DNA of 52,397 nucleotides from a virus: IMG/VR virus record IMGVR_UViG_3300046538_000057, positions 1 to 52,397 of that record. The stretch is one strand, 5' to 3'. Positions 1-52,397 of the stretch are shown piece by piece (positions within the stretch are counted from its first letter, which is position 1; every line of letters begins with the position of its first letter). The notes under the pieces are model-generated. The model was not told where the DNA came from. It did not search any database and saw nothing but the letters and a program-made list of their open reading frames with translations. A program made the position numbers and the translations under genes.

Positions 1-127
1 CGCTGTTCGTCAACCGTCTGGCTGAGCGCACGCGACTTGGCAAGCAGATCTCTGGAGCGCTTGGCGGGTATGGTCTACCGCTTCTGAAAACCCCACTTCG
101 CGACCGGATCGCATACCCGACCTGCAT
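1..127. repeat. Terminal direct repeat, left copy (circular junction)
   Basis: Identical base for base to 52271-52397. An exact 127-bp overlap at the ends is the usual trace of a circular contig from a k=127 assembly, so the real molecule is a 52,270-bp circle (or a circularly permuted phage genome). A genuine terminal repeat is possible but less likely, because the repeat lies inside an uninterrupted parA reading frame. Confidence 0.93.
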
Positions 128-224
128 CGCAGAAGGAAAGACCCCGACAAGTAGCGGCTACAGCGGCATCCGACTGGAGTCACTACTCTTTGCCAAGGCT
201 GTTACGAGAATGCTGGAGGCCTGA
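1..224 (+). CDS. parA: ParA-family partition ATPase, C-terminal part (gene crosses the junction)
   Basis: This is the C-terminal end of the ParA gene that starts at 51886; only the linear cut separates the two parts. The frame entering at base 3 continues the frame leaving at 52397 and ends at TGA 222-224. Joined across the circle the protein is about 202 residues, the size of short type Ib ParA/ParF ATPases that lack an N-terminal DNA-binding domain. The RHH gene starts two bases after the stop, as expected for a parA-parG type operon. Confidence 0.9.
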   Translation, partial: LFVNRLAERTRLGKQISGALGGYGLPLLKTPLRDRIAYPTCIAEGKTPTSSGYSGIRLESLLFAKAVTRMLEA

Positions 225-225
225 T

Positions 226-444
226 ATGGACCTGCTCACAACCGCAAAAAGCAACGTGGCCAACAGGGCGCCGAAGATCCTGGCCCAGGCTAGCAAGCCA
301 GTCGCCGAAGAGAAGCGCCTGAACGTGCGCCTCGATGCGGAGAAACACGAACGGTTCCGCCGGGCCTGCATGCGCAACGAGTCGGACATGACGACGGTGA
401 TTCAGGAGTTTATCGACCAGTACAACGCCAAATACTCACGGTGA
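226..444 (+). CDS. Ribbon-helix-helix centromere-binding protein (ParG-like)
   Basis: A 72-residue protein whose ATG lies two bases after the parA stop, so the two are co-translated. The N-terminal 35 residues are basic and look flexible. The C-terminal half (LNVRLDAEKHERFRRACM, then MTTVIQEFIDQY) fits a ribbon-helix-helix fold: one beta strand and two helices. In type Ib partition systems such as ParFG of plasmid TP228, the partner downstream of the small ParA is an RHH protein that binds the centromere, represses the operon and stimulates the ATPase through its flexible tail. The role here is inferred from fold, size and position. Confidence 0.85.
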   Translation: MDLLTTAKSNVANRAPKILAQASKPVAEEKRLNVRLDAEKHERFRRACMRNESDMTTVIQEFIDQYNAKYSR

Positions 445-466
445 TGGCTGTGAGTATGAGCCTCAC
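434..466. promoter_or_regulatory. GTGAGT/ACTCAC box cluster downstream of the RHH gene
   Basis: ACTCAC at 434-439, GTGAGT at 450-455 and a CCTCAC half box near 461-466 lie over the end of the RHH gene and the gap before the next gene. The same boxes occur upstream of parA and between the par cassette and the XRE gene. ParG of TP228 recognises ACTC tetramers, so these are candidate partition or operator sites. Confidence 0.55.
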
Positions 467-490
467 CAACCCGCAAAGGAGGAACCAACC

Positions 491-736
491 ATGACTGAAC
501 CCTATACCGCAAAAATCACCATCGACATCAAGGCGGTCAGCGCCGAGCACGCCAACGAATTGTGGCTGGCGGCTGTTCAACTGATCGAAACAACGACAGC
601 CAGCGGCAGTAGCTATCTGCCCGGCAAAGGGGAGGTCGGCTTTAAGGTGGTCGAGACGGGCAACCCCGACGCCGGATCGCTTCAGCGCGAAATGAACGAG
701 CTGATGGCGAAGGCGTTACGTGGCGAGCTGGACTGA
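491..736 (+). CDS. Small protein of the partition cassette, unknown function
   Basis: 81 residues, preceded by a strong ribosome-binding site (AAAGGAGG, seven bases from the ATG). The sequence starts like a beta strand (YTAKITIDIKAVS), followed by a helix-rich, acidic C-terminus. I do not recognise the family. It is the third gene on the plus strand after parA and the RHH gene and is bracketed by the GTGAGT/ACTCAC box clusters at 434-466 and 751-803, so it appears to belong to the partition cassette. Confidence 0.7.
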   Translation: MTEPYTAKITIDIKAVSAEHANELWLAAVQLIETTTASGSSYLPGKGEVGFKVVETGNPDAGSLQREMNELMAKALRGELD

Positions 737-750
737 GCGAGGCGCTTATT

Positions 751-803
751 GTGAGTCTTAGGCGTACGGTGAGTATGTGACTCACTGTGCGCCTTGTACT
801 CAC
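751..803. promoter_or_regulatory. GTGAGT/ACTCAC box cluster between the par cassette and the XRE gene
   Basis: Four boxes in 53 bp: GTGAGT 751-756, GTGAGT 769-774, ACTCAC 780-785 and ACTCAC 798-803. The last overlaps the stop codon of the convergent gene ending at 800. Arms 769-774 and 780-785 form an inverted repeat around five bases. It sits in a 63-bp gap between convergent genes, where no promoter is needed, which favours a centromere-like (parS) role over a simple operator. Confidence 0.6.
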
Positions 804-1381
804 CTGATGATCGGTCGACAAGGCATAACTAAAGCCCCTTCAGGCAGGCCGATTTTCTTTTCCAGGTTTGCAGCAGCCTTCTCCCCTAGCGTCCGGTGCC
901 CGCTGAGTAGCTGTGACAGATAAGAGGCATCGAGGCTGTGTGTCTCGGCGAACTCTTTCTGGGATGTTTCCCCCATCAGGCCCCGCAACACATTGATGCG
1001 CGCTTGTTTAATTTCCGATACATCGATGCTGCGAGATTCCACAAGCTCAGCACGCAGCGCCTCGTTTTCGGCCTTGAGCTGGTCGCGCTCAGTGCGAAAG
1101 CCGGTCAACGTGTCGAGCAGTCGCGTGCTGGTCGCATGCTCGCTGCGGTATAGCGATTCCCACTTGTCATGGTCATGCTTGAGCTGATCGCGGCCAGCCG
1201 TCCAATAAAGCCAGGCGTCCAGGTCGTAGTCGCCCTTCATGCCGGTGCGTAGCCGCTCGTTCTCGGCGATCAAGTCCTGCACGTCGGCATATTCGACGTA
1301 ATCGCCAGTATCATCACTAATCAGCGGATCGCAGTTCATTTCCCCGCAATTGCTGATGCTGTATCGCTGAATATCACTCAT
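800..1381 (-). CDS. Coiled-coil protein with C-terminal XRE-type helix-turn-helix
   Basis: 193 residues from ATG 1381. Residues 30-130 are charged and coiled-coil-like with repeated ERDQLKAENEALRAEL patterns, resembling Ea22-like phage proteins. The last 65 residues (VLRGLMGETSQKEF...LDASYLSQLLSGHRTLGEKAA) read as the N-terminal HTH domain of a Cro/C1 (XRE) repressor, here placed at the C-terminus. There is no S24 peptidase domain. It is the last gene of the minus-strand replication operon and converges on the par cassette. It could be a regulator that has taken over repression, or an Ea22-type protein fused to an HTH. A GTG nine bases upstream is an alternative start. Confidence 0.75.
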   Translation of the reverse strand: MSDIQRYSISNCGEMNCDPLISDDTGDYVEYADVQDLIAENERLRTGMKGDYDLDAWLYWTAGRDQLKHDHDKWESLYRSEHATSTRLLDTLTGFRTERDQLKAENEALRAELVESRSIDVSEIKQARINVLRGLMGETSQKEFAETHSLDASYLSQLLSGHRTLGEKAAANLEKKIGLPEGALVMPCRPIIR

Positions 1382-1481
1382 CCCTTCCACCCCTATCTAC
1401 CGTTGATCCTGCCTGACATCGCGCCAGGCAGGTTCTATTCCGTTTTGCGAGCAATCCCCGCGATGGCTTATCCACACGTGA

Positions 1482-1649
1482 TTAGGCGCGCTTGTGCTCG
1501 ACGTGATGCGCTCGCATCTGGCTGCCATCCTGACGAACAAGGCGAGCATCTGCGCCTTTGGTCAGCCGGATGATGTCGCGGCAGGTCTCGACGACCTTGA
1601 AGCCGTCAGCGACGAGCTGGTTGACGGTGGCGCGCTGGTTGCTGGTCAT
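1482..1649 (-). CDS. Small hypothetical phage protein
   Basis: 55 residues starting at ATG 1649, whose ATGA overlaps the stop of the gene upstream (1646-1867), so translation is coupled. The sequence is basic at the C-terminus with His residues (RAHHVEHKRA). No family is recognised. It belongs to a run of short coupled genes behind the replication genes. Confidence 0.6.
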   Translation of the reverse strand: MTSNQRATVNQLVADGFKVVETCRDIIRLTKGADARLVRQDGSQMRAHHVEHKRA

Positions 1650-1867
1650 TGGGCCGCCTCGTACTGCTTGCGCCCGGACCACGCCGTACACAGGATCGGA
1701 ATCCACGGAAGCGCAGATACCGCCGGGAACACGGCCAGCCAAAAGATCGTCGGCGGCATTTCAGGGCGAGACGCCATCCCGGCGGCCAGCAATGCCGGCC
1801 ACATCCAGCCTAGAGCCAGGCCGGGGTGATTGGTCAACGACAAGCGAAACAGCTTCCAGTTGCTCAC
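1646..1867 (-). CDS. Small membrane protein
   Basis: 73 residues with two hydrophobic segments, about 17-33 (LGWMWPALLAAGM) and 41-60 (IFWLAVFPAVSALPWIPIL), so a likely two-pass inner-membrane protein. Both ends overlap neighbours by four bases (ATGA), placing it firmly in the operon. Function unknown. Small membrane proteins in early operons of temperate phages often act in exclusion, but nothing in this sequence proves that. Confidence 0.7.
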   Translation of the reverse strand: MSNWKLFRLSLTNHPGLALGWMWPALLAAGMASRPEMPPTIFWLAVFPAVSALPWIPILCTAWSGRKQYEAAQ

Positions 1868-2127
1868 GGCTTCACCTTCACGCCAGCGGCCTCGATGGCA
1901 GCGTCCACCACCGCGGCGTCGTAGGCTGGAAAGCCGAGCTTGTCCGTGTCCAGGTAGTCAGGCAGATCAATCACCAGCGCAGCTCGGGAGGCCTGCCACG
2001 CCCAAAGCGCAACCTGCATCACGGTCGCATCACCGTCGTCTGTGACCGGGGTTGTTTCCGCCCAGTCAAAGCCAAACTCTTTCCTGAATGCCGCTTTAAA
2101 CTCTTCAAGCACTTGGTCGTTGCTCAT
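1864..2127 (-). CDS. Hypothetical protein of the replication operon
   Basis: 87 residues, acidic, beginning MSNDQVLEEFKAAFRKEF and with a helical middle rich in Trp and Ala (VALWAWQASRAALV). It overlaps its upstream and downstream neighbours by four bases each. Similar short acidic proteins are common behind replication genes in Pseudomonas phages. No function can be assigned. Confidence 0.7.
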   Translation of the reverse strand: MSNDQVLEEFKAAFRKEFGFDWAETTPVTDDGDATVMQVALWAWQASRAALVIDLPDYLDTDKLGFPAYDAAVVDAAIEAAGVKVKP

Positions 2128-2990
2128 ACCGACACTCCCTTCTCGCGCTTCCCGTTAAGTCTCGCCAGCAGCTGATCCTCGCTCTCGATCTCGGCCACAA
2201 CTTCGATTTCAGCCTCAAGGCCGGATTGCTCCATGAGCGCCCGGCGTCGGCCTGCCAAGTCATTTGCCGCCGCTATCTTGATTTTCAGTTTCTCGTCGGC
2301 AGTGGCCTTCTTGAATTTCTTCATGTCGGCGCGCAGCTGATCGACCCGCTCGCGATTTTTCTCGGTCGGCTTGTAGATGTTTCCGCTGATGAGGCCCGCG
2401 AGGGCCAGCCCGTCAGCCTTGACCGGTGCAATCGACAGGTCAGCCAGGTACAGCTGAGCGCGCTCCTGGGTGATGCGCTGCATCTTCACAGCCTTTTCCA
2501 CTGCCACGGCTCGGCGTTTCGGATCGAACCCCAGCGACAGATCCCACTTCACCGGCCTGGCTTCGCAGCGGGCCTCATGAATGATTCGCTCATAGGCGCT
2601 GATGAACGCCATTCGCGCGCCAATCTTGTCGCCCGCGTCGAGAATGGGCCTAGCAGCCAACAGGGCGAGCGATATCTCATCGGTTGTCACGACGCTATCG
2701 GATTCGTCGCTTAGGGACATAGCGATGCCCCACGCCTCATCCCTGCCTGGCCGCCCGTCTGCCGCCTGGATGCGCTGGAGGATAGTGGCGAGCGTCAGTT
2801 TGCCGGTCAGCTCCCGGCGGCAGGCCTTCAGGGCTTCACCGACCATCGAAGCCGGGTAGTCGGACAGGTCTTCAGCCATCAGCTCGGCAGCAGGGGCGCT
2901 GATAGTCTGCCCGAGGGTTTCAGCCGTTGCGCAGATCGCCATGGCCAGCCGGGCAATCTGCATGTCGCCCATCTGCTCAGAGGAATTCAT
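2124..2990 (-). CDS. Replication-region protein (lambda P position), function not established
   Basis: 288 residues. It lies directly after the initiator gene with a 14-bp overlap, the position of the helicase-loader gene P in lambda. The N-terminal half (IARLAMAICATAETLGQTIS, then SMVGEALKACRRELTGKLTL) is helical and fits proteins that act with initiators. The C-terminal part from about residue 200 is strongly charged and helical. I see no Walker A motif, so it is not a DnaC-type ATPase; a helicase loader or recruiter is inferred only from position. Confidence 0.75.
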   Translation of the reverse strand: MNSSEQMGDMQIARLAMAICATAETLGQTISAPAAELMAEDLSDYPASMVGEALKACRRELTGKLTLATILQRIQAADGRPGRDEAWGIAMSLSDESDSVVTTDEISLALLAARPILDAGDKIGARMAFISAYERIIHEARCEARPVKWDLSLGFDPKRRAVAVEKAVKMQRITQERAQLYLADLSIAPVKADGLALAGLISGNIYKPTEKNRERVDQLRADMKKFKKATADEKLKIKIAAANDLAGRRRALMEQSGLEAEIEVVAEIESEDQLLARLNGKREKGVSV

Positions 2991-4266
2991 TGCGCGGCGC
3001 TCCCTGCTGACGGCGCTGAAGGATGGCGCGAGCCGCTTCCTCGCCTGCGCTCAGGTTGGCCTGGCGGTCTTCCATCTGCTTGGCGGTGCGCCCGTTCACT
3101 TGGCGGCCAGTGGTCCATTGGGTATGGAACGACTCGGCGTCGCGAACCAGACTGGCCAGGTCATGGCATTTGCGGATCAGGAAAGCGTCGTTGATGGTCA
3201 GGTAGTAGGCCGCGACGTGATGGGCGTTCTCGGCGCCGAGGCGCGCGATCAGTTGGCCGAGCTGGCCACCAGCCTTGGCATTCCACACCGGCCAGGCGCT
3301 GTAGCGCTTGCGGTAGGCGAATGCGTAGTTGGCCCAGGCCTTGAAGGTTTTGCAGGCTGGATCTTTTGGGCCTGGCATGTCATCAGGGATCTGGATGCGT
3401 GGACCGGTTTGAACCTCAACGGTAGCAACCAACGTGCCGAGGGTGGTCGGCGCAGCCGTGCCCCTCTCGGAAGTGTTCGTAGTCTCTGCAGTAGTCTCTG
3501 CAGTAATCTCTGTAATAGATTGATTACCCAAGACACTACTGTCTGTCTTGGTTAGACCGTCCAGTATGTCTACCGTAGACAGACTTGCCTGCTGTCCTTC
3601 CAGTATGTCTGCTGTAGACATACTGGGGTTTTGGTAGTCGTCGGCATCCTTCATTTCCTTGCACATGAAATGCGCCGGAACGATGTTGGATACCAAGTGA
3701 CCGCCGCCATGCGCCAGGATCTTTTTATGGGCGAAGACCAGGGCCTTTGAGTGATTTCCTGGGCCGTAGTTGATCGCCTCGCTGCAAATGCCGCAGGTCA
3801 TGCCGTGAGCCGTCAACAACTCTAGGAAGTCGACGTGCTCGGTCTTGATGGCTGGCTTGATCTTCTTAGCGGTCATCATGGAGGTTTTCGACAGGCGAGA
3901 CAGTACCGTCGCGAAGTCGCGCTTGAGATCCTCAAGGGTGACCTCGCGCAGCTCTCCAGCCAGCGCTTTCGACAGCTCGTCGAAGTCGACACGGAAAAAC
4001 AGCTTGGCGGGAATGCCGCGGCGCTTCTCGCTCATCACGCCGACAGCGCACAAGGCTTTACGCGCCCGCTCCTGCTCGGTGCGGGTCATGCCGGTTTCTT
4101 CCTCCCACTCTTCCTGGGTCTTATAGAACCAGCCGTCAGCGTTCTTTGTGCGTTTCGACCAGTACACAGCCTGGGATAGCATCAGAGCTCCGCCGATGCC
4201 TACGCCGATGCTGACGAACACGCGCTGAAATGCGATCGGACGGTCTAGCAGATCGTGCAGATTCAT
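2977..4266 (-). CDS. Phage replication initiation protein (lambda O-like architecture)
   Basis: 429 residues from ATG 4266, where an upstream in-frame extension has no ribosome-binding site. Residues 10-110 read as a winged-helix domain (SQAVYWSKRTKNADGWFY, EEWEEETGMTRTEQERARKA) typical of phage and plasmid initiators that bind iterons. A linker at about 210-290 is encoded by repetitive DNA with direct and inverted repeats (3479-3620). The C-terminal part from about 310 is helical and would contact the helicase loader. The lambda O gene is built the same way: N-terminal iteron binding, origin inside the gene, C-terminal P binding. A 34-bp inverted repeat and an 18-bp operator lie upstream. 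Confidence 0.85.
   Translation of the reverse strand: MNLHDLLDRPIAFQRVFVSIGVGIGGALMLSQAVYWSKRTKNADGWFYKTQEEWEEETGMTRTEQERARKALCAVGVMSEKRRGIPAKLFFRVDFDELSKALAGELREVTLEDLKRDFATVLSRLSKTSMMTAKKIKPAIKTEHVDFLELLTAHGMTCGICSEAINYGPGNHSKALVFAHKKILAHGGGHLVSNIVPAHFMCKEMKDADDYQNPSMSTADILEGQQASLSTVDILDGLTKTDSSVLGNQSITEITAETTAETTNTSERGTAAPTTLGTLVATVEVQTGPRIQIPDDMPGPKDPACKTFKAWANYAFAYRKRYSAWPVWNAKAGGQLGQLIARLGAENAHHVAAYYLTINDAFLIRKCHDLASLVRDAESFHTQWTTGRQVNGRTAKQMEDRQANLSAGEEAARAILQRRQQGAPRNEFL
3479..3620. other. Candidate replication origin (iterons inside the initiator gene)
   Basis: Three tandem 12-bp units stand at 3479-3490, 3491-3502 (both GTAGTCTCTGCA) and 3503-3514 (GTAATCTCTGTA). Two 22-bp near-identical repeats (20 of 22 match) stand at 3560-3581 and 3599-3620. 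Each contains a dyad, perfect in the first (TGTCTAC-C-GTAGACA), and further partial copies lie at 3532-3556. Iterons within the central coding part of an initiator gene are the lambda ori arrangement. Confidence 0.65.
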
Positions 4267-4321
4267 GGCGCGACCTCCAGCGCAGCGACTGCCGCCTCGC
4301 ACTCGAGCGCGCAAATAATCC

Positions 4322-4355
4322 GCGCCACGTTTCCTTCAGTCGAAAAACGTGGCGA
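4322..4355. repeat. 34-bp inverted repeat upstream of the initiator gene
   Basis: GCGCCACGTTT and AAACGTGGCG face each other around 12-13 bases, 56 bp upstream of the initiator start. A second copy with nearly the same arms lies at 5221-5254 before the NinX-like gene. The shared arm sequence suggests one regulator binds both; the KorA/TrfB-like protein encoded between them is a candidate. Confidence 0.6.
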
Positions 4356-4371
4356 GCACGACAATCCCTTA

Positions 4372-4459
4372 TTGCTCACAGCATTTGACACGTCCATAAT
4401 GACCTTTCTCGTAGTGAATGTTGCACCGCCCCGGCCTGATCCGCCGGGGCATTTTTTTT
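4372..4459 (+). ncRNA. Possible short antisense RNA to the initiator-gene leader
   Basis: TTGCTC (4372-4377) and CATAAT (4395-4400) are spaced 17 bases on the plus strand, and a strong GC hairpin with a T8 run ends the unit at 4459. This would give an RNA of about 50 nt. No plus-strand gene is present here, and the RNA would be antisense to the leader of the minus-strand initiator mRNA, as in plasmid copy-number control. Purely a sequence inference. Confidence 0.35.
4428..4459 (+). terminator. Rho-independent terminator, plus strand
   Basis: The stem GCCCCGGC (4428-4435) pairs with GCCGGGGC (4443-4450) around seven bases and is followed by ATTTTTTTT. The T run is only on the plus strand, although no plus-strand gene lies upstream, so it must end a short plus-strand transcript. 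Confidence 0.8.
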
Positions 4460-4468
4460 GTGCGCTCC

Positions 4469-4486
4469 GGTCCCTCTGGAGAGACT
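4469..4486. promoter_or_regulatory. 18-bp dispersed operator, initiator leader
   Basis: GGTCCCT-CTGG-AGAGACT, identical in all 18 bases to the site at 51783. It lies between the KorA-like gene and the initiator gene, about 200 bp upstream of the initiator start. Confidence 0.75.
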
Positions 4487-4524
4487 AGGCTGCACGGTAT
4501 ACCGCCTTGAAACGAAAATCTAGG

Positions 4525-4728
4525 TTACCGAGCGACGGCCTTGGCCAATTCCAGGGCAGACTTAAAGCGCTTCACAGACTTGTAAATCGTCTGGATCGTG
4601 CATCCAAGCTCTTCGGCGGCCTCTTTGACTGGCTTGCCATCAACCAGGACTATTTTCGCTCCCTGGTCGCTCACGCCGCCGGTTGCGTTTATCAGCACTG
4701 CAAGCGTGTCGAATTGTTCGTTTGTCAT
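4525..4728 (-). CDS. TrfB/KorA-like DNA-binding regulator
   Basis: 67 residues. The stretch KIVLVDGKPVKEAAEELG (about 26-43), continuing CTIQTIYKSVKRF, matches the helix-turn-helix core of the TrfB family, whose best-known member is KorA of plasmid RK2, a global repressor of replication, partition and maintenance genes. The ribosome-binding site is AGGGGTGAACC. Its promoter (TTGACG-N17-TAGTGT at 4752-4780) holds the palindrome GACTAGTC in the spacer, compatible with autoregulation. It sits next to the initiator gene, so control of replication is the likely job. Family assignment is from recognised motif order; the target sites are inferred. Confidence 0.75.
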   Translation of the reverse strand: MTNEQFDTLAVLINATGGVSDQGAKIVLVDGKPVKEAAEELGCTIQTIYKSVKRFKSALELAKAVAR

Positions 4729-4751
4729 GGTTCACCCCTCTTGATTCCTTC

Positions 4752-4780
4752 ACACTAAACCAGCATAGACTAGTCGTCAA
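4752..4780 (-). promoter_or_regulatory. Promoter of the KorA-like gene
   Basis: On the minus strand, -35 TTGACG (4775-4780), 17-base spacer, -10 TAGTGT (4752-4757). The spacer contains the 8-bp palindrome GACTAGTC. Confidence 0.6.
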
Positions 4781-4799
4781 CACGATTAGCTTATTTTGG

Positions 4800-5183
4800 T
4801 TAAGCGAGCTCAGCCGGCACGCTCACGACCTCGCCCAGGTGCTCGGAAACGATGGCTCGGCAGGCGGCCACCAGGGGCGTTTCATGCTGCTCGCTTGCTG
4901 TCATGCCTATCAGCGCCTCGTATTGTTCAAAGGCGTAGATGAGGCTGACACGGTACTTATCGATCAGTGGGCCGCCAAACCGCCAGTCGGTGGATGGCGA
5001 ATATCTAACAACGCACGGCATGCCCCTTCCGCTGACGAAGAAGACACGAAGCTCATCACCCAGCTCAGGGTCGCCGATATGCACAAACACGTTCTCGACC
5101 TTAGCGACCGCCCAGTCCAGCGCCGGGCCAGACAGGTCGCCGCATTGCACCTCAACCGTCCCGCTTGATATTCCGTCCGTCAT
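4800..5183 (-). CDS. NinX-like protein (DUF2591 family)
   Basis: 127 residues from ATG 5183 (ribosome-binding site AGGGGTGATTAC). The motifs LSGPALDWAVAKVEN near the N-terminus, YSPSTDWRFGGPLIDKY in the middle and TPLVAACRAIVSEHLGEVV at the end are the three conserved blocks of DUF2591/NinX phage proteins. The function of the family is unknown. The promoter region upstream holds a 34-bp inverted repeat (5221-5254) that overlaps the likely -10 TATATG at about 5208-5213. It stands two genes downstream of cro rather than in the nin region. Confidence 0.8.
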   Translation of the reverse strand: MTDGISSGTVEVQCGDLSGPALDWAVAKVENVFVHIGDPELGDELRVFFVSGRGMPCVVRYSPSTDWRFGGPLIDKYRVSLIYAFEQYEALIGMTASEQHETPLVAACRAIVSEHLGEVVSVPAELA

Positions 5184-5220
5184 GTAATCACCCCTGATTG
5201 AAATTGGCATATATGATCAC

Positions 5221-5254
5221 GCGCTACGTTTCGTTGACGCCTGAAACGTGGCGC
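5221..5254. repeat. 34-bp inverted repeat upstream of the NinX-like gene
   Basis: GCGCTACGTTTC (5221-5232) and GAAACGTGGCGC (5243-5254) around ten bases. The arms match those of the repeat at 4322-4355. It overlaps the likely promoter of the minus-strand gene at 4800-5183, so it is probably an operator. Confidence 0.65.
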
Positions 5255-5275
5255 GGAAATGTTCGTTCTGTTAAG

Positions 5276-5659
5276 TTAACAACTACTGTATGGAATAGCA
5301 GTATCAGGTGACGTGGAAGAGACCGCTGAAGAAGTGGTGCTAGGTGACGTGGAAGGGACTGTTATTTTGAGAAGTCCGACGCGACTCTCTAACCGTCTTC
5401 CTGTGTTCCGGTAGGCCGGGCGGCCTTTCCGATGGGATGCAGCCTTGAAATTAACGTGAATCACGTTTTTGCCTGCGCTGGACGCCGGATCAGGCAGTTC
5501 CTGATCCGGGTCGCTGTCGATGTCATCAAAGGCTTGTACTGCCTTGGCGGTCATGAGTTCTGCAAGCTGCATTCCGGTCATGTTTTTTGAAGCCGCCATT
5601 GCTTCCCACCGGGCCAGGTTCTCAATTCCGATTACGCTCTCGTAATATTCCTTAGTCAC
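5276..5659 (-). CDS. Hypothetical protein with Ser/Thr-rich tail
   Basis: 127 residues from GTG 5659, chosen because AAAGGAG stands at the right distance upstream. Residues 1-50 are helical (LARWEAMAASKNMTGMQLAEL). The C-terminal 27 residues are a low-complexity Ser/Thr/Pro tail in which STSP occurs twice. That tail is encoded by two copies of an operator-like sequence (5307-5324, 5343-5360), so the reading frame appears to have run into regulatory repeats. No family recognised. Confidence 0.6.
   Translation of the reverse strand: MTKEYYESVIGIENLARWEAMAASKNMTGMQLAELMTAKAVQAFDDIDSDPDQELPDPASSAGKNVIHVNFKAASHRKGRPAYRNTGRRLESRVGLLKITVPSTSPSTTSSAVSSTSPDTAIPYSSC
5307..5324. promoter_or_regulatory. 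Variant operator GGTGACG-TGGA-AGAGACC
   Basis: The same 7-4-7 layout as the dispersed operator but with GGTGACG as left arm. Together with three following bases it is an exact 21-bp inverted copy of 7319-7339. It lies in the 3' end of the gene at 5276-5659. Confidence 0.55.
5343..5360. promoter_or_regulatory. Variant operator GGTGACG-TGGA-AGGGACT
   Basis: Second copy, starting exactly 36 bp from the first, which would place bound proteins on about the same face of the helix. The right arm is a perfect AGGGACT. Confidence 0.55.
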
Positions 5660-5775
5660 CGCCCGAACTCCTTTCCCAGTGGGTGCGTAAATGCATCAGA
5701 TTCGGCGATTACGCCTTGGTTAACTACAAAATACCCATCCCTGCCCACATCACACCCCCTGTGATTAATGATTGA

Positions 5776-5979
5776 TTATGCGTGCTTCTTTTGCATGAAG
5801 TCAGGCAACTCGCCGTGCTCTTCCCAGTACGCCAGGGTGTCCTCGGCTAAAGCCCGAAGGAACACAGAGTGCAACAGCTCGTTGTCATGCGCCATCTTGA
5901 CAAACCTTTTGTGCTTCTCATATCCAAGACGCATCTTTGTTTGCTTTTCGTGCATCAGCTCTTCTGGTACGTGTGGCAT
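5776..5979 (-). CDS. Small hypothetical protein downstream of cro
   Basis: 67 residues with ribosome-binding site AAAGGGG. The sequence is basic then acidic and helical (MRLGYEKHKRFVKMAHDN, LLHSVFLRALAEDTLAYW). The spacing of basic and hydrophobic residues could fit a ribbon-helix-helix or small regulatory protein, but I cannot assign a family. It occupies the position of cII in a lambda-like order, although it does not look like CII. Confidence 0.65.
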   Translation of the reverse strand: MPHVPEELMHEKQTKMRLGYEKHKRFVKMAHDNELLHSVFLRALAEDTLAYWEEHGELPDFMQKKHA

Positions 5980-6003
5980 ATAAACCCCTTTCGTTCACTA
6001 TTA

Positions 6004-6207
6004 TCAGTCTGGTGCTGCTTTCTTCTTTGCTTTCGGGAAGTCGCTGAGCTCGATCCCTTTTGCCTTTCCGTCCGGTAGCACGGTGATGAGAATGTCTCGC
6101 CCTGCCTCTACCGCCTTCGTTATTCCCTGGTGGCTAACACCAAGCATTTTTCCCACCTTGGCCGGGCCAAGATCTGCAACCAACTGCTTTAGCGGAACAC
6201 CTTGCAT
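6004..6207 (-). CDS. cro: Cro-like repressor
   Basis: 67 residues from ATG 6207 (ribosome-binding site GAGGGAG). The sequence PLKQLVADLGPAKVGKMLGV, then SHQGITKAVEAGRDILI, aligns by eye with lambda Cro: helix-turn-helix at about residues 14-37, the KAxxAGR motif at its end, then a beta strand and a basic Lys-rich tail. Its promoter has an 18-bp operator exactly between -35 and -10. In lambdoid phages Cro shuts down early transcription; here it is the best candidate to bind some of the dispersed operators. The CI partner gene expected on the other strand is absent. Confidence 0.85.
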   Translation of the reverse strand: MQGVPLKQLVADLGPAKVGKMLGVSHQGITKAVEAGRDILITVLPDGKAKGIELSDFPKAKKKAAPD

Positions 6208-6277
6208 AAACGACTCCCTCGCCGGTTGATACCTAATGGTAACCAACAGTTGCGGAGCCTTCAACGGTGTTACGCAA

Positions 6278-6305
6278 ATTTTAGTCCCTTCGAGGGGTCT
6301 TGCAA
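6278..6305 (-). promoter_or_regulatory. pR-like promoter of cro
   Basis: On the minus strand, -35 TTGCAA (6300-6305), 16-base spacer, -10 TAAAAT (6278-6283). The operator at 6283-6300 fills the spacer. The leader to the cro ATG is about 65 bases. Confidence 0.75.
6283..6300. promoter_or_regulatory. 18-bp dispersed operator in the cro promoter
   Basis: AGTCCCT-TCGA-GGGGTCT, two arm mismatches to the consensus. It lies between the -35 and -10 hexamers of the cro promoter, so binding would block RNA polymerase. Confidence 0.75.
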
Positions 6306-6331
6306 CTTAAAAATTATTTCATAGAAAGGAC

Positions 6332-6360
6332 TTTACAGGCTCGCAACCTTGAGTTACCTT
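6332..6360 (+). promoter_or_regulatory. pL-like promoter for the plus-strand early operon
   Basis: TTTACA (6332-6337), 17-base spacer, TACCTT (6355-6360). The late promoter candidate at 44366-44394 uses the same -10. An operator follows at about +9 to +26. Confidence 0.55.
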
Positions 6361-6375
6361 TTAGTCCATCGAGAC

Positions 6376-6393
6376 GGTCCCTTCCGAGAGACC
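6376..6393. promoter_or_regulatory. 18-bp dispersed operator downstream of the pL-like promoter
   Basis: GGTCCCT-TCCG-AGAGACC. It stands just downstream of the predicted start of the plus-strand early transcript and 134 bp before the HNH gene. Confidence 0.75.
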
Positions 6394-6526
6394 AGAAACG
6401 AACACGACTGGTGAAGCCGCCAGATAGCCCGGGATCAGCGAAATGATCTCCCAGCCCCGGAAAGCGGGACCGACTGGAACAAGTTCTTTTTGACGGAATA
6501 GATGAACAGCCAAATCTGGAGAACGC

Positions 6527-7003
6527 ATGAAATCGATCACCGCAGAAGATCTGGCCAAGGTTGTGAGTTATGACCAGAAAACAGGCGACTTCACAAGGGT
6601 ATCAACCGGAAATGTTGTTGGTGAGCCTGATCGCAAGGGTTACCTGATTTTCGTCGTTACAGGGATCGCCGTAAGGGCTCACAGGGCCGCGTGGCTCTAC
6701 ATGACTGGAAAGTGGCCGGAAGGTGAGATTGACCATATCAATGGAGTCACATCGGACAATCGATTCTCCAACCTTCGTGAATGCAGCCACCAACAGAACA
6801 ATCACAACCAGCCGATTAGAAAAAACAACACGTCAGGTGTAAAGGGCGTTTATTGGAATTCAGCAGCAAAGAAATGGGATGCGCGGGTCTGCCTGAATTA
6901 CAAAATTCACAATGGCGGCCTTTTTGACAGTCTTGAAGAAGCATCGGCAGCCGTAAGGTCTCTTCGAGAGAGGCTGCATGGCGAATTCGCAAACCATGGG
7001 TAA
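6527..7003 (+). CDS. HNH endonuclease with C-terminal AP2-like DNA-binding domain
   Basis: 158 residues. The HNH motif is EIDHINGVTSDNRFSNLREC at about residues 67-86, followed by Asn/Gln/His residues. The C-terminal part (SGVKGVYWNSAAKKWDARV) is an AP2-like domain as in many phage homing-type endonucleases. The ribosome-binding site is GGAGA. It sits where the CI repressor gene of a lambdoid phage would be and is followed by its own hairpin at 7007-7039, so it may be an insertion. It probably nicks or cuts DNA; the target is unknown. Confidence 0.85.
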   Translation: MKSITAEDLAKVVSYDQKTGDFTRVSTGNVVGEPDRKGYLIFVVTGIAVRAHRAAWLYMTGKWPEGEIDHINGVTSDNRFSNLRECSHQQNNHNQPIRKNNTSGVKGVYWNSAAKKWDARVCLNYKIHNGGLFDSLEEASAAVRSLRERLHGEFANHG

Positions 7004-7006
7004 CTT

Positions 7007-7039
7007 GTCCAGGCCGGTCGCCAGTAGCGCGGCCTGGAC
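7007..7039 (+). terminator. Perfect 10-bp hairpin after the HNH gene
   Basis: GTCCAGGCCG (7007-7016) pairs fully with CGGCCTGGAC (7030-7039). No long T run follows, so termination may be weak, or the hairpin may protect the mRNA. Confidence 0.5.
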
Positions 7040-7112
7040 CATTTCACCAGTGCCGATTCAATGAGTCGGCAGCGGGAAATCAACTAACCACAGCAAGCAG
7101 GGGTGCAAGCGC

Positions 7113-7307
7113 ATGAACAGCGAAACAGGGATGGCCCTTCAGGGCGAGGACTTTGAAATGAACGTGATCAGCCTTCGCGGGCTGTTCGTCACCGGGAAGA
7201 TGGGCGGATCTGCCACCTACCCGAGCGAACGAGCTGCACGACTGGCGCAGCAGCGGATGCCAGGCAGCGGCCAGGCTCGTACCTTTCGCCATCACAGCCG
7301 ACTTTAA
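7113..7307 (+). CDS. Small hypothetical protein
   Basis: 64 residues; AGGGGTG stands upstream of the ATG at a loose distance. The central part (MNVISLRGLFVTGKMGGSAT) looks like paired beta strands. No family recognised. It is the first of a series of short genes leading to the recombination genes. The exact start is uncertain. Confidence 0.5.
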   Translation: MNSETGMALQGEDFEMNVISLRGLFVTGKMGGSATYPSERAARLAQQRMPGSGQARTFRHHSRL

Positions 7308-7321
7308 CGCAGAAAAATAGC

Positions 7322-7339
7322 GGTCTCTTCCACGTCACC
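7322..7339. promoter_or_regulatory. Variant operator GGTCTCT-TCCA-CGTCACC
   Basis: Inverted exact copy of the site at 5307-5324 (the identity extends over 21 bp). It is 13 bp upstream of the gene at 7353, in the leader. Confidence 0.55.
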
Positions 7340-7352
7340 GAGGGAATCCATC

Positions 7353-7595
7353 ATGTTCAACACGACAGCAAGAGCGGTGTTCGATGAACGATTGAAAAAG
7401 ATCCACGCAATGCCCGCCGGCGACCTGGTCGGCAGCGAGTCGGAACTGAGTTACCTGGCTGGCTTTGTCTCCTACGCACTCTGGAATGGGGACATCAGCC
7501 ATGAAGAAGTAGGGCAGATGAACAGCAGTCTCACGGCGGCCCGAAGCGCTCGCGTCTCCCGCCTTTGCAGCGCCACCGAGAGGATGCACGCATGA
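7353..7595 (+). CDS. Small hypothetical protein
   Basis: 80 residues with a good ribosome-binding site (GAGGGA). The sequence is helical, with DERLKKIHAMPAGDLVGSES and FVSYALWNGDISHEEVGQMN. Its stop overlaps the ATG of the next gene (ATGA). Function unknown. A variant operator lies just upstream. Confidence 0.65.
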   Translation: MFNTTARAVFDERLKKIHAMPAGDLVGSESELSYLAGFVSYALWNGDISHEEVGQMNSSLTAARSARVSRLCSATERMHA

Positions 7596-7786
7596 CTACC
7601 GCACCGGTCAAATCACTGATTGACGAGCAGCTTGAGTCCATCGAGCGCAGCCTTGGAATTATCGAAGTCAGCACGCAGATCTACGGACTGCTGGGCATGC
7701 CCCGCGACTTCCGGGTGTGCGACCTCCCAAGGGAAATGGCAGCCACGCAGAAAGGCAGCAGGATTGCCGTGAGAGCACGGCAATGA
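7592..7786 (+). CDS. Small hypothetical protein
   Basis: 64 residues from the ATG that overlaps the previous stop. The N-terminal half is helical and acidic (KSLIDEQLESIERSLGIIEV), the C-terminal half basic. No family recognised. It is coupled at both ends to its neighbours. Confidence 0.6.
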   Translation: MTTAPVKSLIDEQLESIERSLGIIEVSTQIYGLLGMPRDFRVCDLPREMAATQKGSRIAVRARQ

Positions 7787-8172
7787 CGCAGACGCCAGAG
7801 GAAAAACTTGTCGAGCTGGCCAAGGCATACGCCCGGCACCGGAAAGCGCTGCGCGAGAACAGTCAGGCAATCCGCGACGCGCAAGCCAAGACAGACGAAT
7901 ACATCGACATGAAGCCCATCCGCCAAGAGTACATCGACGGAGTTCGTGAGGCTGCAACCCAGCCCGGCGCGCATGTTGAGTGGTACGGCTGGCTCCATGC
8001 AGTCAACAGTGTCACCGATAGCCGCAACGACGAAGAGGATCACCCTGAGTACGAGCGATTCAGGGAAGTCGCCCGCCTTATGGACGATCGCAAAGAGATC
8101 AACGCCCAAGGCGCCCGCATCCGCAACCGCCTGCGCATCATCGGCGACCAACTGCTGAGGGCTGAGCCATGA
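7783..8172 (+). CDS. Hypothetical charged helical protein
   Basis: 129 residues from ATG 7783, overlapping the previous stop. It is highly charged and helical (KLVELAKAYARHRKALRENS, RLMDDRKEINAQGARIRNRL), with an aromatic block VEWYGWLHAVNSVTD in the middle. Probably a small alpha-helical phage protein; no function assigned. The next start codon overlaps its stop. Confidence 0.65.
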   Translation: MTQTPEEKLVELAKAYARHRKALRENSQAIRDAQAKTDEYIDMKPIRQEYIDGVREAATQPGAHVEWYGWLHAVNSVTDSRNDEEDHPEYERFREVARLMDDRKEINAQGARIRNRLRIIGDQLLRAEP

Positions 8173-8291
8173 GAGCCCCACGCAAGCCAGTCAGGAAATA
8201 TCGCCCCGATCTGCACGACTGCGCCAAGGGGCGGATGCATGACGCGCCGAAGAAAGTCGTCACCACTATGCCGGGCGGGTATCTCGCCTGA
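8169..8291 (+). CDS. Very small basic protein
   Basis: 40 residues, ATG overlapping the stop of the preceding gene in an ATGA. It is very basic (RAPRKPVRKYR at the start) with one Cys and two His. Supported only by the overlap and by tight packing in the operon. Confidence 0.5.
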   Translation: MRAPRKPVRKYRPDLHDCAKGRMHDAPKKVVTTMPGGYLA

Positions 8292-8321
8292 CCACCACTG
8301 CCCCACTAATCGGAGGCAACC

Positions 8322-9737
8322 ATGTCAACCAGCTATGCAGACAGCGCCCAGGCCCGAGAGTGGGATCGGCGATACGACGACTACGGTCGGCCCAAGCAGG
8401 TATCGGCTGACTGCTTCCACGACTACGAGGCAAGCGCCGCCAGGAGCACTGAGCGGGAAGCGATCCGACTGGCCGAACGAAAGGCCGCCCAGGTGCGGAT
8501 CAATGCGGCAGTCGAGCAGATCGGCGACTTCTTTGGCTTGAATGACAATGTTTCTAACAGTCCCTTGCACGGGACAATCGACGTACAAGGGGTGAACATG
8601 AACGCAATGACCGAGCTGGCCACCGTGCCACCAAAGGAAACCGCTCTCGCTGTCTACAGCACGGCAAACGGTCTCGACCCATGGCTTGAGCAGATCCGCG
8701 GCGAAGTCGACAAGTTCCTGTCGGTGCTGCCGGATCTGACCACAAAGAAAGGCCGCGACCTGTATGCCTCGATGGCCTACAAGATCGCAAAATCAAAGAA
8801 CGCTCTCGACGATGCCGGCAAAAAACTTTCCGCCGAGCAGAAGGAAGTCCCGAAGAAGATCGACGCCGAACGTAAGCGGGTGTGGGACAAGTTGGAATTG
8901 TGGCAGAAGGAAGTGCGCAAGCCGCTGGATGACTGGCAGGAGGCGGAAGATCGCAGGATTGACGCCATCAATGACGCAATCGACCAGATCAAGGCTTTGG
9001 CATCAGGCCTGGACGGCATCACTGCCGCCGATCTGGAAGAGCGCATCGGAAGGGTTGACGCGGTCGCCATCGCCGACAAGTGGGCCGAGTTCCAGGCCGA
9101 AGCAGCACTGGCCAAGGAAAAGACGCTCGCCACCCTGCGCAGCGCGCTGACCGCCCGCCAGCAGTACGAATCGGATCAGGCTGAACTGGCGCAGCGCCGA
9201 GCGGATGACGAAGCCAGGGCGCAGCGTGAGCGCGATGAGCAGATCAGGAAGGAAGCAGCCGAGAAGGCCACCCGGGAGGCCGAAGAGAAGGCCGCGGCAA
9301 CCCGTGATGCCGAAGCCCGGAAGATCCGCGAAGACCAGGAGGCAGCGCAGAAGCGTGAAGACGACCTGAAGCGGCAAGCGGCGGACGCTGAGCGCCGAGT
9401 CGAGGACGCCAAACGCGAGAAGCTCGAAGCCGAGCAGCTGGCCGAACGTGACCGCAAGGAGGCAGCAGCCCGGCAAGAGAAGGCCGTCGAGCAAGCTCGC
9501 CTGGATGAGCAGAAGCGCGCAGACGATGCCGCAGCCGAGATTGTCCGCCAGCAGGATGCCCGGGCAGCCGATACGGCGCACCGAGGCAAGGTCAACCGGA
9601 CGGCTCTTGAGGCCCTGACGCAGATCAACGTAGCTGCAGATGGAAAGGTCGCTCGCTTCCTTGACGAAACAGAAGCCAAGGCAGTCATCGCCGCAATCAT
9701 TCGCGGGCAGATCCCGGCCATCGCCCTGACCTACTGA
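8322..9737 (+). CDS. Long coiled-coil phage protein, possibly a fusion of two genes
   Basis: 471 residues from ATG 8322 (GGAGG ribosome-binding site). Residues 1-75 are a charged domain. About 76-92 is a linker encoded by DNA that holds an 18-bp operator. From Met93 the protein reads as a separate protein (MNAMTELATVPPKETALAVY) with its own ribosome-binding site AGGGGTGAAC before ATG 8598. Residues 250-420 are a long Arg/Glu/Ala coiled coil. Such coiled-coil proteins occur next to Sak4/SSB genes in Pseudomonas phages. Either start may be used; I favour 8322 for the full frame, with internal initiation at 8598. Confidence 0.7.
   Translation: MSTSYADSAQAREWDRRYDDYGRPKQVSADCFHDYEASAARSTEREAIRLAERKAAQVRINAAVEQIGDFFGLNDNVSNSPLHGTIDVQGVNMNAMTELATVPPKETALAVYSTANGLDPWLEQIRGEVDKFLSVLPDLTTKKGRDLYASMAYKIAKSKNALDDAGKKLSAEQKEVPKKIDAERKRVWDKLELWQKEVRKPLDDWQEAEDRRIDAINDAIDQIKALASGLDGITAADLEERIGRVDAVAIADKWAEFQAEAALAKEKTLATLRSALTARQQYESDQAELAQRRADDEARAQRERDEQIRKEAAEKATREAEEKAAATRDAEARKIREDQEAAQKREDDLKRQAADAERRVEDAKREKLEAEQLAERDRKEAAARQEKAVEQARLDEQKRADDAAAEIVRQQDARAADTAHRGKVNRTALEALTQINVAADGKVARFLDETEAKAVIAAIIRGQIPAIALTY
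8559..8576. promoter_or_regulatory. 18-bp dispersed operator inside the coiled-coil gene
   Basis: AGTCCCT-TGCA-CGGGACA, one mismatch in the core arms. It lies 22 bp upstream of the internal ATG 8598 with its own ribosome-binding site. No clear -35/-10 pair was found around it. Confidence 0.6.
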
Positions 9738-9744
9738 GGTCCGC

Positions 9745-9888
9745 ATGAACACACCACGACTGACCGCCCAGCTCGACTGGATGACGGTAGGCGCGTTCGA
9801 CCCTGAGCAGTTCCAGGGCGATCAGCGCAAGGAATACGAAGACGAGGCGCTGAAAATTGAGCGCCAGTGGGACAACCAGCCAATTTGA
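9745..9888 (+). CDS. Small acidic protein upstream of the Sak4-like gene
   Basis: 47 residues, Trp-containing and acidic (LDWMTVGAFDPEQFQGDQRK near the start). It fits tightly between the coiled-coil protein (seven bases) and the Sak4-like gene (nine bases). No family recognised. Confidence 0.55.
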   Translation: MNTPRLTAQLDWMTVGAFDPEQFQGDQRKEYEDEALKIERQWDNQPI

Positions 9889-9897
9889 GGTGCCGAC

Positions 9898-10536
9898 ATG
9901 GCAACTGTAACCCTGATCCTCGGCAAGTCCGGCAGCGGCAAGAGCGCATCGATGCGCAACTTCAAGCCAGAAGACGTAGCCCTGATCCAAGTCATCAAAA
10001 AGCCCCTCCCGTTCCGCGACTCCAAGACCTGGAAGCCATACGTCACGGACGACTGGAACAAGGTCATCGGCGCCACTCGCCAGACGAAGCGGAAGGTGAT
10101 CGTGATCGATGACTTCCAATACATCTTGGCGAACGAGTTCATGCGCCGGAGCGAGGAAAAGGGCTTCGACAAGTTCACCGAGATCGGCCGGCACACCTGG
10201 AACATCTTCGAGGCGCTGCTCCATCTGCCCGACGACGTTCGCGTCTACATCCTCAGCCACACCGAGGAAACGGACGCCGGTCAGATCAAGATGAAAACCA
10301 TCGGCAAGATGCTGGACGAAAAGATCACGCTGGAAGGCATGGTCACCATCGTTCTCCGGTCGGTCGTCCAGGACGGCCAGCACTTCTTCAGTACTCGAAA
10401 CAACGGATCGGACACGACGAAAGCCCCGATGGGCATGTTCGACGAAAACACCATCGAAAACGACCTCGCCGCAGTCGATGCCGCGATCGTTGCCTACTAC
10501 GAAATCAAACCAGCTCAGGCCACTCAGGCCGCATAA
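9898..10536 (+). CDS. Sak4-like P-loop recombinase
   Basis: 212 residues. Walker A is GKSGSGKS at 9-16 and Walker B is KVIVID at 66-71, followed by Asp and Gln. Sak4 proteins are short RecA-like ATPases of phages that anneal single strands, act with a partner SSB and replace Red-beta-type annealing. The next gene encodes an SSB-like protein, which supports this reading. It acts in the cytoplasm during replication and recombination. An alternative is a generic AAA ATPase. Confidence 0.8.
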   Translation: MATVTLILGKSGSGKSASMRNFKPEDVALIQVIKKPLPFRDSKTWKPYVTDDWNKVIGATRQTKRKVIVIDDFQYILANEFMRRSEEKGFDKFTEIGRHTWNIFEALLHLPDDVRVYILSHTEETDAGQIKMKTIGKMLDEKITLEGMVTIVLRSVVQDGQHFFSTRNNGSDTTKAPMGMFDENTIENDLAAVDAAIVAYYEIKPAQATQAA

Positions 10537-10548
10537 GGAAAGCCCACC

Positions 10549-11214
10549 ATGTTCAATCTTGACGCCAACGCAGCACGCTCCGCCGACAACAAATCGGCAT
10601 TTATCGACGAATCCGGCAAGTACATCGGCGCATTCAATCGCGCCGAGTACATGGAAAAGCAGGACACCGGGTCGACCGGCATCGGCTTTACCTTCAAGTC
10701 CCGCGACGGCGCTGAAGGCCAGTTTTACGTGAACCTGACCTACCAGCACGGCAAGCGCAATGAAGGCGGCTATTCACTGTTGAACGCAATCATGGCCTGT
10801 ATGCAGCTGCGCAAGGTTGAAAGCCCCAAGCCGATGGAGATCGAAAAGTGGGACAAGGACGCAGGCCAGCGCGTGAAGGTGACCGTCCCGAGCTTTGCCG
10901 AGTTCGTCGGCAAGCCGATCGGCCTGCTGCTTCAGATGGAAATCGAAAAGAACAGCACCACCGGCATGGAGCGCCCGACGATCTTCGCCCCATTCAGCGC
11001 CGAGTCGGAAAAGACCGCATCTGAAATCCTCGATCAGCGCTGCACGTCGCCAGCCAAGCTGGAAAAGATGGTTCAGCAGATCGCCAAGAAGCCGGTCGTT
11101 GACCGCCGCCCGAAAGGCAGTCAGCACCAGCAGTACGGCGACACCAACCACCAGAGCGGGCCAATGGCCGACGGTCCTGACTACTTTGAAGACGACGGAA
11201 TCCCGTTTGATTGA
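10549..11214 (+). CDS. SSB-like protein partner of Sak4
   Basis: 221 residues ending in the acidic tail YFEDDGIPFD, the hallmark of bacterial and phage single-strand-binding proteins, whose tail recruits repair enzymes. The N-terminal 140 residues have beta-strand character (STGIGFTFKSRDGAEGQFYV). The linker around 180-210 is Gln/Gly-rich. The gene follows the Sak4-like gene by 12 bases, the pairing known from other phages where SSB stimulates annealing by Sak4. Confidence 0.75.
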   Translation: MFNLDANAARSADNKSAFIDESGKYIGAFNRAEYMEKQDTGSTGIGFTFKSRDGAEGQFYVNLTYQHGKRNEGGYSLLNAIMACMQLRKVESPKPMEIEKWDKDAGQRVKVTVPSFAEFVGKPIGLLLQMEIEKNSTTGMERPTIFAPFSAESEKTASEILDQRCTSPAKLEKMVQQIAKKPVVDRRPKGSQHQQYGDTNHQSGPMADGPDYFEDDGIPFD

Positions 11215-11290
11215 TCGTCGCGCCGCATAGCAACAACCCGATGCCGGAATCACGGCATCGGTCATTCAGCAAAAACCATAGGGGTAACAG

Positions 11291-11962
11291 ATGAGCGCAA
11301 TTATCTTTGATTCGGAGACTACAGGCCTGAAAGACCCGCAAATGGTCGAAGGCGCCTATCTCAAACTCGCCGACATCCAGACCCTGGAAGTCGTCGAAGA
11401 ATTCCTGCAACGCTACAAGGCGGACAAGCCGATCGAGCTGGGCGCGCTGGCTACCAGCCATATCTACGACGAAGAGCTGGTCGACTGCCCGCCGCACACC
11501 GAATTCGCCCTTCCTGCCGGAACCACCTACATCATCGGACACAACGTCGACTACGACTGGAACGTGATCGGCCAACCGGACGTGAAACGCATCTGCACCC
11601 AGGCGCTGAGCCGTGCGCTATGGCCGGATGCTGACTCGCACAGCCAGTCGGCGATGATCTACCTGCACTACCGGGATCAAGCGCGCGACCTGCTGAAGAA
11701 CGCTCACGCCGCGCTCGACGACGTGCACAACTGCCGCCGCCTGCTGATCGCGATCATCAATCGCCTGATCTTTGAGCCTGGTCAGGAACTGGGAAGCTGG
11801 GAGCGGTTGTGGGAAATCTCGGAAGAGGCCCGCATCCCGACTGTGATCCGCTTCGGCAAGCATTCCGGCTCGAAAATCGCCGACATTCCGGCCGACTACA
11901 AGCGCTGGCTGCTCGGCCAGGCCGACGCTGACCCGTACCTGCGCAAGGCGCTGACCAAATAA
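11291..11962 (+). CDS. DnaQ-type 3'-5' exonuclease
   Basis: 223 residues. Exonuclease motif I is DSETTGL (residues 7-13, the two acidic metal ligands being Asp7 and Glu9); motif II is HNVDYDW near 90; motif III is HAALDDVHNC near 141. These mark a DEDDh exonuclease like ExoX or the DnaQ epsilon subunit. The C-terminus (FGKHSGSKIADIPADYKRWL) is a DUF3820-like block often fused to such nucleases. It likely works with the Sak4/SSB pair in repair or recombination. A hairpin terminator follows. Confidence 0.87.
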   Translation: MSAIIFDSETTGLKDPQMVEGAYLKLADIQTLEVVEEFLQRYKADKPIELGALATSHIYDEELVDCPPHTEFALPAGTTYIIGHNVDYDWNVIGQPDVKRICTQALSRALWPDADSHSQSAMIYLHYRDQARDLLKNAHAALDDVHNCRRLLIAIINRLIFEPGQELGSWERLWEISEEARIPTVIRFGKHSGSKIADIPADYKRWLLGQADADPYLRKALTK

Positions 11963-11980
11963 CCGACCAAGTAACCGACA

Positions 11981-12012
11981 AAAAGGGCGCCATGAGCGCC
12001 CTTTCCTTTGGG
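11981..12012 (+). terminator. Rho-independent terminator after the exonuclease gene
   Basis: AAAGGGCGC (11982-11990) and GCGCCCTTT (11996-12004) form a 9-bp stem with a five-base loop, followed by CCTTT. It separates the Sak4-SSB-exonuclease group from the next genes. Confidence 0.65.
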
Positions 12013-12018
12013 TGCCAA

Positions 12019-12513
12019 ATGAACCAATACAACGACCTCCGAATTATTGACCGATCGACACTGGCCTCTGCACAAGAAGCGTTCCTGCGCTCCGGCGGCA
12101 AAATCGACGTGCTACAAACCTTCGAATTCAAACCCCTCCCCCCGCGCATCGAGCCTCAGCTGACGCAGGAAGAGATCGAGCTACGACAGATTGCCGATCA
12201 AATCCGAACGCTGAGCGTGACGATGATCAAGCTGGACCTGGCCAAGCACCTTGGCATTTCTCAAGACCGCGTGACGAAGATCTGCAAGCAGTTCGGTATC
12301 AGCCTCAAGTCCGGCGCAGGGCGCGCCTCAGGGAAGAAGGGCGTCTACATCATCGACCCGGAAGAGGACAAGGCGCTGGTCGAACGGCTTCGCGCGATGG
12401 CTGAGATTGGAGTGTCGAAGCGACAGGCCGGCGCCCACCTTAAAATCGGCTGGCACAAGATGACGCGCCTGGTCGACACCTTCCAGATTCGATTCAAAGG
12501 GACGCGCAAGTAA
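12019..12513 (+). CDS. DNA-binding protein with two helix-turn-helix-like segments
   Basis: 164 residues from ATG 12019; an earlier in-frame ATG lies inside the terminator hairpin and was not chosen. Segments MIKLDLAKHLGISQDRVTKI (about 73-92) and VSKRQAGAHLKIGWHKMTRL (about 135-154) each look like HTH units. It may be a transcription regulator of the plus-strand operon. No specific family recognised. Confidence 0.65.
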   Translation: MNQYNDLRIIDRSTLASAQEAFLRSGGKIDVLQTFEFKPLPPRIEPQLTQEEIELRQIADQIRTLSVTMIKLDLAKHLGISQDRVTKICKQFGISLKSGAGRASGKKGVYIIDPEEDKALVERLRAMAEIGVSKRQAGAHLKIGWHKMTRLVDTFQIRFKGTRK

Positions 12514-12585
12514 TGCGACTCCGATCAGGGGTGCGCCAGCGTGCGCGCCTCATCCAGCACCAACTGCCAGCGAGCGGGCTATCGA

Positions 12586-13044
12586 ATGAAAAAGCGCAAG
12601 CCGAACAACATGCGTGCCAGGGTCGAGCGAGCCTGCCGGGCACTGCTCCGGACCAATCACACTTGCATCGTGAATATCGATCCGAGCGGCAAGCAGTCGC
12701 TTTTCAACGCGGCCAACTCCCGTCGAATTATCAGTCATCAAATCGGTAGCGCCATCTTTGAAATAGCGCACCGATGGACGATTTACATCAGCTGCATGTG
12801 TATCGACCAGGCCGGCGCCGAATACTGCAAGTCCGTCGAGGTCTCGCCAGTAGGCGTTCATCTGGCGGCGAATATTTCGGACGTGATCGAGCACTTCTAT
12901 ATCGAGCTGCGCGACTCATGCAACGCCCAGCACCTAGCCGCGAGCGGCTGGATTGCGATCCCCTACGAAACATCGCTGGAAGAAAAGCAGGCGGCTCAGC
13001 TGTTCGAGGCCGCCGGGGCATGGAACCAAAGGAAGGCGGCATAA
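12586..13044 (+). CDS. Hypothetical protein with mixed alpha/beta sequence
   Basis: 152 residues from ATG 12586, where the sequence becomes strongly basic (MKKRKPNNMRARVERACRAL). Earlier in-frame starts give an extension with no good ribosome-binding site. Several Cys residues and a beta-strand pattern (RWTIYISCMCID) are present. Conserved-looking but without an assigned function. The next gene begins one base after its stop. Confidence 0.6.
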   Translation: MKKRKPNNMRARVERACRALLRTNHTCIVNIDPSGKQSLFNAANSRRIISHQIGSAIFEIAHRWTIYISCMCIDQAGAEYCKSVEVSPVGVHLAANISDVIEHFYIELRDSCNAQHLAASGWIAIPYETSLEEKQAAQLFEAAGAWNQRKAA

Positions 13045-13045
13045 C

Positions 13046-13447
13046 ATGGCGAAGACGACGAAGGAGCGGTCAGCGAAGGCCGCGAAGAAGCGCGAGCAGT
13101 ACGACGAGAAAGAATTGCGACACCGCGTAAGGGTCGGCATTCATCAGGCGATGGACCGCATCCGGGAGCGATCAGGCACCGAAGAAATCAGCGAAGTCAT
13201 GCAGCTGGCCATCCTCAAGATGGACGCGATGACTGACGCCGAGCTTCTGGCCTTCCTTGCCGTCCCGCGCCACGAAATCAAGATAAGCAAAAAGTTGCGC
13301 GCCAAGTTCGATATGGCATCGCAACGTCAAGCCAGTTATCACTGTGATGACGATGATGACAGTGAATACGAAGTAATCGAACCGAACCGCCTGCCGCACG
13401 GCCCCGACGAATGCGCCAAGGCCCAACTCGACATCCTCAGCCAGTGA
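13046..13447 (+). CDS. Hypothetical charged protein with acidic patch
   Basis: 133 residues. It has a basic N-terminus (TKERSAKAAKKREQYDEKEL), a helical middle and a run of five Asp residues (CDDDDDSEYE) near 100. No family recognised. Its position between small early genes suggests a host-takeover or accessory role, without direct support. Confidence 0.6.
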   Translation: MAKTTKERSAKAAKKREQYDEKELRHRVRVGIHQAMDRIRERSGTEEISEVMQLAILKMDAMTDAELLAFLAVPRHEIKISKKLRAKFDMASQRQASYHCDDDDDSEYEVIEPNRLPHGPDECAKAQLDILSQ

Positions 13448-13463
13448 CCACGGAGAAACCCGC

Positions 13464-13622
13464 ATGGAAACCACAACCTACACCCACCGCCCGACCGGGC
13501 GCACCTACTCGCTGGCTCGCACTTCTGCCGAGTTCGCGATCCTGCATCACCTGACGGGCGGGGCGAAGTTTGTTCGCCGCGGTGACCTGGTAGACGGCAG
13601 CGTTTGGAGTGAGAAGGCATGA
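13464..13622 (+). CDS. Small hypothetical protein coupled to the ASCH gene
   Basis: 52 residues with ribosome-binding site GGAGA; the stop overlaps the ATG of the next gene (ATGA). It contains a beta-like segment (GAKFVRRGDLVDGSVW) reminiscent of small SH3-like or KOW-like folds. Short but well supported by coupling on both sides. Confidence 0.6.
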   Translation: METTTYTHRPTGRTYSLARTSAEFAILHHLTGGAKFVRRGDLVDGSVWSEKA

Positions 13623-14020
13623 AAGCACTTTCAATTCGACAGCCCTGGGCCTGGCTCATCATTCATGGCGGCAAGAACATCGAGAACCGCACATGGCACA
13701 CGAAGCACCGGGGGAGATTCCTGGTGCACGCTTCAAAGGGCATGACCAATAAGGAGTATTGCGACGGCCTGGAGTTCGCTATGAGGGTCGGGCTGATTCA
13801 GGAGCTGCGCGACTTCCCAACATCCCAGCAAATGCTGCAAAGCTGGTGCGGCGGCATCATCGGCTCGGTTGAGCTGGTCGATAGCGTCGATACCAGCGAC
13901 TCGCCCTGGTACATGGGGGAAAAGGCGTTCTTGCTGCGCGATCCGAAGCCGCTGCCATTCACGCCGCTCAAAGGCCGGCTGAGCTTCTTCGATGTTCCTG
14001 ACGAACTGGTGAAGCCATGA
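13619..14020 (+). CDS. ASCH-domain protein
   Basis: 133 residues. It begins MKALSIRQPWAWLIIHGGKN followed by IENRTW, the signature of the ASCH family (a PUA-like fold). GIIGSVELVDSVD forms the later strand. ASCH proteins are thought to bind RNA or modified nucleotides, and some act as ribonucleases; phage homologues are common in early regions. The exact role is unknown. Start and stop both overlap the neighbours. Confidence 0.85.
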   Translation: MKALSIRQPWAWLIIHGGKNIENRTWHTKHRGRFLVHASKGMTNKEYCDGLEFAMRVGLIQELRDFPTSQQMLQSWCGGIIGSVELVDSVDTSDSPWYMGEKAFLLRDPKPLPFTPLKGRLSFFDVPDELVKP

Positions 14021-14202
14021 CCGAACAACTGACCGTACACGAATGGGAAGCCGTGCTCAGAGGCACGCCAGCCGCCGACATGCGCCCAGGCGAGACAATC
14101 GCCCGTTACATCCATCGCAAGGTTGAGGCGCTGACCAGTGAGCGCGACCGGCTGAAGCGGGACTATAACGGCCTGCTCGAAGACTGCGCGGGGCTTCTGT
14201 GA
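14017..14202 (+). CDS. Small helical protein
   Basis: 61 residues. The C-terminal half is a short coiled coil (VEALTSERDRLKRDYNGLLE). It overlaps the ASCH gene by four bases and the next gene by one. No function assigned. Confidence 0.6.
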   Translation: MTEQLTVHEWEAVLRGTPAADMRPGETIARYIHRKVEALTSERDRLKRDYNGLLEDCAGLL

Positions 14203-14438
14203 TGCCCAGGAAGAAGCCGTGGATAGATCGGCGATGCTGTGACTGGGACACTTTCCTGTCCGGCGTGATGGGCGCGGCGCATCGACTCAAGTTCCCGCTG
14301 ATTCTGGTCAACTGGTGCGAGGCGCGCAGCCACTGGCGGCGATACAGCTGCACAGGCGCAGACGTGGTCAAGATGCAGCGCGCCCGCGAAATCAATGCGG
14401 CGATCTACCTGTACAGCTCGCCAACAAAGCGCCGATAG
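14202..14438 (+). CDS. Small basic hypothetical protein
   Basis: 78 residues from ATG 14202 (TGATG overlap with the previous stop); a GTG three bases upstream is possible. It is rich in Arg, Trp and Cys (KPWIDRRCCDWDTFLSGV, NWCEARSHWRRYSC). The Cys/His content could bind a metal, but the pattern matches no known ribbon. Confidence 0.55.
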   Translation: MPRKKPWIDRRCCDWDTFLSGVMGAAHRLKFPLILVNWCEARSHWRRYSCTGADVVKMQRAREINAAIYLYSSPTKRR

Positions 14439-14501
14439 AGGCGTCACCTAACCCCTACCCCACACAAGAGCCTGCCGGTGTACGGCGGGCGAGGAATCGA
14501 C

Positions 14502-14885
14502 ATGGCAGAAATAAAGTGCGACCACGGCCACGCAATGAACGTCAGCACTCCGGACTGGATCGCCCAGCTCAGCCTTGACCAGATGCGCCGCGCGGTCGAG
14601 CTGATGGGCGAAAAGATCAAGGCGGCAGAGGCTCAGCCGAAGCGTGTTATCTGGCGCGTTTGTTGTGGCGGCCTGTGCCTTGCGAATTACCGCGAAGACC
14701 AATACGAGAAGGCGGCCGACCACTTCCTGCGCATCTACAAGGAGTCATTCATGGAAGAGGCCGACGACTACGTGAAGAAGCCATACGGCACCGAGGTCTT
14801 CCGCCGATCGCTGCCAAGCATTGAAATCGAACGTGTAACCCAGCTCGAGTACGACACCGAGTGGTTTCCGGCCAAAGCCGAATAG
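14502..14885 (+). CDS. Hypothetical protein upstream of the integrase
   Basis: 127 residues from ATG 14502 (ribosome-binding site GCGAGGA). It begins with a short metal-ligand-like cluster (CDHGHAM) and has a CCGGLCLANY segment in the middle. The C-terminal half is acidic and helical. No family recognised. A stem-loop follows at 14893-14911. Confidence 0.6.
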   Translation: MAEIKCDHGHAMNVSTPDWIAQLSLDQMRRAVELMGEKIKAAEAQPKRVIWRVCCGGLCLANYREDQYEKAADHFLRIYKESFMEEADDYVKKPYGTEVFRRSLPSIEIERVTQLEYDTEWFPAKAE

Positions 14886-14892
14886 CCGACCG

Positions 14893-14911
14893 GTGCCGCC
14901 CAGCGCGGCAC
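14893..14911 (+). terminator. Stem-loop before the integrase gene
   Basis: GTGCCGC (14893-14899) pairs with GCGGCAC (14905-14911). No T run, so it is a weak terminator or a site near an attachment region. Low confidence as a terminator. Confidence 0.3.
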
Positions 14912-14957
14912 AGGTCTAAACTGTCGGCCAACTAAACGAATTCGTCAGGGGTGGCGT

Positions 14958-16124
14958 ATGGCTGCGAAGCGCGGGGTGCGTGCGGCATCGAAAAGCAGTA
15001 TCGAGATCTCGTTCATGGTCGACGGCAAGCAGTGCCGGGAGCGCCTGCCGCTGGAGCCTACGCCGGCCAATTTGAAGCGGGCGCAGCAGCAAAAGGCGTC
15101 GATTGACCTGGCGATTCACCGGGGCGAGTTTGACTATGCCGAGGCATTCCCCAGGTCGAAGCGGGCGGCGTCGGCTGTCGGCCAGTCCGGACAGGTGCCG
15201 CTGGGCCAGTACCTGGACGAATGGCTTGAGCGCAAGGCCGGCATCCTGAAGGCGTCCACGCTGGACGGTTACCGCAAGATCGTTGCGGGAGTTCTGGTCC
15301 CGGCGCTGGGCAGCCTGGCGCTGGCATCGGTCACGCGCAAAGAGGTCAAGGCGGCCATGGCCAAGATGATTGCGACGAACAAGCGGCTGGCCAACGTGCA
15401 ATCGTGCCTGCGCTCGGCCCTGAGCGATGCCGTAGACGACGAGCTGATCGAATCGAACCCACTGGCCGGCTGGACGTACTCAGTGAAGGGCAAGCCGCGC
15501 ACCGAGGACGAGATCGACCCATTCAGCCCGGACGAGCAGCGGGCAATTCTGGCAGCGGCGACCGGGCAGTATCGGAACCTGCTGCAGTTCGCCTTCTGGA
15601 CTGGGCTGAGGACGAGCGAGCTGGTCGCGCTGGAGTGGGGCGACATTGACTGGCATCGAGGGGAAGTGAGGGTGTCGCGGGGGCTGACGGCGGCAGCCAG
15701 CGAGGCAGAGACGCCGAAGACGGCGGCCGGGGTGCGTAGTGTGCGCCTGCTGCCCATGTCGTTCGAGGCGCTGAAGGCCCAGCGAGAGCACACCTATATA
15801 GAAGGGAAGGCCGTTTTCCACGACCCGAGGCATAACCGGGCATTCAACGGTGACCAGGAGATCCGCAAGTCATTCTGGGCGCCGACCATCCGCCGGGCAG
15901 GCGTGCGCTACCGGAACCCGTACCAGACCCGGCACACCTACGCATCCATGATGCTGAGCGCGGGCGAGCATCCTATGTGGGTGGCCAAGCAGATGGGGCA
16001 CACGTCGTTCCTGATGATCAGCCGGGTTTATGGCCGATACATCCCGAACGAGTCGGACACGTCCGGCGATCTGGCGGCGGCGATGTTTGGTTCGGATAGC
16101 TCCGAGCGCAGACAGGCCGGCTAA
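14958..16124 (+). CDS. int: Tyrosine recombinase (phage integrase)
   Basis: 388 residues. Residues 1-60 look like an arm-type DNA-binding domain, about 75-165 the SAM-like core-binding domain (LGQYLDEWLERKAGILKAST), and about 185-375 the catalytic domain. GLRTSELVALEWGDI holds the first catalytic Arg; NPYQTRHTYASMML is the second Arg box (with Tyr where His is usual); QMGHTS and the following SRVYGRYI give the later His and the nucleophile Tyr. It would integrate the phage at attB or resolve dimers of the circular form. I could not identify attP. Its presence beside a partition system is unusual. Confidence 0.9.
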   Translation: MAAKRGVRAASKSSIEISFMVDGKQCRERLPLEPTPANLKRAQQQKASIDLAIHRGEFDYAEAFPRSKRAASAVGQSGQVPLGQYLDEWLERKAGILKASTLDGYRKIVAGVLVPALGSLALASVTRKEVKAAMAKMIATNKRLANVQSCLRSALSDAVDDELIESNPLAGWTYSVKGKPRTEDEIDPFSPDEQRAILAAATGQYRNLLQFAFWTGLRTSELVALEWGDIDWHRGEVRVSRGLTAAASEAETPKTAAGVRSVRLLPMSFEALKAQREHTYIEGKAVFHDPRHNRAFNGDQEIRKSFWAPTIRRAGVRYRNPYQTRHTYASMMLSAGEHPMWVAKQMGHTSFLMISRVYGRYIPNESDTSGDLAAAMFGSDSSERRQAG

Positions 16125-16162
16125 CCGGCAGCAAGTAATCCTAACAATGTTTAATTCTGGTA

Positions 16163-16191
16163 TTGCTCAGTCCCTGTGAAGGGACTATGAT
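16163..16191 (+). promoter_or_regulatory. Promoter of the rha-like gene
   Basis: -35 TTGCTC (16163-16168), 17-base spacer, -10 TATGAT (16186-16191). The spacer is the operator 16169-16186. The gene starts 35 bases further on. Confidence 0.8.
16169..16186. promoter_or_regulatory. 18-bp dispersed operator, perfect palindrome
   Basis: AGTCCCT-GTGA-AGGGACT, the best copy in the genome, with seven perfect base pairs in each arm. It fills the space between the -35 and -10 of the rha-like promoter. Confidence 0.85.
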
Positions 16192-16225
16192 TAATCCAGG
16201 GGTTATACATTGATAAGGTGCAAAC

Positions 16226-16726
16226 ATGGAAATCTCACTGGCTTCACGCGCAGGTTCAGTTGTTGTTCGTTCTACAGAGGTGGCCGAGCGTTTCGGCAAG
16301 CGGCATGACCACGTTCTGCGCGACATTGACTCCCTGATTCGCGAGGCTGAATCTCACTCCCCAAAATTGGGGGGTGAGATTTTCACAGAGACAGAGTTCG
16401 TCAACGGGCGAAACAGAACGTACCGTGAATTTCTGATGAATCGCGACGGCTTCGCACTGCTAGCCATGGGGTTCACGGGGAAAGAGTCGACAGGATGGAA
16501 GCTGAAATACATCGACGCATTCAACGCAATGGAAAGCGCACTCGCCTCACAAGGCCGGGAGTTAGCGCAGGCGATGTCGGACGCCATATCCGCCTTTGAA
16601 GAGGATCGGGAAAAGGCTAGTCGGCATGGCAAAGCCCTATCCGCTTGGAAAAAGACCAAGGACCGGCATATCGAAGCGATCATCGGCGCCAACAAAAAGA
16701 CACAGATGCTTCTCGACCTCAAATAG
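16226..16726 (+). CDS. Rha-family phage regulatory protein
   Basis: 166 residues. The N-terminal 100 residues carry the Rha signature: VVVRSTEVAERFGKRHDHVL, RDIDSLI, the FTETEFVNGRNRTYREFLM block, then MNRDGFALLAMGFTGK and KLKYIDAFNAME. Rha proteins are lambdoid regulators that interfere with infection of some host backgrounds. The C-terminal 60 residues are charged and helical. It is controlled by a promoter with a perfect dispersed operator, so it should be repressed when the repressor is present. Confidence 0.9.
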   Translation: MEISLASRAGSVVVRSTEVAERFGKRHDHVLRDIDSLIREAESHSPKLGGEIFTETEFVNGRNRTYREFLMNRDGFALLAMGFTGKESTGWKLKYIDAFNAMESALASQGRELAQAMSDAISAFEEDREKASRHGKALSAWKKTKDRHIEAIIGANKKTQMLLDLK

Positions 16727-16760
16727 CAGCGCTGATGCCAACAGAATTTGGAGCAAGGGA

Positions 16761-16958
16761 ATGAACTGGTTCGAAAAATGGTTCCTCAAAAGGATGATTG
16801 CCAATCTTCTCGCTCGCCAACAAACCAAACTTCTGGTTCGTGAATTGGTGGAGCAGTCCTACTTCTACTACAGCGAAACCAATCAACCGACACTCACCGA
16901 CCACATGCAACGGATGCTGCTGGACGAACTGAGTCGCGCCCATCAGGACTACCATTAG
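16761..16958 (+). CDS. Small hypothetical protein
   Basis: 65 residues with ribosome-binding site GGAGCAAGGGA, nearly the same leader as the next gene. An amphipathic N-terminal helix (NWFEKWFLKRMIANLLARQQ) suggests membrane or protein contact. No family recognised. Confidence 0.65.
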   Translation: MNWFEKWFLKRMIANLLARQQTKLLVRELVEQSYFYYSETNQPTLTDHMQRMLLDELSRAHQDYH

Positions 16959-16968
16959 GAGCAAGCGA

Positions 16969-17703
16969 ATGATCAGCAAAATTGAAGTGTCGCGTGAGCT
17001 GCTAGAAGTAATCGCCAATAGCAGCGAGCGAACGCTTACCGAAATCAATGCAGCGATCCAACAGGCGCGCTCAATCCTCGCCGCCCCTGTCGTCGAGCGT
17101 AAACTTAGTTTTGCTGAAATCGCCAGCGCTTCGGCCTACTGCCAAAAGACGCCCGAACTCGCCGAACTGCAAGCCGAGTTGACCCGATACAAATCACTGT
17201 TCGATCAGGCGCAGAAAGCACTCGACCGCGTAAATGCTCTGCACACGAAGCGTATGGCGGCGACGTTCAAAGAACTGCAATCTACCATCGCCCAGCAGGC
17301 GGCGGAGATTGAGCGGCTGAAGGGTGGGCAGGGCGAGCCGGTGTATCAGGTATGCAATGGCGTAGATGGCTGGATTGATGTAGACCGGCTTCGCTACACC
17401 GCTTGCCAATTAGACCCGGAAGAGTATGAAACTCGGGTTCTGTTCACTTCGCAGCCCGCGCCGGTATCAGTTGATGAGCGAGCAGAGTTCGTTGCATGGG
17501 TTCGCCGCGAATGGCCTCAAGCGCCGCTGAGCAATATTCGCGACTTGCTCCCGAAGAACGATCCGCGCTACGGCGAATACTGCGACGAAGCCCTTCAGCG
17601 TGCATGGGTCGGCTGGCAAGCCCGCGCCTGCCTCGACAAGGTCAAGGATCTGAATCAATGGCTGCCAATCGCAGAGCCGACCAACAAGGAGAGCGCGCAA
17701 TGA
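16969..17703 (+). CDS. Ea22-like hypothetical protein
   Basis: 244 residues. The N-terminal 120 residues are helical and coiled-coil-like (TRYKSLFDQAQKALDRVNAL, TFKELQSTIAQQAAEIERLK). The C-terminal part contains the block EFVAWVRREWPQAPL and the block EALQRAWVGWQARA, which recur in many Pseudomonas phage and prophage proteins of this kind. Function unknown. The stop overlaps the next start (ATGA). Confidence 0.7.
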   Translation: MISKIEVSRELLEVIANSSERTLTEINAAIQQARSILAAPVVERKLSFAEIASASAYCQKTPELAELQAELTRYKSLFDQAQKALDRVNALHTKRMAATFKELQSTIAQQAAEIERLKGGQGEPVYQVCNGVDGWIDVDRLRYTACQLDPEEYETRVLFTSQPAPVSVDERAEFVAWVRREWPQAPLSNIRDLLPKNDPRYGEYCDEALQRAWVGWQARACLDKVKDLNQWLPIAEPTNKESAQ

Positions 17704-18047
17704 CCGTCACCACAGCAATGACTCGCGACGAGGCTCGCGCAATGTTCAAAGGTGCAAACCTGGATTACTCGGCGCTCACGCCAGGCAACGTGCAGCGCCT
17801 GCGCACACTGATCAACCAGCGAATGAAATCGTCCGGCCTGATCAAAGACAGCTTTCGGTGCCGCCAGCGAGCAGTAGCCCGCGAAGGCTATGCCGAGATC
17901 CGGTGCAAGTCGTTTTACTTCGATAGTCGCGAGGCGCTGACCTTTAATCCTGACGGGTTTATCGGATTCGCCGGATGGGCAGACGACAATAACGTGCAGC
18001 CGATCCTGGCTGGTTTCGCTGAATGGGTTAAAGAGGTGGGGCAATGA
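17700..18047 (+). CDS. Hypothetical protein
   Basis: 115 residues from ATG 17700, coupled to both neighbours by four-base overlaps. It looks like a small alpha/beta domain: LTPGNVQRLRTLINQRMKSS, then a beta-rich block (YAEIRCKSFYFDSREALTFN). No family recognised. Confidence 0.65.
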   Translation: MTVTTAMTRDEARAMFKGANLDYSALTPGNVQRLRTLINQRMKSSGLIKDSFRCRQRAVAREGYAEIRCKSFYFDSREALTFNPDGFIGFAGWADDNNVQPILAGFAEWVKEVGQ

Positions 18048-18778
18048 CCGTCGACAAAGAGAAGCTGAAGGCGCTGGCCGAAGGCATGAAGGGCTGGGAC
18101 AAGATGACCGAGTGCTGGCCCTGCGATGAGAACGGTCCGGATTGGCAAGTTGGTCGCCTTGATGAGGAAGATGACCGCTGGCCCCTGCTGACAATTGATA
18201 CCGAGCAATACGACCAGGAGCAGGACGCGCCGAAGATTGCCCAGTATTACGCCGCCGCAAACCCGGCCGCAGTTCTGGCCCTGCTCGCGGAGTCTGATAG
18301 CCAGACCAAGACCATCGAGTCCATCGACAAGCATTTGCGTGGCCATGTAAATGACCCAGATCCCCTGCCTTCGATCATGCCGGGAGCGTTTTCGGTGACC
18401 ACGACTTACGGGCTTGTCGCGGGCATTCGTCGCGAGCGAGACAAGCTCAAGGTCGACAACGAGCGACTTCAGCGTGAAGAAAAGAACGACGCTATCGCTT
18501 ACAAGGCTGCAATTGAGCGTCAGGACGAGATCCGGGCCGAGCGCGACCAGCTCAAGGTAGAGGTCGAGACTCTGCGCGAGGATCTGGAGTTCGCCAAGCG
18601 GCAGCCGATGTACTCGACTCGGCGCGCTGCGGATCGTTTTCGGTATGTGATGCGCGACATTCCTGCTGTTCTGGCGAAGATCTATTCTGGAAGCAGTCTT
18701 GGCAGCGATGACGACATTAAGAGCGGTATCGACGCAGCCATGAGCAAGAAAAACTCGAACAAAAAAACGGGTGACTAG
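18044..18778 (+). CDS. Ea22-like coiled-coil protein
   Basis: 244 residues. YYAAANPAAVLALLAESDSQ at about 67-86 is a block typical of Ea22/Ead-type phage proteins, followed by a long coiled coil with ERDKLKVDNERLQREE and AERDQLKVEVETLRED. It resembles the N-terminal part of the XRE fusion at 800-1381. The operator at 18770-18787 overlaps its stop codon. Function unknown. Confidence 0.7.
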   Translation: MTVDKEKLKALAEGMKGWDKMTECWPCDENGPDWQVGRLDEEDDRWPLLTIDTEQYDQEQDAPKIAQYYAAANPAAVLALLAESDSQTKTIESIDKHLRGHVNDPDPLPSIMPGAFSVTTTYGLVAGIRRERDKLKVDNERLQREEKNDAIAYKAAIERQDEIRAERDQLKVEVETLREDLEFAKRQPMYSTRRAADRFRYVMRDIPAVLAKIYSGSSLGSDDDIKSGIDAAMSKKNSNKKTGD

Positions 18779-18787
18779 AAAGGGACT
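18770..18787. promoter_or_regulatory. 18-bp dispersed operator (GGTGAC arm variant)
   Basis: GGTGACT-AGAA-AGGGACT. It overlaps the end of the Ea22-like gene and precedes the acyltransferase unit by 140-290 bp. No -35 hexamer is evident at the expected place. Confidence 0.6.
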
Positions 18788-18863
18788 ATTAGTCACGCCT
18801 AAATGCGGTTTCAGCAGCTTTTCAGCTACCACACCGCTACAGGCCACGGAATACAACGACCGA

Positions 18864-18884
18864 CCGGGGGTTTAAATCCCCCGG
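18864..18884 (+). terminator. Perfect stem-loop upstream of the acyltransferase unit
   Basis: CCGGGGG (18864-18870) and CCCCCGG (18878-18884) around TTTAAAT. No T run follows; it may be an attenuator or a boundary of the accessory unit. Confidence 0.4.
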
Positions 18885-18909
18885 ATGGAAAAATACAGAG
18901 AAGGTGACG

Positions 18910-18990
18910 ATGAGCGAATTGTCGGTACGACGCGTTAGAAAATGGCAGCAACTCATGGACAAGGTGAATACCGGCTACATGAGAAGATGA
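18910..18990 (+). CDS. Micro-ORF 1 of the acyltransferase unit
   Basis: 26 residues, basic (RRVRKWQQLMDKVN in the middle), preceded by AAGGTGA. The stop overlaps the start of the second micro-ORF (ATGA). Phage D3 encodes a very short inhibitor peptide, Iap, beside its O-acetyltransferase; a similar role here is only a suggestion. Confidence 0.45.
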   Translation: MSELSVRRVRKWQQLMDKVNTGYMRR

Positions 18991-19064
18991 GCGAAACAAT
19001 AGCCGCGCGACAAAAACCGGCTGCACAGTTTGAAACTCGGACAATTTTTAGGGATGAAGCATGA
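18987..19064 (+). CDS. Micro-ORF 2 of the acyltransferase unit
   Basis: 25 residues (starts MSETIAARQKPAA). The start overlaps micro-ORF 1 and the stop overlaps the acyltransferase ATG, so three frames form a translation relay. It may be a regulatory leader or a functional micropeptide. Confidence 0.45.
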   Translation: MSETIAARQKPAAQFETRTIFRDEA

Positions 19065-20128
19065 GCAGCCAACGATTGCCAGCGCTTGACGTCACGCGAG
19101 GGATAGCCGCCCTTGCCGTAGTATTGTTCCACTATACCTGCATGAATGAAGCCGCTCGGACAGACATGCCGACCATCATGCAATTTACAACCTACGGTTA
19201 TTTCGGTGTCCACCTGTTTTTCTTGATCAGCGGGTTTGTGATCTTTATGACCCTGGAGCGGACGGCGGGGGCGCTTGATTTCTTCTTGGCTCGGGCGTCG
19301 AGGCTTTACCCGGCCTTTCTCCTGAGCATTGTCCTCACCCTCGCCTGCCTCTACGTTCTACCAGGGATGATGGAATTCAGCGTGCGCGATGTCCTTTTGA
19401 ACCTAACCATGTTCCCCGACATTCTCGGCGCCAAGAAGGTGAACCCGGCTTACTGGACGCTGAGCATCGAGATTGTTTTCTATGCCATCGTCTTTCTGGC
19501 CATACTTTTACGCGGAAAGTCCGGCATATTGCCCGTAGTTTTTGGCTGGTTCGCCTTATCCGCTCTAAATACGGTTGTCGGACTTGGAATAGTCGAGAAG
19601 TTGCTGATACTGAAATGGTCCCCACTGTTTGCAGGTGGAGCCGCGCTTTATCTCGCGACTCGCTCAACGCATTGGAAGCGCGCCGTTTACCTGGCGCTGT
19701 TCGTCATGACGATGCCCGTCGCCTATCACTACGCCATCGAAGCGCTAGTCGAGCAGAACGCCAAGTTCAGCTTCTGGAAAACTGACGACGCCGTAGTGGC
19801 CTTGGTGCTGGCGGCGATTTATGCGCTGATGGCCTTCATAGCATTTCGTCCCAATGCCATGGGCTGGCTACCGCCGAAATTTGTCGAGTTGTGCGGTGGT
19901 GGCAGCTATATCATTTATTTGATCCACGAACGCGCCGGGAGCTTGATGGTGACGTTGCTTTACCCGTCACTCGAGGCAATGGCTGTAGTCTTCGTTATCG
20001 CTATCATGTCTTCCGCTGCGGCACTTATATACGTGTACTTTGACAAGCCAGCACAGAAGAAGCTTCGCGCACTTCGCGGCCGTGCAAAGTCGGCCCCGAG
20101 CGCATCCGCTTTGAACGCCTCGAACTGA
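19061..20128 (+). CDS. Membrane acyltransferase (acyltransferase_3), likely O-antigen acetylase
   Basis: 355 residues with about ten hydrophobic segments. The opening motif LDVTRGIAALAVVLFHY carries the conserved Arg and catalytic-type His of acyltransferase family 3, and FFLARASRLYPAFLLSIVLT the second Arg block. Members move acetyl groups from acetyl-CoA to sugars in the inner membrane. Temperate phages such as D3 and SF6 use them to modify O-antigen and change the receptor for later phages. Here the gene lies at the end of the plus-strand operon, converging on the lysis gene, a typical place for a lysogenic-conversion cargo gene. Confidence 0.88.
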   Translation: MSSQRLPALDVTRGIAALAVVLFHYTCMNEAARTDMPTIMQFTTYGYFGVHLFFLISGFVIFMTLERTAGALDFFLARASRLYPAFLLSIVLTLACLYVLPGMMEFSVRDVLLNLTMFPDILGAKKVNPAYWTLSIEIVFYAIVFLAILLRGKSGILPVVFGWFALSALNTVVGLGIVEKLLILKWSPLFAGGAALYLATRSTHWKRAVYLALFVMTMPVAYHYAIEALVEQNAKFSFWKTDDAVVALVLAAIYALMAFIAFRPNAMGWLPPKFVELCGGGSYIIYLIHERAGSLMVTLLYPSLEAMAVVFVIAIMSSAAALIYVYFDKPAQKKLRALRGRAKSAPSASALNASN

Positions 20129-20221
20129 AGATCGGCGAGGTCGTCATGGCGCATGCCCTGGCGACCGACCTCTCGCCTACGGGCTCCCCATCCACGGCGT
20201 TCTGCCGACTGAAAACCCTAA

Positions 20222-20773
20222 CTACGCAAGAACCTTCAGCGCCGCCGTGTAGAAGGCCAGTCGCTCGGCCAGCCCATTCAATCCGCCGTTGATGCGACGA
20301 GTGATGGTCTCGAATGACCCGGTGTCAGCCAGCGCGTTCAGGTTGCGCGAATTCCAGAACCAAGACGCCGACTTGCACGCCCACTCAGCCTGCTCGAGCA
20401 GCTCAGGCGTTCGCAGCAGGCGGTCATCGCCGAACAGGGCTTTGCTGCATGCGAGGTAGTTGTCGTGACCGGTGATCTGGATCAGGCCGCGACCGCGGTA
20501 TTTCTGCCCGTCGCCGTCAGCCTGTGGCGTGTTGCCCAGGCGCGCAGCCAGCGGGCCGGTGTCGTACTTGCTTAGGTACTGGTCGCCGCCCAACTCCTTC
20601 ACGTATTGGAACTGCCCTGACTCATGTCCGACTTGGGCGATAAACGCCGCCATACGCAGCCGGTTGTTGATCTGGAACTGATCCATTGCCAGGTTCAGCG
20701 CAGACGCAAAAACGCCGGCTTGCTTGCCGGCGTTCGGGAGGATCTGCAGCAGTTGCTGCGAGGTGATTGCCAT
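20222..20773 (-). CDS. GH19 endolysin
   Basis: 183 residues. AAFIAQVGHESGQFQYVKEL holds the two catalytic-type Glu residues (51 and 60) of glycoside hydrolase family 19; GQKYRGRGLIQITGHDNY is the substrate-binding block. It has no signal peptide, so it needs the holins encoded at 43165-43681 to reach the cell wall. It is the last late gene, 22 kb from the holins. A terminator and its own ribosome-binding site (GGAGAAAAGGA) precede it. Confidence 0.9.
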   Translation of the reverse strand: MAITSQQLLQILPNAGKQAGVFASALNLAMDQFQINNRLRMAAFIAQVGHESGQFQYVKELGGDQYLSKYDTGPLAARLGNTPQADGDGQKYRGRGLIQITGHDNYLACSKALFGDDRLLRTPELLEQAEWACKSASWFWNSRNLNALADTGSFETITRRINGGLNGLAERLAFYTAALKVLA

Positions 20774-20790
20774 TCCTTTTCTCCAGTCAT

Positions 20791-20820
20791 AAAAAACCCC
20801 TCAACTGAGGGGTTGTTTTG
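20791..20820 (-). terminator. Terminator between late genes, before the endolysin
   Basis: A stem of CCCCTCA/TGAGGGG flanked by A6 on the left (T6 on the minus strand) and TTGTTTT on the right, so it could act both ways. On the minus strand it stops or attenuates late transcription just before the endolysin ribosome-binding site. Confidence 0.8.
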
Positions 20821-20836
20821 TCGATCGGCATCTCGA

Positions 20837-21031
20837 TCAGTCGATCAACGCTTCAATCGTTTGATTGATCAGGTCGTTAACCTGGGATTCGTCGGCGCCT
20901 GCATAAACCGCCAGTTTTAGCAGTGCCGGCTTCTCCGAACTCTCCAGCGCAACTCGCGCAGATATCCCTAGAATCTGCATTTGCCGGCCCAAAGCAACCA
21001 GCATTGCGCCCTTGTCGTGGTTTGTAATCAT
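20837..21031 (-). CDS. Small hypothetical protein behind the tailspike
   Basis: 64 residues, alpha-helical and acidic at the end (SQVNDLINQTIEALID). It starts 15 bp after the tailspike stop. It could be a small tailspike-associated or chaperone-like protein. No family recognised. Confidence 0.6.
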   Translation of the reverse strand: MITNHDKGAMLVALGRQMQILGISARVALESSEKPALLKLAVYAGADESQVNDLINQTIEALID

Positions 21032-21046
21032 GGTTCACCTATAAAA

Positions 21047-22855
21047 TTAAATTAACGAACGGGAATCAGCAATTAGCTCGATAACGACTGTAAGTCCGAC
21101 CGCCGAAGTTGCATGTGAGTTGGCAATCGTAACATCAACGCCTTTATCGGTGGCCGCTACAGCGGTAACAGAAAGAACGTCGGCGCCACCTAAATGCTGC
21201 TTTACGGTGGCCGTACTGGTTGATCCGTTTTGCACCTGAGGGTACAAAAAGGTCAGAACCCCGGACGATGGTGAATCGCTCATTCGCCCGACGCACTTAA
21301 CACTAAATACTGCGATGTTATTAAGCCCCAAATTGTTCAGGATGTCTTTCCGAAGGAAGGCGTTGAATGTAACCGATCCACCTGCCGGGATTGATGCGCG
21401 CCACTGGTAGGCACCTTGCCTACGGCTGAAAAGAGCCAAGGAGCCGGTGCACTCCAGATACTCACCATTGGAGAGTCGAGAGCCGCTAACGTCGGTGTAT
21501 GGCTCATGGTCGGCCGCACACATGAAGGCGATACTGCCTTGCGCGAGTCGCCAGCTAAATGCCGTGTACAGCGGTGAGCTACCGTGAGAGGCGTCACAAC
21601 TGATGTATTTGTTGTTGGCGCTAGCCCCTGCCTCCATCCATTCATAATAAGTGCCGGTCGCGGGAACGATGTTCTTTTGCCCGCCCTTGAAGCCCCATCC
21701 ACCGTAAACCTTGTTGCCCGACGAGTTGAAGAAATACCAGCTATCCTCGCCGTTGGTGTCGGCGTAGCAGTCGATCCAGTTGGAGAACGCCGACCCTACG
21801 CAATAGAAGCCCTTCGTGCCGTTACCAAACGAATGCAAGTGGTACGCGGAGATTGTGCCCGCGTTGGCACGAACACCTTCCTGCCGGTTTTGTTCAACGT
21901 ATGTGTTAGCAAACCATGCGTCTGACTTGTTAACGAGAATGCCACGAAGACCACCACGGAACTTGCTTTGCATTACACGGGTTTCAAGACCGTCGATATA
22001 TAGGACTTCTTCGGTGTAATACCCAGAAGCATCGACAAATTCCACAGAGTTCCTAAAGCCCGTGGTTCGTATCGCGTTGGCGCCACCTGCGATACCGCCA
22101 ATCTTTAGGTTTTTAACGCCAGCAAAGTCGCCCTGAAGCGTGATAACCGGGGCTCCATGTGCGGCAAGTTGCGTGATGGTTGCTCCGTTAAAGTCAATAA
22201 CCCGAGCGTTGCCCGCGAAGGTAATGCCGACCGAACTGCCAATGTTCCACGACGGGTCAAAGAAGAATGACCGACCTGACGCCACGATAGCCTGTAAAGC
22301 CGTACCGCTATCGGTTCCATCAACCTTGAGATTGTATGGATACGCTCGCGGGTCGAGGGTTGGTGCGTCAACCAAGTGCGAAAAGTCAACATTGGGAAGG
22401 TTGCCGCTTACGGGTTTAAGCGCTAACGATTGCCGAAGCGCTGCGTCACCCATCGCTAGAAGTTTGGGGGAGTCGGTAGCCCAAGCCGTGGTGGTCATGG
22501 GCAAGTTTGCTTGTTTGGCCCGGTACATCTCCCCGAGGTAACGCAAAACTTGTGTCGGACGGGTTAGGACAATACCCGCCGCGTAGTCAACCGGAATTTC
22601 GAAGGTGCTTGCTACCAACCAAGCCGCAAACTCAGACGTTCTTAACTCTTGGGCGTCGTCGAATGCTACCTGCTTCGCCGTTTGGGCAGCCGCAAACGAC
22701 GCCTCGATGCCTGCCCACGAAAGGCGGCTGACGCCGATCCGATCCGGGTAGCTGAGCAGAGGACCCAGGATCAGGTAATCGAGGTTCTGCGCATTGTCGA
22801 TCAGGTCTTTCGGATTGGTCGAGCCGACCGGGTTGCCGGTTGCGTATATGGTCAT
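21047..22855 (-). CDS. Tailspike (beta-helix receptor-binding protein)
   Basis: 602 residues. The N-terminal part (TNPKDLIDNAQNLDYLILGP and up to about 180) resembles the virion-attachment domain found in many phage spikes. About 190-430 shows the repeated short strands, Asn and Gly of a right-handed beta-helix (NARVIDFNGATITQLAAHGA, VKNLKIGGIAGGANAIRTTG). The C-terminal 150 residues are beta-rich and would trimerise. Such spikes bind and often cleave O-antigen. Together with the acyltransferase this points to lipopolysaccharide as the receptor. No catalytic residues can be named from sequence. Confidence 0.85.
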   Translation of the reverse strand: MTIYATGNPVGSTNPKDLIDNAQNLDYLILGPLLSYPDRIGVSRLSWAGIEASFAAAQTAKQVAFDDAQELRTSEFAAWLVASTFEIPVDYAAGIVLTRPTQVLRYLGEMYRAKQANLPMTTTAWATDSPKLLAMGDAALRQSLALKPVSGNLPNVDFSHLVDAPTLDPRAYPYNLKVDGTDSGTALQAIVASGRSFFFDPSWNIGSSVGITFAGNARVIDFNGATITQLAAHGAPVITLQGDFAGVKNLKIGGIAGGANAIRTTGFRNSVEFVDASGYYTEEVLYIDGLETRVMQSKFRGGLRGILVNKSDAWFANTYVEQNRQEGVRANAGTISAYHLHSFGNGTKGFYCVGSAFSNWIDCYADTNGEDSWYFFNSSGNKVYGGWGFKGGQKNIVPATGTYYEWMEAGASANNKYISCDASHGSSPLYTAFSWRLAQGSIAFMCAADHEPYTDVSGSRLSNGEYLECTGSLALFSRRQGAYQWRASIPAGGSVTFNAFLRKDILNNLGLNNIAVFSVKCVGRMSDSPSSGVLTFLYPQVQNGSTSTATVKQHLGGADVLSVTAVAATDKGVDVTIANSHATSAVGLTVVIELIADSRSLI

Positions 22856-22917
22856 GCGTTAGCTCCAGGCATGCGTAGCCCGATGGGCGAATTGGTTTGT
22901 TGTGCGTCCACGGTCAT
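22852..22917 (-). CDS. Micro-ORF between tail genes
   Basis: 21 codons (starts MTVDAQQTNSPIGLRM). Its ATG overlaps the stop of the gene upstream and its stop overlaps the tailspike start, each by ATGA. It also contains the tailspike ribosome-binding site. It may serve only to relay translation to the tailspike. Confidence 0.45.
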   Translation of the reverse strand: MTVDAQQTNSPIGLRMPGANA

Positions 22918-23369
22918 GCCTCCGGCCACTCGCGATTGGCAGCGAGGTCGACGATGTTCGAGTGCAGGACGTATTCGGGGGCGTAGATCAGCCAGTCCTT
23001 GTCGATGATTGGGCGCTTGAGCAGTTGCAGGACGGCCCTGAAGCGCCAGCGGGAAATCCCAACGAGCGTTGGTCCGCTGTACATCTCTTTGAATCTGGCT
23101 TGATAGGTGTCAATGCCGATCGGTGTCTTGAGCGGGCAGTCAAACCACTCGACACCTTCGTTCAAGGTGTACTGGTGCCAGGCCATGAAAAGCTGAGCCT
23201 GGCCGTCGTCCATTTCCCAGGTGACTGCCGGAAAGGTCGGAACATTGCTGAACTTCCGGCGCGATATGATCTGGCCGTTCGCCAAGGGGGTGTGAGCGGC
23301 CGGGTCCGTCGTGTTCATGTCGTAGCCGTCGCGCAGCGGATACGGCAGGCCTTCCGGGTACTGGATCAT
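22914..23369 (-). CDS. Tail-tip-associated protein, unknown function
   Basis: 151 residues, Trp-rich (VTWEMDDGQAQLFMAWHQYT, GVEWFDCPL). Proteins of this size and content follow TipJ/J genes in Pseudomonas siphophages, and the location is that of a minor tail or spike-adaptor protein. Nine bases separate it from TipJ. Confidence 0.7.
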   Translation of the reverse strand: MIQYPEGLPYPLRDGYDMNTTDPAAHTPLANGQIISRRKFSNVPTFPAVTWEMDDGQAQLFMAWHQYTLNEGVEWFDCPLKTPIGIDTYQARFKEMYSGPTLVGISRWRFRAVLQLLKRPIIDKDWLIYAPEYVLHSNIVDLAANREWPEA

Positions 23370-23378
23370 TTGCCGTCC

Positions 23379-26300
23379 TTATGGCGCCGTGGCGCTGTCG
23401 TAGGTGTAAACGCGGGCGTCGTAGGGCATGCCCTTGAGCGCGACGTTGCCGTTGGATGGGTCGGAGCGCGTGACGAGGACCGGGTAGGCCCACTTCGACG
23501 CTGGTCCGATCAACAACTGAGGCAGCGACATGTTTCCGCTCATGCTGGTGTCGGGCACAAAGTCGAGATCGGCGACCTGGACGTGGTAATCGTCGATTTG
23601 CGTCCCTTGGTAGGGACCCGAGAGAGAGCCATCAGCACGACTGATACCGACTTTGTAGATCTCGGGCACTGACCAATCGATCAGCTCTGACGACTCCAAC
23701 AGGAAGCCACCAGCAACCGCCGTAACGCTGACAAGCTCGGCGCTCTGGCATTGCCCAGGGGTATCGCTGGCCACCGCGCAGAAACTCAGGTAACCCGAGT
23801 TCATGCCGGCCAGTTCTGTTTCCCAGGTGTAGGTGTCCTGCCTGAACAGTTGGTGCCCACGACGGCGCATGCCGAACTGATAGGCGCGATCCCGATCACC
23901 AACACCGGGCAGCTTTACCTTCTCGACCTTGTTGCCGGCATCACCCGGCCAGCGGCACGGCACCGTCTCCCAGGCCCAGGTGATATTCGAGTAATACTCG
24001 ACATCCACGCCGTCAATGTCGTTGAGCGAGGTCAGCGGCCCGGCGATGCTGAGCTTCTTGGTCATGTTTTGGGGGCTGTAGGTCTGCGTCTTTGGGCCAT
24101 AAGTGATATCAAATATCGCCCGCGGCTCATCACGCACTAGACTGACCAGGCCATTTTTTATGGTTAACTCGGAAAAGCCGCAGGCCAGCGCATCGTTGAG
24201 GCGATCCTTGGCGGTGCTGCTGTCATCGATGGTCTCGTCGTAATACTGGCCGGCGGCGTTGAATACCAGGTCCAGCCGGTCCCATTCGGCCAGGTCGATG
24301 TCGCCATCTTCATATCCCAGCGACTTCAGCACATTGAGGCACCACGGCACGATGCCGCGGGTAGCTACCGGCGCTTGCCAAGCCCCGCCCGAGCGAACCG
24401 GAAGAACGCGGGTCGCCTCGCCGTTGACTTGGCTTTCCGATTGCGCAGACAGGCGATCACCGCCGCGAATCTTGACTGACATGACTGTCATACCCGGGTA
24501 GCTGGTCGGTCGCGTCTGACGCAGGCCGCGCAGGCCTTCCCAGGCTGGGCTATCGATCCACTCGCCACTGTTGGCGCCGCCACCCTTGGGCAGGCGCTTG
24601 ATCTGGCTTTCCGGGCGCATCGGGTAGGGCAGCTCGATCCGAAAAGTGAAGCCTTGCGCATCCCGCGAGTGACCGGTGACGGTTTGCGTAGTTACGGTCC
24701 ACGCCCCGGCGACATTTGCGTCCCGATACTCGAACTGATGAGACGAGTAGATAGCGTATTCGTCGCCTTTTCGGCCCATACCGATCAGGCCATTGGCGTA
24801 GGTCACGGTGTACTCGATGTGCGTCACCAGCTCTCCCTCTGGCGCACAGTAGAACGGACCGCGATAGCCACCCTCCAGGCTGGATGGATCAAGGCTGACC
24901 AGGCCGTTTACGGTTTCCATCGCATTGAACCCGATCCATCCGGCATCCACTGAGCCCGACGCAGTGAGCCGGTCAACCGTCATGATCGAGGTGCCAAACG
25001 CCGTGATCCGGTAGCGCAGCCCGCGCGGCCCGATGGTGGCCAGACCAGAACCCAGGGCCAAGCCCACCACTGGCGATCCGCCGTCATAGTCCAGGGTCAT
25101 TTGTGCCGGAACTTCAGGCGTGCCGGCACTGGCTGGCGTGCCAGTGGTATTGGTCGGGCTGCTGCCGAGGATGTCGGAACCACCGGTGGCAACCATGCTC
25201 TCGCCGCCAAAGGTGCCGAACTGCGTGATCAGCAGGCGGCCAGATGAAGCGCTGGCCAGGAATGGCGCCGAACCCTTGGCCGTGTTGAATGCCGATACCA
25301 GGCCGGCGAGGTCAGTCGTTGCTGCTGTCAGGTTGACGGCATACGGCGTGCTGCCCAGCGTCACGGTGACCGACAGCGGTGTCACGTCGAAGTCGTAGCG
25401 CGACGGAACACTCGAACCCAAGATTGTCGAAGCGGTGCCGGAGGTCGGCGGCACGGCGGCCGCATACGGCGTAAAGGTGTTGACGACGTAGTTACCGGCG
25501 TTCGCCCCAGCGACTTCAATCAGCATGCCGGGCACAGGGTCGAGCATTTCCAGCGGCCCCTGCACGATGTCGCGCCCTGCCCCGCCATCGACCACGGTGT
25601 ACGTATACGGGGCGAGTGCGCGGATAACCAGGCCTGTCTCCCAGTCTGCCGGGAAGCTGCCCGCGCCGGCCGGGATTGCAATCGTGTCTCCATTGAACTG
25701 ATAGGCCGAGGCCGAGGCGGACGGGGTGAGGTTGGTCGATACGGTCAATTCCAGTCCGGAAGTACCACTGGAACTGGCGCCCACCTCTTTGGCGTTAAAC
25801 CACAGCATCGAGGCGGTATCGGCAGATACGTCAGCGCCTGGCGCGTAGATCGCCACCTGAGCATCGGCACCAAGGGAGATCAGCGGGGTTTCGCCCACTT
25901 TGAGCCTGCTAACGTCAAGTTCGCCCTCGGAGATATACAGCAACATCTCCACCCACTTTTCTCGCGGCGCGGCAAACCAGGTGCGCGGCTCAGCCAGGTA
26001 TGACGGGTACACCTTCTGATGCCCGGCGATGTTGCGAATCAGCTCGCCAAGTTTGACTTTGTTGCCCTTGGCGCTAGCTTCGTCGAGTGGGTTGCCCTGA
26101 CCTAGCCCTGAATTGGACGGCATACCGGGCATTTTCGGCGCCAGCATCTTGCTGACAGCTATGGCGCCAACTATCAGAAGTATGCCCCAGCCAACTGCAG
26201 CCAGGCCCTTCGGTTCGTGCCAAATCTGCACATGATCGGAGGGCTTGAACTTGACCTTGTGCCACAGTCGCGCTTCGATCATTTCGCCGTTGATGGCGAT

Positions 26301-26438
26301 GCTGACCGGCTGAGCCTCGCCGCGCTTGTACAGTGGAGTTTGCTCAAGCAGCCACTCTTCCAGCGTCATGCGCCGGTCAGTCGTGAACGTGGCCAGCGGC
26401 TGGGAGTCAGCCATTTTATTGGGGAAAAACTCGATCAT
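23379..26438 (-). CDS. Tail tip host-specificity protein (TipJ/lambda J-like)
   Basis: 1019 residues from ATG 26438, which overlaps the stop of the NlpC/P60 gene; a longer in-frame extension overlaps that gene and was rejected. The N-terminus has MTLEEWLLEQTPLYKRGE and a hydrophobic stretch near 90-110 (GILLIVGAIAVSKMLAP). The central part is beta-rich with fibronectin-like character, and a long baseplate-hub-like region follows. The order NlpC/P60 then this gene is the K-J order of lambda. It forms the tail tip and contacts the cell. A perfect core operator lies in its coding sequence at 23601-23618. Confidence 0.88.
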   Translation of the reverse strand: MIEFFPNKMADSQPLATFTTDRRMTLEEWLLEQTPLYKRGEAQPVSIAINGEMIEARLWHKVKFKPSDHVQIWHEPKGLAAVGWGILLIVGAIAVSKMLAPKMPGMPSNSGLGQGNPLDEASAKGNKVKLGELIRNIAGHQKVYPSYLAEPRTWFAAPREKWVEMLLYISEGELDVSRLKVGETPLISLGADAQVAIYAPGADVSADTASMLWFNAKEVGASSSGTSGLELTVSTNLTPSASASAYQFNGDTIAIPAGAGSFPADWETGLVIRALAPYTYTVVDGGAGRDIVQGPLEMLDPVPGMLIEVAGANAGNYVVNTFTPYAAAVPPTSGTASTILGSSVPSRYDFDVTPLSVTVTLGSTPYAVNLTAATTDLAGLVSAFNTAKGSAPFLASASSGRLLITQFGTFGGESMVATGGSDILGSSPTNTTGTPASAGTPEVPAQMTLDYDGGSPVVGLALGSGLATIGPRGLRYRITAFGTSIMTVDRLTASGSVDAGWIGFNAMETVNGLVSLDPSSLEGGYRGPFYCAPEGELVTHIEYTVTYANGLIGMGRKGDEYAIYSSHQFEYRDANVAGAWTVTTQTVTGHSRDAQGFTFRIELPYPMRPESQIKRLPKGGGANSGEWIDSPAWEGLRGLRQTRPTSYPGMTVMSVKIRGGDRLSAQSESQVNGEATRVLPVRSGGAWQAPVATRGIVPWCLNVLKSLGYEDGDIDLAEWDRLDLVFNAAGQYYDETIDDSSTAKDRLNDALACGFSELTIKNGLVSLVRDEPRAIFDITYGPKTQTYSPQNMTKKLSIAGPLTSLNDIDGVDVEYYSNITWAWETVPCRWPGDAGNKVEKVKLPGVGDRDRAYQFGMRRRGHQLFRQDTYTWETELAGMNSGYLSFCAVASDTPGQCQSAELVSVTAVAGGFLLESSELIDWSVPEIYKVGISRADGSLSGPYQGTQIDDYHVQVADLDFVPDTSMSGNMSLPQLLIGPASKWAYPVLVTRSDPSNGNVALKGMPYDARVYTYDSATAP
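23601..23618. promoter_or_regulatory. 18-bp dispersed operator inside the TipJ gene
   Basis: CGTCCCT-TGGT-AGGGACC; all 12 core bases match. It is well inside a coding sequence and not at a promoter, so it would act as a transcription roadblock, or it occurs by chance. Confidence 0.5.
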
Positions 26439-26818
26439 CGGAGATACACCACTCGTTGATAGCGCAACTCGAAGTCGCGCGCGGTGCGAATGCGGGGGCC
26501 GCCCGGATTGGTGTCGAGCACCTTTAACTGTCCTTCCAGATCCACGACGACGCCAACGTGACACAGGTATTCGCCGGTAAATGCCAAGGCGATAGCTGCT
26601 GGCTCTGGCTGGCACTCTTCCATGCCGGCGCTGACGGCTCGATAAGCCTTTGTGTTCTCGCGCAGCCTGGACCGACCGACACCGCCCAGCGACGGCATCA
26701 ACGGCAGGCCGAACACTTCGTGCCGCACGGCAATGACCAAGCCGTAACAGTCATAAGCCAGAGGCCCGCGTGCGCCGTCCCGGTAAGGTGCCGACAGGTA
26801 ATCCGCAATGTCTTTCAT
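26435..26818 (-). CDS. NlpC/P60-family tail assembly protein (lambda K-like)
   Basis: 127 residues from ATG 26818. YDCYGLVIAV holds the catalytic-type Cys24, and LCHVGVVVD the His87 of the NlpC/P60 fold. In lambda-like tails this domain belongs to gpK, which is needed for tail tip assembly and may process peptidoglycan or another tail protein. Both ends overlap neighbours by four bases. Confidence 0.85.
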   Translation of the reverse strand: MKDIADYLSAPYRDGARGPLAYDCYGLVIAVRHEVFGLPLMPSLGGVGRSRLRENTKAYRAVSAGMEECQPEPAAIALAFTGEYLCHVGVVVDLEGQLKVLDTNPGGPRIRTARDFELRYQRVVYLR

Positions 26819-27300
26819 ATGAAGATCAGCCCAGGCGCTTTGTCGGCATTCAGCTTGTTGCGCGGGAATGCCGTTCCAAGAAGGTCGTACTGCCCGCACG
26901 TCAGCGCGGCCACGTCGTTGGCGTACTGACGGTTAAGCACCGTCAGCCGATAGTGCTCTGCCGGGTAGGTCAGATTGCTTTCGAGGTATCGCCGTTTTGT
27001 CAGGGTGATGCGCGCCGATGCTGCGCGCGCCAGTTCGATTGCCGCCTGGACCTTGCCATCGGTGTTGTCCAAGGCGATGTTCAGGTTCTGGTATCCGCTG
27101 TTGTCCTGCACGGGCAGGGCCTCTTCCACCGCCATCGCCAAAAAGACGAGCGTGCGCCCGTCCTCCGTGCCGCAGACGCGATCCTCATAGCCGGAGCAGA
27201 TGAGGATCGGTGCCGCCCACGCGGAACAGGTCGCCTCGATCGTATCGACGAACAAGTCGTTGCCGACTGAGGCGTAGGCGATGTTGATGGGGTTGCTCAT
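26815..27300 (-). CDS. DUF1833-family tail protein
   Basis: 161 residues. The N-terminus (NIAYASVGNDLFVDTIEATC) and the block LNIALDNTDGKVQAAIELAR match the DUF1833 phage family, which lies between tape measure and NlpC/P60 genes and probably plays the part of lambda L or M at the tail tip. An 18-bp operator stands 14 bp upstream of its start codon. Confidence 0.8.
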   Translation of the reverse strand: MSNPINIAYASVGNDLFVDTIEATCSAWAAPILICSGYEDRVCGTEDGRTLVFLAMAVEEALPVQDNSGYQNLNIALDNTDGKVQAAIELARAASARITLTKRRYLESNLTYPAEHYRLTVLNRQYANDVAALTCGQYDLLGTAFPRNKLNADKAPGLIFI

Positions 27301-27313
27301 TGGGGCTCCATTC

Positions 27314-27331
27314 AGTCCCTAGCAAGAGACT
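27314..27331. promoter_or_regulatory. 18-bp dispersed operator between tape measure and tail tip genes
   Basis: AGTCCCT-AGCA-AGAGACT in the 44-bp gap between the tape measure stop and the DUF1833 start. A weak TTAACA lies upstream on the minus strand without a good -10. Confidence 0.65.
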
Positions 27332-27344
27332 CTATGTTAACGCA

Positions 27345-30300
27345 TTAGACACCCTGTGACTGCAAGCCGTACTTCTCTTGATTCACCTGGTGCATCTCTT
27401 TCTCGCCGCGAATGTTGGACACGTAGATGTCGACGACGTCCTGCTCGGTGAGTTGACGACGACTGGTCTGCCCCGCCCGACTCGCATCCTCGATCAGGTT
27501 GAAGACCATCGGCCGCTCCGGCGCCGGAACACCATTGCTGGCCGCCGTCGACGAGCTGCTACCGCTGGACGCTGAGCGACCAGCAGACACGTTGCCATTG
27601 CGCAGCGCCTCCACCGATGCCACGCCGCCATACTTGCGAATGTCGGATTGCGACCAGACGATCTCGCCCTTGTGGACGGTGCCCGCTGGATCGTTCACGC
27701 CGCCAGCGCCGGTATAGCCACCACCGGAGAAACCGACGCCGGCAATGTTGGCGACGTTGGCCGCAGTGGCCACACCGACCACGCCCGCGGCGATAAAGTT
27801 GAACGGTGGCGGGAATGCTGCGAGCGCTTTCTGGATGGCCAGGTAGCCGTCAATCGTGGCCTGAGCCATGGCGGCGGCCTTACCGATCGCCGCCAGCTTG
27901 CCGTGACCGGACTGACTCAGCGTGGCCATGATCCCGAAGAAGCTCGACGACTGGGTGATGATCGCCGTGTTTTTGGCCTGCTCGATCTTGGCCCGGTTCT
28001 CGGCAGCCTGGGTGTTGATGTTGGCTACGCGCTCGGCATAGGTCTCTTCGTTGATCGCCTTGAGGTCGAGGTAGGCTTTTTGCTTTTCAAGCTCGGTCGC
28101 TCTCCATTGATCCAGCCTGCCCGTCTCTTCATTCAGTCGAGTGATCTCGCTGCCAGCCCCGCCGATGGACGGGTCAAGCCCGGTAGCGGTCGGCGCCTTG
28201 GTGACCCCCTCAATGGTCCCGGGCTTCTGCGCGGCGTTGAGATTGATGTCGCGGATCTTGATCAGCGTTTCAAGTCGCTTTGCGGCCTCGGTGTTGCCCT
28301 GGCGCTCGTACTCAGCCATTTGCGCAGCATCGTCCAGGGATGACTTCAGGCTGTTGGCTTCGCGGAGTTGCCCGGTCAGCGTGAGCAGCTGAACCTGATC
28401 CTTCTGCGCCTGCTGAATGCCTTTGCTGATCTCAGCCTCGCGCTCAAGGCCGGCATTCTTCTTCAGTTGTGCGGTGATCAGATCCTGGCTGGCCAGCAAG
28501 GACTTCTGATCGGCGGTGAGCGTCTTCTTGCCCTTGATATCGGCGAGTTGCTGCTCCCACTTGATCAGCGCCTGCGCCTGCGCCCCCACCTTCTCGGTGG
28601 CGATGCCTTGACCATTGATCGAGGCAAGTTGTTGGGTGAGCACGGCATTGGTCTGCCGTGCCACGCCAAGCATCTTCAGGCCGGCGTCTTCGGTGACGGC
28701 CTTGGTCGCCGCTGCCTTGGGTTCTTTGAACTTGTCGCGCACAGCCTTTTCGGACGCATCGGCGTCAGCCTGGGTGATCGTGTAGCCGGCCGCCCGCGCC
28801 GCATTGATACGCTGCTGATCTTCGAGTAGGGCCTTGTTCAGCTTCTGCTCGCGAGTTCCGCCGGCCTCGATGCCCTTCTGGAAGTCCTCGTAAGCCTTCT
28901 GCCCGTCGCGCTGAATCCTGGCCTTTTCACCTTCGGCCTTGCCCTGATCGGCGAGCAGCAACTTCTGCTTTTCAAGGAGGTTGAGGCGCGTCTGCAGGAA
29001 CCGCGACGAATCACTGCCTTCGCCGAGCGTATCGGGGAACATTTTTGCCGCGAAGCTGGTCTTGCGATCCTCCAGCAGCTGCTTGGTATTGGCGATCTGC
29101 TCGTCGAGCGACTGCTGACGACCGACGCCGAGCATGGCATCCCAGCCACTTTTGGCGGCGCCAGTGATCGCATTCCAGGCTGATTCGATGGTGCCAAGGC
29201 TCTCCTTGATGGTCTTGGTGCGAGCTTCCAGTGCCTTCGCGTAGGCATCCTGGGCGATTGTCGCCGCCGCTTCCTTTTCGCCCATTTCTTGAGCTGCGCG
29301 CACCTGCTCGTAAACCGAAGCGGTGAGGAAGTTGTATTTGTCGTTGAGCGCGGCCACTGCCTTTACTGGATCTTCCGCCAGCGAGGCGAATTCGGCGACA
29401 GTGGCCGACACCGCTTTGCCGGTGACCTGCTCGAAGCCGATGGCGGCCGTGGCGATCTGTTCGAAGCTGGAACTGGCGATCTTGCCGTTCGATGCCAGCA
29501 AGGCCAGCGTCTCGGCCGCTTTCCCGGTCGTGCCGACGCTCGCGCTGATGGTGGTTGCCATGCCGGCCAGAGCCAGCGCCGACGTTCCGGAGGCGTTGCC
29601 GGTGGTGATGATCGCCTGCCTGAAGGCGTCCGCCTCTTGAGAGCCCTGATAGTAGGCCAGGCCCAACGTACCGACTGCCGCGGCCGCCACGGTGAACGGG
29701 TTGACCAGGCCGAGGACGTAGCCGCCCAGTGCCTTTGCTGCCGGACCGGCGCCGCCGAACATGTCTTTTAGCTGGCCGCCCTGCTGCAGGAATACCGTCA
29801 GCGGGTTCTGGCCGCCCTGGAGCGATACCGCGATGTCAGTGAATTGCGCCGGCACACCGCGCAGGGCTGCCGCCGTCTGCTTGGCGGTGTTTCCGGTGCG
29901 GGTCAGTGAGTCGTCGAATCTGGTCAGACCCTTGCGGGTTGCGTTGATCTTCGCCTGGTATTCATCATAGGTGGCAGTGTCGAGCTTTCCGGCCTTGCGA
30001 TGCCTAGCAAGCTCCTGCTCTTGCCTGTCAAGCTCTGCCAGCTTGCGAGATACGGGATCAATGCGCCCAAGCAGATCTGCCAGTTCTTTCGACTGCTCGT
30101 CGATGGCGGCGGTGTTGCCGCGCAAGGACTTGGCGGCGCGATCCTGCGAGCCAGCCAGAGCGTCGGACTCGGCCCGAAGACGGCCGGCGAGCGCTGCAAG
30201 ACTGCCGGCCCTGTCGCCGGCAGTATCAAGGGCGGATGCGGCCGACAGGGTGTTGGCTGACAGCGATTTAACGTAGTCGCTTGCCTGCAATGAGGTTTTT

Positions 30301-30761
30301 GCCATCGATAGCAGGCGAGCGTCGGCCTGAGCTGCGCTTTCCCCTACTTTGATGACTGAAGTGGCGACGGTATCACTCTGGGCTTTAAAGCCGCTGATGG
30401 ACGATGTGGCGCTAACGAATGCGCTTGATGCCCTGGAAAGCGAGACTCCGACAGACTCAAGGGCGCGAGACGTGGCGTCCTGTTTGGCGTTGAGCGCCTG
30501 CAGCTCTTTGACGATCAGCTGAGTATCGCGACTGATGCCGCCCACGGCTTCGGACCAGGCCTTGCCGGTGCGCCCTGCGGAAGTCTCGGCGCCCTTACCG
30601 GAGCCTGTCAGCTTGTCGAGGCCATCGCTGGCCTTATCCATGGCTGGCTTGATGCGCAGGCCGGCATTCTCCAGCTCCCCTAGCGCATCGCGAACATCTT
30701 CCGCCTTTTTCTCGGCGTCTCGGCTGTCCAGCTCAATGACGAGGCGGGATGTTTGGACCAT
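27345..30761 (-). CDS. Tape measure protein
   Basis: 1138 residues. It begins with the usual tape-measure N-terminus (RLVIELDSRDAEKKAEDVRD) and has long coiled coils rich in Ala, Lys and Gln. A lambda-type central region (QFTDIAVSLQGGQNPLTVFL, QQGGQLKDMFGGAGPAAKAL) is followed by hydrophobic segments near 345-375 and 1000-1045. It sets tail length and takes part in DNA passage. By the rough ratio of 1.5 angstrom per residue the tail should be about 170 nm. A terminator and ribosome-binding site module stands immediately upstream. Confidence 0.93.
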   Translation of the reverse strand: MVQTSRLVIELDSRDAEKKAEDVRDALGELENAGLRIKPAMDKASDGLDKLTGSGKGAETSAGRTGKAWSEAVGGISRDTQLIVKELQALNAKQDATSRALESVGVSLSRASSAFVSATSSISGFKAQSDTVATSVIKVGESAAQADARLLSMAKTSLQASDYVKSLSANTLSAASALDTAGDRAGSLAALAGRLRAESDALAGSQDRAAKSLRGNTAAIDEQSKELADLLGRIDPVSRKLAELDRQEQELARHRKAGKLDTATYDEYQAKINATRKGLTRFDDSLTRTGNTAKQTAAALRGVPAQFTDIAVSLQGGQNPLTVFLQQGGQLKDMFGGAGPAAKALGGYVLGLVNPFTVAAAAVGTLGLAYYQGSQEADAFRQAIITTGNASGTSALALAGMATTISASVGTTGKAAETLALLASNGKIASSSFEQIATAAIGFEQVTGKAVSATVAEFASLAEDPVKAVAALNDKYNFLTASVYEQVRAAQEMGEKEAAATIAQDAYAKALEARTKTIKESLGTIESAWNAITGAAKSGWDAMLGVGRQQSLDEQIANTKQLLEDRKTSFAAKMFPDTLGEGSDSSRFLQTRLNLLEKQKLLLADQGKAEGEKARIQRDGQKAYEDFQKGIEAGGTREQKLNKALLEDQQRINAARAAGYTITQADADASEKAVRDKFKEPKAAATKAVTEDAGLKMLGVARQTNAVLTQQLASINGQGIATEKVGAQAQALIKWEQQLADIKGKKTLTADQKSLLASQDLITAQLKKNAGLEREAEISKGIQQAQKDQVQLLTLTGQLREANSLKSSLDDAAQMAEYERQGNTEAAKRLETLIKIRDINLNAAQKPGTIEGVTKAPTATGLDPSIGGAGSEITRLNEETGRLDQWRATELEKQKAYLDLKAINEETYAERVANINTQAAENRAKIEQAKNTAIITQSSSFFGIMATLSQSGHGKLAAIGKAAAMAQATIDGYLAIQKALAAFPPPFNFIAAGVVGVATAANVANIAGVGFSGGGYTGAGGVNDPAGTVHKGEIVWSQSDIRKYGGVASVEALRNGNVSAGRSASSGSSSSTAASNGVPAPERPMVFNLIEDASRAGQTSRRQLTEQDVVDIYVSNIRGEKEMHQVNQEKYGLQSQGV

Positions 30762-30778
30762 TGCCTTTCTCCAGGTAT

Positions 30779-30800
30779 AAAAAAACCCGCCGGAGCGGGT
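30779..30800 (-). terminator. Terminator between late genes, before the tape measure gene
   Basis: On the minus strand ACCCGC-TCCG-GCGGGT is followed by T7. The tape measure ribosome-binding site (TGGAGAAAGG) follows the T run directly. It lies after the lipoprotein gene. Confidence 0.85.
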
Positions 30801-30818
30801 CTTGGTAATTTGTTGACC

Positions 30819-31391
30819 TTATCGAATGCAGGTCTCTATCTCTTCAGCAACAGCGTTCAGCGAGCGCGCGACATCCTCAGACCCGCCGCCAATCATCACA
30901 TGCACCGGACTGTAGCCCGCGTTGACCATGGAACCGGCATCGAGCTGCGCCTGCTGAATGCCAGCAAACAGGTATTTCCGTTCAGGGCCAGAGCTCTTGA
31001 TGGTCACGGTGTAGCGCACGGATCGCGAAACCATGGCGCTGGTGTAACCTGTCTCGCCCTTTGCCACGACACTGGACTCATCGGGCGCCACGTACTGAAT
31101 GGCGCCGCCGCCGCCCACTTCACGGTTGCTCCCGGCTTGGTAATAGTTGCCCGTGTGCACACCCATGAAGGTTTTCGACGAGTCGCTGAGCGATACCGGG
31201 TCATTCCTGACGGCACCGGCTGCGCACGCGGCCATCTTTCCTGGCGCCGCCGGGCCTGACCCGCTCACCTCGAATGACTTGAGGTAATTGCCGTCAAGAC
31301 CTGGCTCGCCGTACTTGTACAGGTTTTGGGTGCCAGAGGCGCACCCACCCAGGGCGACCAACACCAACACAACCGCTGCAATCCTGAACAT
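30819..31391 (-). CDS. Predicted lipoprotein inserted in the tail operon
   Basis: 190 residues. The N-terminus FRIAAVVLVLVALGGCASG is a signal peptide with lipobox LGGC (Cys17), so the mature protein should be lipid-anchored in the host envelope, not in the virion. The rest is Gly/Ser-rich and beta-like (TGNYYQAGSNREVGGGGAIQ), ending in two Cys-poor helices. Lambda has no gene between GT and H. A -10 like TATATT (31419-31424) upstream and the terminator at 30779 bracket it as an independent unit, a moron. Surface exclusion by blocking the receptor is a plausible role, as known for phage lipoproteins such as Cor and Llp. Confidence 0.75.
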   Translation of the reverse strand: MFRIAAVVLVLVALGGCASGTQNLYKYGEPGLDGNYLKSFEVSGSGPAAPGKMAACAAGAVRNDPVSLSDSSKTFMGVHTGNYYQAGSNREVGGGGAIQYVAPDESSVVAKGETGYTSAMVSRSVRYTVTIKSSGPERKYLFAGIQQAQLDAGSMVNAGYSPVHVMIGGGSEDVARSLNAVAEEIETCIR

Positions 31392-31442
31392 TCCCTTTCT
31401 CCCTTGCGTGATTCAAGCAATATAGCATCACACAGGCGCGGT

Positions 31443-31763
31443 TCATTCTTCCTCTTCTGCTTTGAGGCATAGCGCATCGAGGGTATAGACCACTTCGTCG
31501 ATCTCACTGCGCGGCATAGCGGGCGGGTGCGCCTCCAGCCAATCCGAAATTTCCCGGGCTGACAGCGGCAGAGGGAAAGCGCCAGCCATCGACGAGACAA
31601 ACCGACGGCCGCGGGTGATGTTGCGGAACGTGCTCAGCAGATAGCCGGTCATCGGGTCCGTTTCCGGCTCATCCGGGACCGCCATGTTCAGCCTCTGATA
31701 GATCAGTCGCCGCTTTTCGGTGTCGCCGCCCCACTCTTTTTCCCACTCGAAGCGGGCAACGAC
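31443..31763 (-). CDS. Tail assembly chaperone extension (lambda T-like, -1 frame)
   Basis: 106 codons that continue the chaperone in the -1 frame after the slippery sequence GGGAAAG. The region VVARFEWEKEWGGDTEKRRL, between the slip site and the first internal ATG (31685), looks like real protein, which argues for frameshifting over independent initiation. The fusion would be about 243 residues (137 + 106). In lambda the GT fusion binds the tape measure protein and the tail tube protein. Confidence 0.75.
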   Translation of the reverse strand, partial: VVARFEWEKEWGGDTEKRRLIYQRLNMAVPDEPETDPMTGYLLSTFRNITRGRRFVSSMAGAFPLPLSAREISDWLEAHPPAMPRSEIDEVVYTLDALCLKAEEEE

Positions 31764-32173
31764 TTTCCCACGGTCTCGGCCAGGGCCTTCTGCGCCTCCA
31801 CGGCCGCTGTCGACGACTCGCGCAGGACGAACAGGAAGAACTCGAGGTTGGCGTCGAGCATCTGCTCGGCAGCTGCGGCGCTGTATGCCAGCGGGTTATC
31901 GTCCGCATCCAGCACGCCAGCCCAGTCCTTGACGATGAACTGGCTCAGCAGTCGGCACTGGGTCTGGTGCTCGGTCGTCTCGCCGTCGATCACACCCACG
32001 ACACCAGTTCCGAACTGGGCGTCAGCATTGCGCAGCTTGCGGCGTTCGCGCTCAAGGGCGACCGCGTATTCAGGGTTATCAATTCGTGCCAGCAACACCT
32101 TGGTGTCTTCGTCATAGGCGACCCATTTGGTGTCCGAGACGTTCTGGTCTTTTTTGGTCAGTCGCAAAGCCAT
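31703..32173 (-). CDS. Tail assembly chaperone (lambda G-like)
   Basis: 156 residues. It lies between the tail tube gene and the tape measure gene, the position of G in lambda. The C-terminal part is Lys/Ala/Ser-rich and of low complexity after residue 137, as expected for the little-constrained end read when no frameshift occurs. The body (LRLTKKDQNVSDTKWVAYDE, LEFFLFVLRESSTAAVEAQK) resembles Pseudomonas phage tail chaperones. Confidence 0.82.
   Translation of the reverse strand: MALRLTKKDQNVSDTKWVAYDEDTKVLLARIDNPEYAVALERERRKLRNADAQFGTGVVGVIDGETTEHQTQCRLLSQFIVKDWAGVLDADDNPLAYSAAAAEQMLDANLEFFLFVLRESSTAAVEAQKALAETVGKSLPASSGKKSGAATPKSGD
31763..31769 (-). promoter_or_regulatory. Programmed -1 ribosomal frameshift site GGGAAAG
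   Basis: Read on the minus strand as G-GGA-AAG in the chaperone frame, exactly the heptamer and phase used by lambda G/GT. The -1 frame stays open for 106 codons beyond it. Confidence 0.8.
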
Positions 32174-32250
32174 GGTTATTCCTCACGCCACGCCGAAAAG
32201 GACCGCCCCGGCTGGCGTTGGTGCCGGGGCAGTCAAGGGGTGAATCGGTG

Positions 32251-33411
32251 TTACGAGACGGTGATGGTCGACGTGCTGAGCTTCGTGCCGTCGTACTTGC
32301 TGGTCGCGGTGATGGTCGCCGAACCGGATGCCACGCCAGTGACCAGGCCGGTCGAGCTGACGGTTGCCTTGCTCGGTGCGCTGCTGGTCCAGTTGACGCC
32401 TTGCGGTGCGCCGGCCGGAGCCACGGTCGCAGTCAGCTGCTGAGTGCCAGCGACGGCGATGGTTGCAGTACCTGGGGACACGGTGACGCTGGTCGGGGCC
32501 ACGTATGGCGCGCGGGTGATGGTCGGGGCGAGCTTGGCCACGGTGTAATTCAGGGTCAGCTCGATCAGATCCTTTTTGCCGCCGCTCGGCAGCTCGCCGT
32601 CGACTTCCACCGCCGGGAAACTAAAGGTGTACTTGTTGCCCACGCTGTCGGTGATCGGGAACTCGACCGCCACCGGTTTACGGGTGAAGGTGTTCTTCCA
32701 GATGCCCCATGCCGTTGCCGACCAGGCCAGTGTGATGGTGCCGGTGATGGCCGCCTCGGTGGCGATCTGCGCACCCGGACCCATCTTGTCGGTGCCGATG
32801 CAGCGCTGAGCCTGTAGGCCGTTGTCCAGGCTGATGGTCATGGCCGAGACGCAGGCCTGGCCTTCCATCGAGGCGCCATCAATCAGGAGGGTGCCGACGT
32901 TGCCGTTGCTCATGAATGGGGTGGTCGTCGGACCGGCCGGCGCTAGCACGATCGGCGCGTTGCTGTCGGTGTAGTCCAGGCAGGCCGTGCCGAAGGTGAC
33001 AGTGACCTTGCCGTCGCTCGGGATGTCCAGGGCGAACGTCGGGATGTGCACGCCCTTGAACAGGGAGTAAACGCCAACGTCCATGTAGCCCTTGGCGATG
33101 CTGAAGGTATGGCGAACTTCGCCCACGGTCAGCACGTTGCTGGTCCACGCACCGTAGAAAGCGGCTTCCAGCAGCTTGTCGAAGCTGCCATAGGACAGTT
33201 CGGCCGTCAGGTCGCCGCCGATGTCGGTACTGGTGACCACGGAACCCTGGTTGATGCGCGAGTCGGTGATCTCGTCGCTGGTTGCCGTGTTGACGGTCGG
33301 GGTCATGGCATTGCCGGTCAGCCGTAGCGTGTCCCAGGTGCCGGTGGTCGGGGTTACGCCTGGCGTCACCTCGGGAATCAGGTAACTCGTTACTTTTGCG
33401 CCGGAGCTCAT
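32251..33411 (-). CDS. Major tail tube protein with C-terminal Ig-like (Big_2) domain
   Basis: 386 residues from ATG 33411; a GTG nine bases upstream has a worse ribosome-binding site distance. Residues 1-290 are the tube domain (SYLIPEVTPGVTPTTGTWDT, SFDKLLEAAFYGAW). About 305-386 is a bacterial Ig-like group 2 domain (TSVTVSPGTATIAVAGTQQL, VNWTSSAPSKATVSSTGLVT). Lambda gpV also ends in a Big_2 domain that decorates the tail surface and aids binding to cells. A terminator and ribosome-binding site module precedes it. Confidence 0.92.
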   Translation of the reverse strand: MSSGAKVTSYLIPEVTPGVTPTTGTWDTLRLTGNAMTPTVNTATSDEITDSRINQGSVVTSTDIGGDLTAELSYGSFDKLLEAAFYGAWTSNVLTVGEVRHTFSIAKGYMDVGVYSLFKGVHIPTFALDIPSDGKVTVTFGTACLDYTDSNAPIVLAPAGPTTTPFMSNGNVGTLLIDGASMEGQACVSAMTISLDNGLQAQRCIGTDKMGPGAQIATEAAITGTITLAWSATAWGIWKNTFTRKPVAVEFPITDSVGNKYTFSFPAVEVDGELPSGGKKDLIELTLNYTVAKLAPTITRAPYVAPTSVTVSPGTATIAVAGTQQLTATVAPAGAPQGVNWTSSAPSKATVSSTGLVTGVASGSATITATSKYDGTKLSTSTITVS

Positions 33412-33433
33412 GTTTTCCACCTTTGTGTAGGCA

Positions 33434-33456
33434 TAAAAAAACCCGCTCAGGGCGGG
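33434..33456 (-). terminator. Terminator between late genes, before the tail tube gene
   Basis: On the minus strand CCCGC-CCTGA-GCGGG is followed by T8. The tube gene ribosome-binding site AAAGGTGG follows within 20 bases. Confidence 0.82.
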
Positions 33457-33475
33457 CGGGATAGGTGTTGCTGGA

Positions 33476-33868
33476 TCAGCCGGCGCGGAACCGGATGTTT
33501 ACGTTGACCTGATAGAAGCCCTCGAACTCGCCGGCTGGGATCTGGCTCGCCTCCATACATTCGAGGTCGCCCGACTGCCAGTAGGCAAAGTGCGCTTCGA
33601 GCTGATCCGACAGGACGTTGAGCGCCTTGGTCCCGGTGCCGATCCGGGCGAAGCATTGGATGCTGATCTGCCCAGGCTTGCGGGTGTATGGCTTGTCAGC
33701 CATGCCAGCCATGAAGGCCGTTGCGTGTTGGATGCTCAGGCGGCACCAGAGGCCGTCAGCCGGCGGCGTGAATGTCGGGGTGTTCGGGTAGTCGATGCTC
33801 GACTGCGGCAGGCCGACAAAGGCGACCATGCGCGCCGTGATCAGCTTGCGAATGTCTTCATAGGTCAT
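33476..33868 (-). CDS. Tail terminator protein (lambda U-like)
   Basis: 130 residues from ATG 33868, which overlaps the preceding stop. MTYEDIRKLITARMVAFVGL at the start, PTFTPPADGLWCRLSIQHAT in the middle and FEGFYQVNVNIRFRAG at the end fit the DUF4128/tail terminator family. It sits directly before the tail tube gene, as U precedes V in lambda, and would cap the tail tube. Confidence 0.8.
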   Translation of the reverse strand: MTYEDIRKLITARMVAFVGLPQSSIDYPNTPTFTPPADGLWCRLSIQHATAFMAGMADKPYTRKPGQISIQCFARIGTGTKALNVLSDQLEAHFAYWQSGDLECMEASQIPAGEFEGFYQVNVNIRFRAG

Positions 33869-34440
33869 CGGTAGGCCTCTGATACGCCAATCCATGCCAG
33901 GTCATAGACGCCGCCTGGGGCCTGGGTCGAATGCCCAAGCTCGAGCATTTCGCCGTAGGGGCTGTTCGTCTGGATGTAGATCACGGGGTAATTTCCTGAC
34001 GCCTTGATCATCATCGCGCCTTTGTTGATGGTGTCGCGGCCGGACGGATCGACGTTTTCGGCGACCGTGAAGTCAGGCGAGCCCACCGATACGATGTGAC
34101 TGCCGCGGAACGTCCCGCCGATGTAGCCCTTGCCGGCGGCCTTGGCATCGACAAAGAAGTTCTCCTTTCGCTCGCGCTGGGTCAGCTTCTTGAATTGCTT
34201 CTTGCCGGTATTGGTCGCGTTGCGGGTGTCGACGTTGGCGTCGTAGGCATCAGCCAGGGCCGTGTTCTGCGCTCGAAGCTCGGTGTTGGCCTTCCACAAA
34301 TCCGGGTTGCCCACGGGCGATCGGTTGACGACTTCGGTCAGCATCGCCATAGCAATCACGCGTACATGCTGCGTCACGTCCTCGTCGATCTGGTCGGCGA
34401 AGTCGCTAAGGCTATGGCTCCATCCAGCTTTGGCGTTCAT
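33865..34440 (-). CDS. Tail completion protein (HK97 gp10-like)
   Basis: 191 residues. LTEVVNRSPVGNPDLWKANT and SPYGEMLELGHSTQAPGGVY are the blocks seen in HK97 gp10/lambda Z-type tail completion proteins. It lies between head-tail adaptor genes and the tail terminator, and would help join tail to head. Four-base overlap with the terminator gene. Confidence 0.82.
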   Translation of the reverse strand: MNAKAGWSHSLSDFADQIDEDVTQHVRVIAMAMLTEVVNRSPVGNPDLWKANTELRAQNTALADAYDANVDTRNATNTGKKQFKKLTQRERKENFFVDAKAAGKGYIGGTFRGSHIVSVGSPDFTVAENVDPSGRDTINKGAMMIKASGNYPVIYIQTNSPYGEMLELGHSTQAPGGVYDLAWIGVSEAYR

Positions 34441-34797
34441 TTACGTCTTCCTCAGCTGGATCTCGTAATGGGCGCCAGCCGGGTCGGCCTGGACATTGAT
34501 CACGCTGAAACCGTTGATCTTATGACCTACGGCAGGCGTTCCGGTCGTCTCGTTGGTCAGCGCGATCAGCAGCTGGTCGGTGGCAAGAATGTTGATTCCG
34601 TCCACGGCCTGAGACTTGAAGGCGTCCATCACGCCGCGCCCGGTGTAGGCGATGACTACCGGGTCGGTGCTGGTTTCCTCGACCGGGTCCCAGGTGCCTG
34701 GCAGCGTAATGCCGCCACTGAACGGCACGACCGCGTCAGCCAGATCGGTATCGAATGCCTCGGCCAGATCGGCCTGAATCTCTTCGCGCATTCCCAT
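34441..34797 (-). CDS. Head-tail adaptor protein
   Basis: 118 residues, beta-rich (GITLPGTWDPVEETSTDPVV, GHKINGFSVINVQADPAGAH). The C-terminal strand pattern is common to stopper proteins of the SPP1 gp16/lambda FII type. It lies between the connector and the tail completion protein. The function is inferred from position. Confidence 0.7.
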   Translation of the reverse strand: MGMREEIQADLAEAFDTDLADAVVPFSGGITLPGTWDPVEETSTDPVVIAYTGRGVMDAFKSQAVDGINILATDQLLIALTNETTGTPAVGHKINGFSVINVQADPAGAHYEIQLRKT

Positions 34798-34800
34798 GGG

Positions 34801-35190
34801 TCACCTGTACACGTCGAAGCCAAAGGACGACCGAAGCCATGGGTTCAGCAGCGCCAGAGCGAACTGGATGCCATCGGCCTGGGCCTTGGTAGAACTGGAA
34901 TCGATCGTGCCGAACGTCTTCGAGGTCGTTACCGATCCCGCCTTGACGGTCTTGGCCTCCAGCGATCCAGACGTCTGCTGCTGATACAGGACGCCATCGG
35001 CGGCACACTTGGCCAGCTCCGCCCCTGCCTGTTTGACCTCGGCAGGGATCGCATCCATGTCGACACCGGAGAGGTTCAGCGAGGTCAGATAGGCATTGGC
35101 CTGCATGACGGCGCGGTCTTTCTTCTCTGGAGTGGTCCAGTCGGTGCCGAGGATGGTATCCACGTCGGCCACAGTGATGTAGGTAGCCAT
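34801..35190 (-). CDS. Head-tail connector protein
   Basis: 129 residues. The N-terminus (ITVADVDTILGTDWTTPEKK) and a helical core with many Ala fit the gp6/gp15-type connectors that sit under the portal; such proteins are sometimes annotated as DnaT-like. The C-terminus ends in an aromatic block (LNPWLRSSFGFDVYR). It starts right after a gap behind the capsid genes. Confidence 0.7.
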   Translation of the reverse strand: MATYITVADVDTILGTDWTTPEKKDRAVMQANAYLTSLNLSGVDMDAIPAEVKQAGAELAKCAADGVLYQQQTSGSLEAKTVKAGSVTTSKTFGTIDSSSTKAQADGIQFALALLNPWLRSSFGFDVYR

Positions 35191-35229
35191 CCGGCCTCCG
35201 GTTGAATGAGTGGGGCCGTAGCCCCGGTG

Positions 35230-35709
35230 TTACGCCTTGGCGTCAGGCTTGGCCTTCACGGCCTTCTCGACGCGATCGGCTTCGGCCTTCTTCAGCGCAT
35301 CGACCTCTTCCTGCAGGGCGTTGCGCTCCTGGGCGATCTGATCGCGACTGTCTGCCAGTTCGGTCATGCCGGCGTGGATCTTGGTCAGCACGTCGAATAG
35401 GCGCGATGCCAGTTCGCCGCCTTCAGGCCGTTCCAGGGTGCCAGCTTCCAGACCGGTCACCAGCACGCCAGCGGCGGCCAGATCAGCACGCAGCTGCTCG
35501 ATCTCGTCCTGAGACAGGCCGGCATCGGCAACCACAACGACAGGCAGCTCTTTCAGCTTCACCTTTGGCGACTTCTCGCATTCACCGTCGCGACTCTCGG
35601 TCACGTTGGCGTCGACGATGCGCAGACCGAGCTTCTTGGCGATGGCCTTCACGTCGTCTTCGTAGCGGTGAAACGGGCCCGGCAGATACCAGGTGTTCTT
35701 ATCGGTCAT
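35230..35709 (-). CDS. Structural-region hypothetical protein
   Basis: 159 residues, with an alpha/beta N-terminal part (AIAKKLGLRIVDANVTESRD, KLKELPVVVVADAGLSQDE) and a coiled-coil, Lys/Ala-rich C-terminal part. It lies between the capsid and connector genes. It may be a decoration or head-stabilising protein, or an accessory protein; nothing in the sequence decides. Confidence 0.6.
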   Translation of the reverse strand: MTDKNTWYLPGPFHRYEDDVKAIAKKLGLRIVDANVTESRDGECEKSPKVKLKELPVVVVADAGLSQDEIEQLRADLAAAGVLVTGLEAGTLERPEGGELASRLFDVLTKIHAGMTELADSRDQIAQERNALQEEVDALKKAEADRVEKAVKAKPDAKA

Positions 35710-35757
35710 GCTTGATCCTCAGCCGCGCCAGGCTGCCCCGGCGCGGTATTCAGTGGG

Positions 35758-36726
35758 TTACTTGGAAGCGTCACCGATCAGAGCGACACCGGCGGTGTGC
35801 TTGATGCTGGTAGCGGTCTTGTCCCAGTTGGTGCCGGTGGCCAGCTCTGCGTCGGTCGGGGATTTGCCGCCGGCAGTGACATCCCAGGTGTAACCCTTCA
35901 GACCCAGGCCGAAGGTGTAATCGACTTGGATGGTGGTCTCGATGCGCTCCTTGCCGTTCGTGGTGTCGACGTTCGAGACCTGGTCGCGAGCGTCGTGAAC
36001 CAGTGCGGCGCCCGACACCAGAGACAGGATGATCTCTTTGTTCGGCGTACCAGCCTGAGCCAGCGCCGGGGCGTCGGTTACGACGGAGACCTTGCCGAGG
36101 ATGTCGACGACGCGGACGTTACCGGCCTGGAACAGCTGCGCGGCGTTGGCCAGGTTCTGACCTACCAGCTTGTGGTAGGTGGTGCCCTGCATGATCTGGG
36201 CAACCAGGTTCTGCGAAGCATCGCCAAACTTGGCGTGAGCGTTGTTCAGGGCGGCTTGAGTGATGCCGAGGGTGGCCGACACGTCGTTGACTGCGGACGC
36301 CTGAGCGGTGATCGCGGCCACCAGCGCAGCGATGGCGGTGTTCAGCTGGTCTTTCAGCAGGATCTCGGCGAAGGCGCGCGATGCGACCTCGATGCCCTGC
36401 ACGGTTGGGCGCTGGAGCCAGGTCATCTGGGATGGCTCGTAGCGGATTGGACCGAAGCCACCAGCAACCTTGACCGTGGCGTTTTTCAGCTCGGTCAGGT
36501 CGGTGACAGCTGCTGCACCGTTGGCAGCGTAGCGATCGACGCGGCGCTGGGCAGCGGCCAGAGTCTGGAAGAACGACTCTTGCAGGAAGTCACCGGTGAA
36601 GCCGTCCGGCGACAGGATGATCGCGCCATTGCTGGCAGCGTTGAACGCAGCGGTCATCTGGTCCAGGGATTCCAGCGCAGCCGGCATGATGTATTCGTTG
36701 AACACTTGCATTTGAGACAGGGACAT
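35758..36726 (-). CDS. Major capsid protein
   Basis: 322 residues, preceded by a scaffold gene 12 bp upstream, the standard order. The N-terminus SLSQMQVFNEYIMPAALESL and the segment YEPSQMTWLQRPTVQGIEVA are typical of capsid proteins from portal-DUF4055 phages. An Ala-rich insertion follows near 130-180. It should adopt the HK97 fold. There is no sign of a protease domain in the neighbouring scaffold gene. Confidence 0.85.
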   Translation of the reverse strand: MSLSQMQVFNEYIMPAALESLDQMTAAFNAASNGAIILSPDGFTGDFLQESFFQTLAAAQRRVDRYAANGAAAVTDLTELKNATVKVAGGFGPIRYEPSQMTWLQRPTVQGIEVASRAFAEILLKDQLNTAIAALVAAITAQASAVNDVSATLGITQAALNNAHAKFGDASQNLVAQIMQGTTYHKLVGQNLANAAQLFQAGNVRVVDILGKVSVVTDAPALAQAGTPNKEIILSLVSGAALVHDARDQVSNVDTTNGKERIETTIQVDYTFGLGLKGYTWDVTAGGKSPTDAELATGTNWDKTATSIKHTAGVALIGDASK

Positions 36727-36738
36727 AAAGTCAATCCT

Positions 36739-37449
36739 TTACTTGAGGGGGAGGTCTGGGTACTTGCTTGCGATCGCTTTGGTGCGCTCGTCTTTGTTGC
36801 CGCCGATGTTGCCTTGTGCGGCCCCGCCGCCTTTACCTGCACCGCCGGCCCCGCCGCCAGATGCTTTGCTACCAGCGATCAGCGGGCCGAAGGCCGGATC
36901 GTTGGTGAATTCTGCTTTCAGCTCGTCCAGCGTTGACGCCGAGAGCTTGCCGGAGGCGTCCAGCACGACGACGGTGGGTTTACCGTCACGTTGCTCGACA
37001 CTCAGCCGGCGTTCGATGTGGGGGAGCAATGCCTTGGCGCTACCCGGGATTGCCAGAGTGGTGGCGATATCGGTAGCGGTGCGGCCTACAGTCAGATCCC
37101 GGATCTGGCCTTGCAGGGCGCTGTTGGTGCTTTCCAGCTGGCCGGACAGCTCAGCCTCGCGGCGGGCGTACTTCTCGGACCAGGACTTCTCGAGCTCTTC
37201 GACGTTGCCGGACTTGCGTGCCGCCTCTTCACGCTCGGTGCGCGCCGCCTCTTCAGCTTCGCGACGGGCCTTCTCGGCCGCTTTCTTCTCGCTCAGCAGT
37301 TCCTCGACCTTCGACTTCAGGCCGCTCACGTCTTCAGGTTGCGGCAGGCCTTCGATGTTCAGGACGTACTTGCCGCCCTTCTCGACGTACATGGTCTGGA
37401 TGGCTTCGTCGACGCCTTCGAGGGTGTCAAGGGTGAATTTCAAGGTCAT
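36739..37449 (-). CDS. Capsid scaffolding protein
   Basis: 236 residues, with a Glu/Arg/Ala coiled coil at about 40-120 (EELLSEKKAAEKARREAEEA), then a compact helical part and a Gly/Ala-rich linker (SKASGGGAGGAGKGGGAAQG) before a basic end. This composition and the position just before the capsid gene fit a scaffold that is removed at maturation. Confidence 0.85.
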   Translation of the reverse strand: MTLKFTLDTLEGVDEAIQTMYVEKGGKYVLNIEGLPQPEDVSGLKSKVEELLSEKKAAEKARREAEEAARTEREEAARKSGNVEELEKSWSEKYARREAELSGQLESTNSALQGQIRDLTVGRTATDIATTLAIPGSAKALLPHIERRLSVEQRDGKPTVVVLDASGKLSASTLDELKAEFTNDPAFGPLIAGSKASGGGAGGAGKGGGAAQGNIGGNKDERTKAIASKYPDLPLK

Positions 37450-37523
37450 TGCTGTCTCCCAGAGACTTGGTGCAGGCCCTGCCTGCGGAATTGAGGCCAG
37501 TTATGAGGCTGGCCGGTGACTTG

Positions 37524-38567
37524 TTAGAGACCCGCACGCTCGAAAGCAGCAGCCTCTTTTTCGCGCAACTGAGCAAGGGTTAGCGTCTTGCCAGAGTCGT
37601 CAACAAACTTATCCAGGGTTAACTCGCCCTTCGTGAAAAGCTCGTAACGATTAGGCCCCAGCACGTCGCGCTGAAACGATGCAGGCTGACGGGATAGCCA
37701 TTCCTGATAGGTGGTCTTGCTCGATACCAGTTCGGCCCCGTTCGGCCCGACAGCGGGGCGCGTGGAGCCTTTGATCTCGCGGGCGTATTCAGCCTTGAGC
37801 ACTGGCGCGGTGGCCGTCCTGCAATTCCAGTGGAAAGGAGGCTTTGGCGCGTCGAACGGGAACACCTTCTGATCCACCTGGCGGCAGAAAGGAGAGGTTT
37901 TTCCGTCCAAAGTTGCAATTGCTCGCCACCCTTCGAGGATGTCGTCGTTCGCCTTCAGCACTTCCATGCGCGCCGTCGATGCGACGTGGTTGGTCATGGT
38001 GCGAACCAATGCTGACGCCTGATCCTGCTGCATCTGGTGAACGCTGGTGAGGCGCCCGCCAATCTGCTGGCTGGTCTCGCCCAGGGCAGAACCTATCTGG
38101 ATCTCGCCGATGATCTCGGCGGCCTTCTTGGTCCCGAACTGGTCAAGCGCGCCACTGATGCTGATCCGCTGCAGGCCCTTGCGCGCCTCCAGTTCCAACG
38201 GGTCGGCCAGCGCAGCCGCGGCGACCATTTCAGGCGCCGGGACATTGAACTGAACAACCGCCTTGACCGCCTTTCCGAGCATGGTCGCGTTGAATTCGGC
38301 CTCGTAAGCGCCGAAGTCGGCCAGATCCATGACGACCTGACCCTTCATGTCGCCGTAGATGGCCGCCAGATCGCCGGACAGCGCGTCAATCTGCGAGGCA
38401 TACCGCTTGGTGCCGTATGCGCTCAATCCTGCCGCTACGCGCTCCTTGGCGGTGCTGATCGCCATGATGATGAACTTTGCCGCCCGCTTCAGATTGCCGC
38501 CGGCATAGCGCTGCGTGTAAATGGCGTGACGGGTGACCGCATCAGCCAAGAAGCCTTCGGCACTCAT
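37524..38567 (-). CDS. MuF-type minor head protein
   Basis: 347 residues. About 205-255 carries the MuF/SPP1 gp7 signature: ATLDGKTSPFCRQVDQKVFP, with Asp-Gly then Cys, and the following PPFHWNCRTA. Such proteins bind the portal inside the head and may be injected with the DNA. The start overlaps the portal stop by four bases. Confidence 0.9.
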   Translation of the reverse strand: MSAEGFLADAVTRHAIYTQRYAGGNLKRAAKFIIMAISTAKERVAAGLSAYGTKRYASQIDALSGDLAAIYGDMKGQVVMDLADFGAYEAEFNATMLGKAVKAVVQFNVPAPEMVAAAALADPLELEARKGLQRISISGALDQFGTKKAAEIIGEIQIGSALGETSQQIGGRLTSVHQMQQDQASALVRTMTNHVASTARMEVLKANDDILEGWRAIATLDGKTSPFCRQVDQKVFPFDAPKPPFHWNCRTATAPVLKAEYAREIKGSTRPAVGPNGAELVSSKTTYQEWLSRQPASFQRDVLGPNRYELFTKGELTLDKFVDDSGKTLTLAQLREKEAAAFERAGL

Positions 38568-39979
38568 ACAACGCTACCGGCCACCGGAGCAGCCTCCTCG
38601 ATGTCGTTGTCGATGTCGTCGTCAGAGCGATCCGCCTCAAGAATGCCGCCCTGACGCAGATTAACTCGGACATCCCGCTTGCTGATGAAGCCGTTCTGCC
38701 AGAGAGATACCTGAGCGACAATATCTTGAGCCGACATAGCCTCATCCCAAAATGTCTGATTGAGCCAGAACACGGTGTCCTTCTCGTTCGGTTCGCCGAT
38801 CATGAAGCGCTCAGCGTCGAGAATTGCCCGCTTCAGCGCCTCGGATACGTTGCCCGCCACGGTGCCAAGGATCGAATTGTCAGAGCTGTAACGGATGCGC
38901 GCAGCCTCGGCCGTCTCGTTGCCGCCGCCCTGCTGTACGACGCGAGCGCCGATCATGACCATCTGATCTTGCTTGTCGCGCATTAGCTCAAGGGACAGCT
39001 GGGTTTCCTTGGCCTGTACCAGCGTGGCACTGCCGGTCTTGCCAAGGTTGTAACCGCGGCGACTGCCGATACGCATCCCGTTCGGGTTGAGCTTTACGAA
39101 CTCATCCGGGGAAATGTCCGTGGTCAGGAACAGGGTCGGCTGGCTGCTGATGAAACCCGACTCTTCCACCGTGGCCGAGTTGCCATAGTGCAGGATGTTC
39201 ACGTCGGCCAAGTCTTCGAGCGGCGACTTGTCGATGTCGGCGTCGTTGTTCTCGGAGCCGAAGAAGCTGAACGGGATGTGATCGAATGGCTGGCCGTCCT
39301 TGTCGGTCGGCATGCTGTCGGCCGGATTCGGATCGCTTTCCTTGTACAGGCGCTGGACGTATTGCCCATCGATCAGTAGCAGGACGCGATTCTGCTTTTC
39401 CGTGTCACGGGATAGCTGAGCAGCATCGAACACCGACACGCACTCAGCCAGGTTGACGTAGACCAGGCGCTTCACGCCGTCGATGACCTGCTCGTCCCAG
39501 TCGATTATCGACTCGGCGTCGTAGAAATGGATCAAGGCCTTCTGCTTTGCCGCATCCGCCATGGATGAAATGCCGCTGGCCGACTCGACCTTTGGGTAAT
39601 CGACCAGAAAGCCGCCGCGCCCGGTGTCCAGGCATTCGCCGACCGCCTTCTTCGACAGCTGCTCGAGGCTGGCGCCGTCGCCGCTGGCGTTCTCTTGCAG
39701 ATACTCGACTTCGGTCGGCAGGGTCAGTTCGGCAGTCTTGCGGAACACGGCACCCAGCAGGCCGGCCCGGGTGCGCCCGGTGACGTTGAGGAACATCGCC
39801 CGCTTCTTGAGCTGCTTGTACCGCTCCAGGTTCTCCGGCGAATTGTCCGTAGGGTCAGGCTTCGGTAGGTATTCGTCGTACTTGCGTACCTCGCGCGCGC
39901 CCTTGACGCATCGCTTCACCAGACGCCAGCCAGGCAAGGCGTCGGCATATTCCTGCCGGGTGTCGCTGTAATTCGCCAT
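38564..39979 (-). CDS. Portal protein (DUF4055 family)
   Basis: 471 residues from ATG 39979; a longer in-frame extension overlaps the terminase gene and was rejected. The N-terminus reads YADALPGWRLVKRCVKGARE, followed by YLPKPDPTD; the middle has LLGAVFRKTAELTLPTEVEY and the end TAEAARIRYSSDNSILGTVA. This order matches DUF4055 portals. It forms the dodecameric ring at the capsid vertex. Nine bases separate it from the large terminase gene. Confidence 0.9.
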   Translation of the reverse strand: MANYSDTRQEYADALPGWRLVKRCVKGAREVRKYDEYLPKPDPTDNSPENLERYKQLKKRAMFLNVTGRTRAGLLGAVFRKTAELTLPTEVEYLQENASGDGASLEQLSKKAVGECLDTGRGGFLVDYPKVESASGISSMADAAKQKALIHFYDAESIIDWDEQVIDGVKRLVYVNLAECVSVFDAAQLSRDTEKQNRVLLLIDGQYVQRLYKESDPNPADSMPTDKDGQPFDHIPFSFFGSENNDADIDKSPLEDLADVNILHYGNSATVEESGFISSQPTLFLTTDISPDEFVKLNPNGMRIGSRRGYNLGKTGSATLVQAKETQLSLELMRDKQDQMVMIGARVVQQGGGNETAEAARIRYSSDNSILGTVAGNVSEALKRAILDAERFMIGEPNEKDTVFWLNQTFWDEAMSAQDIVAQVSLWQNGFISKRDVRVNLRQGGILEADRSDDDIDNDIEEAAPVAGSVV

Positions 39980-39987
39980 GGATGGCC

Positions 39988-41475
39988 TCAGAAGGTGAAT
40001 GTGACGGGGATATCGGTCATGGTCTTGCGCTTGGTCTGGGAGACCGCGAAGTAACGCCAGGCGTCGGCGCCGTGAGACGTGCCGTCGTGCAATGGCTTGT
40101 CTTTCCAGCACCCGCGCTTGTCGTCCCACTCCTTGCGGTAGCCCTCAAGGTGGGTGATGCCTTCGTCGCACTTTTCTTCATCGAACACGCAACGCGGAAG
40201 GATCTCCCGGGCCGCCTCGATGCCGTCGTCGACACCGATCTTTGGCACGACCGTGAATGTCAGGCTGTAACGCTGGCCGTCGATCTCGTAGCCTTCCTGA
40301 GCAATTTCCTTGCGCGTCTTGGCATCGCTACCGAACTCGCGGTTTTCGATGTCGTGCGGCCCCCAGTGCTCGGAATAGGTGTAACCCTTGTCCTTGAGCA
40401 CCTTCATGTAGTGCCGCAGGCCTTCGCCGCTGTTCTCGTAGTAGTCGATGACGTGGTATTCGGTGCCGACCTGACGCACGAACCAGATGGCCGTGGAGTC
40501 GCCGACGCCGATGTCCCAGATCGTCATGACCGGCAGATGGGAGTTGTTCGGCAGCTTGCCGATTCGCCCTGCTGCGTAAAGCTTGGTGAACTGCTGGGCG
40601 TAGTAGGCGCCCTCTACCGACTGCTGGAAGGCTTCGACAGGGATAGACGGATACTCGCGCTTCATGTCATCGCCGAGGGTCTTCTCCTTGGCGGTGTACC
40701 AGGCGCGCTGCCCGGGGTTCGTCTGGATGCCGTGCTTGGCCTCCAGGTCGTTGAAATAGTCAGTCAGGCGCTGCGGGATAACCGCCGTCGCGGGGTCCAG
40801 CCAGTACAGCGGGTTACGCCACCAGCTGAAGAAGAAGAACTTCCAGTCGAGCAGGCCCAGCGGGGTGCCGGACAGTTGCTGCTTCTCGGCGCTCTGCGAG
40901 TAGTCGAAGAAGTAGCCGGCCCGACCTTCCGCCGTCGATTCGATGGTGACAAAGCAATCTGCTGCCACCGCCTCGAATGCGCCAGTGACGATCTCCCGCG
41001 CCTTGTGCGGATACTTGGCGCAGATCTTCCCGAACTCGGAAACGTGCAGATAGCGCAGCGTGCCGCCCCGGAAGGATGTGCTGACGTAGAGCGAGCCGCC
41101 TTTACTGAATACCAGCTCGCCCGCCGCGTCATTGCGTGCCGGGTTGGCCGCCTTGATCTCAGCCGGCAGGTTGTCGTAGGCGTACTTGATCTTCTCCCGG
41201 AACAGGCGCTTGGCATCCGTCAGGGTGTGAGCGATCAATGCGCACTTGGCAGCCTCGAACAGCGCAGCATCCAGCTGGACGATACAGACCAGAGTCGTGA
41301 ACCCGAGCTGCCGAGCCTTGAGGATGATGTTGCGGGTGTGCATGCCCTGGAAGTAGTCGATCTGCTCCTGCGTCATGCGGAAGCGGACTTTCTTACCGTT
41401 CTTGTCGGTAATCCAGTACAAATTATTCAGGCGGAAGAACCGATCCCGGAGCAGCGCTTTGTGCTCGGGCTTCAT
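39988..41475 (-). CDS. terL: Terminase large subunit
   Basis: 495 residues. The ATPase part has a variant Walker A, LKARQLGFTT at 52-61, and TIESTAEGRAGYF, a coupling-type motif, near 177. The nuclease part has MTIWDIGVGDSTAIW with a metal-binding Asp and GTSHGADAWRYFAV near the end with another. It cuts and pumps DNA into the prohead. Packaging mode (cos or pac) cannot be told from the sequence; the circular assembly fits either pac or joined cos ends. Confidence 0.93.
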   Translation of the reverse strand: MKPEHKALLRDRFFRLNNLYWITDKNGKKVRFRMTQEQIDYFQGMHTRNIILKARQLGFTTLVCIVQLDAALFEAAKCALIAHTLTDAKRLFREKIKYAYDNLPAEIKAANPARNDAAGELVFSKGGSLYVSTSFRGGTLRYLHVSEFGKICAKYPHKAREIVTGAFEAVAADCFVTIESTAEGRAGYFFDYSQSAEKQQLSGTPLGLLDWKFFFFSWWRNPLYWLDPATAVIPQRLTDYFNDLEAKHGIQTNPGQRAWYTAKEKTLGDDMKREYPSIPVEAFQQSVEGAYYAQQFTKLYAAGRIGKLPNNSHLPVMTIWDIGVGDSTAIWFVRQVGTEYHVIDYYENSGEGLRHYMKVLKDKGYTYSEHWGPHDIENREFGSDAKTRKEIAQEGYEIDGQRYSLTFTVVPKIGVDDGIEAAREILPRCVFDEEKCDEGITHLEGYRKEWDDKRGCWKDKPLHDGTSHGADAWRYFAVSQTKRKTMTDIPVTFTF

Positions 41476-41478
41476 GGG

Positions 41479-41997
41479 TCACGCTTCCTTCGATAGCTCG
41501 TCCATCAGGTCGGACAGGTCGGTGACAGTCTTGCTGCCTTCGTCGGTGTCGAGGTTGTAGGCCTGGCGCTCGCCCTTGATGACCTTGAGCTGAGCGTCGA
41601 CACCGGCATTCAGTGCGCGGGAGAAGTCGCCCAGGTTCGCGGCGACCACATCCATATCGTCCAGCGCAGTGCAGAGCTTGTCGGCAATGGTTCGCCACTT
41701 GGCCAGCCCAGTGCGGTGCGACAGGACCAGGCCGGCGCGCTGATCAGACTCATCGTCGACAATTTCCGCATCAGTGCGCTGCGTACTTTCTGTGCGTACT
41801 TTCGTGCGCACCAATTTGTCTTTGGTTGCGGCAATGACCTTATCTGTCAGGTCTCTTGCCCATGCTTCCTTTGTCGCTCGCTTGCGGATGGCGCCCTCTG
41901 TGAGGCCGTGCTTTTCCGCAAGAGCTCTGACTGACGGAGAGCCAGAGCGGTAGGACGCCTCTACTGATTCCCAGTCAATGGACTTTCTCGATGCCAT
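41479..41997 (-). CDS. terS: Terminase small subunit
   Basis: 172 residues. SYRSGSPSVRALAEKHGLTE, continuing GAIRKRA, is the N-terminal helix-turn-helix of small terminases. The C-terminal half is helical for oligomerisation. It ends three bases before the large subunit start. Its 5' end overlaps the upstream nuclease-like gene by 23 bp. Confidence 0.88.
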   Translation of the reverse strand: MASRKSIDWESVEASYRSGSPSVRALAEKHGLTEGAIRKRATKEAWARDLTDKVIAATKDKLVRTKVRTESTQRTDAEIVDDESDQRAGLVLSHRTGLAKWRTIADKLCTALDDMDVVAANLGDFSRALNAGVDAQLKVIKGERQAYNLDTDEGSKTVTDLSDLMDELSKEA

Positions 41998-42526
41998 TGC
42001 TGATGTACCCTTCTATGAAGCGCATGGACGACTCGCGATGGGCATCTTCAGACCCCATCGGGACCGCGATGACTCCGGCGGATCGGCAGGCGTCTATGAC
42101 CAATATTTCCTCGTCAGGCCTACCCCATGAAGAGAAGACCAGCGCCTTACGAATAAGCGGGATGCCAGCTCTTGCCATCCCGATCTGAATTGCGTACGAA
42201 ATGCACTGACCCAGACCAGAAAGAACGTGCTGCTTTCCCTTCGACCCATCTTTCAGCTCGCACACGGTGAGCGATCCGTCTGCATGTATCAGCAGGTAGT
42301 CGATCCTTCCGCGCGGCACATGGTATTCGGCGTACGCCTCGATTATCTCTGGCACCTGGCCGTCGAATATCTTGAGGTGCGCATCACTAGAGGCCAGCAG
42401 AAGCCGAAACACTCCAGACAGGAACGCCTCGCGAGTCTTGCCCAAGTGGTGATAGGTGATGCCCGGCAAGCCCGCCATTGCGCACTTCCCGTATATCTCC
42501 TCCCAGTCTTGCTGCTTGGCGTCCAT
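41975..42526 (-). CDS. PD-(D/E)XK nuclease-like protein beside the terminase
   Basis: 183 residues. RIDYLLIHADGSLTVCELKD gives Asp76 and, 14 residues on, Glu90-Leu-Lys92, the D...ExK arrangement of the PD-(D/E)XK nuclease fold. LGQCISYAIQIGMARAGIPL gives a later Gln and helix typical of the fold. VFSSWGRPDEEILVIDACR is another strand-helix. Ribosome-binding site GGGGGA. It could be a repair or host-DNA nuclease, or act with the terminase. Function inferred from motif only. Confidence 0.6.
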   Translation of the reverse strand: MDAKQQDWEEIYGKCAMAGLPGITYHHLGKTREAFLSGVFRLLLASSDAHLKIFDGQVPEIIEAYAEYHVPRGRIDYLLIHADGSLTVCELKDGSKGKQHVLSGLGQCISYAIQIGMARAGIPLIRKALVFSSWGRPDEEILVIDACRSAGVIAVPMGSEDAHRESSMRFIEGYISNGIEKVH

Positions 42527-42758
42527 GTGAATCCCCCGGTGTTGGTATCTCGTCAGCGCACTCAGCGAATGCGCTCATGAGATACGGCGGCCACTTGGAC
42601 CGCCTCAGTAAATGCCCCCGCATCCATGGTTCATACGACCGCCTTATGGTCGCGATCCCATACGTCACGGGGTTGGTTTTCAGGTTTGGCGCAATGCCGC
42701 GGGGGATCTGTCCAGCCTTCGCGCACCTGATGCACGAAAGCCAGCATGTATAGGAGGA
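42527..42758. other. 232-bp gap with two weak opposing frames
   Basis: A minus-strand frame (42668 down into the nuclease-like gene) gives plausible protein at its start (MTYGIATIRRSYEPWMRGHL) from a GTG without a ribosome-binding site. A plus-strand frame from ATG 42577 to 42753 also looks protein-like. Neither can be supported. No operator or terminator was seen here. Confidence 0.4.
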
Positions 42759-43106
42759 TCAGAGGGCGATCAGCTCAGCAAGAATTTCGGACAGCTCGCC
42801 CATCGCACCGGCCTGAGTGGTCATCAGTTCGCGCGACTTGGCTGGAAGGTCGGCAAAGGCTTGCGTCTTGATAAATGCGGTCAGCTTCGCAAGGCGATCA
42901 TCGTTCTGCGCCTTCTCGCCGATCATCCGCTGCACGTGTGGCGGATGCTGCTTAACCTGACCGATGCCGATGTAAGCCTTCTCGAAGACATCCTTCGGGC
43001 TCCAGCTGGTGTAGCCGTCCTCATACTTGACTGCGAAGCCTTCGATTGCGTCTTTCAGTTGCGGCCACGCAGTCACTTGCTTGGTGCCGATGTATTCTTG
43101 AGTCAT
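42759..43106 (-). CDS. Phage protein with SWSPKDVFE and crAss001_48-like parts
   Basis: 115 residues. The first half (MTQEYIGTKQVTAWPQLKDA, later YEDGYTSWSPKDVFEKAY) is a short domain found in many phage early or late proteins. The second half (HPPHVQRMIGEKAQNDDRLA, then a helix ending GELSEILAELIAL) resembles crAss001_48-type small proteins. The domain fusion is common; the function is unknown. Confidence 0.7.
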   Translation of the reverse strand: MTQEYIGTKQVTAWPQLKDAIEGFAVKYEDGYTSWSPKDVFEKAYIGIGQVKQHPPHVQRMIGEKAQNDDRLAKLTAFIKTQAFADLPAKSRELMTTQAGAMGELSEILAELIAL

Positions 43107-43164
43107 GTTCTTCCCCTTTTATTTGCGCGCCACGATTGGCGCAATTCAATTTCGTAGCGCGCGA

Positions 43165-43359
43165 TTACTTGCTCAGCTTCGGCTGGAGCACGATGCGGGC
43201 AACCATGACCAGCGCACCCAGGATCGCGTAGATACCGGTAGGCAGTGCCGCTTGCAGTGCTGGCAATACCTGCTCGGCCACGCCCAGCGCAGTGATGGCC
43301 GCGCCCGCTTGAACGCTGCTTAGCTTCCAGGCGTCTTTCCAGTTGTCGATCAGTTGCAT
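43165..43359 (-). CDS. Holin-like small membrane protein
   Basis: 64 residues. A hydrophobic N-terminal half (VQAGAAITALGVAEQVLPAL) and a second segment (GIYAILGALVMVARIVL) suggest two membrane helices. It follows a lambda-type holin gene by one base. It could be a second holin, an antiholin or a DUF7940-type holin accessory. Confidence 0.7.
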   Translation of the reverse strand: MQLIDNWKDAWKLSSVQAGAAITALGVAEQVLPALQAALPTGIYAILGALVMVARIVLQPKLSK

Positions 43360-43360
43360 G

Positions 43361-43681
43361 TCATTGCCCTCGGGTCGGGAATTTGAGGTCGGCGTATTGC
43401 TCGGCCATGGAAACGATCTTTTTCACGCCCAGAGTGCCGATGATTGCCCCCAGCGCAGCCGCAAGGTTCAGCGGCAGGCCCAGGTATTCCAGCAGCGGGA
43501 ATGCCCCGGCCGTGATCGCGCCGCACAATGCAGCCTCAAGGATCGACTGGCGCCACCCGCCGCGGTTGTACATCACGCGCAAGAAGGCGATCCAGCACGA
43601 CAGGGCGGCGGCGTAGAGCATCGGGGAGTTGATGCTCAGCCACGCGAGCAGGCGCGATAGGTTGTCTGGGCTTTCGTTCAT
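43361..43681 (-). CDS. Holin (lambda family III-like)
   Basis: 106 residues from ATG 43681. Three hydrophobic stretches (about 16-35, 49-66 and 69-88), with NRGGWRQSILEAALCGAITA between helices one and two, match the lambda-type holin family. It forms the membrane lesion that lets the GH19 endolysin (20222-20773) reach the wall. An alternative start three codons upstream gives a short extension. Confidence 0.82.
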   Translation of the reverse strand: MNESPDNLSRLLAWLSINSPMLYAAALSCWIAFLRVMYNRGGWRQSILEAALCGAITAGAFPLLEYLGLPLNLAAALGAIIGTLGVKKIVSMAEQYADLKFPTRGQ

Positions 43682-43773
43682 GGGGCGCATTCTCTGGCCC
43701 CTCGGGGCTGAATTAGATCCGGTTCCCGTGCATGGCCTTGCCGAAGCGATTAGAGGCTGCACGGGAGCCAGAA

Positions 43774-43802
43774 ACGAGAAAGCCCGACGCAATGGCCGGG
43801 CT
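43774..43802 (-). terminator. Terminator between late genes, before the holins
   Basis: On the minus strand AGCCCG-N10-CGGGCT is followed by TTCTCGTTT. It lies between the first late gene and the holin gene. The T run is interrupted, so strength is uncertain. Confidence 0.55.
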
Positions 43803-43817
43803 CTGTGATTTGTGGTT

Positions 43818-44057
43818 TCAGTCTGCCGGATAGATATCGATGTAGTAGGCCTTGCCTACGATCATCTTTTCGGCCACCTCAGTGACGATTCCCGCCCGAA
43901 ACTCACCATAAGGCGTGTACTTGCCGTAGATGGAGTCTTCGGTATCTGGATCGCTTGAGTAGACAGCGCCAAGTCGTACCGTACACAGCCGACCTTGGCT
44001 GTGCTCGTTTGGCGTAACTTCGTGGCAGATCATCTTGCAGCGCATGCGATGCGACAT
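43818..44057 (-). CDS. First late gene, small conserved phage protein
   Basis: 79 residues with ribosome-binding site AGAGGAAA. It contains a strand pattern with KMICHEVTPN, VRLGAVYSSDPDTEDSIYGK, YTPYGEFRA and VGKAYYIDIYPAD, found in many phage proteins of this size. Function unknown. It is the first gene behind the late promoter. Confidence 0.7.
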   Translation of the reverse strand: MSHRMRCKMICHEVTPNEHSQGRLCTVRLGAVYSSDPDTEDSIYGKYTPYGEFRAGIVTEVAEKMIVGKAYYIDIYPAD

Positions 44058-44298
44058 AGCGTTTCCTCTGTAAAAAAGCAGGTTGGCCTATCAGTCTTTC
44101 GCCTGCGGTATGTGTTTGTTCATCTGCATTGGGGTGCCAGCTCAATCAACGATTCGCCAGGGGTGAGAGCTTCCTGTCGATCGAGCTGGCATTCCGATGT
44201 AGACGATTTGAACTAGTGCAAAATTTGCACGGGTTGGATTTCCGCATGGGCGGGAAGGCGGTTTTATCCGCGTCGGTGGCGTTGGTTGTTTTGTTTCA

Positions 44299-44316
44299 AG
44301 TCCCTTCAGAGGGACC
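44299..44316. promoter_or_regulatory. 18-bp dispersed operator in the late leader
   Basis: AGTCCCT-TCAG-AGGGACC; all 12 core bases match. It lies directly behind the T run of the leader terminator, about 45 bases after the late transcription start. Confidence 0.8.
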
Positions 44317-44346
44317 ATAAAAAATCAAAATCGCGCGCCTGCGCGT
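44317..44346 (-). terminator. tR'-like leader terminator of the late operon
   Basis: On the minus strand CGCGC-AGGC-GCGCG is followed by ATTTTGATTTTTTAT. About 15 bases separate it from the predicted transcription start, the right distance for a Q-dependent pause and terminator. Confidence 0.75.
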
Positions 44347-44365
44347 AAAAATCCCACTCTGCCTG

Positions 44366-44394
44366 TAAAGGTATAGATCCCATCTAGATACGTC
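44366..44394 (-). promoter_or_regulatory. Late promoter (pR'-like)
   Basis: On the minus strand, -35 TTGACG (44389-44394), 17-base spacer, -10 TACCTT (44366-44371). It overlaps the end of the Q gene by a few bases. Confidence 0.7.
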
Positions 44395-44722
44395 AAGCTG
44401 CTTTTTCCCGAAATTCCAGAGCACCATCAATCCACGCCACGCCCGCCTTCCACAGCTGCCATGCCTTGTCCTTGCCCATACCGACCTTCTTGCCCAGTTC
44501 GGCAAAGGTGACGTCATGCCTGTAGTAGCACTTCAGCACTTCAGCACACTCCGGGTATCGAACTCCCAGCCTTGAAACCATGCCATCAATCATCAGAGCC
44601 TCGTCGTCGGTTATCCAGGCCGTTGGCGACTCCCCGGGACTGAAGCATCCAGGCGTACCGACACCCTGCACGGACCATCTTCCCCATTGCGTCAACAGTT
44701 CTTCGGCGTCTCTTATGATCAT
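44393..44722 (-). CDS. Antitermination protein Q
   Basis: 109 residues. EELLTQWGRWSVQGVG, DDEALMIDGMVSRLGVRYPE and CYYRHDVTFAELGKKVGMGK, followed by DKAWQLW, are the conserved blocks of the phage antiterminator Q family (PF06530 type), with an HTH-like second half. It loads on RNA polymerase at the late promoter directly downstream and lets it pass the leader terminator and the terminators inside the late operon. Ribosome-binding site AGGGGTGATAG. It is the last gene of the nin-like region. Confidence 0.85.
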   Translation of the reverse strand: MIIRDAEELLTQWGRWSVQGVGTPGCFSPGESPTAWITDDEALMIDGMVSRLGVRYPECAEVLKCYYRHDVTFAELGKKVGMGKDKAWQLWKAGVAWIDGALEFREKAA

Positions 44723-44738
44723 CTATCACCCCTGATAT

Positions 44739-45071
44739 TCACTTATGCGGACCGCCCTTGGTTGTTGTTTCGCTCATCATGAGTTGCGGTACAAATCGGC
44801 TGTCATCGACCCCTAGCGCATCAGCGATGCCGTCGAGGGCGTTCTTTGTTGAGGCCAGCAAGTTGTCGAGGTCTCGCCTGCGCTTGTCCGGCGGTATGAA
44901 TTCCAGTGCCACCAGGAGGCGCCCGGCCGGTGCCTTGATGCCTGATGCCCGGCAAAGGATGTGACAGGCCGCCCGGTATGCCTTGGCCGCCTTGCTCTTC
45001 TTGCTCCAGTGGACGCGAGCGTTTGGGCTCAGGTCTTTTGATGGCCACGGCAGGTCGAAGTAGGCGGTCAT
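44739..45071 (-). CDS. rusA: RusA-family Holliday junction resolvase
   Basis: 110 residues. RRRDLDNLLASTKNALDGIA, then ALGVDDSRFV, carries the clustered Asp residues that bind magnesium in RusA. LSPNARVHWSKKSKAAKAYR is the N-terminal basic block. It resolves four-way junctions as a dimer. In lambdoid phages it lies near Q, as here. The start overlaps the phosphoesterase stop. Confidence 0.9.
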   Translation of the reverse strand: MTAYFDLPWPSKDLSPNARVHWSKKSKAAKAYRAACHILCRASGIKAPAGRLLVALEFIPPDKRRRDLDNLLASTKNALDGIADALGVDDSRFVPQLMMSETTTKGGPHK

Positions 45072-46615
45072 ACAACCCCCTGCGCCTGATCGTTACGGAA
45101 GAACGAGCCACCGATGCAGTGGATCAGCGTCTGCTTGCCGTTGGCGTAGGTGATGTCGTGCGTCCAGGTCCAGCCTGATGGCGAGTCGGCGTTGTAGCCC
45201 ATGTTCATCTTGGACGTGGTACCAACCGAGCGGGCGCCGTCGACGATCTCGGCCCCGTGACTGTGACCCTTGACGATCTTGGCGCCGATGTTGGCGAATC
45301 CCTTGGTCGATCCTCTGGCGCCGTTCGGCCCTTTGTGTCCATGGAACGAATACTCGATACCGAAGCGGGAGAACGATTCAGCGGGCTTGAGCCAGCGCAG
45401 ATTGCCCTGTCGCATCAGCTTGCCCATCCAGTGCTGGAAAGGGTCGATATAGCCGCCGTCGTGGATCGCCTGGAGCATGACGGTCTTTGTTTCGTGGTAG
45501 ACCAGGGCGTTTTCCAGGTCGTTGGCGTGCTCGGCCTTCTCCAGCCACTGCTTGAAGTGGTCGTGATGGTTCGAGTTGACCATGACCACTTGATCGGTCA
45601 GTCCGCTAATCTCGTCCAGCACCTTGGCGGTGGCCTGCAATTCCTTGAGTACGCTGGAAGTCCCGCGCATCTGGCGCTCGAACTTCTCGAAGTATTTGCT
45701 GTGATGGCTGGCCGATCCGAAGTTGAGCACGTCATGCGCAACAATGGTCTTTGGCTTGAGCATGGTCGCCAGCTCGGCGGTAGCCTTCAGCACGCGGCGT
45801 TCTGCCACCTCGGCATGGATGTCGCCCATGGTCAGCGCTTCGGCCCGTGGCGCAGGCTCTACGCCCTTGGTGGTGTACTTGGTCGCCAGGTCGATGAACG
45901 ATCCGTCCTTGAGCGGGCAGATCTGCCGGGTGTGCGCATGGTCACCGCTTACCTCGACCACGCAGGCGCCGAGCGTATGGTGAAACTGGCCCTTGGCCCC
46001 GGCATTGGTGTCGCTGTAGTTCTCGACGGTGCATGCGCCCGTGGTCATGACCAACTTGGCGGGGCTGCCCATTTTGGATGCGACGGACTTCAGCGCGATC
46101 TTGGTGTGACCCAGGATCGCCGAGTCGGTACCGCTCACGGTCAGCCAGCCTTGCAGCGGATTGATCGCTGTCGGCTGAATCTTGATGTCAGCCAGAACGA
46201 CCAGGCTCTTGGCAATCCGGGTGCGCTCATGCGTTAGGTACGGGACAAGGCGCTCATCCCACCATTCATCCGTGCCGTCTTCGTTGCGGCTGGTCGGGTT
46301 GCGGTACCGCATCGGGATAACGATCAGTTGAGCCCCGCGCAGTGCGCAGTAGAGCTGCAGCGTCTTCATGAACCCGGAGTGTGCCTTGGTGGCGTTTACC
46401 GCAGCGGTGATGACGAACGTCTTGGAGTTGGTGGCGTCGACTGTCTTGGCGGATGCTTGGGCGGCCGGTCGTGCCGGAGATGGCTCCAGACCAGTCAGCT
46501 TGGCCTTGCGCGACCAGACAGTGCGCTCGTTCATGCCGAAGTGCTCGGCGGTCTGCGCCACGGTCATTGTGTCCAGCGCCTCGCGCAATTGATCGTCGGT
46601 CGCCTTCGCCTTCAT
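45068..46615 (-). CDS. Calcineurin-like phosphoesterase with N-terminal helix-turn-helix
   Basis: 515 residues. Residues 1-40 are an HTH (TVAQTAEHFGMNERTVWSRK), then a linker. From about 260 come metallophosphoesterase motifs in order: GDIHAE (264), AHDVLNF (293), NSNHHDHF (347), HGHKGP (425) and GHSHGAE (450), which supply the usual Asp, His and Asn metal ligands. The region 65-255 is an unusual domain of its own. The overall form recalls the A1 protein of phage T5, a phosphoesterase-like protein tied to host DNA breakdown. Substrate unknown; nuclease is my leading guess. Confidence 0.72.
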   Translation of the reverse strand: MKAKATDDQLREALDTMTVAQTAEHFGMNERTVWSRKAKLTGLEPSPARPAAQASAKTVDATNSKTFVITAAVNATKAHSGFMKTLQLYCALRGAQLIVIPMRYRNPTSRNEDGTDEWWDERLVPYLTHERTRIAKSLVVLADIKIQPTAINPLQGWLTVSGTDSAILGHTKIALKSVASKMGSPAKLVMTTGACTVENYSDTNAGAKGQFHHTLGACVVEVSGDHAHTRQICPLKDGSFIDLATKYTTKGVEPAPRAEALTMGDIHAEVAERRVLKATAELATMLKPKTIVAHDVLNFGSASHHSKYFEKFERQMRGTSSVLKELQATAKVLDEISGLTDQVVMVNSNHHDHFKQWLEKAEHANDLENALVYHETKTVMLQAIHDGGYIDPFQHWMGKLMRQGNLRWLKPAESFSRFGIEYSFHGHKGPNGARGSTKGFANIGAKIVKGHSHGAEIVDGARSVGTTSKMNMGYNADSPSGWTWTHDITYANGKQTLIHCIGGSFFRNDQAQGVV

Positions 46616-47052
46616 TGGTCGGTCGCCTTGGCAATGGTGTAGTGCTCAGGGTTCTTGCCCGCGTGGATGGCCTTCAGGCGATCGACGTGAGGCGTGAGGC
46701 TGTTGATCAGATCGCGATAGCCGCCCGGGTGCATGCGGTCATCATTCAGCTTACCGGCCGCCTCGGCGTCAACGATGATCGCCAGACAGGCCAGAGCGTG
46801 CGCCAAGTGAGGCAGGCCGCTGTCCGGGTCTACGCTCTCCCCTTCGAACCATGCGTTCAGATGACGGCTTGCTGCGTCGTAGTAGATCGATGCGCGAATG
46901 CCTACTGCCCGGAAGTTAGATCGCCCGTACTTCAGCATGCCGTCGAGCAATCCGAGGCTGCCAAGGGCGGTAGCCGTTACAGGCCAAAGGTGCAGGGGCA
47001 GCTTTCCGCTTCCGACCAGATCCTTCGGGTTCGATGGTTTCAACTCGCTCAT
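46612..47052 (-). CDS. dATP/dGTP diphosphohydrolase-like protein
   Basis: 146 residues from ATG 47052, where a longer frame lacks a ribosome-binding site. The blocks NPKDLVGSGKLPLHLWPVTA, LLDGMLKYGRSNFRAVGIRA and YYDAASRHLNAWFEGE, then LPHLAHALACLAIIVDA, match the phage family annotated as dATP/dGTP diphosphohydrolase N-terminal domain (formerly DUF5664), a MazG-like helical nucleotide hydrolase. It may shape the nucleotide pool during infection. An operator lies 54 bp upstream. Confidence 0.8.
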   Translation of the reverse strand: MSELKPSNPKDLVGSGKLPLHLWPVTATALGSLGLLDGMLKYGRSNFRAVGIRASIYYDAASRHLNAWFEGESVDPDSGLPHLAHALACLAIIVDAEAAGKLNDDRMHPGGYRDLINSLTPHVDRLKAIHAGKNPEHYTIAKATDQ

Positions 47053-47105
47053 GCAATCCACTCCCTGAAATTTATATCGCGTACGCGCGTCATGATAACC
47101 GATGC

Positions 47106-47123
47106 GGTCCCCTCGGAGGGACC
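47106..47123. promoter_or_regulatory. 18-bp dispersed operator upstream of the dATP/dGTP hydrolase-like gene
   Basis: GGTCCCC-TCGG-AGGGACC in the gap after the DUF7220-like gene. TTGC stands directly beside it on the minus strand as at the rha promoter, but a good -10 is missing. Confidence 0.7.
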
Positions 47124-47141
47124 GCAATAATCAAAATGACA

Positions 47142-47390
47142 TCACTTATTTTCGACTGCCTCGGCCGACCGCCGATCACCCCTGGCAAGCATGTTGAAAG
47201 CCCGGCGCAGCAGGTAGGACCGGCACAGGGAAATCACGGTGTAGATTAGGGTTATCCCTACGTTATCTAGCAGCGACGGATGAAACCCGTACAGCGGGAA
47301 TACCAAGGCATTGGCGATCATGCTGACGATCAGGCCCGCTGCCACATTGCTCAGGGCTTCGAAAGCGCTGCCTTTTCTCGACTGGCTCAT
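47142..47390 (-). CDS. DUF7220-like small membrane protein
   Basis: 82 residues from ATG 47390. It starts MSQSRKGSAFEALSNVAAGL and has two hydrophobic segments (about 17-37 and 43-62) and a basic end. This matches a small membrane protein family of phages (DUF7220). Function unknown. Confidence 0.75.
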   Translation of the reverse strand: MSQSRKGSAFEALSNVAAGLIVSMIANALVFPLYGFHPSLLDNVGITLIYTVISLCRSYLLRRAFNMLARGDRRSAEAVENK

Positions 47391-47545
47391 GCCTTGTTCT
47401 CCCCCGCAAACCGCATCTGCCGCGCCCGGCTGCACTTCGCATGACTGCCAGTGGCGCGAGACTTGCCGCACTCGGTGCATTTTGTTTTGTTGACGTACCA
47501 GGGCGATGGCGCTGGCTGCTGGAACATGGATGGGCGGCGGGTCAT
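47387..47545 (-). CDS. Small zinc-ribbon-like protein
   Basis: 52 residues. CTECGKSRATGSHAKC gives Cys-x2-Cys then Cys, and the basic ends suggest nucleic-acid binding. Start and stop each overlap neighbours by four bases. The short length and coupling are typical of nin-region genes. Confidence 0.65.
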   Translation of the reverse strand: MTRRPSMFQQPAPSPWYVNKTKCTECGKSRATGSHAKCSRARQMRFAGENKA

Positions 47546-48183
47546 GCGGCTGTCCTCTTGAGCTCACGGGTCTTTGCCCGGTATTCGGCGGTGATGGCTT
47601 TCAAGTCGTCGATGGTGTGCTTGCGCGGTTCGTGGTCAGCCTCCAGCGCCTCGACTGCCTCCAGCCCAATGCGGTCGATCAGGCCAGCCCGGAACCCTTC
47701 GGAAACGGTCGCACCCTTGCGGGCGAACTTGAATGAGCCGGCGTTACAGCCCTTGCACTGCAACCAAATATTGGCCGGCACCATCCTGAGCTCCGGCCGG
47801 GCACCCTTGCCGAGGAAGTGTCCAGCATCGAATGCGCCGCCAGTCTTCCAGCCCTGGGCCGCTAGAATCGATTCCTGAGACTCGCCGCAGCTGATGCAGC
47901 CGCTACCGATGCTCAGCTCGTAGGTTCGTCGGTAGTCGCGGACGGCCTTCTCTGCCTCCTGCACGAATTCCGATCTCGACTTCAGCTTTTCCTTGCGCAC
48001 CTTGATCTCGCTGCGCTCTACCTGGGCCAGAGCCTTGCGCGCCCTCTCCTGATTCTTCGGAGCATCGAGGATCGCGCAGGCCGGGGAGCACACTGCTTGA
48101 CCCAGACGCGCAGGCACGAATGAGGCCCCGCATTCTGGGACGCGGCACTTCTTGGCGCGGGGTGGTTTGGATGGGAGAGTCAT
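47542..48183 (-). CDS. ninG: NinG recombination protein
   Basis: 213 residues from ATG 48183. The N-terminal zinc-ribbon-like cluster is CRVPECGASFVPARLGQAVC, then a helix. The C-terminal part has GCISCGESQ, FDAGHFLGKGARPELRM and LQCKGCN, the HNH-like metal cluster of NinG (Rap) of lambda. It takes part in recombination by the phage pathway. The longer GTG start is less likely. Confidence 0.9.
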   Translation of the reverse strand: MTLPSKPPRAKKCRVPECGASFVPARLGQAVCSPACAILDAPKNQERARKALAQVERSEIKVRKEKLKSRSEFVQEAEKAVRDYRRTYELSIGSGCISCGESQESILAAQGWKTGGAFDAGHFLGKGARPELRMVPANIWLQCKGCNAGSFKFARKGATVSEGFRAGLIDRIGLEAVEALEADHEPRKHTIDDLKAITAEYRAKTRELKRTAA

Positions 48184-48674
48184 ATCGTGCACCCCGCATG
48201 GATTTTGCGTTTCGCGCCCAAATAGGCCTCGTGTGCATCCTCCGGAGTACTGAATATGCCGACGTAGATCTTCCGGCCCATGTGCTGGATTTGTGCCGTG
48301 AATTTCTTCCCTTGCGGTGCCACCCCGAGGAATCCCGAAGTGTTATTGCTCCTGGCTCGACGCTGGTTCTGCATGTTCAGCGTCTGATTGCCTGGCCGTA
48401 AGTTGTCGAAACGGTTATTCGCCCCAACACTGTCGCGATGATCAATCCCGCAATCAGGGTCGTCTCCAGTCACCCAGTACCAGGCGAGCCGGTGCGCGAA
48501 ATAGCGAACTCCGTCGAGAGTGATCAACAGATAACCGTTCTTCTGGAGCGATCCGACTGGCTCGCCAATGTATCGCCCCTTCCTACGGACATTCCACATG
48601 AAGATCCCGGTGTCGGCCGAATAGTGGATTTGACTAACCAGATACGCATGGTCAGGCATTGGCTTTATGCTCAT
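48180..48674 (-). CDS. HNH endonuclease with AP2-like domain between ninB and ninG
   Basis: 164 residues from ATG 48674, which overlaps the ninB stop. GIDHRDSVGANNRFDNLRPG is the HNH motif, followed by the Asn-rich block; SGFLGVAPQGKKFTAQIQHM is the AP2-like part. It has the same architecture as the gene at 6527-7003 but a different sequence. It splits the usual ninB-ninG neighbourhood and is likely a homing-type insertion. Confidence 0.85.
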   Translation of the reverse strand: MSIKPMPDHAYLVSQIHYSADTGIFMWNVRRKGRYIGEPVGSLQKNGYLLITLDGVRYFAHRLAWYWVTGDDPDCGIDHRDSVGANNRFDNLRPGNQTLNMQNQRRARSNNTSGFLGVAPQGKKFTAQIQHMGRKIYVGIFSTPEDAHEAYLGAKRKIHAGCTI

Positions 48675-49072
48675 GAATAACGCCCTTCCCAATGGTCAGT
48701 TGCAGTCCACTTCACACCATGCTCGGCGCCGAAAGCGTTCATCAGCTCGAACAGATCGCTGAACCACTTCTGCGACTGCTTGCGCGTTGAGGTCGCCATG
48801 ACCACGAAGCCACCGTCCAGTCCAGGCTCGGCGCGCTGCTTCTCCAGCGATGCGCTGAACAGGCATTTCCAGTCTTCATCGGTGAGCTTCTTGCCGTACC
48901 ACTCAACCTGGGTCGCGACGTCTTTCAACATCGCCCACATTTTCCGGTTGCAGATGTCCGGGCGCTTTTCGTCCTTGATCACCACCACCTTCGGCTTACC
49001 CAGGTCCAGGCCGGACAGGAAGTTGATTGCGCGAGCCCTGTCCGCCTCATTGCGGATAACTTGCTCAGCCAC
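48671..49072 (-). CDS. ninB: NinB recombination protein
   Basis: 133 residues from GTG 49072, chosen for AAGGAG at eight bases. KRPDICNRKMWAMLKDVATQ, WYGKKLTDEDWKCLFSASLE and GLDGGFVVMATSTRKQSQKW are the conserved blocks of NinB (Orf). NinB binds single-stranded DNA and helps load recombinases in the lambda Red pathway. Overlaps the hydrolase stop upstream. Confidence 0.9.
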   Translation of the reverse strand: MAEQVIRNEADRARAINFLSGLDLGKPKVVVIKDEKRPDICNRKMWAMLKDVATQVEWYGKKLTDEDWKCLFSASLEKQRAEPGLDGGFVVMATSTRKQSQKWFSDLFELMNAFGAEHGVKWTATDHWEGRYS

Positions 49073-49904
49073 GCTCGCACTCCTTGAGAAAGGCGGTGAT
49101 TTGCGGGGTAACGGTTTTCGCCTGGGTGACCAGGAACAAGTGGCCGTCGTCGATGACACTCAAACGCGAGTTGGGGATTAGACTTGCCAGAATGCGCATA
49201 TTGACCAGCGGAATGATCGGGTCATCACTTCCCGCGAGGATCAGGGTCGGCTGCGTCAACCGGTGCAGCCAGTGGATGCTGGTCCAGTACATTGCCGCGA
49301 ATAACTGGTAGTAGTACCCCAGAGTGTTCGTGCTCTTCGGGCGATCCATGAGCGCCTTGGACAGTTCTGGATTGGTGCGGTACATGCCGCCATAGATCTC
49401 GGGCGCGATCCGCGCGGCGTACTCAGGATCTAGATACCGGCGCGGGCTGGACATCTTGAGAATCACGCTCGGCGAGGCCGGCACCATAAACATGCCCATG
49501 GCAGTAGCCGCTAAAATCAGTCTCTTGCAGCGGTCTGGATAGTCGTGGGCGAACTGCTGAGCAAGGGCGCCACCCCATGACACGCCGATTACGCTCACCT
49601 CGTTGTATCCCAATACGTCCAGCATCTTGGCGACGGTGCGAGCCAGCCCATCGAATCGATAGGGAAAGAACGGCGCGGGAGACTCGCCGACCCCGGGCGC
49701 ATCGAAAGCTATGACCTCAAGATCGGGGTCCAGCGACTCAATGAAAGGCATGACCAGATCGATACTTGCGCCAATGCCATTGAAGACCAGAAGCGGAAGG
49801 AGTTTGTTGCTGCCCGGGCGCACCATAGTGCGAATCTGCTGACCGCCGACGTTTACAGTCTTGTGGATGAAAGAATCTGCCGTAACACGCTCCATGCGGC
49901 TCAT
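49065..49904 (-). CDS. phaZ: PhaZ-like poly(3-hydroxyalkanoate) depolymerase
   Basis: 279 residues, the length of intracellular PhaZ of pseudomonads (about 283). The alpha/beta-hydrolase nucleophile elbow is GVSWG with Ser109, in VIGVSWGGALAQQFAHDYPD; the acid lies in LAGSDDPIIPL (227-228) and the His in IDDGHLFLV (255). The blocks VRPGSNKLLPLLVFNGIGAS, DPDLEVIAFDAPGVG, GYYYQLFAAMYWTSIHWLH and IPLVNMRILASLIPN are those of Pseudomonas PhaZ, which cleaves stored medium-chain polyhydroxyalkanoate granules into hydroxy acids. The frame is intact and coupled to both neighbours, so it is an expressed early gene. A host-derived metabolic gene in a phage nin region is unusual. Confidence 0.88.
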   Translation of the reverse strand: MSRMERVTADSFIHKTVNVGGQQIRTMVRPGSNKLLPLLVFNGIGASIDLVMPFIESLDPDLEVIAFDAPGVGESPAPFFPYRFDGLARTVAKMLDVLGYNEVSVIGVSWGGALAQQFAHDYPDRCKRLILAATAMGMFMVPASPSVILKMSSPRRYLDPEYAARIAPEIYGGMYRTNPELSKALMDRPKSTNTLGYYYQLFAAMYWTSIHWLHRLTQPTLILAGSDDPIIPLVNMRILASLIPNSRLSVIDDGHLFLVTQAKTVTPQITAFLKECERG

Positions 49905-50821
49905 TGGTCGCCACCCTTCGCAGCCTGATCCCGGTCATCGGTCCGTTCGCCGCGCTCAACACATACGCCGTGGCAGCAGGGCTGATCGCATTCGATGCAG
50001 GTCTTTTGCTTGGCCGCTTCGATTGCCGCGATCCGGCGCTTTGCCTTGTTGCCGCCGCCCCCGCCGAACGACGACAGGAATTCATCAGCCTCCGCCTCGC
50101 TCATAGCCGCGTATGGCTTCGGCGCGGTCACCATTGCCGACAGCTCTCCAATTGCCAGCGTGGCAATCTCGAAAGGCTTTTCGTACATGCTCGACACCTG
50201 AACGATCTGATTCATGGCCTCGACCATATAGGCCAGCCTCTTCTCCAGATCCTGGCTCAAGTCGAAGAACGAGCGGCGCGATTGTTCGGTGTTAGCCAGC
50301 TGGGCGCGCAGGCGCTCACCTTCCAGCACGATGGCCTGAGCTGCCTTGATCGACTCGTAGTCACCATGGACGAACAGCTGCCCAGCGCCGCAGCCAACGC
50401 CCATGGTCAAAGCGGTTTTCTTGCGCAGCCGTTCAAGTTCTGAAGACTCACCGTGAGCTAGCGACTCACCGTCAGCACCGTGAGTACCATTATCACCATC
50501 CCACTCCAGCGCGCCGGGGATGGTCAGGTGGGCGGTGGGTTGCGGCTGAGCATTGGCTTGCCCATCCTTCCAGGCCGAGCCCAGCGACTGGATTGCATAG
50601 CTGCTCATTTCGCCGGGAAAGTGCTCGTCGCGGAACTTGGCGAACGCCTTCTGATCGCTCGGCGTCCAGTTTTCCAGCAGGCTTTCGACCGATGGCGGCA
50701 CCGGTGCGGCTTCAATCATGAATTTGTATACGTCTTCGTCGCTGCCGTAACAGATTGCAGCTGCGGCTCGCATTTCATCGGTCGGCTCAACCGGTACAAA
50801 CTTCCATTCTGTATCGCTCAT
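49901..50821 (-). CDS. Ea22-like protein with Cys-rich C-terminus
   Basis: 306 residues. The N-terminus WKFVPVEPTDEMRAAAAICY is a block common in Pseudomonas phage Ea22-like proteins. The middle is helical. The C-terminus holds TCIECDQPCCHGVCVERGER, five Cys and one His in 20 residues, probably metal-binding. The DNA near 50446-50485 carries four GTGAGT/ACTCAC-type boxes, encoding the Gly/Ser/His stretch at about 112-126. Function unknown. Confidence 0.65.
   Translation of the reverse strand: MSDTEWKFVPVEPTDEMRAAAAICYGSDEDVYKFMIEAAPVPPSVESLLENWTPSDQKAFAKFRDEHFPGEMSSYAIQSLGSAWKDGQANAQPQPTAHLTIPGALEWDGDNGTHGADGESLAHGESSELERLRKKTALTMGVGCGAGQLFVHGDYESIKAAQAIVLEGERLRAQLANTEQSRRSFFDLSQDLEKRLAYMVEAMNQIVQVSSMYEKPFEIATLAIGELSAMVTAPKPYAAMSEAEADEFLSSFGGGGGNKAKRRIAAIEAAKQKTCIECDQPCCHGVCVERGERTDDRDQAAKGGDQ
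50446..50485. promoter_or_regulatory. GTGAGT/ACTCAC box cluster inside an early gene
   Basis: ACTCAC 50446-50451, GTGAGC 50453-50458, ACTCAC 50464-50469 and GTGAGT 50480-50485. Four boxes in 40 bp, 1.4 kb from parA, in a coding sequence. It could be a distant part of the partition site. Confidence 0.5.
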
Positions 50822-51024
50822 TTCACCACCCCGTATTTAACAAGACACTCCAGCGCGTACTGCGCCGGGTAGGACCACTTGATCTTGCCGCCGAGCCAGT
50901 CGCCGATCGTTCGGTGACCGACGCCCAATGCCGCGGCTGCTTCCTTCTGCGTCATCCCGGACGATGCGATCAGCTGCCTGATGTGTGCCGGGTCACTGCT
51001 TAACTTGCTTGGGTCCAGCTTCAT
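50818..51024 (-). CDS. XRE-family small DNA-binding protein
   Basis: 68 residues. HIRQLIASSGMTQKEAAAAL, then GVGHRTIGDWLGGKIKW, is a Cro/C1-type helix-turn-helix followed by PAQYALECLVKYGV, typical of small phage and plasmid regulators. It is the second gene of the nin operon. It overlaps both neighbours by four bases. It is a candidate binder of the dispersed operators. Confidence 0.8.
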   Translation of the reverse strand: MKLDPSKLSSDPAHIRQLIASSGMTQKEAAAALGVGHRTIGDWLGGKIKWSYPAQYALECLVKYGVVK

Positions 51025-51758
51025 GCGGCTTTCACTTCTGCTGTTTTCTTAAGGTGAGGCGCGTTGTGCTGGTGCGTGGCCAGTGAAAAGCCGCGCGGCG
51101 TTGCGCTTCGAATGTTCTTGGTGCGCGTCGACTTACCGCCGCATTTCTTCCAGCCTGGGTTGTCCTTGTAGAGCACCGGAACGTGGATGCGCTCAGGCTC
51201 ACAGAAGCCGGGGCCGCACCATATGTCGGTGCCCTTGTTGTAGGCATCGCGGCCGGGATAGATGTCCGGGTAGATCGGATGCTCATCGCCTTCTGGCAGA
51301 TAGCCGCCGTAATGATTCGGGTGGAACGTGAAGTCAGGCTTGCGGTACATGGTCGACAGCACGCCGCGAGGGTTCTCGAAGGCCCAGCAATCGGTGTCGC
51401 ACAGCTCGGCCACCCTCGGAACCAGAAGCGCAAGGGACATGGCCTCATGCTGGAACATCGGATTAGCTGCGCGCTTCTTCTCGAAGTGGCGAGCGCCGGC
51501 CACCGTCAGGTGCGTGCATTCCGGGAAGCCGAAGACCATGCAGACCTTACGGCCGATCATCTGGGCGATGATGGATGCGTGCTCATCGATTCTGTCCGGG
51601 TAGAACCACATTCCGACCTTGACGTGCAGGCCGTCTCGCGTGATCCCTTGCGGATGCTGACCATCAAAGCACCAGCACTCGTAGCCAGCCTCAAGCCATG
51701 GCTTGGCCATAAGCCCGGTGAAGTCATACAGAAAAATTGCCACGCCCCTGGATTGCAT
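51021..51758 (-). CDS. C5-cytosine methyltransferase-like protein
   Basis: 245 residues from ATG 51758. DFTGLMAKPWLEAGYECWCF is a glycine-poor motif I. FGFPECTHLTVAGARHF holds the PC motif in the form Pro-Glu-Cys-Thr (Cys81), and CWAFENPRGVLSTMYRK the ENV-like motif (128-130). The C-terminus GGKSTRTKNIRSATPRGFSL closes the domain. It is shorter than usual Dcm enzymes and lacks a clear recognition domain. It may methylate phage DNA against restriction. It is the first gene of the nin operon, controlled by the operator at 51783. Confidence 0.72.
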   Translation of the reverse strand: MQSRGVAIFLYDFTGLMAKPWLEAGYECWCFDGQHPQGITRDGLHVKVGMWFYPDRIDEHASIIAQMIGRKVCMVFGFPECTHLTVAGARHFEKKRAANPMFQHEAMSLALLVPRVAELCDTDCWAFENPRGVLSTMYRKPDFTFHPNHYGGYLPEGDEHPIYPDIYPGRDAYNKGTDIWCGPGFCEPERIHVPVLYKDNPGWKKCGGKSTRTKNIRSATPRGFSLATHQHNAPHLKKTAEVKAA

Positions 51759-51782
51759 CTTGATCCCCTCAGGTCCCTTTCT

Positions 51783-51800
51783 GGTCCCTCTGGAGAGACT
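51783..51800. promoter_or_regulatory. 18-bp dispersed operator at the nin promoter
   Basis: GGTCCCT-CTGG-AGAGACT, identical to the site at 4469. It overlaps the -10 of the minus-strand promoter. A further half site GGTCCCT lies at 51772-51778. Confidence 0.82.
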
Positions 51801-51825
51801 ATATGCGATGCTCGCGAATAAGCAA
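51798..51825 (-). promoter_or_regulatory. Promoter of the nin-like operon
   Basis: On the minus strand, -35 TTGCTT (51820-51825), 16-base spacer, -10 TATAGT (51798-51803). The operator begins inside the -10 and covers the transcription start. Confidence 0.75.
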
Positions 51826-51852
51826 AGCGATTTCCGCACATTCGTATATCCT

Positions 51853-51887
51853 GTGAGTCAAATACTCACTGTGAGCGACGTACTCAT
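51853..51887. promoter_or_regulatory. GTGAGT/ACTCAC boxes at the parA start
   Basis: GTGAGT 51853-51858, ACTCAC 51864-51869, GTGAGC 51871-51876 and ACTCAT 51882-51887, two consecutive inverted pairs; the last box overlaps the parA start codon. This fits an autoregulatory operator or centromere bound by the RHH protein. ParG of TP228 recognises ACTC tetramers. Confidence 0.7.
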
Positions 51888-52397
51888 GAAAAGGATTGGG
51901 CTGATCAACCAGAAAGGCGGGGTCGGCAAGTCGACAAGCTGCGTCGTCCTGGCCGGGGCACTGGCGCAAAAGTACCGGGTCGCACTGGTCGACCTCGACC
52001 CCCAAGGCAGCCTTGAGCGCTGGAACGGAATGGCAAAGCTGCCCGCTACGCTAGAGATTTTCGCCGCCGACAGCATTGCTGACCTGAAGCGGCTCAAGGG
52101 GTTTGACTACGCGGTGATTGATACGAAGGGAGAACTGTCGGCCGATGCGCTGCCGGCGCTGGACATGGCCCTGCTGCCGTGCATCCCGAGCCTATTCGAC
52201 ATTTGGTCCTCGGCTGACACCATCGAATTGCTGAAAGCGCACCAGGCGCATCGCCCGTCGTTCATTGTCGCGCTGTTCGTCAACCGTCTGGCTGAGCGCA
52301 CGCGACTTGGCAAGCAGATCTCTGGAGCGCTTGGCGGGTATGGTCTACCGCTTCTGAAAACCCCACTTCGCGACCGGATCGCATACCCGACCTGCAT
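51886..52397 (+). CDS. parA: ParA-family partition ATPase, N-terminal part (continues at base 1)
   Basis: MKRIGLINQKGGVGKSTSCV carries the deviant Walker A motif KGGVGKS of ParA/MinD ATPases; VALVDLDPQGS is the A' motif with Asp36 and Asp38, and FDYAVIDTKGEL the Walker B region. There is no N-terminal DNA-binding domain, so it is the short type Ib (ParF-like). It positions the circular molecule at cell division together with the RHH protein encoded next. It is divergent from the nin operon. The frame runs through the junction and ends at 224. Confidence 0.9.
   Translation, partial: MKRIGLINQKGGVGKSTSCVVLAGALAQKYRVALVDLDPQGSLERWNGMAKLPATLEIFAADSIADLKRLKGFDYAVIDTKGELSADALPALDMALLPCIPSLFDIWSSADTIELLKAHQAHRPSFIVALFVNRLAERTRLGKQISGALGGYGLPLLKTPLRDRIAYPTC
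52271..52397. repeat. Terminal direct repeat, right copy
   Basis: Exact copy of 1-127; one of the two copies should be removed to obtain the 52,270-bp circle. Confidence 0.93.

Follow-up and report, generated by a model that had tools for sequence, protein, structure and literature searches.

How does a lambdoid phage govern itself when it has a Cro protein facing divergent promoters, but no CI repressor? The question is raised by IMG/VR record IMGVR_UViG_3300046538_000057, all 52,397 bp of which were studied and are referred to here as the window. A sequence-only reading had pointed to an HNH-AP2 endonuclease gene in the place expected for CI, and had offered three explanations: repression by a small protein that is not cleaved in the SOS response, loss of CI in a virulent derivative, or plasmid-like maintenance. 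It missed a partition operon, because parF spans the contig ends and so appears split, and also a second, genome-wide operator family. With these included, we favour, at a probability of roughly 0.55, the reading that the window comprises the complete genome of a temperate lambdoid phage whose clade lost CI and turned phage-plasmid, with Cro and a ribbon-helix-helix (RHH) repressor in CI's stead. The sequences themselves provide the loss of CI in the clade, a ParF-ParG operon with its boxes, two operator families, the co-occurrence of the RHH gene with one of these families, and purifying selection acting on Cro, integrase and ParF.

The record and its relatives

The circle is real: positions 52271-52397 are a copy of positions 1-127, a direct terminal repeat of 127 bp, and parF is an intact open reading frame only across the contig join. 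Genes for portal, terminase and tape measure proteins are present alongside those for ParF and ParG, which is the gene content of a phage-plasmid. Four large relatives are circular contigs, as is the window; this is compatible with an extrachromosomal prophage and also fits virion DNA. The contigs are metagenomic and some IMG/VR loci are one phage sampled repeatedly, so the counts below are of contigs rather than of independent lineages.

A literature search covering titles and abstracts, with most subscription journals outside its scope, returned no description of the clade. Scanning GTDB representative genomes (one genome per species) for the clade's Cro yielded no clade prophage and a single weak, unrelated match, and the clade's RHH protein had no match in the curated PLSDB plasmid set. 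Both results weigh against the favoured reading; either collection may miss clade members. The RHH protein of a non-clade relative was likewise without a match in a collection of named phages.

Cro and the divergent promoters

The control region contains the following features.

6004-6207, minus strand: cro type 1, 67 aa (PF09048, 41.6 bits, E=1.3e-10)
6238-6254, minus strand: operator CGCAACTGTTGGTTACC, presumed Cro site, inside the 17-bp spacer of promoter PR1 (TTGAAG-17-TACCAT)
6278-6305, minus strand: PR2, a tandem promoter further upstream (TTGCAA-16-TAAAAT); its spacer contains a degenerate RHH-type operator, of which one half-site is intact
6331-6359, plus strand: PL (TTTACA-17-TACCTT), whose spacer holds operator CGCAACCTTGAGTTACC at 6342-6358

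A Cro gene and divergent operators of the lambdoid kind are thus in place, as had been claimed. The window contains just two exact copies of CGCAAC-N5-GTTACC, one between the -35 and -10 elements of PR1 and the other between those of PL; about 0.16 copies would be expected at up to one mismatch. Cro is 82-100% identical across 20 IMG/VR loci and is under purifying selection (dN/dS 0-0.18), and the first 170-195 bp upstream of the gene are similar in all 20 Cro-bearing relatives. The PR1 operator is conserved in 8 genomes, and the distance between the PR1 and PL operators, 104 bp in the window, is the same in 19 of the 20 relatives. The geometry of PR2, about 98 bp upstream of the cro start, is kept in all 29 clade loci.

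Eight more clade loci, found via the RHH gene, encode a second type of Cro and have GTACC-type operators at the same places; the Cro type swaps together with the PR1 and PL operators, and the RHH gene and its sites stay unchanged. This joint change makes Cro the likely binder of the PR1 and PL operators.

Loss of CI and the HNH slot

The other mark of a lambdoid switch, a CI-type repressor beside cro, is absent. The earlier statement that the complete circle encodes no CI or S24-type repressor was borne out: neither the window nor 18 relatives matched Peptidase_S24 (PF00717) at E<=1, while control genomes did, and searching the window with a profile made from the CI proteins of four related phages yielded nothing. 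No CI was found in any of about 29 clade contigs. It is present in none of 30 clade entries (some redundant), whereas 61 of 78 relatives sharing the replication module have it, several of the remaining 17 being truncated loci; the eight loci with type-2 Cro also lack it. Named relatives that retain a repressor beside cro are Medea1, MR13, F116, phiAH14a and PseuP_222.

6527-7003, plus strand: HNH-AP2 endonuclease gene (HNH_3 E=2.6e-17; AP2 match sub-threshold; phrog_99 E=2.9e-65)

The sequence-only reading was right about where this gene lies, but not that it took over from CI. Its occupation of the expected CI place is what would suggest that it displaced CI in the window phage, and we give that idea next to no credence, as all 20 Cro-bearing relatives with which it was compared have neither an HNH gene there nor CI. 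Beyond the similar 170-195 bp upstream of cro, the interval up to the 7113 gene, at which the left arm resumes in relatives with a long enough stretch, differs from phage to phage. Judged by these comparisons, the HNH-AP2 gene is recent cargo in a variable slot downstream of PL. Since 20 relatives lack both genes and distant relatives have CI, the sequences place the loss of CI at the base of the clade and the arrival of the HNH gene later. An rrn-type boxA-like element, GCTCTTTA, lies directly 3' of PL in relatives L002-L021 and is missing in the window, where the HNH slot starts. A second HNH_3 gene (48180-48692, minus strand) adjoins NinG, and the O-like replication protein (2977-4314, minus strand) has an apparent HNH-like insertion at about residues 150-222, as judged by PHROG HNH matches.

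The partition operon

The operon that crosses the contig join, and its presumed sites, are as follows.

51886-52270, plus strand: parF, ParA-type ATPase of 202 aa, first part (CbiA E=1.7e-15; phrog_164 ParA-like E=3e-33)
1-224, plus strand: parF, second part, read across the contig join
226-444, plus strand: parG, RHH centromere-binding protein, 72 aa (PF09274 38.7 bits, cut-off 21.4)
51853-51887: ParG-type boxes, GTGAGTCAAATACTCAC and a second copy, presumed operator/centromere, immediately 5' of parF
434-803: ParG-type boxes (434-466 and 751-803), 3' of parG
50446-50496: ParG-type boxes, third cluster

ParF has the deviant Walker A motif (KGGVGKS) of type Ib ATPases, and a small RHH protein, ParG, is encoded directly 3' of it, as in type Ib ParFG systems. 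The operon is found in every large relative; ParG occurs in all 7 clade genomes and, like ParF, in none of the 84 non-clade relatives. All 24 loci recovered in a ParF scan have ParG and none has CI, and in 22 of them the set of boxes is present. These boxes, palindromic GTGAGT/ACTCAC sequences, are clustered at corresponding places in the relatives. The dN/dS of parF, 0.14-0.23, indicates purifying selection, and its nearest plasmid homologues, about 60% identical, come from Pseudomonas syringae plasmids. It is on ParF-ParG that support for plasmid-like maintenance, one of the explanations originally offered, now rests.

A genome-wide operator family

An 18-bp palindrome, RGTCYCT-N4-AGRGACY, recurs at early and late promoters, with 7-9 sites per clade genome and 0.14 per 50 kb in non-clade relatives. 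Each clade genome has 5-6 perfect palindromes, whereas 1.40 Mb of sequence from non-clade relatives has 1, with about 0 expected. The sites in the window are these.

6376-6393: operator GGTCCCTTCCGAGAGACC, just 3' of PL
4469-4486: between the KorA-like gene and O, beside the antisense terminator-like element at 4428-4450
51783-51800: directly beside a -10 element (TATAGT, leftward), 5' of the 51021-51839 gene
16169-16186: in the int-rha gap, within the spacer of TTGCTC-17-TATGAT
23601-23618: one mismatch, within tail gene 23379-26615
27314-27331: intergenic, with late genes 27345-30761 and 26815-27300 on either side
44299-44316: late region
47106-47123: one mismatch, upstream of the T5 A1-like gene

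The majority overlap or adjoin elements that resemble promoters. Across genomes the sites recur in corresponding places: following PL, in the gap that separates the KorA-like gene from O, 5' of the 51021-51839 operon, within the recombination operon, between late genes and ahead of the A1-like gene. With up to one mismatch allowed, the site that follows PL is found 168-169 bp from cro in 7 of 8 genomes, and that beside O is kept in 8 of 8. Chance can be set aside: a genome is expected to contain about 0 sites, and the figure for the reversed pattern is 0-1. RNA hairpins or terminators were also considered; the half-sites vary independently (C opposite A), which makes a protein-bound DNA site the likelier explanation.

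Several other elements lie near these sites. The terminator-like element at 4428-4450 (plus strand), in the gap between the KorA-like gene and O, is conserved in 8 genomes and resembles the terminator of lambda OOP RNA. The palindrome GGTATACC at 4496-4503, beside the O operator, occurs once per genome in 8 genomes and is a possible KorA-like site. The gene downstream of the last operator (45068-46615, minus strand) encodes a T5 A1-like DNA transfer protein (phrog_1745 E=4e-139) in 7 of 7 large clade genomes, an unexpected protein in a 52-kb temperate siphophage.

Candidate repressors

Three genes near cro come into question as regulators.

5776-5979, minus strand: Arc-like RHH protein, 67 aa, proposed genome-wide repressor, next to cro
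5276-5659, minus strand: RHH partner gene, following the RHH gene, in 7 of 7 large relatives
4525-4728, minus strand: KorA/TrfB-like HTH protein, in the position of lambda cII

The homologue of the first in relative L004 matches the Arc-like repressor family phrog_3431 (E=2.5e-5). An AF2 monomer model of the window protein (pLDDT 84) has nearly all its top Foldseek matches among RHH proteins (Arc, PutA and AmrZ), with weak E-values of 0.76 at best. Residues 13, 15 and 17 align with Q9, N11 and R13 of Arc, whose residues 9, 11 and 13 are known DNA contacts; among 21 homologues Q13 and K15 are invariant and R17 is nearly so. The model and the alignment agree in predicting an RHH fold with DNA-contact residues on its strand.

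The gene and the palindrome travel together. Among non-clade relatives the few loci with the palindrome are largely the few with an RHH homologue, and an RHH scan yielded 77 loci. In 75 of them a palindrome follows within 500 bp downstream, compared with 1 site among 75 control loci. CI is encoded at no fewer than 66 of the 77 loci, ParF at none. Whole genomes with the RHH gene have 1-4 palindromes outside the clade against 7-9 within it. With the RHH gene and 1-4 operators already present in CI-bearing relatives, expansion of the RHH regulon appears to have accompanied the loss of CI.

The idea of a small repressor that the SOS response does not cleave is therefore supported, with a different protein in the role: the RHH product is the candidate binder of the palindromes, and a better one than the HTH fusion at 800-1381 that had been proposed, for which the seven clade genomes gave one weak match. 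The XRE protein at 50818-51024 was also set aside as repressor; it is mostly highly conserved, but its putative recognition helix differs in genome G004, where the operators are unchanged.

The partner open reading frame adjoins the RHH gene at every locus inspected, including nine outside the clade, and its product could be a binder or co-factor at the palindromes. Direct repeats of AGGTGACGTGGAAGRGAC at 5306-5323 and 5342-5359, at the 3' end of this gene, lie in DNA conserved in 9 loci and look like decayed RHH operators. The clade profile of the KorA-like protein matches solved TrfB chains (E ~6e-4), and its Pfam KORA score of 23.5 bits is below the 26.7 cut-off; the gene is present in 7 of 7 clade genomes and 0 of 84 non-clade relatives.

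A model of control and its alternatives

In the model that we favour, Cro would repress PR1 and PL, as in lambda-dv, and O/P replication would be kept low. The RHH protein, made from the same PR transcript as Cro, would bind the RGTCYCT palindromes and shut O, the left arm, the leftward operon at 51839 and the late promoters. By weakly autoregulating PR2 through its half-intact site it would ensure that a little Cro and RHH protein is always made. We infer an extrachromosomal prophage, circular and of low copy number, that would be partitioned by ParF-ParG, with lysogeny held by Cro and the RHH protein. Counting against the part given to the RHH protein is that its gene, like cro, sits in the lytic PR operon, an unusual place for a lysogeny repressor. 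RHH repressors are not expected to be RecA-cleavable, so induction would need another route; no good conserved LexA box that would point to SOS control via LexA was found.

The phage could also be a phage-plasmid in which the palindrome is bound by another protein, the partner, the KorA-like protein or the XRE protein being the true prophage repressor. KorA-type proteins are global repressors of plasmids, the KorA-like and partner genes are universal in the clade and missing from 84 non-clade loci, and at each RHH locus inspected the partner comes after the RHH gene. Three of those 84 loci, however, carry palindrome sites and no match to the KorA-like protein, and the putative recognition helices of the KorA-like and XRE proteins vary between genomes whose operator is constant, as are the contact residues of the RHH protein. 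We consider this unlikely. Somewhat less probable still is an integrating phage in which ParF-ParG merely stabilises a transient circle and lysogeny is held by Cro or an unrecognised repressor. The gene that prompts it is the following.

14958-16124, plus strand: tyrosine integrase, 388 aa (PF00589 and Arm-DNA-bind_2)

Of 7 large relatives, 6 encode an intact integrase, the contig of the seventh breaking off within the gene. The protein is 84-99% identical in 6 large relatives, under purifying selection (dN/dS 0.09-0.20) and 71% identical to that of Pseudomonas phages MR13 and MR15. Integration may thus still take place, which counts against a purely plasmid existence, and the Rha and O-acetyltransferase genes suggest a temperate life. 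Against this stand the GTDB representative genomes, which lack the clade's Cro, the four large relatives that are circular contigs, and partition genes under purifying selection, hard to reconcile with an integrated prophage. The same genes weaken the claim of a virulent derivative, in which the RHH sites would be mere early-to-late timing switches. CI is found nowhere in the clade, the RHH gene belongs to the lytic PR operon and its product would already act locally in CI-bearing relatives; but the genes for integration and maintenance are neither lost nor decayed, integrase and ParF-ParG being conserved and selected, the genome-wide operator set is maintained, and a strictly lytic phage has no use for a partition system. 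We regard virulence as highly improbable.

Some accessory genes bear mention. The slot after int (16124-16226; genomes G002-G012) holds alternative regulators, namely Rha, a YdaS-like HTH or an RHH-like protein, and in one relative an HNH gene. An O-antigen acetylase-like gene (19061-20128, plus strand) and an alpha/beta hydrolase gene (49065-49904, minus strand), which few or no relatives have, are possible lysogenic conversion cargo.

Relation to known systems

Lambda-dv (pR-cro-cII-O-P) shares with the window phage O/P-type replication, autoregulation by Cro and the lack of CI. It is a laboratory fragment with neither virion genes nor partition, whereas the window is a whole phage with ParF-ParG and a second operator family. 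The phage-plasmids P1, N15 and SSU5 combine a phage genome with plasmid partition, and the C1 operators of P1 are scattered over its genome; partition within a phage genome and many scattered operators liken the window phage to the P1 type. It differs from this group in its lambdoid gene order, in having ParF-ParG rather than ParA-ParB and an Arc-like RHH protein rather than C1, and in a phage-type integrase where the group has Cre or telomerase. Arc and Mnt of P22 are RHH repressors of a lambdoid phage; P22 retains the CI-like C2 repressor and Arc and Mnt act locally at immI, whereas the window phage is without CI.

Cluster A mycobacteriophages such as L5 and RedRock have one repressor with genome-wide sites, and some use partition instead of integration (PMC6550527, PMC7157519), int and parABS replacing each other (PMC7157519). 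Their stoperators are asymmetric, oriented, mostly off promoters and bound by an unrelated repressor. The sites in the window are not of this kind: they are palindromes, the majority next to promoter-like elements, and both int and par, mutually exclusive in Cluster A, are present. ParFG-parH of TP228 pairs a ParA-type ATPase with the RHH protein ParG and has boxes upstream of parF (PMC7308502), but TP228 is a multiresistance plasmid, whereas the window cassette lies inside a phage lytic operon, on the opposite strand, with box clusters on both sides. A master repressor other than CI is known from the SP-beta prophage, namely MrpR (PMC10516654). MrpR is not an RHH protein and SP-beta is integrated, whereas the window candidate is an RHH protein of a proposed phage-plasmid.

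Implications

CI is the gene taken to define lambdoid immunity, and here is a clade with Cro, no CI anywhere and an added partition system. The course of events that we propose, with about even odds, is that an Arc-like RHH protein whose sites in CI-bearing relatives are few, local and early acquired genome-wide operators, that CI was lost and ParF-ParG gained, and that an integrase-bearing phage so became a phage-plasmid controlled by Cro and the RHH protein. The intermediate relatives, which have CI as well as the RHH protein with few local sites, make this path of replacement directly testable. Calling a phage virulent for want of CI can be wrong. If the reading is true, the clade would be a natural, wild counterpart of lambda-dv and would show how immunity systems get replaced.
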